Program-made: the position numbers and the translations under genes
Source of the DNA: a virus
Length of the DNA stretch: 23,789 nucleotides
Reading direction: 5' to 3' (one strand)
IMG/VR virus record: IMGVR_UViG_3300017757_000163
Location: 1 to 23,789 of that record
Notes under the pieces: model-generated
Told to the model about the DNA's origin: nothing
Databases searched by the model: none
Seen by the model: the letters and a program-made list of their open reading frames with translations, nothing else
Shown here: in pieces, positions 1 through 23,789 of the stretch
How the letters are laid out: the number at the start of each line of letters is the position of its first letter
Position numbering within the stretch: position 1 is the first letter of the stretch

Positions 1-402
1 AACAGCACCCCAATATCCACCCAAGCCTCCACCTCCACTAGCAAGCCATATGTTCTCATCATAGTGATCAGATAAACCACGCCTTGAATCAGGAACATAA
101 TTGAGAAAGCAGCTAATAGGTAAGCCACGTGTGGTTCCCCCGTTACTAAGAATAGGAGTGCTAAAACCGAACCAGCCCTTGCTTGCGTAGTCATAAAGCC
201 GCTGTGCAAGATCGAAGTCAGTATGTCCTTGATACGTTGCGCCATAGACCGACGCTCTGGCGAAGGCTTCTTGTGCATGTGTCTCTTCCTCCCAGAAATA
301 ACGGTCTTTTAATGTTTCAAGAGAAAACACATTAAAATCTTTTTCTCTATCGTAGTCAATTTCTATCCCCAGATAGTTCTGCTTGCCAATCTTTGATGTC
401 AT
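1..402 (-). CDS. Ribonucleotide reductase large (alpha) subunit, N-terminal part
   Basis: Only the first 134 residues are in the window; the gene continues past the left edge. The enzyme reduces ribonucleotides to deoxyribonucleotides, feeding phage DNA synthesis in the cytoplasm. The reading shows the typical motif run of RNR alpha subunits: a FSTPILSNGG stretch, then GLPISCF with the conserved active-site cysteine, then DS and a glycine-rich ASGGGGLGG loop. The N-terminus is short, with no room for an ATP-cone regulatory domain. I chose the ATG at 402, because an AGAAGG Shine-Dalgarno ends 9 bases upstream; the in-frame ATG at 411 directly abuts it. The gene overlaps the small gene before it by 47 bases. 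Whether it is class I or class II cannot be settled from this fragment; class I is my guess. Confidence 0.88.
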   Translation of the reverse strand, partial: MTSKIGKQNYLGIEIDYDREKDFNVFSLETLKDRYFWEEETHAQEAFARASVYGATYQGHTDFDLAQRLYDYASKGWFGFSTPILSNGGTTRGLPISCFLNYVPDSRRGLSDHYDENIWLASGGGGLGGYWGAV

Positions 403-523
403 CCAAATCATCCTTCTCTTTTAACTGGGCTTGTCTGTAGCCCTTAGTTCTTGCTTTACTTTTAGATTTCTTTTTCTTCTGAAACCTCTCAGCTCTTTCT
501 GCTTTCCTATCCCAACTTGTCAC
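356..523 (-). CDS. Small lysine-rich basic protein (55 aa)
   Basis: A short frame between the DUF3310 gene and ribonucleotide reductase. It starts with GTG at 523, preceded by GGAG with 7 bases spacing, and overlaps the end of the DUF3310 gene by 17 bases. The product is strongly basic in its first two thirds (a run of lysines near residues 16-24) and acidic at the end (KDDLDD). It has no membrane segment. The function is unknown; the charge pattern would suit nucleic-acid binding, which is only inference. Without it there would be a gap of about 100 bases in an otherwise gapless operon, which supports it being real. The 47-base overlap with the RNR start is a mild argument against. Confidence 0.5.
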   Translation of the reverse strand: MTSWDRKAERAERFQKKKKSKSKARTKGYRQAQLKEKDDLDDIKDWQAELSGDRN

Positions 524-881
524 CCGGATGCTCCAACATGTAACGAATCAAACGCTCTTCATACCAACGGGCCTTACGTAAGTCTTCTATAGGCTTACCT
601 TTGTAACGACAACGCCAGTTATATTTCAGTGCATTACCACGCAAGTATCCAATGTACTCATCGTGTGTAAGCATACCTTGGATAGCATCAATACATTCCA
701 TACCGCCATTGTTGTAATGCTCTGGCCTATGTACAGGATCAAACTTATAATCTCCATATAGGGGATGATCATTAGGATCATTGTTATCATCATAGATATG
801 ATTCCATGTGTCGGCTACAGGTGTTGCGGTTTTTTTCCTAAGTGCATTCCACTCTTCTGGTGTTGCGTCATCAATGCTCAT
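507..881 (-). CDS. DUF3310 family protein
   Basis: A 124-residue protein whose C-terminal two thirds carry the DUF3310 signature found in many phages: HRPEHYN-GG-ECIDAI at residues 51-67, then GYLRGNALKY at 78-87 and the ED-KARWYEERLI helix at 99-112. The biochemical role of this family is not established, although it is sometimes annotated as a nucleotide kinase without proof. The first 45 residues are acidic and asparagine-rich and look unstructured. The ATG at 881 has GGAG five bases upstream and overlaps the endonuclease I stop by four bases (ATGA type), so the two genes are probably translationally coupled. It sits between recombination and nucleotide-metabolism genes, which fits a part in DNA metabolism but does not show it. 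Confidence 0.85.
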   Translation of the reverse strand: MSIDDATPEEWNALRKKTATPVADTWNHIYDDNNDPNDHPLYGDYKFDPVHRPEHYNNGGMECIDAIQGMLTHDEYIGYLRGNALKYNWRCRYKGKPIEDLRKARWYEERLIRYMLEHPGDKLG

Positions 882-1390
882 TGCATCTCCACAGTTAGTT
901 TATCATTTCGTTTTTTAAACTCTTCAGAGTCTTTAGCTTTAACATCAATCCAACTATCTGGGATTGTGTCTTCACTAAACCACCTAAAGTCATTAGCCCA
1001 AGCCCACTCACCGTGTGATCTTTTAGTGCCGTCTTTACGGCGCTTAGCTCCCGGCATAGGGGCATCGGGATTTGCAAACAAGAATACCAACTCAGTATCT
1101 TTGGGTAATTTTTTTCTTACCCAAATATATTTATTATATTCTTGGAAGTCCCAGAACCTACCTTTAGATTCTAAAAGGATTTTTTTACCTTCAATATGGC
1201 GAACAAAGTCTGGCTCATACTTGTGCTCAATTACATAAGGTACTTTATCTACATGGTGCTTCCAATCTTTTAAGATTGATTCGTGAAGAAGCGCCTCCCA
1301 TATAGAATCATACTTATTACCGTCAGGCTTTATAAGTTTTTTAGGGCGCGGTACTCGTCTTTTCCTAGCGCCTGATTTAATTTTTGCCAT
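878..1390 (-). CDS. Endonuclease I, T7 gp3-like Holliday junction resolvase
   Basis: A 170-residue member of the T7 endonuclease I family (T7 gp3 is 149 residues). Such enzymes cut branched DNA, resolve junctions before packaging and help break down host DNA. The PD-(D/E)XK catalytic set is visible: a glutamate in the first helix (E32 in SIWEALLHE, or E37), D61 in YEPDF, and E74 and K76 in LLESKGRF. The stretch after it, FWDFQEYNKYIWVRK, also fits the family. The N-terminal 20 residues are very basic, and there is a C-terminal extension of about 30 residues beyond the T7 length. The start at 1390 has GGAAG about seven bases upstream. It overlaps the preceding gene by 14 bases and the next by four, within the recombination part of the operon. 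Confidence 0.93.
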   Translation of the reverse strand: MAKIKSGARKRRVPRPKKLIKPDGNKYDSIWEALLHESILKDWKHHVDKVPYVIEHKYEPDFVRHIEGKKILLESKGRFWDFQEYNKYIWVRKKLPKDTELVFLFANPDAPMPGAKRRKDGTKRSHGEWAWANDFRWFSEDTIPDSWIDVKAKDSEEFKKRNDKLTVEMQ

Positions 1391-1673
1391 AGATATACTT
1401 CCTATAGCTGTTATTAAACATTGTATAATCTATATTGTTTAAAGTGTGCCCATCTTTTATCATTTTTTTGAGCACGGACACAACCCAAGATCGGGTGTAT
1501 ATACTTTTATATAATGTTTTATTGTTGTAGATATACTCTTGTTGGGACAAGAAATCTTCTACGTTGGCAGGCGTAATTTTATTTTGGTCTTCTTCGGGGA
1601 CTAAAGTGTGCATCCAAGCAGCTAGAATATCTAGACTTTTTTTACGGATCAACTTCATAGTTTTACTGTTCAA
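1377..1673 (-). CDS. Hypothetical protein, 98 aa
   Basis: I do not recognise this protein. It is small, predicted largely helical, and basic at the start (KLIRKK) and near the end. It has no membrane segment and no cysteines. The first codon is TTG at 1673, behind AGGAAG with about seven bases spacing; the later in-frame ATG at 1658 has no comparable site. It overlaps both the exonuclease before it (11 bases) and endonuclease I after it (14 bases), so it is part of a coupled nuclease block. Its position suggests an accessory role in recombination or DNA degradation, but nothing in the sequence shows this. Confidence 0.72.
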   Translation of the reverse strand: MNSKTMKLIRKKSLDILAAWMHTLVPEEDQNKITPANVEDFLSQQEYIYNNKTLYKSIYTRSWVVSVLKKMIKDGHTLNNIDYTMFNNSYRKYIYGKN

Positions 1674-2532
1674 CTATAACTTCCTTAACTCTAGGGGCGT
1701 TAACAACTTTGGTGAAGTACGTCAGACCTTTAGAGTATTCAAATACCCTAAGCCCCTCACCATCATTACTGTCTGCCCAGCAATTAAATTTATGGGGACA
1801 AAACACGCAGGAGCGTGGTAGCTTTTCGTTACCTTTTACTCCTTCGGGTATAGGATTATAGCATTTTTCTGGAGGGGAGTCAAGCTTTATAGCCTTCTTT
1901 AAGTTTTTTATTTTACTTTTAATAGAAGGCTTATCCATATCATCAGGGCGGAACAGACACAACTCTCCGTTTTCTTTGTTGATCACAAGAAAGCCGCCTG
2001 ATTCTGTCCCTTCATGGGCCTCGTATCCCGCTAACTGCGCCATGTATCCGAAGTCATCTTGTTCTGCTAAAGTTCCTTGTGCAAACTTTTTGAATGCAAA
2101 ACCAGAAGCAGTCTTTACATCAACTACTTCACCATCAATTTTACAGTCCATGTGGCCTGTAATCCCCTCCACTACAACTTCTTTTTGCTCATCAGTTACT
2201 GTGTGCCCAGCCAAACGCACAAGCATAAGAAGTAATTCCTCTAGAATATGTCCGTAAAGAAATTTAATTTGCGTGGAAGCTGAATGTTTTTGTGCATGAT
2301 TACTACTATTAATATCATACCAAAGCTGCCTTGAAGGTTTCCCCACGTTACTCATACGCAGCCCCTTTGTTTGTGTCCTAGGCGTAGCCCAGTGTACCAA
2401 AGCGGACTTCATATTCTCACCAAAGTTATATATTATATCATCAGTAAGATCAATATCTTTACCTTCAGACAGTACATCAAGGGTAGAGTATATGTCCTCT
2501 ACTAAAGTGTCTAGAGTTTTAGAAGAGTTCAA
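1663..2532 (-). CDS. PD-(D/E)XK exonuclease, Cas4/RecB-like, phage type
   Basis: A cytoplasmic exonuclease of the kind that replaces T7 gp6 in many marine podophages, expected to degrade host DNA and process phage DNA ends. The catalytic core is visible: GHILEELLL, then GHMDCKIDGEVVDVK, giving D129, D138 and K140 counted from the start chosen here. Near the C-terminus lie four cysteines (224, 242, 245, 251) with spacing C-x17-C-x2-C-x5-C, likely binding an iron-sulfur cluster or zinc, as in Cas4/AddB relatives. The open frame extends to 2571, but ATG codons at 2568 and 2547 lack good ribosome sites. TTG at 2532 has GGAGG five bases upstream and overlaps the previous stop by only 14 bases, so I prefer it (289 residues). 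Confidence 0.85.
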   Translation of the reverse strand: MNSSKTLDTLVEDIYSTLDVLSEGKDIDLTDDIIYNFGENMKSALVHWATPRTQTKGLRMSNVGKPSRQLWYDINSSNHAQKHSASTQIKFLYGHILEELLLMLVRLAGHTVTDEQKEVVVEGITGHMDCKIDGEVVDVKTASGFAFKKFAQGTLAEQDDFGYMAQLAGYEAHEGTESGGFLVINKENGELCLFRPDDMDKPSIKSKIKNLKKAIKLDSPPEKCYNPIPEGVKGNEKLPRSCVFCPHKFNCWADSNDGEGLRVFEYSKGLTYFTKVVNAPRVKEVIVEQ

Positions 2533-3088
2533 GCTGCCCTCCCTCATAAAATAACTTATCAAGTTCATCAACAGCTACGGCAGATCCCATATAAAACCAT
2601 TCTCCTTTACGTCCACGGCCCTCTAGGGTAAGCGCATTGTGTGCCTTACTCTCAGCCTCTCGTCTATCAGAAACTTTATAAGATTTTACAATTTCATAGT
2701 CTCTATAAGGTGATGATGTTTGATATTGTTTTAATCTATCTTTAGAATCTACAGCCATACCTACCTTAACCCAGCCCGGAAACGAAGGGTTATACATAAT
2801 ATATACTTCTCCTTCTTTAGATCTTTCATAGTTTTCTAAAGAACTAAAAGCAGCATCAGTAAAACCTTTGTATCTTCCGGGCTTGTGTAAAGGATGAGCT
2901 TGTGATATATAATTACCATCTACCCACATTCTATTAGAGTTTCTTTTTTCTTTAACAGAAGTTCTTTCTCGGATGTGTCCCCCAGTATGGATACTGGAGC
3001 CATCTTCGGGGTAGTAATACCACCAATCCCCATCCTCAAAAACATGCTTACCTGTTCTAGTGTGTTTCTGACCAGTTGCTTCCGACAT
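2519..3088 (-). CDS. T5orf172 / GIY-YIG-like nuclease domain protein
   Basis: A 189-residue protein with a C-terminal domain (about residues 93-172) matching the T5orf172/Mug113 group related to GIY-YIG nucleases. Visible motifs are VYIMYNP, PGWVKVGMA, RLKQYQTSSP, DRREAESKAH and GEWFY. The N-terminal half is rich in aromatic and charged residues (DWWYYYPEDG) and may bind DNA. Family members include phage and mobile-element proteins that cut or bind DNA; activity here is unproven. The frame opens at 3100, but ATG 3088 has GGAG six bases upstream and is the better start. It lies between polymerase and exonuclease and overlaps them by 32 and 14 bases. It may be a captured homing-type gene that became domesticated. 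Confidence 0.8.
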   Translation of the reverse strand: MSEATGQKHTRTGKHVFEDGDWWYYYPEDGSSIHTGGHIRERTSVKEKRNSNRMWVDGNYISQAHPLHKPGRYKGFTDAAFSSLENYERSKEGEVYIMYNPSFPGWVKVGMAVDSKDRLKQYQTSSPYRDYEIVKSYKVSDRREAESKAHNALTLEGRGRKGEWFYMGSAVAVDELDKLFYEGGQLELF

Positions 3089-4805
3089 GATAATCTCCAT
3101 CTAGCGGACAGTTAAGTCCTAATTGTACACCGGCTTCTATTATAGCACCGATACCTAAGTTTCCCACAGTGTCAGCTATAGTTTCTTCTGCTTCGACCTG
3201 CCATTCATCGTGGACATTGGCGACAACAGAAGCATCTAAATCTTTTATTTTGTCTGAAAAAATAATTAAAGCTTTCTTCATAACAATAGCACCGGCACTT
3301 TGCAACAATGTATTCAAAGCTGAATGCTCACTGCGAACAATAAGCTTGCGACCATCAATACCTTTTATGTATCCTTTCTTGGATGCTCTTCCAACTTTAT
3401 CTTTAAGAGATTTGAATGATGGAAGATTATCGAAGAAAGATTTTCTAAGTCTTGCACCAACGTCCCTACCTCCTCCAGCCACGCTTCCAAGTTTAGGATC
3501 TCCTGCTCCGTATAAGAGGGCATATATAAATGTCTTTGCCTGATTTCTAGATTCAAGTCCTGCAAGCTTTTGGTTAGCTGTGTGGACATCTCCGTTAATG
3601 ATTTCATTTGTGTACTCCTGATCGTCCATATAATGTGCAAGCATTCGCAACTCAAGACCACTAGCATCAATACCAACAAGCTTGTAGCCTTCGGGGACAG
3701 TCCAACAAGCCCGACATTCCTTACCGTACTCAGAAGATAAGCTAGGAACTTGGGCCATGTTGGGACTGTTGTGTGTCATCCGTCCTGTAATAGTACCGTT
3801 AGAATTTATATATCCCCTTACTCTTGAGTCATCGTCACACTCTTTTAACCACGAAGTTATAGAAGCTAAACGCTTTTGTAACATTAAGTATCTTGAGATC
3901 AATTGTGCTTGAGGTATATTTTTTATTTTATTTAGTACACTTTCATTAACGATAGGTTGTCCTGTTGGTGTAAACTTTTTTGGTTTCCAACCAAACTCTT
4001 GTAAGTACTCACCTATTTGTTTTCTTGATCCAAGATTGAAAGGATGAGACATAACTCTTTTAAGTTTTTTATTACCACATATTTCGACATACTCGTCATC
4101 GGATAGTCTTACTCTTTTATTTAACTCTCGGCACTTAGCAAACTTAGATACGGCTCCATCTGCATTGTAAGCGATACGAAGAGTGAACACTTCTTTTTTA
4201 GGCTTGAATACTTTATGTACTTCACGCTTAACATCTTCAAGCTCTTCTTCAAACTTAGCTTCTAAAGTCATGGCATATTTTCTATCAAGAAGTATACCTT
4301 TATTCCTTTGATCATCTATTAATTTGTAAGCTTCGTGTTCTATTTCTACCGACAAAGCAGAGAAACCTTTGCTTTCTCTTTTAAGATATTCGTAAACCTT
4401 AGCGTTCACCATCACGTCATTGATACAATACTTCATCATCTCAGGTGAGTACTCATCAAATTCTACATGTTCTGTTTTCCTATGACCAATCCTAAAGCCC
4501 CAAGACTTTAAGCTATGGCTACCCTCGCGGGTAGGATTAAGAAGACGAGAAAGAATTAATGTATCTCTAAGAATACAATTTTCTGACAGGTCTACACCAT
4601 AAAGTTTTTGTATTGCAGGGACATCGAAACCTATAATGTTATGTCCAATAAGTTTGTCGGCAGTAGACAAAAAAGCTACACCCTCTTCTAGATGATCAGG
4701 ATCAAAGGTGTGTACCTTTTGAGTATCTACATCATAAGCAACAATACACCATGCTTTTGTATAATCTAGACCATCTGTTTCAATATCAAATACTAAATTT
4801 AAAAT
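3057..4805 (-). CDS. Family A DNA polymerase with 3'-5' exonuclease, T7 gp5-like
   Basis: The replicative polymerase, 582 residues if started at the ATT codon at 4805-4803. Exonuclease motif I (FDIETDG, residues 6-12), motif II (GHNIIGFD) and motif III (YCINDV) are present. In the polymerase domain, motif A is GIDASGLELR (D380), motif B is RNQAKTFIYALLYG (R420, K424, Y428) and motif C is VHDE (H532-D533-E534). Tyrosine stands at the position equivalent to E. coli Pol I F762, as in T7 polymerase. There is no ATG, GTG or TTG in frame before 4670, and starting there would delete exonuclease motif I. The ATT overlaps the helicase TAA stop and has GAGG ten bases upstream. The length then fits phage relatives (about 580-590 residues). 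Confidence 0.93.
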   Translation of the reverse strand: MLNLVFDIETDGLDYTKAWCIVAYDVDTQKVHTFDPDHLEEGVAFLSTADKLIGHNIIGFDVPAIQKLYGVDLSENCILRDTLILSRLLNPTREGSHSLKSWGFRIGHRKTEHVEFDEYSPEMMKYCINDVMVNAKVYEYLKRESKGFSALSVEIEHEAYKLIDDQRNKGILLDRKYAMTLEAKFEEELEDVKREVHKVFKPKKEVFTLRIAYNADGAVSKFAKCRELNKRVRLSDDEYVEICGNKKLKRVMSHPFNLGSRKQIGEYLQEFGWKPKKFTPTGQPIVNESVLNKIKNIPQAQLISRYLMLQKRLASITSWLKECDDDSRVRGYINSNGTITGRMTHNSPNMAQVPSLSSEYGKECRACWTVPEGYKLVGIDASGLELRMLAHYMDDQEYTNEIINGDVHTANQKLAGLESRNQAKTFIYALLYGAGDPKLGSVAGGGRDVGARLRKSFFDNLPSFKSLKDKVGRASKKGYIKGIDGRKLIVRSEHSALNTLLQSAGAIVMKKALIIFSDKIKDLDASVVANVHDEWQVEAEETIADTVGNLGIGAIIEAGVQLGLNCPLDGDYHVGSNWSETH

Positions 4806-6469
4806 GGTATGTTATCCTCTTCATTAAAGAACTCGTCGGGCTGCTCATCAAATAATTCTTTGAGCCTTCCTGTGTCATTATCATACAACAAGTGTGTCGC
4901 CATACCTACATCTCCAGTGTATCTAGATTTAAGAACACGAAGGTGTGTGGTGTTTGCCTCTTGTGGATCGTCGCTTTGTTGATTGCGCTCCAAAGCAATC
5001 ACACAGTCACTAAGCTGTGCTATAGATTGGCTGCCTCTAAGGTGCGACAAGCCTACTGTAACACCCTGCTCATGCCCCTTGTTCCCCTCTACACGTCGGA
5101 GGTGGGATACAAGAATCATGCCTGCCCCTGTCTCTTCTACTAGAGATCTTAGTCGAGTCATAATGCTATCAATAGCCCTACGCTCATCGCCGTCAGCCAT
5201 AGAAGATACGAGCATGTGCAAGTGGTCTACTACAATCCATTTACAATCACAACCTATAGTCAAGTAGCGCAGCTTAGAAAATATTTCTTCGATGTCGTGC
5301 TGGCCTAAGTGAGAGTAAATCCACAACCTATCTTTAGCTTCACCTTTGAATAAGGCAGCATGGTGCTTACGCCAATCTTCTTCAGGGAACTCTTCACGTA
5401 TTTGATTGATGTAAAGTTTAGCATTGGCTTCGATAGAGACAATACCATCCACGGTACGATTTTTGTTTTCTTCCAACGCTAGAATACCTACACGATCTTT
5501 AGTATTCTTAATAAGAAAGTGTTCAATTTCTCTAGTGATAGAAGACTTACCAAGTCCCGTGCCTCCGGTCAAAGTAACCAGTTCGCCCTGTCTCATACCG
5601 TAAAGCTTTTCATTGAGGCCATCCCAAGGATAAGGTACAGACTCTTGTTTTTCCCTAGAGAAATAACTGTCATCCATATCAGAGACATTGATAATACCCG
5701 AAGGTGTATACAACCTAGCTGCCCACCAAGATGTCACATAAGCCTGCCTACTGTTCTGCCGAAGCATATCATTAGGATCTTTGAACTCTTCTGGTAGCGT
5801 AAGTATTTTACTTTTGCCGGGGCGGAGTATACGCGCTACTTTTTTAGCAGCCTCGCGTCCTACTTTGTCGTTATCAAAATTAATAACTACGCAGTCAAAA
5901 GATTCTAAAAACTCTAAGTTTTCTTTGACATCTTTGACCGCACCTCCCGCGCCATTCTTTACAGATACCACAGGCCATTTAGAACCAAGCAATTCATAGG
6001 CCGCCATCGCATCGCACTCTCCTTCAACAAGGGTAACGAACTTACCGCCAGCCTGAAAGATTTGCTGCCCGAACAAGCCCGTGTTTTTAGGAGATCCTTC
6101 CCAAGCAAAGTCTTTGTTCTGCACGTTGCGTATTTTAGCACCGCCCATTTCATTGCCATTGTAGTAGGGGTAGAAATGATTAATTACTTTTTGATTTGAA
6201 TCAAGTATAGATTTTACACCGTACTTTTTTACAGTTTCCAAAGAGATTGAACGGTCAGCCAGTGCGTTGAAAGAACCATCACTATAGTTCATTGCATTAC
6301 GTTTATAAGTTTTAAAGTCTGACACAGGGGCAGTGATAGTATCACCTCCTTCATAGTTTTTTAGATATGTATTACAACTAAAACAGTAGCCGTTACCATC
6401 AGCATCCACAGATACAGGGTCACTGCCACCACATTTATTACAAGGCAAATGAAATTTAACAAACGCCAA
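4799..6469 (-). CDS. Primase-helicase, T7 gp4-like
   Basis: A 556-residue bifunctional protein that unwinds DNA at the fork and lays down primers. In order: a zinc-binding primase domain with C10, C13, C29 and C32 (the same spacing as T7 gp4); a TOPRIM domain with VEGECD near 148-153 and NFDNDKVG near 197-204; a linker; then a RecA-like ring helicase with Walker A GGTGLGKSS (302-310), Walker B WIVVDH (411-416) and RVLKSRYTG near 511-519. The C-terminus is acidic and ends in phenylalanine (EEDNIPF), like the T7 gp4 tail that contacts the polymerase. It starts with TTG at 6469 behind GGAGG at seven bases. A terminator hairpin lies just upstream. Its stop codon overlaps the proposed polymerase start. 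Confidence 0.95.
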   Translation of the reverse strand: MAFVKFHLPCNKCGGSDPVSVDADGNGYCFSCNTYLKNYEGGDTITAPVSDFKTYKRNAMNYSDGSFNALADRSISLETVKKYGVKSILDSNQKVINHFYPYYNGNEMGGAKIRNVQNKDFAWEGSPKNTGLFGQQIFQAGGKFVTLVEGECDAMAAYELLGSKWPVVSVKNGAGGAVKDVKENLEFLESFDCVVINFDNDKVGREAAKKVARILRPGKSKILTLPEEFKDPNDMLRQNSRQAYVTSWWAARLYTPSGIINVSDMDDSYFSREKQESVPYPWDGLNEKLYGMRQGELVTLTGGTGLGKSSITREIEHFLIKNTKDRVGILALEENKNRTVDGIVSIEANAKLYINQIREEFPEEDWRKHHAALFKGEAKDRLWIYSHLGQHDIEEIFSKLRYLTIGCDCKWIVVDHLHMLVSSMADGDERRAIDSIMTRLRSLVEETGAGMILVSHLRRVEGNKGHEQGVTVGLSHLRGSQSIAQLSDCVIALERNQQSDDPQEANTTHLRVLKSRYTGDVGMATHLLYDNDTGRLKELFDEQPDEFFNEEDNIPF

Positions 6470-6480
6470 AGTATAACCTC

Positions 6481-6504
6481 CAAAAATAAAGGGGCCGAAG
6501 CCCC
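6481..6504 (-). terminator. Rho-independent terminator or attenuator before the helicase
   Basis: On the minus strand the sequence is GGGGC, a TTCG loop, GCCCC, then TTTATTTTT. This is a five-base GC stem with the very stable UUCG tetraloop and a U-rich tail. It lies between the small coiled protein stop (6511) and the ribosome site of the helicase. Helicase and polymerase have no other visible promoter nearby, so it probably lets only part of the strong SSB transcript through. Confidence 0.8.
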
Positions 6505-6510
6505 TATTTA

Positions 6511-6741
6511 TTAGTCGATACCGTCAAGACTTTCTTGTTCAGGAGCAGTGAGTAACTCCTCCAATTCCTTGGAGAAAGTTATCTCTGCTGCCTGTAACAC
6601 GGCAAGTCTTTTTTGCAGAGCGGCACCCTCGTCACGAACTTCTCGGACAAAGCCTACAAGTACTTGTCCCCTCTCAGGGAGGTCAGCAACATTGTATTCT
6701 TTATCCTCAAAGGTCAAAGTGTTTGTGGCTTCTTCACTCAA
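6511..6741 (-). CDS. Small coiled-coil phage protein (DUF6447-like)
   Basis: A 76-residue acidic protein. It begins with a short beta-type stretch (LTFEDKEYNVADLPERG) and continues with a long amphipathic helix of about 45 residues (VGFVREV through LEELL) that looks like a coiled coil. This layout resembles the small DUF6447 family common in phages, though I am not certain of the match. Its function is unknown. The TTG start at 6741 has AGGAGG seven bases upstream and overlaps the SSB stop by four bases, so translation is coupled to SSB. It is followed by a terminator, so it is the last gene at full expression from the promoter at 7196-7224. Confidence 0.78.
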   Translation of the reverse strand: MSEEATNTLTFEDKEYNVADLPERGQVLVGFVREVRDEGAALQKRLAVLQAAEITFSKELEELLTAPEQESLDGID

Positions 6742-7163
6742 AGCTCTGCCTCCTCTTCACCTTCAATGTCGAACTCATCGACATCGCCGTTATTGTATTC
6801 AACAAGATTTAAGACTTGCATTTTCATAAAGTCAAGACCTTTGAAAGTCTTTCCATTCCATTGCGATTCCCATTCTTTATATTGCACTTTGACATGCGAT
6901 CCGTTACCGACGTTGACATCAATTTCTTGTTTGAGTCTATCCATAAGAACAGGTGCTCTACGAACCATACCATTTGGCCCATTGACTTTACGTTTAATAA
7001 TGATGGCGGGGCCTTCATTCATTTGCTTGACAGTGAAACCACGGTCTTCAAATGCTTGCGCCGTCTCATTATCTACAACTAAGTTGACCGTGTAGCACGG
7101 ATCATAAGTTGTGTTAGGGGTAGTAACAAAAGCCCAATATGCTGTGCCTTCTAGTACTGCCAT
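6738..7163 (-). CDS. Single-stranded DNA-binding protein, phage type
   Basis: A 141-residue protein resembling the SSB-like proteins of marine podophages that occupy the place of T7 gp2.5. The N-terminal MAVLEGTAYWAF, the IIIKRKV-GPNG stretch near residues 54-65, and the GNGSHVKVQYKEWE segment near 86-99 fit an OB-fold beta barrel. The C-terminal 15 residues are acidic (DEFDIEGEEEAEL), as expected for an SSB tail that recruits replication partners, but the tail ends in leucine rather than the phenylalanine of T7 gp2.5. It has its own consensus promoter just upstream and a GAGAGG ribosome site seven bases before the ATG, which suits a protein needed in large amounts. Confidence 0.8.
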   Translation of the reverse strand: MAVLEGTAYWAFVTTPNTTYDPCYTVNLVVDNETAQAFEDRGFTVKQMNEGPAIIIKRKVNGPNGMVRRAPVLMDRLKQEIDVNVGNGSHVKVQYKEWESQWNGKTFKGLDFMKMQVLNLVEYNNGDVDEFDIEGEEEAEL

Positions 7164-7195
7164 TTTTATACCTCTCGTTTGGTTTTGGTGGGGAG

Positions 7196-7224
7196 ATTAT
7201 ACATTGAGTAAGGAATCATGTCAA
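7196..7224 (-). promoter_or_regulatory. Consensus sigma70 promoter for SSB
   Basis: On the minus strand TTGACA (7224-7219) and TATAAT (7201-7196) are separated by exactly 17 bases, a perfect match to the sigma70 consensus. The start of transcription should fall near 7189, about 25 bases before the SSB ATG. The -35 box overlaps the stop codon of the preceding gene. Confidence 0.9.
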
Positions 7225-7514
7225 GCATAATTTCTTTCCCATTGCAATTTTCTTTTTTTCAATCCGTTTTCACGGGCGAGTTTACTGGCATCACAACGTG
7301 CGGCGTACCAATAAATAGATTTAAGTTCCTCCTTTAAAGCTCTGATAGTTAAGGTTATTTTACCCTTGCCGAACAAGGGCACGACTGTGCATTTCTTACT
7401 TCCTATTTTAATTTTACACATTCGCCAGCCATCCAGATAATACCAAGTTGAAAACTCATCGCTGCGTTTAGGGTTCAACAAAAAACTTTTAAGTTTTAAA
7501 ATATCTTCTACCAT
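7221..7514 (-). CDS. Hypothetical protein, 97 aa
   Basis: I do not recognise this small basic protein (97 residues). It has aromatic-rich segments (FSTWYYLDGW, SIYWYAARCD) and a lysine-arginine rich C-terminal end (GLKKRKLQWERNY). There is no signal peptide or membrane helix. The ATG at 7514 follows an AGG at eight bases and overlaps the end of the previous gene by seven bases. Its stop codon TGA lies inside the -35 box of the SSB promoter. It belongs to a run of eight tiny coupled genes that is typical of the accessory host-takeover part of phage early regions, which is the only hint to its role. Confidence 0.7.
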   Translation of the reverse strand: MVEDILKLKSFLLNPKRSDEFSTWYYLDGWRMCKIKIGSKKCTVVPLFGKGKITLTIRALKEELKSIYWYAARCDASKLARENGLKKRKLQWERNYA

Positions 7515-7732
7515 TCACCTAGCCTTTCAATAAACTCAGAGAACAAAACAGATAAGTCTCCATCTTTAATTTTCCAGCAGCCTACTTCGGAACATCTTTC
7601 TTCTACGAAAGAAATGAACCGATGTTTAATCCTATCCGAAGGTGGGCTGGCACCGATTCGCAACGCAAACAATTGGCACCACCAATCGTCTATCTCACTA
7701 CAAAATTCTTCTCGTGGGTCAGTAGCACTCAT
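7508..7732 (-). CDS. Hypothetical protein, 74 aa
   Basis: An unrecognised small protein with an acidic N-terminus, a WW pair (DDWWCQLF) and four cysteines spread over the chain. An ATG at 7738 is in frame, but GGAGG touches it directly; the ATG at 7732 sits six bases behind GGAGG and is the likely start. It overlaps its upstream neighbour by 14 bases and its downstream neighbour by seven, so it is translated as part of a chain. No domain could be assigned. Confidence 0.68.
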   Translation of the reverse strand: MSATDPREEFCSEIDDWWCQLFALRIGASPPSDRIKHRFISFVEERCSEVGCWKIKDGDLSVLFSEFIERLGEW

Positions 7733-7910
7733 TGACATCCTCCAGTTGGGTTTTCAAATAAAGTCTAACAAAAGATTCAGGAAATTCCTCGCCATGTTTT
7801 AACATTAAGTGCAGCGCATCTTCTTGCATTTCATCACTGACATCTTCAAACCCACAATAAATAGTGGAGTAATAAAGAATATGATTACACATGTCTATAA
7901 GGTTTTGCAT
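7719..7910 (-). CDS. Hypothetical protein, 63 aa
   Basis: An unrecognised 63-residue acidic protein, predicted to be mostly helical (a segment around residues 23-40 with DEMQEDALHLMLKHG). It starts at the ATG at 7910 in a TAATG overlap with the HTH gene before it, with GAGG about nine bases upstream. There is no membrane segment or motif. It forms part of the small-gene run. Confidence 0.65.
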   Translation of the reverse strand: MQNLIDMCNHILYYSTIYCGFEDVSDEMQEDALHLMLKHGEEFPESFVRLYLKTQLEDVNECY

Positions 7911-8143
7911 TAAGGATCGCCTCTATCTATACCTGAGTTTTTCACAATACGATTAACAGTGGAGGCAGCAAGATTTAATTTATTACAAATTTTAACTTGG
8001 CGATACCCTTCCCTGTGTAGTTTTAAAACACGAACAGTATTTACTGTAGGTGAGGTCTGTCTTCCGATAGGCCAGTACCTATTGATAAATATGTTATCAA
8101 GATTACGTTGACAATTAATAGCTTTATAAAACATTGAACTCAC
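7910..8143 (-). CDS. Small helix-turn-helix protein
   Basis: A 77-residue protein whose residues 34-70 form a clear helix-turn-helix of the resolvase/transposase type: TVRVLKLHREGYRQVKICN followed by LAASTVNRIVKNSG. No catalytic recombinase domain is attached, so it is likely a DNA-binding regulator rather than an enzyme; the binding site is unknown. It starts at GTG 8143 with AAGGA six bases upstream and overlaps the previous stop by four bases. It is the only small gene of this cluster with a recognisable fold and is the best candidate in the left arm for a transcription regulator of the phage promoters. Confidence 0.75.
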   Translation of the reverse strand: MSSMFYKAINCQRNLDNIFINRYWPIGRQTSPTVNTVRVLKLHREGYRQVKICNKLNLAASTVNRIVKNSGIDRGDP

Positions 8144-8442
8144 GAAGTTTCCTTTCTCTCGTCATATTTATCTCCCCAAAACTCTATATCGTCGTGCAAA
8201 TCTTTTAGGGTATCACGGGCATCAGTAAGCCGATCATATCTTTCAAGACCTGCGGAAGGGACTTTCTCCCTTTGTCTTTCATAGTGTTTAACACGTTCCA
8301 TTAAAGTGTCTTTGATCTCAGCCAGTATAAGCTCACGCAACTGACCTTCAAAATACTCGACGGTACTACTGTTAAGTATAAGCGCATCACGACTCTTAGA
8401 ATGAATCACAAAATGATTTACAAATACATCTATATTATCCAA
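8140..8442 (-). CDS. Hypothetical helical protein, 100 aa
   Basis: An unrecognised 100-residue protein, predicted to be almost entirely helical with alternating charges in residues 30-100, so a coiled coil is plausible (ELILAEIKDTLMERVKHYE, then RLTDARDTLKDLHDDIE). It starts with TTG at 8442 behind GGAGG at nine bases, inside the end of the previous gene (overlap eight bases), and overlaps the HTH gene by four bases. Its function is unknown. Confidence 0.68.
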   Translation of the reverse strand: MDNIDVFVNHFVIHSKSRDALILNSSTVEYFEGQLRELILAEIKDTLMERVKHYERQREKVPSAGLERYDRLTDARDTLKDLHDDIEFWGDKYDERKETS

Positions 8443-8668
8443 CGGTCACAACCTCCAACTCAGTTTCAATCCAAACTTTAGCGCCACACGGTAGAGGGTT
8501 ATCGGGGCAGTAGTAAACACTTACCAGTGGCTTACCTTCAGAGTCTACAACAGCGGCATGGTTAGCCTTTCTATTTTGTTTGTAGTCTTTGACAGTAATC
8601 ACTGGCAACTCAGCACCTTTGGCGTTAGCCTTGATGTTATGTTGATTAACATGGATTCTAGTTTTCAT
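8435..8668 (-). CDS. Conserved small phage protein, 77 aa
   Basis: A 77-residue basic protein beginning MKTRIHVNQHNIKAN and containing VVDSEGKPLVSVYYCPDNPLPCG and a final beta strand (VWIETELEV). I recall very similar short proteins in many unrelated phages of Proteobacteria, but no function is known to me. The pattern of alternating hydrophobic residues suggests a small beta-rich fold. Its ATG overlaps the stop of the preceding gene by one base (TAATG). Confidence 0.75.
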   Translation of the reverse strand: MKTRIHVNQHNIKANAKGAELPVITVKDYKQNRKANHAAVVDSEGKPLVSVYYCPDNPLPCGAKVWIETELEVVTVG

Positions 8669-8847
8669 TAAACATCCTCAGTAATCTGACCATTAGGAAA
8701 AACTTCAGTATAGCCTCTAATTTCAGTAGAGATTATCCTGTTGTCATAATCTGTAAATGAGTAGTCACAGCAATAAACTACATCTTCAGAGTCAACATTT
8801 TCTTCAACTGTAAGAGCTACTTCAACAAGAATTTTTTTAGTTTTCAT
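8668..8847 (-). CDS. Hypothetical acidic protein, 59 aa
   Basis: A 59-residue frame starting at the ATG at 8847, with AGGA about five bases upstream, and ending in a TAATG overlap with the next gene. The product begins MKTKKILVEVALTVEEN, has a CCDY centre and ends in ITEDV; it is acidic and likely beta-rich. The first residues resemble the start of its downstream neighbour only in MKT. Its function is unknown. Correct spacing, coupling and the absence of any other gene here support it. Confidence 0.65.
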   Translation of the reverse strand: MKTKKILVEVALTVEENVDSEDVVYCCDYSFTDYDNRIISTEIRGYTEVFPNGQITEDV

Positions 8848-8911
8848 ACAATTCCTTATCTGTACTGGTATTGGAAGGAGCAGTTTAACACCATGCTCAG
8901 GGTGTCAGGAG

Positions 8912-9868
8912 TTAGGCTGCCATTGGGAACTTTGCTATTACTTGTTGTACCTTTTCAGATTTCTTGACTTGAGCCACTGGAATGTCTCTTGTATTCTTTC
9001 GAGTACCTACATGATGGCTTGACCAATCAGTCAAAGCATTGTAGACAGCCCAGTAAGTTCCACCCATTGTTGGCTTGTATCTTCCATTGTATTGGTGCCA
9101 AGCATAAACCAAAGAAGAATTATTATAGGCCGTCGGCATAGCCATGATTGAATAAGTATCCTCACCTTCTTTTAATTTACCAAGTGCAAACTTAGAACCT
9201 GTCGCCTCTGCAATATAACTAAAGGCTTCTTTGCGACCAACAGGAGTATTAGACCACTCAGCCCAGATCTCATTTTGAGTATCGAGGATACTCATTATCT
9301 TATTCATTTGGTGAGCGCCTTGATCCACACTGAGCTTGTTGGTATGTCGAGCTTTGTAGATTCCAGCGGTCTGCCCAAGGAATACTTGATGGTTTGTGCA
9401 AGCATTTTGCAATGCTCCAACAGTCGCTTGGTAGGGCCATACAGAATTGAATGAATTGATGTGGAGCATCTCAAGAATAGCCGTGTCGCCATCGGGAGTT
9501 GTGATCTCATGGTTAGGCAACTGATGCCGCACAAAACAAACTGCACCATCATCTCCCACTTGAATAGTTTCTTTAATGTTCCGAAGGCTCAAGTTGCTGC
9601 GCTCCAATACATTACGAGCAGTGTCAATCATTTTAGTATGTGACACTGGCTTGTAGCGGTCGCCGTGGATAGCCAGAGCATCGCCGGTATCTTCGCGGTA
9701 GTAAACATGCTTACCCTCAAGTTTAAGTATACCACCAAATTTATCTGTGCCGCTTGCCTTATATAATACTGGCGTAGAGACAACTTCAAAGTCTGCTTCG
9801 CCGTATCCAGCATTTCGCAGATTATCAACTTCTGAATTGTTTCCAAACAAAAAACTAACTGTGTTCAT
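8912..9868 (-). CDS. DUF932 family protein
   Basis: A 318-residue protein of the DUF932 (phage/plasmid-like, TIGR03299-type) family, which is widespread on phages and plasmids and has no proven function. Recognisable family features are VVSTPVLYKASG near residues 29-40, DALAIHGDRYKPVSH near 62-76, the central FNSVWPYQATVGALQNACTNH stretch with its conserved CTN, and the C-terminal TYWAVYNALTDWSSH segment. Its ATG at 9868 has AGGAG five bases upstream. It has its own promoter (10029-10057), a hairpin at the 5' end of the mRNA and a leader of about 150 bases, so it is the first gene of its transcript and probably strongly expressed. Confidence 0.85.
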   Translation of the reverse strand: MNTVSFLFGNNSEVDNLRNAGYGEADFEVVSTPVLYKASGTDKFGGILKLEGKHVYYREDTGDALAIHGDRYKPVSHTKMIDTARNVLERSNLSLRNIKETIQVGDDGAVCFVRHQLPNHEITTPDGDTAILEMLHINSFNSVWPYQATVGALQNACTNHQVFLGQTAGIYKARHTNKLSVDQGAHQMNKIMSILDTQNEIWAEWSNTPVGRKEAFSYIAEATGSKFALGKLKEGEDTYSIMAMPTAYNNSSLVYAWHQYNGRYKPTMGGTYWAVYNALTDWSSHHVGTRKNTRDIPVAQVKKSEKVQQVIAKFPMAA

Positions 9869-9975
9869 ACGAACTCCTGATTATAAAATTATGAGTTGCC
9901 AGCTGCTCATTGCCACTCTTTAAAGGCTCCACAAGGGAGGTGGCGGGTCAGGCTTCACGGTGCCTCCAACCGTAC

Positions 9976-10025
9976 CCCTAGAAAAACTAGGAAGGTCGTA
10001 AGACCTCCTTCCTAGTTTTCTAGGG
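9976..10025. repeat. Bulged hairpin with GTCGTAAGAC apex, copy 1
   Basis: An inverted repeat with a 22-base left arm (9976-9997), a GTAA loop and a 24-base right arm (10002-10025). The right arm carries an extra TCC triplet near the apex, and the left arm has one extra A. The leftward transcript from the promoter at 10029-10057 would begin at its edge, placing the hairpin at the mRNA 5' end. It shares apex and bulge with the hairpins at 11061-11113 and 12050-12120. Confidence 0.85.
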
Positions 10026-10028
10026 AGA

Positions 10029-10057
10029 ATCTTAAAGTATTTTAACTGCGATGTCAA
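10029..10057 (-). promoter_or_regulatory. Sigma70-type promoter for DUF932
   Basis: On the minus strand TTGACA (10057-10052), a 17-base spacer and TAAGAT (10034-10029). The -35 box is perfect and the -10 box matches four of six. The expected start near 10022 is at the edge of the hairpin. The -35 box overlaps the stop codon of the GP88-like gene, in the same nine-base context (GCTTGACAT) as the SSB promoter. Confidence 0.75.
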
Positions 10058-10863
10058 GCGACCAACTGTAAATTATTAGGGTCTGCAAAGAAATTCAGAT
10101 CGCCTTGCCCCTTGAGTCTTTCTAGTTTTGTAGATCCTTTGCGTGTTAATTTACCGACGGTGCCCTCCTCATCTAAAAATCTCAAGTCGGTGGCATCAAA
10201 GTCTGCTAACTCTACAGTATTACCAAACAACTGTATATTATTAGGTATCTTGAACTCGCCTTTGCACTCTTTAGTATTAAAGGATATTGCAATGTTGAGT
10301 CCAAGATCTGTAGCAGTTTTAAGTTGCCCAATAGTCTTGACACTATTTAATGATGCCGAAAATGTGAGATGATAGTTAGACAAAACATTACGAGTAACGC
10401 GGTGTAGAACCTTTGTGTAATCATAAAATTGTATGTTAGGCAACGATGCGATAAGATCAGTCCATACCACATCACTAGTACCGTTCAGTCTGATACAATA
10501 ATTGTCAGTCTCATTGCGTAGTATCTCGGCCCGTAATCTTTCTTTGAAACCATCAGGATCTTCAAGATATTGCACAGTTCTACGAGTCATAGCCCTCTGA
10601 GCATTAGACATTCCAAGTCGGCCCGAAGATCTAAGACAGGGTTCTTTACACCCAGCAACATCAGCATAAGCACATAAAGTATTACGCGCCACAAGATCAG
10701 CGGGTTGCAAATACAATATACCTGTGGTATAATCTTGCTTTTTAAAGCCTTTTAAGATCTTAGTAGAACTATTAAACCCCATTAAGGGTAAATTATAATT
10801 ATATATATACTCCTTAATAGGTTTAATAGTCTTCAAAGTTATTGCGTTTATTCTATTCACCAA
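10054..10863 (-). CDS. GP88-family phage protein
   Basis: A 269-residue protein resembling the gene product 88 family of phages, whose function is unknown. Visible features are a cysteine group (C64, C72, C76 in LCAYADVAGCKEPCLRSSGR), the RRTVQYLEDPDGF stretch, RLNGTSD at 125-131, FYDYTKV at 146-152 and HLTFS at 165-169. The cysteines suggest metal binding, which is inference. TTG at 10863 has GGGAG seven bases upstream; GTG at 10860 is an alternative. It overlaps the small gene before it by 11 bases. Its TGA stop is embedded in the promoter for the next transcript. Confidence 0.75.
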   Translation of the reverse strand: MVNRINAITLKTIKPIKEYIYNYNLPLMGFNSSTKILKGFKKQDYTTGILYLQPADLVARNTLCAYADVAGCKEPCLRSSGRLGMSNAQRAMTRRTVQYLEDPDGFKERLRAEILRNETDNYCIRLNGTSDVVWTDLIASLPNIQFYDYTKVLHRVTRNVLSNYHLTFSASLNSVKTIGQLKTATDLGLNIAISFNTKECKGEFKIPNNIQLFGNTVELADFDATDLRFLDEEGTVGKLTRKGSTKLERLKGQGDLNFFADPNNLQLVA

Positions 10864-11047
10864 AGGCTTTCTCCCATTCTTTAGGTGTTATTCCTGACAC
10901 TATAAACTCACGTTGATCATCAGTCAAATCTGGCATTGCATCTTGAATTAACATACCACCCTGCCAGTTATTAAACTGTTCATAAGTGATAGGCATATCA
11001 ATAATGCGACGAACACCAGTTAACATAGATTGTTTTTCGATCAGCAC
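10853..11047 (-). CDS. Conserved small phage protein, 64 aa
   Basis: A 64-residue protein of a type I recognise from many phages: an SMLTGV motif near the start, then a helix with YEQFNNWQGGMLIQDAMP, then LTDDQREFIVSGITPKEWE. The family has no function known to me. It starts at GTG 11047, five bases behind a perfect AGGAGG; the overlapping ATG at 11049 is out of frame and hits a stop at once. The gene lies 13 bases downstream (leftward) of the large hairpin at 11061-11113, so the hairpin borders its ribosome site. Confidence 0.8.
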   Translation of the reverse strand: MLIEKQSMLTGVRRIIDMPITYEQFNNWQGGMLIQDAMPDLTDDQREFIVSGITPKEWEKAFGE

Positions 11048-11060
11048 ATTATCCTCCTGT

Positions 11061-11113
11061 TCCCTTTTTAATCTTTAGAGGTCGTAAGACCTCCTCTAAA
11101 GATTAAAAAGGGA
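11061..11113. repeat. Bulged hairpin with GTCGTAAGAC apex, copy 2
   Basis: An inverted repeat with a 23-base left arm (11061-11083), a GTAA loop and a 26-base right arm (11088-11113) that differs only by an inserted TCC triplet next to the apex. The stem sequence differs from copies 1 and 3, but the apex and bulge are kept. The base of the stem overlaps the terminator at 11105-11125, so on the leftward RNA the two compete for the same UCCC and U-run. Confidence 0.88.
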
Positions 11114-11125
11114 GCCGAAGCTCCC
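11105..11125 (-). terminator. Rho-independent terminator with UUCG loop
   Basis: On the minus strand GGGAGC, TTCG, GCTCCC and then five Ts: a six-base stem with a stable tetraloop and a U-tail. It ends or attenuates transcription coming from the 11221-12001 genes before the 11047 gene. Confidence 0.82.
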
Positions 11126-11220
11126 ATTATTTAATTAGTGCAGCCGCAAGAATCCGGATTGGCTACCATCTCAGGAAGCTGCACCATAACCATACTAATG
11201 GTTATAATTTTAGTTTGTAA

Positions 11221-11490
11221 CTAAGCGGAATCCTCCGGGGTAATTCTTTGAACTAACATCACGATCATTTGCGCGACATCCCATTTATCAATCTGCCAAA
11301 CTTTAGTTTTATTAAACTTGGCAGCCACCACATCTTCAAATCTCGCTAACACCGCAGTATGGAGTTCAGGATTCATTTGAAGACTACCAAGTTCAGAAGT
11401 TAACATATCAACTGCATGTTCAAACTTCATCAATTGCATAAGTTCAAAAGATACATCACGGCGCTCATCGACAACAACAGAATTAGTCAT
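11221..11490 (-). CDS. Hypothetical helical protein, 89 aa
   Basis: An unrecognised 89-residue protein, predicted mainly helical (FELMQLMKFEHAVDMLTSELG, then TAVLARFEDVVAAKF), with a hydrophobic stretch near the end (VAQMIVMLVQ) that is too short and amphipathic to be a clear membrane helix. The open frame reaches 11565, but the ATG at 11490 has AGGAG five bases upstream and follows directly after the stop of the 29-residue membrane peptide gene, so I take it as the start. Its function is unknown. Confidence 0.72.
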   Translation of the reverse strand: MTNSVVVDERRDVSFELMQLMKFEHAVDMLTSELGSLQMNPELHTAVLARFEDVVAAKFNKTKVWQIDKWDVAQMIVMLVQRITPEDSA

Positions 11491-11498
11491 ATTGACTC

Positions 11499-11588
11499 CT
11501 AAGAAAAAATTACAATAATGAATGGGGTCAGCGGAGCTGCTAATAGTGCAACCACTGGTATCCAAATATCTAAATTATATTTATCCAT
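11499..11588 (-). CDS. Very small membrane peptide, 29 aa
   Basis: A 29-residue frame from the ATG at 11588 to TAG at 11499. GGAG lies five bases before the ATG, and the stop codon overlaps the ribosome site of the next gene. After a short polar start (MDKYNLD) the rest is one hydrophobic stretch (IWIPVVALLAAP, then FIIVIFS) long enough for a single membrane helix with a proline kink. Such tiny early membrane proteins in phages can affect the host envelope or exclude other phages; here this is only inference. Spacing on both sides argues strongly that it is translated. Confidence 0.65.
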   Translation of the reverse strand: MDKYNLDIWIPVVALLAAPLTPFIIVIFS

Positions 11589-11597
11589 AAAAACTCC

Positions 11598-11617
11598 AAA
11601 AGCCCCCCGAAGGGGGC
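11598..11617 (-). terminator. Rho-independent terminator with UUCG loop
   Basis: On the minus strand GCCCCC, TTCG, GGGGGC and then TTTT. It directly follows the stop of the 124-residue gene and should limit readthrough into the small membrane peptide gene, whose ribosome site begins just after the T-run. Confidence 0.82.
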
Positions 11618-11626
11618 CAAGTTAAA

Positions 11627-12001
11627 TTAGATCATTCCGAGATCAGCGGCAGTCGCAAGACGAGGAGCCGAAGAGGTTTTAAAGTTCTTTGACTGCTTTG
11701 GATTTGCAGTGATTTTAACTTCTTTGTTGGATTTCAAGTCATCAGTTCGGAGAACTTTGATATACTTCGACGCAGCGGAAGTCTTACCGTTGATTTTTTT
11801 CACCGAAAACAATTTGTTGATATCCCCAGCCAAAGGCTGTCCTTCGTGAACCGACTTGATCGAAGCCCCAAAGCGGGCTTTGAGTTTATTAAACTCAAAC
11901 TTCTTGAGGTCATTCTCACCGATGAATTTATATGCCAAAGTCGCAGCACAGGCATAGATCGCTTTGTCGGTCGCAGGTTTTGTCAAATCATACTTAGCCA
12001 T
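11627..12001 (-). CDS. Basic hypothetical protein, first gene of the leftward arm
   Basis: An unrecognised 124-residue protein, rich in lysine and alanine and basic overall. The N-terminal half looks helical (DKAIYACAATLAYKFIG, then LKKFEFNKLKARFGASI); the C-terminal half is basic and low in complexity (TANPKQSKNFKTSSAPR), suggesting a disordered nucleic-acid-binding tail. It is the first gene after the strong leftward promoter at 12712-12740, so it should be made very early and in quantity; a host-takeover or DNA-binding role is inference. Its own terminator follows. The ATG has only a weak GGGA upstream, held in the loop of a small hairpin (12002-12017, AATCG/CGATT) that touches the start codon. 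Confidence 0.78.
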   Translation of the reverse strand: MAKYDLTKPATDKAIYACAATLAYKFIGENDLKKFEFNKLKARFGASIKSVHEGQPLAGDINKLFSVKKINGKTSAASKYIKVLRTDDLKSNKEVKITANPKQSKNFKTSSAPRLATAADLGMI

Positions 12002-12049
12002 AATCGTTTTCCCGATTGTGTAATTTTTCGTCGAGCCGAAGCCCTTCCT

Positions 12050-12120
12050 AGGTTTGACTATCTTTAAAATCTTCAGAAGTCGTAAGACTTCTTCTGAAGA
12101 TTTTAAAGATAGTCAAACCT
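12050..12120. repeat. Bulged hairpin with GTCGTAAGAC apex, copy 3
   Basis: The largest inverted repeat: a 32-base left arm (12050-12081), a GTAA loop and a 35-base right arm (12086-12120). The arms match perfectly except for one extra triplet beside the apex in the right arm, the same place as in the copies at 9976 and 11061. It lies 48 bases upstream of the start of the 11627-12001 gene. Confidence 0.9.
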
Positions 12121-12122
12121 TA

Positions 12123-12498
12123 TCCACCTAGTCCTATTAAGCCTAAGAAGGCTTAATAGGACTAGGTGGAAATGTAAAAGACCCCTTGGGTCTTTTAAAC
12201 TTTGGAGTCTGTTAGCTCCTCTTAGGAGGAGCTAGATGGACTTGGCAGCTTGGGAGTTAAATAGCTTTCAAGTTCTTGAAAGCTATAAAGAACTTTGAAG
12301 TTTAGAATAAACTTCAAAGACTAAAAAGACTTCAGTTTACTTTGTAAACTAGAAGTCTTTAAAATTCTCTGGAGGGTTCAGCCTCTAAAGTCTTCTTAGA
12401 CTTTAGAGTCTGGGAGGGATCTGCTTTAAAGTCTCTAGAGACTTTAAAGTATGCGCGGAAGAATAATGGAGTTTTCCAAGTTCTTTAGAGAACTTGGA
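12123..12498. repeat. Tandem array of nine inverted repeats
   Basis: Nine palindromes stand one after another: 12123-12170 (22-base perfect arms, AAGA loop), 12175-12197 (10-base arms), 12213-12234 (9, TTAG loop), 12261-12286 (12), 12293-12319 (12, GAA loop), 12325-12360 (16, one bulge), 12383-12408 (11), 12424-12449 (perfect 26-base palindrome) and 12475-12498 (10, TTAG loop). Stem sequences differ from one to the next, though words such as AAAGTCT and CTTTGAAG recur. With 12050-12120, more than half of the bases here are in stems. No reading frame explains them. Confidence 0.88.
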
Positions 12499-12557
12499 GG
12501 GGCCGGGCAGGAGGCCATACCCCCTACCCCCTATATATACTAAATCATATACATTTT

Positions 12558-12659
12558 GAACTGAAAGTGATGTTAACCAGTTTGGAAGGGTCTTCAAAGT
12601 CTCCACAACCCCCATATGAGCCAAAAGTAGTGTGTACCAGTTTGGGCGGGTCTTCAAAG
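12558..12659. repeat. Two-copy direct repeat, 60-base period
   Basis: Copies at 12558-12599 and 12618-12659 share most of 42 bases, including ACCAGTTTGG, two variable bases and GGGTCTTCAAAG. The second copy is followed by a further CTTCAAAG, and its end forms a small palindrome (12649-12662). Such repeats upstream of a promoter often bind a regulator or a replication protein. Confidence 0.85.
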
Positions 12660-12711
12660 ACCTTCAAAGAAGGGAGATATATATAGATATAGCCCCGGTG
12701 GGTCTATAAAT

Positions 12712-12740
12712 ATTATAGAGTTAATTTAGAGATTTGTCAA
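12712..12740 (-). promoter_or_regulatory. Consensus leftward promoter of the early arm
   Basis: On the minus strand TTGACA (12740-12735), a 17-base spacer and TATAAT (12717-12712), a perfect sigma70 consensus. Transcription should start near 12705 and run through the repeats and hairpins to the gene at 12001, giving a leader of about 700 bases. Confidence 0.9.
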
Positions 12741-12759
12741 GAAAAAACTTGACAAATCT
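12730..12759. repeat. Palindrome joining the two divergent -35 boxes
   Basis: Twelve-base perfect arms (12730-12741 and 12748-12759) around six As. Each arm contains a TTGACA -35 box, one facing each way, so one dyad element serves both promoters. Confidence 0.9.
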
Positions 12760-12777
12760 GTAAACTACCTCTATAAT
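12749..12777 (+). promoter_or_regulatory. Consensus rightward promoter of the structural arm
   Basis: TTGACA (12749-12754), a 17-base spacer and TATAAT (12772-12777), a perfect sigma70 consensus. The usual six-base discriminator puts the first transcribed base at 12784, the A of the small terminase ATG. Confidence 0.9.
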
Positions 12778-12783
12778 AAAACA

Positions 12784-13167
12784 ATGAAAAAAGAATTGAC
12801 AACGAAACAACAGACTTTCTTAGATTATTTAGTCGAGACAGGAGGTGATCCAAAGCAAGCAGCAGATTTAGCAGGCTATGCTCCTAACACTCATTGGCAA
12901 GTAACTAAAGCCTTAAAAAATGAAATAATAGATCTAGCCTCTAATATTCTAGCTCAATCTGCACCTAAAGCTGCCATGAAGCTTGTGCAAGTTATGGAGT
13001 CTGAAACACCTATGCCTCAAGTCAATGTAAGACTACAGGCAGCCCAAACGATTTTAGATCGCACAGGGCTAGGAAAAGCAGACAAACTAGATGTCAGTCA
13101 TAAGGTAGAAGGAGGGATTTTTGTGCTACCCGCTAAAGAAGAGGTAGTAATTAATGTTGAAACGTAG
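12784..13167 (+). CDS. Terminase small subunit
   Basis: A 127-residue protein with the features of small terminase subunits, which recognise phage DNA and load it on the large terminase for packaging. The N-terminal region (residues 5-33: LTTKQQTFLDYLVETGGD, then AADLAGYA) is a helix-turn-helix of the terminase type. The middle is helical (ILAQSAPKAAMKLVQVM, then RLQAAQTILDRTG), as needed for ring assembly. The C-terminal HKVEGGIFVLP matches the end seen in relatives and may contact the large subunit. The ATG at 12784 has no Shine-Dalgarno and coincides with the predicted transcription start. It overlaps the next gene by 14 bases and is followed by the large terminase. Confidence 0.85.
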   Translation: MKKELTTKQQTFLDYLVETGGDPKQAADLAGYAPNTHWQVTKALKNEIIDLASNILAQSAPKAAMKLVQVMESETPMPQVNVRLQAAQTILDRTGLGKADKLDVSHKVEGGIFVLPAKEEVVINVET

Positions 13168-13378
13168 GTCAAGTTCTACAATTCCATTTGGATATGTGCT
13201 TTCTGAAGATACTAAGTTTCTAGAAGAGGTTCCAGAACAACTAAATATATTAGAAGAAATAAAGCCTCTGATAAAGGATAGGTCTTTAAGTTTGCGCGAA
13301 GGGGCTATGTGGGTTGAATACAAAACAGGCCGTAAACTAAGTCACGCTGGTCTAAAAAAGATTGTAGATAATGAATGA
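13154..13378 (+). CDS. Small HTH-like protein between terminase genes
   Basis: A 74-residue protein of a type often seen beside terminase genes in podo- and siphophages. It shows the RSSSTIPFGYVLSED start and a C-terminal helix-turn-helix-like part (LSLREGAMWVEYKTGRKLSHAGLKKI). That second part resembles the DNA-binding helices of recombinase proteins, but no catalytic domain is present. It may bind DNA during packaging or regulate late genes; neither is shown. The start at 13154 lies inside the end of the small terminase gene (14-base overlap), with GAGG about nine bases upstream. Its stop overlaps the large terminase start by eight bases. Confidence 0.78.
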   Translation: MLKRRSSSTIPFGYVLSEDTKFLEEVPEQLNILEEIKPLIKDRSLSLREGAMWVEYKTGRKLSHAGLKKIVDNE

Positions 13379-15056
13379 TTGGGATGTAAATCCTGACAGA
13401 TATCAGACAGATGATGATGGAAACTTTGTATTAAAAGTAGACGGAACACCTAGAAAGAAGTCTGGAAGAGCCAAAGGATCTAAATCCCGAGGCTATCATT
13501 ATAGCAGAGCTACTCAAAATAAAATGGCTGCTAAGAAAGCAGTACGTGTAAAAGAAAAACTTATTGCAAAAGCAGAAGCTAAGATTAAAAATCAAAAGAC
13601 TGCTTTAAAAACTTCTAAGGCTACACTTGCTAAACTAGATAATAGCGAGAAAGCTGTTGAAGGTAAAGTGCTTACAGAAGATACTATTGAGCAACTTCCT
13701 AAAAAAGTAAAAGAAGAAGCCCTTGAAAATATTATCTTTAAACCTAATGATGGGCCGCAGACAGACTTCCTAGCGGCTCCAGAGACAGACGTATTGTATG
13801 GTGGCGCAGCAGGGGGCGGTAAGTCCTATGCTATGCTCGTAGATCCCCTCAGATTCGCACACAGGGCTGCTCACAGGGCGTTGATATTAAGACGCTCCAT
13901 GCCTGAACTGAGGGAGCTTATAGATAAGTCTAGGGAGTTATACCCAAAGGCTTTTCCGGGATGTAAATTCAGAGAAGTTGAAAAGATCTGGACATTCCCC
14001 AGTGGTGCTAAACTAGAGTTTGGCTTCCTTGAAAGAGATGCAGATGTCTATCGCTATCAGGGACAAGCTTATAGTTGGATTGGTTTCGATGAAATTACTC
14101 ACCTATCAACAGAGTTTTCTTGGAACTACCTAGCATCAAGACTGCGTACTACAGACCCTGAGATTACGCCGTACATGCGTTGTACAGCTAACCCCGGTGG
14201 TGCTGGTGCAACATGGGTAAAGAAGCGTTATGTGAACCCATCAGAGCCTAATGAAAGCTTTACAGGCCATGATGGATTGACACGACGTTTCATACCAGCC
14301 CGTTTAGAAGATAACCCATACCTTTCCTTAGATGGTAGGTATGAGCAAATGCTTAAAGCTCTACCAGCGGTACAGCGTAAGCAGCTTCTAGAAGGTAACT
14401 GGGATGTTACGGAAGGTGCTGCCTTTACAGAGTTTGATGTAATGGAGCATGTTATAACACCATTTGAAATCCCAGTAGGCTGGGAAAGGGTGAAAGGAAT
14501 TGACTACGGATACGCTTCAGAATCTGCTTGTGTTTGGGGCACTGTTGATCCCTCTGATGGTACACTTATTATATATAGGGAACTTTATCGGAAAGGACTA
14601 ACAGGTGTTGATTTGGCTCAAATGATTACGAACATGGAGCTAACAGACCCCTACTCTGTGCCGGGAGTACTTGATACAGCGGCATGGAACAGAACAGGTA
14701 CTACAGGCCCTACAGTTGGAGAAACACTTCAACGAGCAGGGCATAAATTGCGTAGAGCAGATAAAAATAGAATACAGGGTAAGATACAAATCCACGAATA
14801 CTTGAGAGTGCAACCAAGTGGCAGACCTAAGATACAGATATTTAATAGCTGTCCCAACTTGATACGTGAACTCCAAAGTCTTCCTCTGGACAAGTCTAAC
14901 CCAGAAGATGTTAATACAAATGCACCTGACCACGCTTATGATGCGTTACGCTACTTAATTATGTCAAGACCTAAAGTCAATGACATCTTTAGTCAGTTCA
15001 GGAATCTAAGAATGGAACAGGCATATACACCCGTTGATTCGGAGTTTGGATACTAA
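13371..15056 (+). CDS. Terminase large subunit
   Basis: A 561-residue packaging motor with ATPase and nuclease domains. Walker A is GGAAGGGKS (144-152), Walker B is WIGFDE (D240, E241) and the coupling motif is TANPGG (272-277). The RNase H-like nuclease domain has D378 (KGIDYGY), D435 (VLDTAAW) and D520/D524 (PDHAYDALRYL). Before the ATPase is an unusual extension of about 120 residues, very rich in lysine and alanine (residues 50-90), probably helical and DNA-binding. It overlaps the preceding gene by eight bases and the portal by one (TAATG), so terminase and portal, which work together at the head entrance, are made in a coupled way. Confidence 0.96.
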   Translation: MNDWDVNPDRYQTDDDGNFVLKVDGTPRKKSGRAKGSKSRGYHYSRATQNKMAAKKAVRVKEKLIAKAEAKIKNQKTALKTSKATLAKLDNSEKAVEGKVLTEDTIEQLPKKVKEEALENIIFKPNDGPQTDFLAAPETDVLYGGAAGGGKSYAMLVDPLRFAHRAAHRALILRRSMPELRELIDKSRELYPKAFPGCKFREVEKIWTFPSGAKLEFGFLERDADVYRYQGQAYSWIGFDEITHLSTEFSWNYLASRLRTTDPEITPYMRCTANPGGAGATWVKKRYVNPSEPNESFTGHDGLTRRFIPARLEDNPYLSLDGRYEQMLKALPAVQRKQLLEGNWDVTEGAAFTEFDVMEHVITPFEIPVGWERVKGIDYGYASESACVWGTVDPSDGTLIIYRELYRKGLTGVDLAQMITNMELTDPYSVPGVLDTAAWNRTGTTGPTVGETLQRAGHKLRRADKNRIQGKIQIHEYLRVQPSGRPKIQIFNSCPNLIRELQSLPLDKSNPEDVNTNAPDHAYDALRYLIMSRPKVNDIFSQFRNLRMEQAYTPVDSEFGY

Positions 15057-17230
15057 TGGCAGAAAATAGTTTAACAGCGAATAATATTTACTTCGGAGAC
15101 GTTGAAGGCGAAGACGGCCTTGAACTGACCCTAGAAGAAAATCTACGCAATAATCTAGTGAGTCTAATTACTGACCGCTATGTTTCTGCTAAGTCTTCAC
15201 GCGATCTAGATGAGCAGCGTTGGCTTACAGCGTATCATAACTATCGTGGTCTATACGGCAAGAATGTACGCTTTAGAGAGTCTGAAAAGTCTCGTATCTT
15301 TGTTAAAGTAACTAAGACCAAAGTACTTGCAGCCTTTGGACAACTTGTAGATGTTGTGTTTGGTGCTAATAAGTTTCCTATTGGCATTAGTGAAACTAAG
15401 ATGCCTGAAGGTATTTCTCAGTATGGGCATGTAGATGCTTCTGCTGCACCGGGTATTGAAACCTCTCAAGGGCAGGCTCCACAAGAAGAACAAGAAACAC
15501 CTGAAAATCCTTATGATGTAGGCTTTGAAGGTGACGGACGGGTGTTAAAGCCCGGAGCTACTTTTGCTACAGGTAAGTTTGAAGATATTAAACTTGACAA
15601 ACTTGCTGAAGAAAAAGAAATGCTTAAAGAAGGGCCTTCACCAGACCCACAAATACTTGAACTAAGTCCTGCACAAAAAGCTGCACGGCGCATGGAAAAA
15701 CTTATACACGATCAGATAGAGGAGTCTAACGGCGCTAGTGAAATTAGAAACGCATTATTTGAATCAGCTTTATTCGGCACAGGAATCGTTAAAGGGCCGT
15801 TCAATTTTAACAAGACCCTCCACCGATGGGACGAAGGAGAGGATGGTGATCGAACTTACTCTCCTGTTGATGTTAGGGTGCCTCGCTTGGAGTTTGTCAG
15901 CATCTGGGACTTTTTCCCAGACCCCAACGCAACAAATGTTGATGAATCAGAGTATGTATTCCACCGCCATAGAATGAACCGTACTCAGCTTCGTAGTCTT
16001 GGTAAGATGCCTTACTTTGACAAAGAAGCAATACGTACATGCCTCCAGATGGGGCCTAATTACGTAGAAGAAGATTATGAGCATGAATTAAAAGATGATA
16101 ATCGTAATGATGAATACGGTTCATCTCAGTATGAAGTACTGGAGTACTGGGGTGTTATGGATGCAGAGTACTGCCGACAGGTGGGTATGGAGATTCCTGA
16201 TGAAGTAGATGACCTAGATGAAGTACAGATCAATGCTTGGGTCTGTAATGGTCAAATGCTTCGCAGTGTTGTAAATCCTTTTACACCTTTCCGTATTCCT
16301 TATCATGCGTTTAGTTACGAAAAGAACCCCTATAGCTTTTTTGGTATTGGCGTAGCAGAGAACATGGATGACAGTCAAAAGATTATGAATGGTCATGCGC
16401 GTATGGCTATTGATAATCTAGCTCTATCAGGCTCTGTAATCTTTGATGTAGATGAAACTGCCCTTGTAGGTGGTCAAAGCATGGAGATTTATCCGGGTAA
16501 AGTATTTAGGCGACAAGCAGGTGTACCCGGACAAGCTATTAATGGTTTGAAGTTTCCTAACACTACTGTAGAAAACATGCAGATGTTTGACAAGTTCCGA
16601 CAGCTTGCAGATGAACAGACAGGTATTCCTTCTTATAGTCATGGTCAAACAGGCGTACAAAGCATGACACGTACCGCATCAGGTATGTCTATGTTGCTTG
16701 GTGCAGCCTCATTGAACATTAAGACTGTTATTAAGAATCTTGATGACTTCCTGTTAAAGCCTATGGGTGAAGCATACTTCCAATGGAACATGCAGTTTTC
16801 AGACTATAAGCTTGGTATTGACGGTGACTTAGAAGTTAAGGCTACAGGCACGAATAGTTTAATGCAGAAGGAAGTACGCTCTCAAAGGCTTACAATGTTT
16901 CTTCAGACCGCAGCTAACCCTGCTGTAGCTCCGTTTATTAAGATGAACAAGCTTATCAGTGAACTGGCGTATAGCTTAGACCTAGACCCAGATGAACTGA
17001 TGAATGACCCTGAAGAAGCTGCGATGATGGCTCAGATTATAGGAATGCAAAATAATGTTGGACAAAGCCCTAGCCCGGAAGCTGGCCCCGATAGTCAAGG
17101 ACAAGCGCCAATGGGAGGCCCTGAAGGAGTACCTCAACAACCTCAAGACCTTGGAGCTACAGGTACTGGTGGCGGCAACATCGGAACTGGATCTGTTCCG
17201 CAGTCAGGGGAAGCTGAGTTCTCTGGCTAG
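15056..17230 (+). CDS. Portal protein, long type
   Basis: A 724-residue portal, which forms the ring at the head vertex through which DNA enters and leaves. It is close in length to the P22 portal (725) and much longer than the T7 portal (536). Evidence is its position directly after large terminase and sequence blocks such as EQRWLTAYHNYRGLYG (about 53-68), FVKVTKTKVLAAFGQLVDVVFG (about 82-103), ESALFGTGIVKGP, the WDFFPDPNA block, GIGVAENMDDSQ and TASGMSMLLGAA. Residues 127-190 and the last 55 residues are low-complexity Pro/Gly/Gln/Glu-rich, and the C-terminal segment is also read in another frame by the overlapping gene at 17055-17288. Confidence 0.92.
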   Translation: MAENSLTANNIYFGDVEGEDGLELTLEENLRNNLVSLITDRYVSAKSSRDLDEQRWLTAYHNYRGLYGKNVRFRESEKSRIFVKVTKTKVLAAFGQLVDVVFGANKFPIGISETKMPEGISQYGHVDASAAPGIETSQGQAPQEEQETPENPYDVGFEGDGRVLKPGATFATGKFEDIKLDKLAEEKEMLKEGPSPDPQILELSPAQKAARRMEKLIHDQIEESNGASEIRNALFESALFGTGIVKGPFNFNKTLHRWDEGEDGDRTYSPVDVRVPRLEFVSIWDFFPDPNATNVDESEYVFHRHRMNRTQLRSLGKMPYFDKEAIRTCLQMGPNYVEEDYEHELKDDNRNDEYGSSQYEVLEYWGVMDAEYCRQVGMEIPDEVDDLDEVQINAWVCNGQMLRSVVNPFTPFRIPYHAFSYEKNPYSFFGIGVAENMDDSQKIMNGHARMAIDNLALSGSVIFDVDETALVGGQSMEIYPGKVFRRQAGVPGQAINGLKFPNTTVENMQMFDKFRQLADEQTGIPSYSHGQTGVQSMTRTASGMSMLLGAASLNIKTVIKNLDDFLLKPMGEAYFQWNMQFSDYKLGIDGDLEVKATGTNSLMQKEVRSQRLTMFLQTAANPAVAPFIKMNKLISELAYSLDLDPDELMNDPEEAAMMAQIIGMQNNVGQSPSPEAGPDSQGQAPMGGPEGVPQQPQDLGATGTGGGNIGTGSVPQSGEAEFSG

Positions 17231-17288
17231 GCTAGAGACACTTCCTGAACAAGTAGACGAAGCACTTAATAGGAAAGATTATGACTAG
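17055..17288 (+). CDS. Small helical protein overprinted on the portal 3' end
   Basis: A 77-residue frame that overlaps the last 176 bases of the portal in another frame and runs 58 bases beyond it. The product (ARKLAPIVKDKRQWEALKEYLNN, then SELDLFRSQGKLSSLARLE) has the pattern of small helical proteins found just after portal genes in other phages: a tryptophan helix, an acidic helix, then an RxQGKL motif and a leucine-rich end. The overlapping portal tail is low-complexity, which suggests that this frame is the constrained one. The next gene begins inside its end with a good ribosome site (AGGA six bases before ATG). Its function is unknown; head assembly is a guess from position. Confidence 0.7.
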   Translation: MLDKALARKLAPIVKDKRQWEALKEYLNNLKTLELQVLVAATSELDLFRSQGKLSSLARLETLPEQVDEALNRKDYD

Positions 17289-18120
17289 AAGTTTTGATAT
17301 GGAAGCAGGATATAGATCTATGTTGGAAGATTTTCAAAAGTCTTATGCTAAGGCTAAGACCCCTGCTGAAAGAAAAAATATTGAGTCTAACTTTCAAAGG
17401 GATACTGGAAACGTCAGTGATATGACTAAAATTGCTGTCCACAAAAAAATAGAAGAGGAACGTAGTGCTGAAGAACGTGCAGCAAGATCCGGAAAAGCAA
17501 AAGGTGGTTTACCAGATCTTACAGGCGATGGAAAGATTACTCAGGCAGATGTCTTAAAAGGACGTGGAGTATTTAACGAAGGTGGCTCAATGATGATGCC
17601 CCCTGAAGGTATGCCAGTAGATACCTATCCTAACATACCAGAAGATGAAATGGATGAAGCACTGGCTTCGCAGCTTCCAGATGATGAGATGGAAGACGAT
17701 TATATTAGTTACGTCATGGATGAATCCCTTGACGATGATGAACAAGATTACCTAGCAGGTGTATTACAAAATGATCCAAGACTATCAGATATCTTGGACA
17801 AAGTAATTACAGTTGCTAGTGAGTTTTCGGGTGCTGGCGAAGTAGACGGCCCCGGAACTGGTGTATCAGATTCTATCCCCGCTCGTTTGAGTGATGGAGA
17901 GTTTGTATTTACCAGAAAAGCGACCGACCAGATTGGCGCGGATCAGCTTCAAACAATTATGGATGATGCTGAACGTGCTTATGATGGTGGTTATCAAATG
18001 AAGGCTATTGGCGGTTATATGCAAGAAGACCCTAAAGAGCAAGATTCACCCCTCAGTCAAACCGATGAGGAAATCAAAAAGCTTATGGTGGGTGCAAATA
18101 AGATGCCTAGTCTTCGATAA
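17281..18120 (+). CDS. Virion-associated protein with dockerin-like calcium loop
   Basis: A 279-residue acidic protein. Residues 1-70 are charged helices. Residues 79-90 (DLTGDGKITQAD) match a calcium-binding dockerin/EF-hand loop, followed by VLKGRGV. A methionine/proline stretch and a very acidic part (about 115-165) follow. Near residues 195-225 is SDSIPARLSDGEFVFT, then a segment with IGADQL, a signature I know from structural proteins of marine podo- and siphophages. It lies between portal and scaffold and so probably belongs to the head or internal virion proteins; the exact role is unknown. It starts at the ATG at 17281, with an eight-base overlap with the gene before. Confidence 0.75.
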   Translation: MTRSFDMEAGYRSMLEDFQKSYAKAKTPAERKNIESNFQRDTGNVSDMTKIAVHKKIEEERSAEERAARSGKAKGGLPDLTGDGKITQADVLKGRGVFNEGGSMMMPPEGMPVDTYPNIPEDEMDEALASQLPDDEMEDDYISYVMDESLDDDEQDYLAGVLQNDPRLSDILDKVITVASEFSGAGEVDGPGTGVSDSIPARLSDGEFVFTRKATDQIGADQLQTIMDDAERAYDGGYQMKAIGGYMQEDPKEQDSPLSQTDEEIKKLMVGANKMPSLR

Positions 18121-18126
18121 TTTTAC

Positions 18127-18197
18127 GGCTACCTTGGTAAGACAAGCCCCATAAACTCGACGGAGTTAATATGGCTACCTTGCAAGACACAAGCCCC
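18127..18197 (+). repeat. Duplicated leader sequence before the scaffold gene
   Basis: Two copies of about 24 bases, at 18127-18150 and 18173-18197, both with GGCTACCTTG, then an AAGACA core, then AGCCCC. Each is followed by a GGAG ribosome-type site (18162-18165 and 18202-18205). Each copy can form CTTG/CAAG pairing. The second copy lies within a possible 23-codon frame (18171-18242) with GGAG five bases before its ATG. Confidence 0.75.
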
Positions 18198-18213
18198 GTG
18201 AAGGAGATTGAGA

Positions 18214-19035
18214 ATGTCAGAAGTACAAGAAGAAGTTGGTAATCCTTATAATGCTAAAAAGTCTTGGCACACGCCAGACAAGCCCAGTAGAGGCAGTGCA
18301 GATGGATTATTTTTTGAGCCAGAACCACAGGCTACCCCTGAAGAGGCCCCTGAAGAAGATGCTCAACCTCGTAAGAGGACTAACTATAAGAAACGATACG
18401 ATGATCTAAAGAAACATTATGATCAAAAACTTGGAGAGTTTAAACAAAAGGAGCAAGAACTCCTTGCAATGGCTCAACAAGCACAGCCTCGTTATGAACC
18501 GCCTAAGTCTGAAGAAGAGTTAGAAAGTTTTAAAGAGGAGTATCCTGATCTGTATAACACTGTTGAATCTGTAGCACATATGCAGAGTCAACGGCAGGTA
18601 GCAGAACTTGAAGCGCAACTACAAGCTATGCGGCAACGTGAGTCTGAAGTATTGCGTAGAGAGGCTGAAACCACTTTGCAACAGCGCCATCCAGACTTTG
18701 AGGACATCAGAGGGGATGAGCAGTTTCATGCGTGGGCTAAAGAGCAACCTGAGCAGATTCAAGATTGGGTTTATAATAACCCTGATAATGTTGCTTTAGC
18801 TTCAAAAGCTATTGATCTTTACAAATTGGAAACTGGTGTTACTCAAAAACAACAGCCCAGAAAGAAACCTCAAGGTTCGGCAGCAGATATGGTATCAACT
18901 AAAACAACTAACGTAGATGCTGGTCAACCTAAGATCTGGACTGAACGGGAAATCGCTGCTATGTCCCTAGATCAGTTTGATAAATATGAAGAAGATATTA
19001 AGCAAGCAATGATGGAGGGCCGTGTAGTAGCATAA
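18214..19035 (+). CDS. Capsid scaffolding protein
   Basis: A 273-residue, highly charged protein directly before the major capsid gene, the usual place of the scaffold that guides capsid assembly and then leaves or is degraded. It has a proline/glutamate-rich N-terminal third, a long coiled coil (YKKRYDDLKKHYDQKLGEFK and later QVAELEAQLQAMRQRESEV), glutamine-rich stretches, and a C-terminal helical segment (EREIAAMSLDQFDKYEEDIK) that could bind capsid protein, as the scaffold C-terminus does in T7 and P22. The frame opens at 18208, but the ATG at 18214 has AAGGAG seven bases before it. The call rests on composition and position. Confidence 0.82.
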   Translation: MSEVQEEVGNPYNAKKSWHTPDKPSRGSADGLFFEPEPQATPEEAPEEDAQPRKRTNYKKRYDDLKKHYDQKLGEFKQKEQELLAMAQQAQPRYEPPKSEEELESFKEEYPDLYNTVESVAHMQSQRQVAELEAQLQAMRQRESEVLRREAETTLQQRHPDFEDIRGDEQFHAWAKEQPEQIQDWVYNNPDNVALASKAIDLYKLETGVTQKQQPRKKPQGSAADMVSTKTTNVDAGQPKIWTEREIAAMSLDQFDKYEEDIKQAMMEGRVVA

Positions 19036-19063
19036 TTAATTGTGTTATTAGGAGAATATTAAC

Positions 19064-20053
19064 ATGGCTTATAATGTAAGTGATCAATTTTTTGAACCGT
19101 CTACAGATACCGATGCTAACTTTGGTAACTCTGTATCAGGACAAACTAACTCGTTTTTCCTACCTAAAGTTTATTCCAAGCAGGTACTAAACTTTTTCCG
19201 TAAGGCTTCTGTGATTGAAGGTATTACGAACACTGACTATGCGGGTGAAATTGCAGCATTCGGTGATAGTGTACGAATCATCAAAGAGCCTGAAATTACT
19301 GTTTATCAGTATGAGCGTGGTCAAGATGTAACGCAAACTAAGTTGACTGACCAAGAAGTAACTCTGGTTGTTGACACTGCTAACGCATTTAAGTTTATCG
19401 TAGATGACATTGAAACTAACATGTCTCACGTTAACTTCCGTGACGTTGCTACGTCTTCAGCAGCTTACTCTTTGCGTGATGCTTTTGACGCAGGTGTACT
19501 AGCTACTATGTTTGCTGGTGTTCCAGATGCATCCCCAAATCATAGCATGGGTACGGACAATGCTACTGATATTGCTGCTGGTACTTTTGATGGTACTGGT
19601 AACTTGGACATTGGTTTTGCTGCTTCTGAGCATGATCCTATTGATGTGATGGCACGTATGGCACGTTTGCTAGACGAGCAAAACATCCCAGAAGAAGGAC
19701 GCTGGTTCGTAGCAAATCCTGAGTTTTATGAAGTGCTTGCACAAAGCTCTTCTAAGCTCTTGTCAGTAGACTTCAACGCAGGCCAAGGCTCAATCCGTAA
19801 TGGTTTGGTAAGCTCTGGCAAGCTTCGTGGTTTCGATATGTACAAGTCAAACAACATTGCTGCAACGTCTAACGCTGCTGGTAAGTGCTTGGCTGGTCAC
19901 ATGTCTTCTACGGCTACGGCTCAAACTATTACCAGCACTGAAGTGATCCGTGATCCTTCAAGCTTCGGTGATATTGTACGTGGTCTACACGTTTACGGTG
20001 CTAAGGTACTGCGTCCAGAAGCTCTGGTTGCAGCCTTTTACGGTATCGACTAG
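19064..20053 (+). CDS. Major capsid protein
   Basis: A 329-residue protein, the size of T7-like capsid proteins, expected to have the HK97 fold and form the head shell. Typical segments are SFFLPKVYSKQVLNFFRK (about 30-47), GEIAAFGDSVRIIKEPEITV (about 61-80), the FKFIVDDIE strand, the RDAFDAGVLATMF helix, EGRWFVANPEFYEVL (about 216-230), and the C-terminal RGLHVYGAKVLRPEALVAAF. Codon choice is cleaner and more uniform than in neighbouring genes, as expected for the most abundant product. AGGAG lies about nine bases upstream of the ATG, and a strong terminator follows the stop. Confidence 0.93.
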   Translation: MAYNVSDQFFEPSTDTDANFGNSVSGQTNSFFLPKVYSKQVLNFFRKASVIEGITNTDYAGEIAAFGDSVRIIKEPEITVYQYERGQDVTQTKLTDQEVTLVVDTANAFKFIVDDIETNMSHVNFRDVATSSAAYSLRDAFDAGVLATMFAGVPDASPNHSMGTDNATDIAAGTFDGTGNLDIGFAASEHDPIDVMARMARLLDEQNIPEEGRWFVANPEFYEVLAQSSSKLLSVDFNAGQGSIRNGLVSSGKLRGFDMYKSNNIAATSNAAGKCLAGHMSSTATAQTITSTEVIRDPSSFGDIVRGLHVYGAKVLRPEALVAAFYGID

Positions 20054-20065
20054 ACCTTTTAGGTG

Positions 20066-20096
20066 GGGGCTGCTTCGGTGGCCCCTTTCCTTTTTT
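20066..20096 (+). terminator. Rho-independent terminator after the capsid gene
   Basis: An eight-pair stem GGGGCTGC / GTGGCCCC (with two G-U pairs) around a TTCG loop, followed by TTTCCTTTTTT. It should give capsid mRNA a stable end and reduce transcription of the tail genes. Confidence 0.88.
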
Positions 20097-20109
20097 ATTG
20101 GAGATTATA

Positions 20110-20316
20110 ATGCCTCAAATTGGTTCAAATTCAAATCCTATGATGATGAGACAAACTATTGCTGGTAAAGGTAGCAGAATCCGTAAAGGAACTAATTACG
20201 CACGTTACAAAGATAACTTTGATAAAATTTTTAATAAAGACTCTGATCCTGAATGCGCTACAGAGTTTGAAGGCGCTAGAGCAATTAGTAAAACTTTTTC
20301 AATGGAGCAAGACTAA
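20110..20316 (+). CDS. Hypothetical protein, 68 aa
   Basis: A small protein of unknown function, methionine- and asparagine-rich at the start (NSNPMMMRQ) with a basic middle (GKGSRIRKGTNYARYKDNF). It has no membrane segment. The open frame reaches back to 20098, but the ATG at 20110 has GGAG six bases upstream just after the capsid terminator. It ends in a TAATG overlap with the next small gene. Its place among head and tail genes suggests a minor virion or assembly protein, which is inference. Confidence 0.7.
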   Translation: MPQIGSNSNPMMMRQTIAGKGSRIRKGTNYARYKDNFDKIFNKDSDPECATEFEGARAISKTFSMEQD

Positions 20317-20585
20317 TGGGTTTAATGAAGAAAATTAAAAAACTGGTGTCTCAAGTAAATAGTCAATCTCAAAACTATGGTGGAGTTCAGCAACTACCTA
20401 CATTTCCTATTGGTTATGACGAAAGAATACAATATTCTGAAGGAGGTCAAAGTATGTATGCTAAAAAGAAAATGATGGGTGGAGGTTCTACAGAACGTAG
20501 TGCTTACAATAAAGGAGGCTATGCTTCCGTACAAGAGATGGAAAAAATGTGTGGTAGCAGAACGGTAACGCAAAAAGTAAAATGA
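20316..20585 (+). CDS. Hypothetical protein, 89 aa
   Basis: A small basic protein, rich in glycine, lysine and methionine (MYAKKKMMGGGS, then NKGGYASVQEMEKMCG). Short proteins with this kind of composition occur between capsid and tail genes of marine phages, but no function is known to me. It begins in a TAATG overlap and ends in an ATGA overlap, so it is translated as part of a tightly coupled string. Confidence 0.68.
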   Translation: MGLMKKIKKLVSQVNSQSQNYGGVQQLPTFPIGYDERIQYSEGGQSMYAKKKMMGGGSTERSAYNKGGYASVQEMEKMCGSRTVTQKVK

Positions 20586-20725
20586 AAGTACCTGCTCCAA
20601 AAGGCTACCACTGGATGAAGTCTGGAAAGACTTTTAAGCTTATGAAAGATCCTAAAGACGGTTATAAGCCCCATAAGGGTGCAAGTAAATCAGCAACCTT
20701 TGAGGTTCAAAAGGCGCATAAATAA
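20582..20725 (+). CDS. Very small conserved phage protein, 47 aa
   Basis: A 47-residue lysine-rich protein beginning MKVPAPKGYHWM and ending with GASKSATFEVQKAHK. I recall closely similar peptides at this spot in other phages; the role is unknown. The ATG at 20582 overlaps the previous stop (ATGA) and its own TAA overlaps the next ATG (TAATG). It fills the space exactly between its neighbours, which strongly supports it being translated. Confidence 0.75.
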   Translation: MKVPAPKGYHWMKSGKTFKLMKDPKDGYKPHKGASKSATFEVQKAHK

Positions 20726-21492
20726 TGGCAACATATCTAGATTTAGCAAATGAACTCCTGCGGGAGATGAATGAGGTAGAGCTTACAAGTTCTAGCTTTG
20801 CTTCTGCTGTGGGTATTCAACAACACGTTAAAGACTCTATTAACAGGGCTTATCTAGATATTGTTAATGAAGAACCTCAGTGGCCTTTCCTTGCTGCTAA
20901 CCTAAGCGGTGAAACAGATCCTATGTACGGTAATGTGTATGTAGAAACTGTAGCAGGACAACGCTGGTATACTTTAAAACCTTCTAGTTCTTCGCTGACT
21001 ACTGACTATGGTTATATTGATTGGGATAATTTTTATCTTACTACGGTAGGTGTATCAGGAGAATCAGCACCTTATGTTGCAAGAAACTTACGTTTTACTA
21101 CAACAGAAGCTTGGAAAGATTATCGTCGTATTTCAGAAAATTTAGATGATGCAGATACGCAGCAGTATGGTGTACCTGATCGTGTTATTAAAAGTCCTGA
21201 TAATCGTAAGTTTGGTTTAAGTTCTATACCAGATAAAGTATACCGTGTTTGGTTTTATGCTTATGTACTACCTACAGAACTTTCTTTGTATAGTGATGAA
21301 ATTGTATTTGCAAATACTTATAAGCCTGTGCTTCTTAACAGAGCTAGATATTACATTTATCAATTTAAAGAAAGTCCTCAATTTTCTGCATTTGCGCTTG
21401 AAGATTATAAGCGTGGCTTGCGTTTGATGAAGCTTAATTTAATGGAGCCTAATCCGGGTGAGTTTAAAGATGATCGTATGAGGTTTGTTTAA
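20725..21492 (+). CDS. Head-tail adaptor, tail tubular protein A-like
   Basis: A 255-residue protein resembling tail tubular protein A (T7 gp11-like adaptor), which docks below the portal and starts the short tail. The N-terminal helical part (YLDLANELLREMNE, then HVKDSINRAYLDIVNEEPQWPFL) and the later beta-rich part with PDRVIKSPDNRKFGLS and YRVWFYAYVLP fit this type. The C-terminal helix (YYIYQFKESPQFSAFALEDYKRGL) is also typical. It lies upstream of the larger tail protein, with one-base overlaps on both sides (TAATG). The exact family name would need a profile search. Confidence 0.82.
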   Translation: MATYLDLANELLREMNEVELTSSSFASAVGIQQHVKDSINRAYLDIVNEEPQWPFLAANLSGETDPMYGNVYVETVAGQRWYTLKPSSSSLTTDYGYIDWDNFYLTTVGVSGESAPYVARNLRFTTTEAWKDYRRISENLDDADTQQYGVPDRVIKSPDNRKFGLSSIPDKVYRVWFYAYVLPTELSLYSDEIVFANTYKPVLLNRARYYIYQFKESPQFSAFALEDYKRGLRLMKLNLMEPNPGEFKDDRMRFV

Positions 21493-23096
21493 TGTCTCAG
21501 CCATTTGGTTTATCAGCTAGAGGAGGACTCTATACAAGTCTTAACCAACTTGAAATGCTTCAGCAGCCGGGGATTGCTTCTAAACTTACAAACTTTGAAG
21601 TAGATATTAATGGCGGCTATAGACGTGTAAATGGTTTTAGTATTTTTGGTGGTGGATCATCCGTAAGACCTAATGGGTCTAATAAAATATTAGGTATTAA
21701 AGTTTATGCTGATGGTGTAATAGTTTGTTCAGGTACAGGAATTTTTTTTAGTCAAGACGGAACCTCATGGATTTCTATATCTAAGCAAAGTGTACATAGC
21801 AGTGGAGATAACTACACAACCTTTACAGGACGTACAGATTTAACTCGTAGCGATCAGAATCAAACAAGTTTTTCATTATTTGAAGGTATTTCAGACTACG
21901 GTGAAATTATTATATGTGATGGATCTAACAAACCTTATTTTTTTAGAATGGAAGGAACAGGAGCCTTAGCAACAAGAACTTTTTTTGCCGGTGAAATTAC
22001 AGTAAGTGGTACAGTTTCTCCAACAGTAGGAACTATACATGATAAACATCTTGTAGTTTCAGGTGCTGAAGGTGCAGAAAATACAATTTTTTATAGTAAA
22101 ACAAACGATCCTGATGATTTTACAGGAAGTGGTTCAGGCTCTATTGTACTTGAAGATCAAGTAGTAGGTTTGGCTAGTTTTCGTAACGACCTTGTTATTT
22201 TTTGTAAAAATAGTATTTTTAAATTGTTGAATATTAATGATTCTTCAAATATTACAATACAGCCTGTAACAAAAAATGTAGGTTGTATTAGTGCTGCAAG
22301 TATTCAAGAAATGGGCGGTAACTTGTTATTTTTAAGCCCAGATGGTTTAAGAACTGTTGCAGGTACAGCCCGTATTGGAGACGTTGAGTTAGGTGCTGTA
22401 AGTAGACCTATACAATCTATTATTCAAACTATAGCAGATAGTGTAAATACTTTAACTATTAGCAGTGTAGTATTAAGAGATAATTCACAATATAGATTAT
22501 TTTATAATACTAATGGTACAGCTAATAGTTCTGCTAAAGGTTTTATAGCTACTTTAACAAATGAAGGTTTCCAGTTTTCAGAATTACAAGGAATTAAAGC
22601 TACAGCTATAACATCTGATTTTGCTTCCGACGGTGTTGAAAAAACATTTCATGGAGACGGTGATGGTTATATTTATAATCATAATATAGGTAATTCGTAT
22701 GATTATGGGGGTACGCCTGCAAATATTACAGCTTCGTATCAAACACCTAATTTAGATTTTGGTGATGTAGGAACTAAAAAAACTATGCGTTATGTCAGGA
22801 TTTCTGTAAGTCCTGAAGGCGGTATTCAACCAACATTACGTGTGCGCTATGATTATGAAGATCCTCTTATCGCACAACCTTTAGATTACATTTTAGATAG
22901 TATTCCTTTGCCTAGTCTTTTTGGTTCAGGCATTTTTGGTACTAATGTTTTTGGAGCTACTCCTGATCCATTAGTACGTCAAGCAATACAAGGTAGTGGA
23001 CATACTGTAAGTTTTATTGTAACAAGTTCAGATCAAAATGCACCATTTACTATTAATGGTTTATATGTAGATTATACCCCTTCAGGTAGGAGATAA
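21492..23096 (+). CDS. Tail tube/nozzle protein, tail tubular protein B-like
   Basis: A 534-residue beta-rich protein. It opens with QPFGLSARGGLYTSLNQ, then LQQPGIASKLTNFEVDINGGYRRVNGF, a signature of phage tail nozzle or stabilisation proteins that follow the adaptor gene. Repeated short strands through residues 60-450 fit a beta-propeller-like body, as in T7 gp12. The C-terminal part (RYVRISVSPEGG, then FTINGLYVDY) resembles the closing strands of such proteins. The gene is A/T-richer than the capsid and terminase genes. The next gene begins three bases after its stop region, with its ribosome site inside this gene. Confidence 0.8.
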   Translation: MSQPFGLSARGGLYTSLNQLEMLQQPGIASKLTNFEVDINGGYRRVNGFSIFGGGSSVRPNGSNKILGIKVYADGVIVCSGTGIFFSQDGTSWISISKQSVHSSGDNYTTFTGRTDLTRSDQNQTSFSLFEGISDYGEIIICDGSNKPYFFRMEGTGALATRTFFAGEITVSGTVSPTVGTIHDKHLVVSGAEGAENTIFYSKTNDPDDFTGSGSGSIVLEDQVVGLASFRNDLVIFCKNSIFKLLNINDSSNITIQPVTKNVGCISAASIQEMGGNLLFLSPDGLRTVAGTARIGDVELGAVSRPIQSIIQTIADSVNTLTISSVVLRDNSQYRLFYNTNGTANSSAKGFIATLTNEGFQFSELQGIKATAITSDFASDGVEKTFHGDGDGYIYNHNIGNSYDYGGTPANITASYQTPNLDFGDVGTKKTMRYVRISVSPEGGIQPTLRVRYDYEDPLIAQPLDYILDSIPLPSLFGSGIFGTNVFGATPDPLVRQAIQGSGHTVSFIVTSSDQNAPFTINGLYVDYTPSGRR

Positions 23097-23099
23097 TAA

Positions 23100-23789
23100 A
23101 TGGCTCAAAGCTATACAAGACAAAGTACATTTTCTGACGGGGATACTATATCAGCATCTTTGTTTAATAATGAATATAATCAACTTTTAAATGCTTTTAG
23201 TTATTCTGCTGGAAGTTCATCTAGTACAGGCCATAGACACGATGGTACTGCTGGACAAGGCGGTAATATTTTTAAAATTGGTGATCTTGATTTTCTTAAC
23301 AAGATCGAAGTAGATGGAACTAACAACCGTCTAGGTTTTTATGTAGAAGTTTCTAGTGCTGCTGTAGAGCAGATCCGTATTCAAGATGGTGCTATTGTAC
23401 CTGTTACGGATAATGATATTGATTTAGGTACGTCTTCTTTAGAGTTTAAAGATCTTTATATTGACGGTACTGCAAATCTTGACAGCCTTGTGCTAGGTAG
23501 TGGCTCTACAGTTACTGCTATTCTTGATGAAGATGATCTTAGTTCTGATAGTGCTACATCATTAGCTACGCAGCAATCTATTAAAGCTTACGTAGATGCA
23601 CAAGTAACTGCTCAAGACTTTGATTTTAGCGCAGACTCTGGAGGTTCTTTAAGTATTGACCTAGACAGTGAGGCTATGACCTTTACAGGCGGTACAGGTA
23701 TTGATACGTCTGGTTCAGGCAATGCAGTAACTTTTGCGATTGATAGTACTGTAACAACTCTTACGGGTTCTCAAACTCTTACTAACAAG
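23100..23789 (+). CDS. Tail fiber or spike protein, N-terminal part
   Basis: The first 230 residues of a gene that runs off the right edge. The N-terminus (MAQSYTRQSTFSDGDTISASLFNNEYNQLLNAF) is typical of fiber proteins that attach to the tail. It is followed by a GHRHDGTAGQGG stretch and then by repeated beta segments: DNDIDLGTSSLEFKDLYIDGTA, SLATQQSIKAYVDAQV, and Thr/Gly/Ser-rich repeats to the end. Such proteins bind the host surface. GGAG lies seven bases before the ATG, inside the end of the previous gene. The receptor-binding end is outside the window. Confidence 0.85.
   Translation, partial: MAQSYTRQSTFSDGDTISASLFNNEYNQLLNAFSYSAGSSSSTGHRHDGTAGQGGNIFKIGDLDFLNKIEVDGTNNRLGFYVEVSSAAVEQIRIQDGAIVPVTDNDIDLGTSSLEFKDLYIDGTANLDSLVLGSGSTVTAILDEDDLSSDSATSLATQQSIKAYVDAQVTAQDFDFSADSGGSLSIDLDSEAMTFTGGTGIDTSGSGNAVTFAIDSTVTTLTGSQTLTNK

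Follow-up and report, generated by a model that had tools for sequence, protein, structure and literature searches.

A conserved AUU codon as the probable start of a T7-type DNA polymerase gene overlapping the primase-helicase gene in uncultured marine viruses

The T7-type DNA polymerase encoded in a viral genome record is in all probability translated from an AUU codon (4805-4803, minus strand), by reinitiation or coupled initiation after translation of the primase-helicase gene upstream. This reading, to which we give a probability of roughly 0.85, is drawn from the sequence of the junction between the two genes and from its conservation in related contigs. The polymerase reading frame (3057-4805, minus strand) comprises 582 codons from ATT to stop. 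Upstream, it is closed by a TAA (4814-4812, minus strand). Between this stop and exonuclease motif I, the frame reads CAT ACC ATT TTA AAT TTA GTA and then continues with TTT GAT ATT GAA ACA GAT GGT. ATT is the sole near-AUG codon between the upstream stop and the motif, and no ATG, GTG or TTG is present in the frame from that stop down to 4670. The first of these codons is the TTG at 4670-4668 (minus strand), 45 codons past ATT. An earlier note on this DNA had described a frame that is closed by TAA a few codons above ATT and codes for motif I upstream of TTG 4670 without a standard start, and codons and coordinates bear this out. It had also stated that the ATT overlaps the helicase TAA, which holds for the frames but not for the codon. 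The helicase gene ends with ATA CCA TTT TAA, its stop being located at 4801-4799. The frames overlap by 7 bases (ATTTTAA, 4805-4799, minus strand), and this overlap is kept in relatives. One base separates the ATT codon from the TAA, and the two share none. A Shine-Dalgarno-like GAGG had been correctly placed ten bases before ATT (4819-4816, minus strand); this spacing of 10 nt is above the optimum according to E. coli rules, which may not be those of the host. The GAGG lies within GAG GAT, and GAGGAT is kept in every AUU lineage, whereas a sister clade with UUG start has CAGGAT (CAG GAT) instead.

The window, i.e. the whole stretch of DNA analysed, spans 23,789 bases and constitutes a virus record of IMG/VR. 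It is organized in two divergent arms, with replication genes at 1-12001 (minus strand) and structural genes at 12784-23789 (plus strand), and the GC skew changes sign near 12 kb. Downstream in the polymerase arm, a phage endonuclease I-like gene (Pfam PF05367) is located at 881-1390 (minus strand). Portal protein and large terminase are closest to those of the pelagiphages HTVC115P, HTVC103P and HTVC104P and further off from those of Puniceispirillum phage HMO-2011. A scan of bacterial genomes yielded no near relative that points to a host.

The frame started by ATT carries the Pfam domains DNA_pol_A and RNase_H_2. With DNA_pol_A and an N-terminal 3'-5' exonuclease that contains motif I, the protein is a family A polymerase of the T7 type. 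In a fold search, the best 27 matches were all T7 polymerases, and in a sequence alignment with T7 DNA polymerase, residue 4 of the query corresponds to T7 residue 2. As in T7 gp5, the same polymerase fold is combined with the same position of motif I. The motif, FDIETDG (4790-4770, minus strand), contributes D7 and E9. Their aligned counterparts in T7 are D5 and E7, both of which are replaced in listed D5A/E7A structures. Across 15 relatives, F6, D7 and E9 do not vary. In the AlphaFold model (mean pLDDT 83.9), strand 1 is formed by residues 3-10, with a mean pLDDT of about 92 for residues 1-10. It is followed by strands at 18-25 and 30-34 and by a helix at 36-46. According to this model, the first 44 codons thus cover strands 1-3 and helix A of an exonuclease of the T7 type.

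These codons are under purifying selection. Between AUU relatives, omega amounts to 0.06-0.26 in the first 44 codons (pN well below pS) and to 0.03-0.17 in the rest of the polymerase. Due to this selection, the first 44 codons can be considered both translated and needed. This bears on the TTG at 4670, which is the first canonical start and the choice of a standard gene finder. Initiation there would yield a polymerase without the first part of the exonuclease, at the cost of strands 1-3, helix A and D7/E9. Because the 44 codons upstream are selected, motif I is invariant and three strands as well as helix A would be lost from the fold, TTG 4670 is excluded as the main start. Furthermore, in all relatives outside the AUU clade among the matches listed, motif I is preceded by a canonical start. 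A start at TTG 4670 is, in our view, hardly credible.

A sequencing or assembly error as the origin of the missing start codon was rejected, because the arrangement is present in 14 contigs from 14 metagenomes and in divergent subgroups. The exact junction pattern was detected in 13 IMG/VR viral contigs. A degenerate scan, in which the third base of the Pro codon and the downstream codons were left open, recovered 14 contigs of the class without canonical start, each with its own metagenome id, and in addition one unrelated polymerase with ATG. The carriers form a small set of marine viruses known only from uncultured material. Four polymerase subgroups carry the junction, with protein identities down to 69-72%, and the others are 25-31% divergent in protein from the subgroup of the window. 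Polymerase identity is 96-100% within the group of the window, 75% for L087, 72-73% for L094 and L095 and 72% for the L083/L092 subgroup (complete L083). Within its own subgroup, the window deviates from other contigs by up to about 9% of the nucleotides in the polymerase region. When relatives of this class were aligned at the junction, as had been suggested in the earlier note, ATT, 7-nt overlap and motif I all proved to be conserved.

Among the matches listed, the distinct relatives with at least 59% identity comprise 51 with an ATG start of the polymerase, 14 with TTG, 3 with GTG and 11 with none of these. For the cultured HTVC104P, the annotation gives the polymerase a GTG start that overlaps the primase stop. 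TTG starts were observed in several other clades of this polymerase, too (L014, L024, L039, L049, L063, L096, L100, L101, L111), so that weak polymerase starts have arisen repeatedly. In the polymerase tree, AUU is found in three lineages inside one clade (support 98/94, 15 rows). The same clade also holds a nested UUG subclade and one AUG tip.

Is its role as a start the reason why ATT is retained? The codon arises from CCA TTT, which codes for Pro-Phe at the C-terminus of the helicase. Since CCATTT also encodes this PF tail, part of its conservation is owed to the helicase. ATT might therefore be kept passively through Pro-Phe, and the polymerase might be expressed via coupling whatever the codon. 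The wide conservation of the PF-stop tail is in line with this explanation, as is the presence of ATT in relatives with an AUG start. However, the helicase tail fixes CC, TT and the stop, and the third base of the Pro codon is left free. With a canonical start, this base is A, C, G or T; without one, it is only A. All 14 junctions without canonical start from the degenerate scan, in which this base was open, have A. Among 45 distinct PF-stop junctions, the 10 without canonical start all have A and thus the proposed AUU, whereas the other 35, which start with AUG or UUG, show A in 15, C in 4, G in 6 and T in 10 cases. The difference (10/10 vs 15/35; Fisher p 0.001) is also seen in the near clade alone (10/10 vs 3/10; p 0.003), both values ignoring shared ancestry and resting on only three deep AUU lineages, which makes them weak at the lineage level. 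In place of ATT, relatives with a UUG or AUG start show GTT, TTT and CTT: GTT is found in three of the four tips of the UUG subclade and TTT in the AUG tip L005. Across the AUU lineages, GAG GAT nnn ATA CCA TTT TAA is invariant. Synonymous sites are near saturation across these lineages, and shared fourfold codons are unchanged in 26 of 156 cases among four lineages and in 11 of 75 among seven taxa (15-17%). For GAG, GAT, ATA, CCA and TTT to be all unchanged, the product of base rates, calculated post hoc, is 0.002. Purely passive retention of ATT hence appears improbable. AUU is conserved past coding need, partly confounded by the PF tail of the helicase. As judged from these alignments, the choice of AUU was retained while the surrounding DNA changed and is, hence, probably meaningful.

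The sister phages L003, L104, L108 and L113 have the same helicase-polymerase junction with the same spacing. They differ in that their helicase stop is UGA, here UAA, and that UUG, a canonical though weak start located one codon downstream, overlaps this UGA (TTGA). The UUG aligns exactly with UUA 4802-4800 in the window and is only one base apart from it, so that UUA itself might serve as start codon. Against this speaks that two of the three bases of UUA deviate from AUG and that its spacing to GAGG would be 13 nt. Moreover, its use would let the preceding ATT vary as in the UUG clade, but ATT does not vary. Initiation at UUA is therefore considered very unlikely. Replacing a single A of the helicase stop with G would give the stronger UUG; UAA is kept in three lineages.

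As an alternative, the earlier note had mentioned a helicase-polymerase fusion produced by a -1 frameshift. Such a slip of the ribosome close to the helicase end is conceivable in that the polymerase frame is -1 to that of the helicase and stays open across the final bases ahead of the helicase TAA. The slip would have to fall within AAC ATA CCA TTT, and no slippery X XXY YYZ heptamer is found there. The longest run in this stretch is four T, which is too short for usual transcriptional slippage. In relatives, helicase and polymerase occupy separate frames, the start being AUG or UUG and the spacer variable, and the helicase stop is retained right after the PF tail. In addition, no stimulatory hairpin is conserved (z 0.94 in the window; absent from relatives). 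A frameshifted fusion thus has very little in its favour. A conserved RNA hairpin that hides the start was considered separately and rejected: The fold of the window covers both GAGG and AUU, but does not stand out against shuffles with its z of 0.94, and in RNA folding of L094, L006 and L004, this GAGG/AUU pairing is not shared.

The upstream gene (4799-6469, minus strand) encodes a primase-helicase with Toprim and DnaB-type parts (Pfam DnaB_C and Toprim_2) that ends with EEDNIPF. According to a comparison of starts, it apparently begins at a TTG (6467-6469, minus strand). TTG is found in L087, too, and ATG in L104, L092 and L094. The idea that a weak start of the helicase goes along with AUU at the polymerase was rejected for lack of consistency, as among the AUU carriers the window and L087 have TTG and L092 and L094 ATG. 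The helicase tail (4799-4828, minus strand), FFNEEDNIPF, is acidic and ends with IPF, and the terminal PF is kept in many relatives. It presumably resembles the acidic, Phe-ended tail of T7 gp4 and the DDDIPF tip of bacterial SSB. We take T7 gp4 to be a replicative primase-helicase with an acidic Phe-ended tail, as found here. Compared to what we assume to be the gene order and start in T7, the genes here overlap, and the polymerase is devoid of a canonical start. The top fold match of the polymerase, PDB 6p7e, shows T7 polymerase together with a peptide from a primase-helicase tail.

The proposed initiation at AUU would proceed as follows. Ribosomes finishing the helicase at UAA 4801-4799 would restart at AUU, four bases upstream of the stop. 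The initiator tRNA would read AUU as Met and yield (M)LNLVFDIETDG, and the predicted N-terminal peptide of the product is MLNLVFDIETDGLDYTK. Alternatively, ribosomes might be recruited by GAGG, which could be exposed or kept open by translation of the helicase. Since initiation at AUU is weak, a low polymerase output compared to helicase is expected, probably a fraction of the helicase level. By analogy with the strength of AUU measured elsewhere, it is plausible that AUU limits polymerase output. In E. coli, IF3 disfavours non-canonical starts, and reinitiation drops when IF3 is in excess, an effect that is smaller in the presence of a Shine-Dalgarno sequence (PMC2268962). Both reinitiation and any regulation by IF3 are steps that we infer for the virus. 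It might be speculated that AUU is a selected, helicase-coupled throttle that responds to IF3 or to the initiation state of the host and fixes the helicase to polymerase ratio, but this idea is tentative and rather doubtful.

AUU starts are known from other systems, as the earlier note had rightly pointed out for E. coli infC. According to citations in PMC13009471, infC and pcnB of E. coli have AUU starts that hold expression down; the AUU start of infC also appears in the reference list of PMC2268962. The polymerase resembles both in that AUU would be the sole start and initiation weak. However, infC and pcnB are host genes, infC being autoregulated by IF3, whereas here a phage replication gene overlaps an upstream stop. 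In Yersinia pestis, rcsD-HPt has a functional AUU start inside a longer coding region, which was demonstrated by mutation (PMC10191623). In contrast to the conserved two-gene overlap here, it arose by a frameshift in a host regulator. Staphylococcus aureus cvfC1 uses a conserved AUU that was found by retapamulin ribosome profiling and supports about 10% of AUG output (PMC13009471). Unlike the polymerase, cvfC1 is the first gene of an operon and has a very strong extended Shine-Dalgarno sequence.

A limited search of open-access papers, which comprised few subscription papers, found no phage polymerase started by AUU. What is unusual is not an AUU start as such, but its conservation inside a gene overlap and at the replicative polymerase of a phage. 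Gene finders restricted to ATG, GTG and TTG would trim 45 residues including the catalytic motif from these polymerases. Furthermore, the clade provides a natural series of AUU, UUG and AUG at one overlapping junction, with which the strength of starts and their coupling can be tested directly in the replisome operon of a phage.

Follow-up and report, generated by a model that had tools for sequence, protein, structure and literature searches.

Recurrent hairpins with a conserved loop in the leader and intergenic regions of leftward mRNAs of an HMO-2011-type marine phage

The phage and its leftward genes

The sequence analysed here (hereafter the window) corresponds to positions 1 to 23,789, i.e., 23,789 nt, of the uncultured-virus record IMGVR_UViG_3300017757_000163. 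Its portal protein shares 62% amino acid identity with that of Pelagibacter phage HTVC115P and 52% with that of HMO-2011 and, judging from the kinship of portal and terminase together with the gene order typical of the group, the window is an HMO-2011-type podovirus. Phages of this type are a widespread and dominant marine group, as reported in a survey devoted to them (PMC9038755). The terminase heads the rightward gene set, while a GP88 protein is encoded among the leftward genes, alongside a DUF932 protein; other genes of the window match, by order only, the HTVC115P annotations for ssDNA-binding protein, primase, polymerase and reductase. The features of the leftward region considered below are the following:

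8912..9868, minus strand: DUF932 gene, downstream of hairpin H1
9869..9975, minus strand: structured 5' UTR linking H1 to the DUF932 gene, three of its helices showing compensatory changes
9976..10025, minus strand (sense, leftward mRNA): hairpin H1, inner arms 9983-9995/10007-10019 perfect, 11-nt loop AGGUCUUACGA
10029..10057, minus strand (read 10057..10029): sigma-70-type promoter TTGACA-17-TAAGAT, predicted from sequence and kept in relatives
10853..11047, minus strand: 64-aa gene, starting 13 bases past H2
11061..11113, minus strand: hairpin H2, 21-bp perfect stem, 11-nt loop AGGUCUUACGA
11105..11125, minus strand: intrinsic-terminator-like GGGAGC-UUCG-GCUCCC-UUUUU, recognised from sequence
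11627..12001, minus strand: first leftward gene (124 aa), starting 48 bases past H3
12050..12120, minus strand: hairpin H3, 30-bp perfect stem, 11-nt loop AAGUCUUACGA
12123..12170, minus strand: companion unbulged hairpin (22-bp stem), immediately preceding H3 on the leftward RNA
12171..12711, minus strand: hairpin-rich leader of the leftward transcript, with a similarly placed leader in relatives
12711..12778, both strands: palindrome with two back-to-back consensus promoters (TTGACA-17-TATAAT; plus strand at 12749, minus strand at 12740)

Three hairpins sharing one apical loop

A preliminary description of this DNA had placed hairpins at 9976-10025, 11061-11113 and 12050-12120, and the sequence confirmed these coordinates as well as the distances of 107, 13 and 48 bases that separate them from the next leftward start codon. 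The apex they were said to have in common, GTCGTAAGAC, indeed occurs three times in the window, on the plus strand only and each time at the apex of a hairpin. With a 3- or 4-nt right-hand bulge as search criterion, exactly three hairpins were retrieved in the window and none in any of 60 dinucleotide-preserving shuffles of it, and the folding z-scores on the leftward strand were -6.1, -7.5 and -12.9 (-6 to -13 on either strand). The three hairpins are real.

A second description of the same structures was obtained by a repeat search, in which 11 nt separate the perfect arms in H1, H2 and H3 alike, the loop of H1 being closed by 13 perfect base pairs plus further pairs beyond. Read on the leftward (sense) strand, the consensus of this apical loop is ARGUCUUACGA. 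As for the extra triplet previously noticed in the right arm, it is present in all three hairpins, but the bulge it was taken to form is one of two alternative pairings and is not strictly required. The triplet repeats, or nearly repeats, the adjacent one (CCTCCT, CTCCTC, TTCTTC), hence the position of the bulge can slide; likewise, the first bases of the loop duplicate the end of the 5' arm, exactly or nearly, so that the 3' arm is able to pair with either copy. With RNA parameters the open-loop form is favoured over the bulged one by 1.1-1.5 kcal/mol in H1-H3. An apex plus bulge and an open 11-nt loop are thus both valid descriptions of the window hairpins, and for the family described below an open loop of 11-14 nt fits equally well as the bulge does, the exact repeat at the loop start being absent in 12 of its 49 members.

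Related hairpins in other phages

Relatives were gathered by terminase, first-gene and pattern searches. The expectation that further copies should exist in related phages was borne out by 49 distinct hairpins from 86 loci, a number that includes overlapping loci and loci of the same contig. Stems range from 13 to 31 bp (median 25) and loops from 11 to 14 nt, mainly of the form A-R-G-U-(U)-C-U-U-A-C-G-A; a second loop type, AAGUUCAGAAUGAA, is found ahead of the first gene in a sister clade (clade B). The combination of changing stems with a fixed apex, originally noticed among the three window copies, therefore extends to the relatives, where the apex or loop persists and pairing is preserved, the letters of the stem being completely changed.

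In the records carrying the exact apex all copies lie on one strand and, in particular, each of four contigs 35-50 kb long contains exactly three of them, with the opposite strand empty. In six near-complete or long contigs the family hairpins number two or three each, and every one of them precedes a leftward gene. No family hairpin was found in ten other near-complete relatives, including L131, L138 and L140, which branch close to the window's clade in the terminase tree (the tree labels precede the verification of absence in short contigs and of presence in all clade-B contigs, and gain or loss counts are not drawn from it). In the sequence examined, the cultured phages HTVC115P, HTVC103P, HTVC104P, HTVC033P, CRP-1, CRP-3 and HMO-2011, and also the record ctYwJ313, have no clear member.

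No Rfam 15 family scored above its gathering threshold, and the matches obtained at E-value thresholds were chance look-alikes only. The 17-mer AGGTCGTAAGACCTCCT gave 38 matches in cellular genome contigs, none of them with a long bulged stem; by their flanks, most of them appear to be group II intron 3' ends (Methanophagales), repeats from a single Saprospiraceae MAG or short, simple terminators. Viral matches of 14-mer palindromes were mostly due to chance. A word search of the HMO-2011-type survey (PMC9038755) retrieved nothing on hairpins, promoters, terminators or intergenic elements. As far as searched, the hairpins represent a conserved phage leader element that has not been described.

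Position of the hairpins on the leftward transcripts

H1 starts at the fourth nucleotide after the -10 box of the TTGACA-17-TAAGAT promoter, whose -35 box shares bases with the stop codon of the GP88 gene. The same promoter, with the same 17-nt spacing and the same offset to H1, is present in the relatives L139, L143 and L030, the offset being shared by L139 and L143 despite their different stems. H1 is accordingly predicted to begin no more than about 3 nt from the RNA 5' end, if not exactly there. The promoter is also present at the H1 site of L131, L138 and L140, followed by a short leader devoid of hairpin. In the UTR that separates H1 from the DUF932 gene, two-sided changes affect 6 of 20 pairs.

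At H2, the U tract and the last stem bases of the terminator-like structure double as the start of the 5' arm of the hairpin, an overlap that recurs in L030 and L156. The Shine-Dalgarno sequence AGGAGG lies outside the hairpin proper, and the 64-aa gene that follows is missing or replaced in some relatives in which H2 is kept. H3 is preceded by its companion hairpin, and a similar one is found ahead of H3 in relatives. Since the palindrome at 12711-12778 bears perfect promoters on both strands, leftward transcription is expected to begin near 12705 and, as far as the promoter sequences indicate, to run through a hairpin-rich leader of about 600 nt before H3 and the first gene. Overall, the assignment of the hairpins to the 5' leaders of leftward mRNAs, or to the gaps between their genes, is well supported.

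Being stable, intergenic and, in one case, adjacent to a terminator-like site, the hairpins could be regarded as ordinary rho-independent terminators. This is highly improbable, given that none of the three stems is followed by a U tract on the leftward strand and that H1 lies at the start of a transcript rather than at its end.

The same positions are more readily reconciled with a role in 5'-end protection, whereby the hairpins would act as roadblocks against RppH/RNase E or against a 5'-3' exonuclease (RNase J), allowing the downstream message to persist. Both stabilisation by 5' structures and 5' roadblocks are well documented in E. coli and B. subtilis (PMC3997798), H1 is flush with the predicted transcription start in the window, L139, L143 and L030, and both H2 and H3 lie directly behind another strong structure (the terminator and the companion hairpin, respectively). 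A plain hairpin would nonetheless suffice for protection, which leaves the conserved loop and the repeat at its start without an explanation. We consider this reading not very probable, yet it is the main rival to the processing model discussed below, with which it could also coexist.

Three copies at three leftward transcription units, with terminator-like hairpins beside H2 and upstream of H3, would also suit a regulator site, in which a protein or the RNA polymerase binds the loop, the sole part conserved in sequence, while the stem serves as a holder (antitermination of the nut or put kind, or translational control). On the contrary, 20-30 perfect pairs are not needed to hold a loop, H2 is placed after its terminator and not before it, and no phage protein family tracks the presence of the hairpins when six genomes with and ten without them are compared at the BLAST level. 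The first leftward gene was considered as the cognate factor and discarded, its family occurring also in phages without hairpins; nor was a phage antisense partner of the loop found in the window, where GTCGTAAGAC is confined to the hairpins. Such a regulator site appears unlikely.

Evolution of the stems

Covariation was evaluated on an alignment of 13 sequences comprising 17 pairs and 188 cells. All of the 188 cells pair, 14 of the 17 pairs show two-sided changes, and 45 cells are changed on both sides with none changed on one side only. Shuffles were paired at 72% on average with 11.5 two-sided cells, and slid structures performed far worse. Among the 49 distinct hairpins, 18 of 1167 pairs are mismatched, and the wobbles on the sense strand amount to two G-U and no A-C, too few for a strand test. 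In the neighbouring structured UTR, G-U pairs reach about 6% (12/200 cells); the comparison with the hairpins (earlier count, 2/1324) gives a Fisher p of about 1e-9, which is indicative only because the sequences are related and not independent. Selection acting at the RNA level only would not usually leave G-U pairs so scarce.

In closely related genomes the two partners of a pair change together. With L127, at 2.7% background divergence from the window, one double change separates the stems and no single change was seen; with L221, at about 13%, five double changes and no single one were counted, all of them in H3, the inner stems of H1 and H2 being identical. Concerted changes of this kind can result either from selection for a perfect duplex or from template-switch correction of a palindrome.

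The latter route of mutation is established for quasipalindromes (e.g., PMC7202029) and, together with the almost purely Watson-Crick pairing and the partner changes seen against L127, it gives some ground to an explanation at the DNA level, namely a cruciform or single-strand hairpin acting in replication, recombination or as a hairpin promoter, or a palindrome simply kept by template switching. The placement of the hairpins, however, tracks features of the leftward RNA (transcription start, terminator, start codon), and the asymmetric loop is retained, although template switching would tend to erase asymmetry. Moreover, no T7-type RNA polymerase domain (PF00940) was detected in three hairpin-bearing contigs by a search that finds the enzyme of T7, a very divergent enzyme being able to escape it. 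A DNA-level function is, in our opinion, quite unlikely.

A sister clade with the ribosome-binding site inside the hairpin

In ten H3 hairpins of clade B a GGAG or AAGGA of Shine-Dalgarno type occupies part of the final 16 nt of the 3' arm, with the AUG 2-4 nt beyond the stem. In the three examples that were folded (about -34 to -36 kcal/mol) the Shine-Dalgarno is fully paired; the gene is therefore expected to be silent unless the hairpin is opened. A stem of this stability would hold the Shine-Dalgarno closed also if its role were 5'-end protection, which speaks against that reading in clade B. A role in processing is plausible, and the ribosome-binding site inside the hairpin in the sister clade adds to its support.

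Proposed function

Most probably, the hairpins govern the cutting, protection or translation of the mRNAs of the three early genes they precede. More specifically, we tentatively favour, at somewhat less than an even chance, the view that H1-H3 are post-transcriptional leader elements that hide or define the 5' ends of the mRNAs and are opened by an RNase III-type cleavage. The three hairpins would be copies of one cis-acting RNA element placed on leftward (early/replication) mRNAs, consisting of a long perfect stem of free sequence capped by a conserved, self-pairing loop of 11-14 nt. A duplex of about 20-35 bp could be a substrate of the host double-strand-specific RNase III, whose cut would remove the occluding 5' arm and set the 5' end of the downstream mRNA; translation or stability of the three mRNAs would then depend on processing, according to the logic of adhE and lambda cIII. 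For the conserved loop, probable roles are the nucleation of folding, the positioning of the cut or recognition by a host factor. No RNase III domain was found in these phages by a search that detected it in eight control genomes; without a detectable RNase III or T7-type RNA polymerase of their own, the actors would be those of the host.

An RNase III-type opening is preferred on account of the length of the duplex, of the clade-B anatomy and of the known opening of the adhE and lambda cIII leaders, in which an occluded ribosome-binding site is established to be opened by RNase III, an enzyme with sites also known in lambda, T7 and T3 (PMC5371410). Several observations argue against it, namely the scarcity of G-U pairs, the conserved loop, the unlike form of the T7 sites, the close relatives that do without the element and, in the window, the Shine-Dalgarno near H2, which is outside the hairpin. 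With regard to the loop, no requirement of bacterial RNase III for a conserved one is known.

Alternatively, the element might be a folding switch, or a mark for a host factor, licensing few early mRNAs and representing a new class of phage RNA. In the folding-switch version, two 5' segments would compete for one 3' segment, as the start of the loop repeats the end of the 5' arm. We regard this alternative as rather unlikely.

Whether opened by RNase III, as we favour, or read otherwise, an element located at the 5' ends of few early mRNAs and absent in close neighbours may offer a handle on the timing of early expression with host enzymes only, while the strictness of its Watson-Crick pairing, together with its concerted changes, recommends it for testing how long palindromes are kept up in phage genomes.

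Comparison with known systems

The put sites of HK022 and the nut sites of lambda are likewise RNA hairpins lying close to where early phage transcripts begin. Unlike these, the hairpins described here come with no boxA/boxB or double stem-loop that could be found, one copy follows its terminator, and no candidate protein emerged. The promoters of the N4 virion RNA polymerase are few oriented hairpins of the early region with a conserved apex and stems of 5-7 bp; the window phage resembles N4 in having few oriented early-region hairpins with a conserved apex, but differs in the long stems, in the presence of ordinary sigma-70 promoters and in that no single-subunit RNA polymerase domain was found.

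The preliminary description had likened the hairpins to the RNase III sites of T7. The likeness holds in that both sets of hairpins are intergenic and lie on the early operon's sense strand; the form is different and the fit loose. By the same criterion, no perfect hairpin of at least 11 bp was found in T7 500-7000 (early region), whereas the stems described here, compared with the T7 and T3 sites, are perfect over 13-31 bp, carry a conserved loop and lie in another context of promoters and terminators.

A long leader hairpin near the start codon is likewise present in E. coli adhE, lambda cIII and lambda N. The placement of the Shine-Dalgarno in the 3' arm, as in the adhE/lambda cIII type, is matched by the ten clade-B H3 hairpins and not by the ribosome-binding sites of the window's clade. 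Differently from adhE and lambda cIII, the hairpins form a repeated, loop-conserved family with three copies in a single genome, and cleavage is here a prediction. In its logic the element is therefore closest to the RNase III-controlled leaders, without matching the T7 sites in form.

Gene exchange downstream of hairpin H2

In three related loci (L127, L080 and L116) the 64-aa gene that follows leader hairpin H2 in the window is absent and the GP88 gene directly follows the hairpin, while in other relatives this position is occupied by different genes, thus indicating that genes have been swapped and H2 retained.

Other elements of the leftward leaders

The following elements were recorded in the window:
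9869-9975, minus strand: structured 5' UTR (about 107 nt) ahead of the DUF932 gene
11127-11210, minus strand: conserved stretch preceding the H2 terminator, the intrinsic-terminator-like site at the start of H2
12123-12450, in the leftward leader: array of additional hairpins (12123-12170, 12170-12202, 12261-12286, 12293-12319, 12379-12412 and 12424-12449)
12711-12778, both strands: palindrome of two back-to-back consensus sigma-70 promoters (TTGACA-17-TATAAT on each strand)

Helices of the DUF932 5' UTR covary (e.g., GCCAC/GTGGC, GTCAC/GTGAC, GCTAC/GTAGC and GTCGC/GCGAC) and no Rfam match to window 9869-9975 was found; this UTR could represent a separate regulatory RNA. Another structured RNA is possible at 11127-11210, where inverted repeats (GTGCAGC...GCTGCAC and CCATTAGTATGG) enclose a middle that occurs in two versions across relatives.

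The leader array is composed of AAAGACTTTAAAG-like words, replaced by repeated ACTCCAGAATACT-like words in the corresponding region of relatives of the L131 type (L131 being a close relative without family hairpins). The palindromic TTGTCAAG/CTTGACAA cores of the promoter pair were found again in relatives. A further perfect TTGACA-17-TATAAT promoter lies at 7224, leftward, within the replication gene group.

Hairpins of doubtful status

AT-rich hairpins with a one-sided 3-nt bulge, detected in unrelated-looking viral contigs (L229, 2030-2290; L266, 1901-1945), may be chance products of AT-rich sequence. Upstream of its GP88 gene, the cultured phage HMO-2011 (GU557055.1; L516, 4-42) carries a hairpin in which 13 bp enclose a 13-nt loop (GATACTTTAGTGA); this hairpin is not clearly assignable to the family.

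Follow-up and report, generated by a model that had tools for sequence, protein, structure and literature searches.

Probable signatures of DNA template switching in an array of ten near-perfect hairpins in the predicted early leader of an uncultured HMO-2011-type marine phage

The DNA analysed here, called the window, is the 23,789-nt stretch formed by positions 1 to 23,789 of the IMG/VR record IMGVR_UViG_3300017757_000163. It is a 23.8-kb piece of an uncultured HMO-2011-type marine phage, whose TerL shows 67% identity to that of Pelagibacter phage HTVC115P. The genes for primase/helicase and PolA are oriented leftward and those for terminase and portal rightward, and a divergent intergenic region of 782 bp (12002-12783) extends from the first leftward gene to TerS. 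Within this region, the block from 12050 to 12498 contains an array of hairpins and no plausible gene runs across it. TerS begins with an ATG at 12784, and in the clade of the window it starts 286 bp rightward of the array. Contig L014 (50 kb), which represents nearly the same phage (TerL 99%), was used beside the window.

Upstream of the divergent genes, two sigma70 promoters of the form TTGACA-17-TATAAT were predicted back to back, one on the leftward strand (12712-12740) and one on the rightward strand (12749-12777), both with a 12/12 match. The site of the leftward promoter is aligned in relatives, and its transcript is expected to start at about 12705. The initial annotation had assigned the array to the leader of a leftward transcript that it called strong; the position of the array downstream of this predicted 12/12 promoter agrees with that view. 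For the rightward promoter, the start is expected near the TerS ATG; if transcription begins at or beside this codon (12749-12784 for promoter and start), the TerS mRNA may be leaderless. The divergent promoter pair forms an imperfect palindrome (12711-12778) with 31-bp arms and the -35 boxes facing each other, and paired TTGACA boxes are also present in most aligned relatives, HTVC115P included. At the 5′ start of the predicted leftward mRNA, the sequence ATAGACCCACCGGGGCTAT (12686-12704) could form a small 5′-terminal hairpin, which seems to covary among relatives (GACCCC/GGGGTC, GAACCC/GGGTTC) and as RNA alone gives a weak fold.

The array consists of ten inverted repeats, H1 to H10, all listed on the leftward strand and near-perfectly paired; eight of them have 3-4 nt loops. 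H1 (12050-12120), located ~48 nt upstream of the first leftward gene, has a 30-bp perfect stem and the leftward-strand apex AAG-AAG-TC-TTAC-GA-CTT, and belongs to a group that we termed class A. It is followed by H2 (12123-12170; 22-bp perfect stem, 4-nt loop), H3 (12175-12197; 10-bp stem, 3-nt loop reading AAG on the leftward strand and AAA or TTT in relatives), H4 (12213-12234; 9-bp stem, 4-nt loop), H5 (12261-12286; 11-bp stem, 4-nt loop), H6 (12293-12319; 12-bp stem, 3-nt loop TTC), H7 (12325-12360; outer 9-bp and inner 7-bp stem, containing the recurring word CTAGTTTACA), H8 (12383-12408; 11-bp stem, loop AAGA), H9 (12424-12449; 11-bp stem, palindromic loop CTAG, three CTYYRRAG words spaced 9 bp), and H10 (12475-12498; 10-bp stem, 4-nt loop). 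The initial annotation had listed ten inverted repeats with arms of 9 to 35 bases; the number ten was confirmed, and the longest perfect arm proved to have 30 bp, not 35. Its statement that the hairpins are not copies of one element also held, as the stems differ and pairing is nevertheless near perfect. Mononucleotide shuffles of the region contained on average 0.19 such hairpins and at most two, versus the ten observed. In the rest of the 23.8 kb just eight hairpins reached an equal score, two of which (11061-11113 and 9983-10019) were H1-like and one of which was the promoter pair.

Searches for known counterparts gave no match of this kind. Rfam yielded nothing at gathering score, the sub-threshold matches being mostly miRNA-like hairpins, and no phage record matched the 782-bp region in a distant DNA search. 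The literature within our reach, which excluded most subscription papers, described no array like this in a phage leader, and the principal publication on these phages has none of the words hairpin, promoter, and intergenic in its main text.

Class A hairpins have the architecture stem-X-X-TCTTACGA-X'-stem', where X is a duplicated word of 3-4 nt and the stem sequence is free; an example of the apex is AAG-AAG-TCTTACGA-CTT, with TCTTACGA or a close variant in the centre. In the clade, 21 distinct class A hairpins were found, with AAG, AGG, AAGG, ATAG, or similar words as X, which was always doubled on the same side. The scan that detected them required the duplication of X, and an unbiased hairpin list still showed it in all long-stem hairpins with the apex. 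At every locus of known orientation, class A was found on the early-gene strand. Three such hairpins are present in the window, each preceding a leftward gene: besides H1, a second one with a 21-bp stem and X = AGG (11061-11113, leftward strand) directly preceding the leftward ORF 10853-11047, and a third one with a 13-bp stem and X = AGG (9983-10019, leftward strand) upstream of the leftward ORF 8912-9868. The sister contig G001 likewise contained exactly three. The form with X = AAG or AGG was found in 24 viral contigs, nearly all of them recognisably of this clade. In the RNAfold minimum, the long stem of class A is formed and its apex is nearly unpaired. Identification of the host through the motif was tried and rejected: the 19-nt class A pattern gave 35 matches (loci L162-L196) in 257 Gb of prokaryote genomes, a number of roughly the same order as the ~15 that chance would give at uniform base composition, and none pointed toward an expected host. 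Fifteen of these 35 matches were located in Methanophagales/ANME-1 contigs.

The distribution of the array was analysed by comparing IMG/VR loci, of which 80 were collected by TerL and 22 by the first leftward gene. Among the 63 loci with enough flank, at least four strong hairpins were present at the site in 10 and two or three in 8. The remaining 45 carried none or one, including some with TerL 85-94% identical. The initial annotation had considered that relatives lacking paired structure would refute selection for structure; such relatives are common, which tells in part against this selection, and at the same time the closest ones have a nearly equal number of hairpins in the same places and keep the pairing though the stem sequences diverge. 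L017 and L018 have a TerL that is 94% identical, a TerS that is 75% identical, and no array, which indicates that the TerL gene and the leader do not strictly travel together. No hairpins at this score were found in the isolates HTVC115P, HTVC103P, and HMO-2011.

Changes were traced among 16 distinct leaders adjacent to the first leftward gene, the comparisons being few and the leaders partly of shared ancestry. Leaders L131 and L133 differ at a single place across 560 nt, the replacement of AAGA by TCTT. Between the window and L118 there are six differences, three of which make up the exchange of TTC for GAA in the loop of H6, an inversion that is also present in L113 and L114. In L114, the loop AAGA of H8 is inverted to TCTT as well, and L029/L128 provide a further exact loop inversion with unchanged arms. 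Concerted changes also occurred in the arms, for example from CG to AT in H2 of L113. Ten arm comparisons revealed 18 double Watson-Crick changes versus 13 single ones, the latter including five G-T and four A-C mismatches. Ten of the 18 double changes were transversion pairs, which cannot have arisen via a G-U step. Both loop inversions and double arm changes were seen between phages that are 97-99% identical.

Mismatches and folding were then compared between the strands. A strict count on the leftward strand of 154 distinct hairpins gave 14 G-T and 13 A-C mismatches. A relaxed count gave 65 G-T and 144 A-C (62 and 92 in shuffles), a tilt away from a leftward RNA that may be explicable by composition and mutation skew. 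When each strand was compared with its own shuffles, the mean z was -5.8 for the left and -5.4 for the right strand, with the right strand folding better in 15 of 34 cases; an apparently better folding of the rightward strand had been seen with the shuffles of one strand and was gone when each strand had its own. Loops that flip, arms that change in pairs, a lack of wobble bias, and two strands that fold equally well all point to DNA-level template switching. Published hallmarks of such switching by polymerases are the homogenisation of arms and the inversion of spacers (PMC8604942, PMC8794818), and such events in yeast are favoured by high transcription (PMC3820800).

We lean towards the reading that the array is a product of template switching at the DNA level in the early leader, combined with class A as a strand-specific element. 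The process would begin in a leader rich in short palindromic CTYYRRAG words, often ~10 or 20 bp apart, where a replicating polymerase would switch between the arms of a quasi-palindrome and copy one onto the other. Such copying would perfect inverted repeats, preserve their perfection during divergence, and sometimes flip a loop. Class A, that is, H1 and the two further copies, would overlie this array. If template switching maintains the pairing, that of H2 to H10 needs no strand-specific selection of RNA, and the short hairpins may largely be by-products. We infer template switching as the cause from pairs of phage sequences; it is the best account of the origin and upkeep of the stems and does not extend to the confinement of the array to one block.

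A different cause is proposed if the leftward early mRNA was selected for a heavily structured 5′ leader, serving RNase protection, expression timing, or as a decoy, with compensatory mutation keeping the stems. The initial annotation had read the pairing as a sign of selection for structure and had named a decoy or exonuclease-resistant leader RNA among several possible roles. In agreement with a structured leader, the 704-nt leftward leader RNA, folded as that annotation had suggested, was far more stable than shuffles (z = -17.7), related leaders of different clusters retain pairing at corresponding positions, the loops are short, and a consensus promoter is predicted upstream. However, pairing alone does not show selection for structure when loops invert, when transversion-type changes form the majority of the double changes, and when the two strands fold equally well; moreover, a G-U excess on the leftward strand is lacking, the relaxed count even tilts the opposite way, and many relatives have no array. 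As an explanation of the array we consider this reading improbable, and RNA covariation as the sole cause of the pairing was rejected after the wobble, strand, and loop-inversion tests. The retention of a 700-nt leader in a compact genome and of hairpins in the same places and number in the closest relatives nevertheless makes some selection for structure likely, and a function of a structured leader is plausible.

The leader has further features at the DNA level. Positions 12200-12669 (no strand assigned) hold 13 palindromic CTYYRRAG words, all within the 700 bp before TerS, and the array is the centre of a local purine/pyrimidine pattern of ~10 bp. The words reach 18.6 per kb in the leader of the window versus 0.73 in the downstream part tested, and many relatives that lack strong hairpins have them at high density as well. 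The purine/pyrimidine alternation has a period of 9-10.5 bp at the array, and the ~10-bp signal had its genome-wide maximum in the array block in all six genomes scanned, including ones without strong hairpins. The signal is local, lasting two or three turns; a coherent array on one face of the DNA helix was rejected, as a jitter test was mostly negative at long range and longer spacings were flat in phase. The pattern may represent binding sites, or seeds or remains of template switching.

Between the array and the promoters lies a conserved core (12505-12558, no strand assigned) composed of TGGCCnCCTGCC, a G- or C-run, TATATATA, and a AAAATGTAT-rich stretch. A related core is present in the divergent region of HMO-2011 and CRP-1, where TerS is several kb away, which suggests that the core belongs to the early/late divergence and not to TerS; it may serve as an origin or in promoter control. 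At 12505-12540, some phages have a G-run and others a C-run (window versus L033), as if base-pair composition alone counted. Next to the core are two 43-nt direct repeats on the leftward strand (12557-12599 and 12617-12659) with 79% identity, the first of which holds CTGGTTAACA. The word CTRGTTWACA occurs at 12343-12352, 12571-12580, and 12759-12768, always on the leftward strand and twice with one mismatch, its count across the whole window being not above chance; TGGTTAACA also adjoins the core in HMO-2011 and CRP-1. The leftward ORF 7910-8143 (77 aa) in the early region gave a weak helix-turn-helix match and may encode a DNA-binding protein; as a binder of the palindromes it was considered and set aside, this domain match being what spoke for it.

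The block might alternatively be a site of DNA-protein interaction, either a replication origin or an operator array, in which an initiator or regulator complex would form on CTYYRRAG, an AT-rich core, CTRGTTWACA, and inverted repeats, the hairpins being secondary. The enrichment of CTYYRRAG, also in hairpin-poor relatives, the maximum of the ~10-bp pattern in all six genomes, and the core shared with HMO-2011 and CRP-1 are consistent with this possibility. The GC skew turns at the array region as well, but this turn is confounded with the divergent gene direction. Furthermore, HMO-2011 and CRP-1 lack a CTYYRRAG cluster, no initiator protein was identified, and since the ~10-bp pattern was not clearly coherent over long range, it does not imply a single DNA face. 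We therefore regard such a site as a rather doubtful explanation. A packaging (cos/pac) signal beside the terminase genes, as proposed in the initial annotation, has become very improbable despite the proximity of TerS in this clade: besides the distance of the HMO-2011 and CRP-1 core from TerS, the contigs that carry the array continue across the region and end at various positions, with no fixed end there. A reading of fixed genome ends in the region was dropped in view of these varied contig ends and of isolate records that begin at the start of their first gene. An array of guide-RNA stem-loops of the TIGR-Tas kind, which in phages and bacteria likewise comprises variable palindromes in tandem (PMC12045711), can practically be dismissed, because the Nop domain PF01798 was absent from the window and six relatives (seven records, controls positive) and loops of 3-4 nt are too small for two spacers of 8-12 nt. 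The packaging, guide-array, and known-RNA readings thus fail or are weakened.

Within the favoured reading of a template-switch array overlain by class A, a selected mRNA element is more readily seen in class A than in the short hairpins, given its orientation and its fixed apex. Class A probably acts in the leftward early mRNA, by control of processing, stability, or translation. A more tentative idea goes further: class A might be a new phage RNA element with a long free stem and the cap X-X-UCUUACGA-X', whose doubled X would permit either of two pairings. A protein of the phage or the host would recognise this element before several early genes, and the adjoining array would be a hot zone of ongoing template switching that remodels the early leader. 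Of all parts of the locus, the class A hairpins most deserve testing, as a separate candidate regulator of early genes among these widespread marine phages.

Covariation in perfectly paired stems usually passes as proof of selected RNA. In this array, arms vary in concert and loops flip among near-identical phages, and this compact natural example warns against using covariation in this way. The locus also offers a place for measuring template switching in phage populations.

The early mRNA of phage T7 carries RNase III processing hairpins that are long, have the sense orientation, and are located before early genes. Class A hairpins share these three properties and have a bulge-like asymmetry near the apex. 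They differ in that their stems are near perfect and variable in sequence, with TCTTACGA at the apex and the duplicated X being fixed. The ESAS of cluster K mycobacteriophages are also inverted repeats present in one orientation before several phage genes, but they have conserved 17-bp arms, pair poorly, and are linked to a 13-bp SAS, whereas the arms of class A vary and pair perfectly (PMC3203893). TIGR arrays resemble the present array as tandem variable palindromes that occur in phages too; here, a Nop-domain protein and room for spacers in the hairpins are lacking (PMC12045711). Repeats homogenised by template switching show the same identical arms, several compensatory changes at once, and inversion of 3-4 nt loops; they were described at single loci, in yeast genes or in rRNA and miRNA genes (PMC8604942, PMC8794818), whereas here about ten inverted repeats share one intergenic block of a phage.

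Follow-up and report, generated by a model that had tools for sequence, protein, structure and literature searches.

In phage lambda, the PR and PRM promoters can both be occupied, with interference, and their spacing is nearly the same as that of the divergent promoter pair described below. Bidirectional promoters of E. coli share one −10 element, and the starts lie 10–23 bp apart in the five that were tested, according to the accessible part of PMC12825309; in pLS20, the Pc and Pr core promoters overlap and RcoLS20 binds there, as described in the accessible text of PMC4207663. With regard to hairpins, the available portion of PMC8794818 puts forward template switching as the process that creates perfect stems, with loop inversion and compensatory stem change among the footprints of such switching during replication. 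Few marine viruses are as common as the SAR11 phages; in the literature searched, no report of promoter mapping was found for the SAR11 phage group considered here, nor any description of the promoter pair or leader presented below. The words "promoter", "terminator" and "hairpin" are absent from the main text of PMC9038755, and the subject of PMC12753301, in its accessible part, is other pelagiphage types.

The stretch of DNA analysed here (the window) comprises 23,789 bases and makes up an entire IMG/VR record. Its terL is 67.5% identical to that of HTVC115P, 65.2% to that of HTVC103P and 48.4% to that of HMO-2011; judged by its sequence, the window is a marine phage of the HTVC115P branch of the HMO-2011-related pelagiphages, and its order terS-terL-portal matches that of Pelagibacter phage HTVC115P. 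An inverted repeat that contains two divergent promoters (the dyad) occupies the fork between early and replication genes on the left and terminase and structural genes on the right. The leftward genes include DUF932, GP88, an ssb-like gene and a primase-helicase, in addition to ORF 3057–4670, a probable DNA polymerase when read by its position as in HTVC115P. Rightward from the dyad come terS, terL, which was assigned by its matches, and an ORF that lies at the place of the HTVC115P portal gene. Further along this strand, a strong terminator-like hairpin at 20065–20086 (+) could end the rightward transcript after ORF 19064–20053. The cumulative GC skew of the window has its minimum at 11500–12500, which is consistent with an origin; the gene orientations also give it.

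Both promoters at the fork are exactly TTGACA-17-TATAAT and point away from each other, as the original prediction had it (Table 1). The eight bases that it counted between the −35 hexamers were confirmed (GAAAAAAC), and the predicted starts are 79 bp from each other. Perfect sites of this kind number three in the window, against a mean of 0.007 in 300 dinucleotide shuffles of the same stretch, the highest count in any shuffle being one. At the 9-of-12 level there is no overall enrichment of promoter-like sites (57, against 48.3 ± 8.0 expected), so that the distinctive thing is the perfect sites. The third of these, outside the dyad, recurs in G001 and G013, where its spacer is unchanged or nearly so.

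Table 1. Coordinates in the window of the promoter pair, the dyad, terS and the elements of the leftward leader.
Feature	Position	Strand	Remarks
Leftward consensus promoter, TTGACA-17-TATAAT	12712..12740	−	predicted +1 ~12705
Rightward consensus promoter, TTGACA-17-TATAAT	12749..12777	+	predicted +1 ~12784
Third consensus promoter, outside the dyad	7196..7224	−	upstream of ssb-like gene
Inverted repeat spanning both promoters, around AAAAAA	12711..12778		arms 12711-12741/12748-12778
Terminase small subunit gene (terS)	12784..13167	+	ATG on predicted +1
Predicted non-coding leader of leftward transcript	12002..12705	−	~700 nt, hyper-structured
Conserved CCC-ACC-GGGG motif, possible 5'-terminal hairpin	12689..12707	−	5' end of leftward transcript
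Tandem near-perfect hairpin array	12050..12498		9-10 hairpins, within leftward leader
Array hairpin	12050-12120		30 bp stem
Array hairpin	12123-12170		22 bp stem
Further array hairpins	12173-12199, 12213-12234, 12261-12286, 12293-12319		
Further array hairpins	12320-12365, 12379-12412, 12422-12451, 12475-12498		
Bulged hairpin	12050..12120	−	fixed apical GTCTTACGAC, tandem 3-base repeat on 5' side
Further bulged-hairpin copies	11057-11117, 9983-10019	−	

The pair is widespread among relatives of the window. In a sample of 80 IMG/VR loci around terL, with the pair counted as present when each promoter matches at least 11 of 12 positions, it lies between the early and structural genes in 74, a count that, like all those across these phylogenetically dependent relatives, is not one of independent cases. 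At this position one further locus, L029, carries a pair that is weaker, and in the other five the contig ends before the site, as judged from match coordinates. The −35 element is TTGACA in 148 of the 148 arms of the 74 loci; the −10 element is TATAAT in 89, TATACT in 58 and TACAAT in one; and the spacer is 17 bases long in 141. The distance between the −35 boxes of these 74 relatives ranges from 7 to 49 bases, and in the window's own clade this gap is constant at 8. All 14 long records chosen (37–53 kb) contain the pair, which supplies the sole matches to TTGACA-N16-18-TATAMT in six of them and is joined by one to three others in the remaining eight; the reversed pattern, which served as a control over the same 14 records, has two matches in all. 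Four isolates have the pair: HTVC115P (gap 17), HTVC103P and HTVC104P (gap 19) and HTVC033P (gap 40). No pair was found near terL in HMO-2011, CRP-1 and CRP-13, where the genes upstream of terL run nearly all in the same direction. The presence of the pair in 74 of the 80 relatives, together with its standing as the near-sole consensus sites of the long records, points to a conserved bidirectional master promoter. The arrangement itself is observed, and by its activity the site would be the master promoter of one branch of the HMO-2011-related pelagiphages. The idea that early and structural genes are governed from one site is thereby borne out to the extent that a conserved control point lies between the two gene sets.

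The explanation that we favour and consider reasonably probable, on the strength of sequence comparison, combines conserved back-to-back master promoters, a leaderless terS mRNA, a leader of about 700 nt on the opposite transcript, and a dyad symmetry that comes from quasi-palindrome correction. Two separate strong promoters of the host-sigma70 type would stand back to back, the leftward one serving the early and replication genes and the rightward one the terminase and structural genes; polymerases may interfere at the 8-base gap, and a built-in either/or switch would be unnecessary. On the rightward side, the first ATG lies 6–10 nt past the −10 element in 64 of 76 loci, and terS as annotated in HTVC115P, 103P and 104P begins 6–7 nt past it; HTVC033P has a longer leader before terS. 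From this spacing the terS mRNA is predicted to be leaderless, its start falling at or beside the start codon. The conserved near-perfect pair thus predicts both the early and structural transcription starts and a leaderless terS mRNA, and both are easily testable.

On the other side, the positions of promoter and genes suggest that the leftward mRNA opens with a long non-coding leader, for which an Rfam search returned no family at the gathering threshold. It folds with a z-score of −17.7 as RNA and −16.1 as DNA. The leaders of relatives were folded for those 65 of 76 loci that have at least 400 nt of it, and their z-scores, which come from only eight mononucleotide shuffles, are noisy, as can be seen from L041 and L042, whose MFE is identical and whose z is −5.0 and −11.9, respectively. 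At its 5' end the leftward transcript has a CCC-ACC-GGGG motif that is conserved in many clades, and within this motif GU counts 13 versus 0 for AC. The threshold for a 5'-terminal hairpin stem is reached in 25 of 59 leaders, compared to 9–30 of 65–68 in downstream control windows; pair counting over 54 distinct 5' ends gives 54.4% paired, a value as high as which occurs in 118 of 500 shuffles, with 2 of 500 for double-change cells. Early in the leader, 12557–12599 and 12617–12659 form a 43-base direct repeat (79%) that is partly conserved in the clade.

The hairpin array within the leader carries the marks of template switching in both its stems and its loops. An alignment (A1) of 16 leaders, namely 15 distinct of 20 plus L019, has changes on both sides in 34 of 109 predicted pairs. 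Between the close relatives L092 and L098, 119 stem pairs show six compensatory changes and no one-sided ones, at 36 changed positions of 411 outside the stems; L100 is an exception, with eight one-sided changes among 93–94 pairs when set against L101 or L102. In four of the seven hairpin families with variable loops, the loop of some members is the exact reverse complement of that of others, and five loop flips were observed against 0.74 expected, a number that none of 20,000 simulations reaches. The sole difference between the aligned leaders of L104 and L106 is one inverted 4-base loop, with a single other base differing between the two loci in their first 1,923 aligned bases; in the window itself, the loop of hairpin 12293–12319 is inverted relative to L086, L087 and L091. 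Some of the loop flips could be chimeras that arose by amplification in metagenomes. As a group, the leader hairpins document template switching in a phage with a clarity that is unusual for natural sequences.

Possession of an array depends on the clade: 14 of 15 clade leaders have 8–9 stems and the remaining one (L103) has 3, against 0–0.4 in shuffles. Among 11 leaders outside the clade, seven have 3–7 stems and four (L007, L012, L026 and L030) have none; L056, L059 and L062 combine a gap of 8 with the absence of an array and a leader z of only −2 to −7. A selected RNA structure was considered for the array and rejected. Were an RNA maintained on the leftward transcript, G-U should exceed A-C in the stems; the counts are 4 versus 11 in the 15 clade leaders and 13 versus 30 in 148 distinct hairpins, so that there is no wobble bias on the transcribed strand, as fits maintenance at the level of DNA. 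The array may nevertheless have a role as RNA, because arm correction would erase GU and AC alike.

A bulged hairpin with GTCTTACGAC at its tip, of which the window has further copies outside the array, is found at 12088, 11090 and 10004 on the − strand, each upstream of a leftward gene. In relatives of the clade, it has 12–31 stem pairs in intact, untruncated copies and is always read leftward; it contains a slippable 3–4-base repeat, is present in two to three copies in several loci, and is never inverted. Matches to its pattern outside the clade (L122, L125, L128–L131, L138, L140, L141 and others) have no long bulged stem and were discarded as chance. At 11110–11125, a terminator-like hairpin with a U run overlaps the bulged hairpin at 11057–11117 (− strand), its 3' arm and U run being part of the latter's 5' arm, and this shared arm makes the two structures mutually exclusive. 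A wider reading, which we put forward only tentatively, is that of a control and replication locus with one bidirectional master promoter, where the leader palindromes fold in vivo, owe their continued perfection to template switching and their number to selection, and where the clade-specific bulged hairpin with its GTCTTACGAC tip is the recognised element. If so, the palindromes could be, for example, replication start or strand-initiation structures or, alternatively, form a stable RNA with a protective or regulatory effect on early mRNA.

To return to the favoured explanation by two separate master promoters, the dyad itself would follow from two consensus promoters that face away from one another, and its surplus symmetry in the window's clade from quasi-palindrome correction, by which a strand under replication folds on itself, so that one arm serves as template for the other. 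The 12-base arms around six As that were originally described (AGATTTGTCAAG/CTTGACAAATCT) are exact and understate the symmetry, as the inverted repeat has arms of 31 bases each, 28 of them matching; likewise, the agreement reported for the first spacer bases (AATCT) is wider, the two 17-base spacers of the window being identical at 14 positions. Folded as single-stranded DNA, the dyad has a z-score of −9.4. From the compensating stems and the both-orientation loops of the adjoining leader hairpins, we infer that the promoter arms, like their neighbours, have been polished by template switching; no inverted version of the A-tract at the centre of the dyad was seen. In all probability the palindrome has its mirror symmetry incidentally, and it resembles something left behind by DNA copying rather than the switch of a regulator.

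The close spacing had been interpreted as a switch, and one regulator bound to the dyad as the means of controlling both directions. Given the range of gaps in relatives, the first of these claims is unsupported as a general design; in the window's own clade, where every gap is 8, interference between RNA polymerases is possible. The second is likewise unsupported as a general design, since the arms are often unlike while the promoters are kept. Neither the dyad nor the 8-base gap is retained across relatives, although either should be if it were the working part. We regard it as unlikely that the spacing constitutes an either/or switch between early and structural expression, operated by RNA polymerase exclusion and tuned by a dyad regulator. 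Besides the constant gap of the clade, such a switch would agree with the joint variation of the −35-adjacent spacer bases in both arms (AATC/AATC versus AATG/AATG, in L019 and L021), with the competition between strong opposed promoters described in the accessible part of PMC12825309 and with the RNA polymerase switch at overlapping divergent promoters in that of PMC4207663; however, promoters of relatives stay near-perfect at any gap from 7 to 49, the arms of many relatives are alike only in the promoter elements (3–9 of 17 spacer matches), and the core promoters of the window, given the distance between their predicted starts, do not overlap. Within the window's clade, exclusion or a putative dyad-binding regulator is possible. 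Candidate regulators gave only weak HTH profile matches, and no tie to the dyad was found for the HTH ORF at 7910–8143, which had been suggested for this part. Against the favoured explanation, two perfect strong promoters alone do not account for how the structural genes would be kept back early, and a regulator or interference may be needed.

The likeness between the two arms of one genome was examined in those loci where each spacer has 17 bases (68 of 76), which leave 58 distinct pairs after removal of duplicates. Spacer identity is 8.72 of 17 within genomes versus 7.27 between them, a difference that none of 5000 permutations equals. A preference of the shared host RNA polymerase could alone make the two promoters of a genome alike, and the −10 variants do pair up (TATAAT/TATAAT 38, TATACT/TATACT 20, mixed 17, TACAAT/TATACT 1); yet spacer positions that are not contacted also agree within genomes, and permutation inside gap classes still gives a fraction of 0.0002, so that we find this account improbable. 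Arm identity falls as the gap grows (rho −0.42, p 0.001, 58 pairs), a trend that has p 0.06 after clustering of the loci at 90% and p 0.51 at 85% and is not significant at 80%; it is not relied on here because it is lost at 85% clustering. The arms of L065 match at 13 of 17 positions across a gap of 39, which short-range template switching does not predict. Very doubtful, finally, is an operator bound in each arm by a phage or host protein, with spacers matched per genome and changing with the regulator between clades: the excess of within-genome over between-genome similarity, which includes spacer positions 3–5 and 15–17, would suit it, but arms of the gap-27 class share 5.25 of 17 positions within genomes, no higher than between genomes of that class, no conserved arm motif was seen beyond TTGACAAA, and the variation of gap and arm sequences in relatives led us to reject it as a general explanation of the dyad.

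In comparison with known systems, the pair shares with lambda PR/PRM the arrangement of two sigma70 promoters that stand back to back, some 80 bp from each other, where two transcription units diverge, as well as one transcript that is leaderless, cI from PRM in lambda and, by prediction, terS here. Unlike in lambda, neither tandem operators nor a gene for a repressor were recognised beside the site of the window; moreover, PRM is weak, whereas both promoters of the window are consensus. With the bidirectional promoters of E. coli, as far as the accessible part of PMC12825309 describes them, the locus has in common pseudo-symmetric DNA, divergent transcripts and a possible competition when strong, but it consists of two complete promoters with far-spaced predicted starts in place of a shared −10. 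The pLS20 Pc/Pr pair is likewise a divergent one, proposed in the accessible text of PMC4207663 as an RNA polymerase switch; the cores in the window are by contrast separated by the bases between their −35 hexamers, and have no known regulator. Finally, the compensatory stem changes and inverted loop sequences of the leader are those of the template-switch-maintained hairpins in the available portion of PMC8794818, with the difference that the latter belong to RNA genes such as rRNA, and those reported here are arrayed in tandem in the leader of a phage, beside a promoter palindrome.
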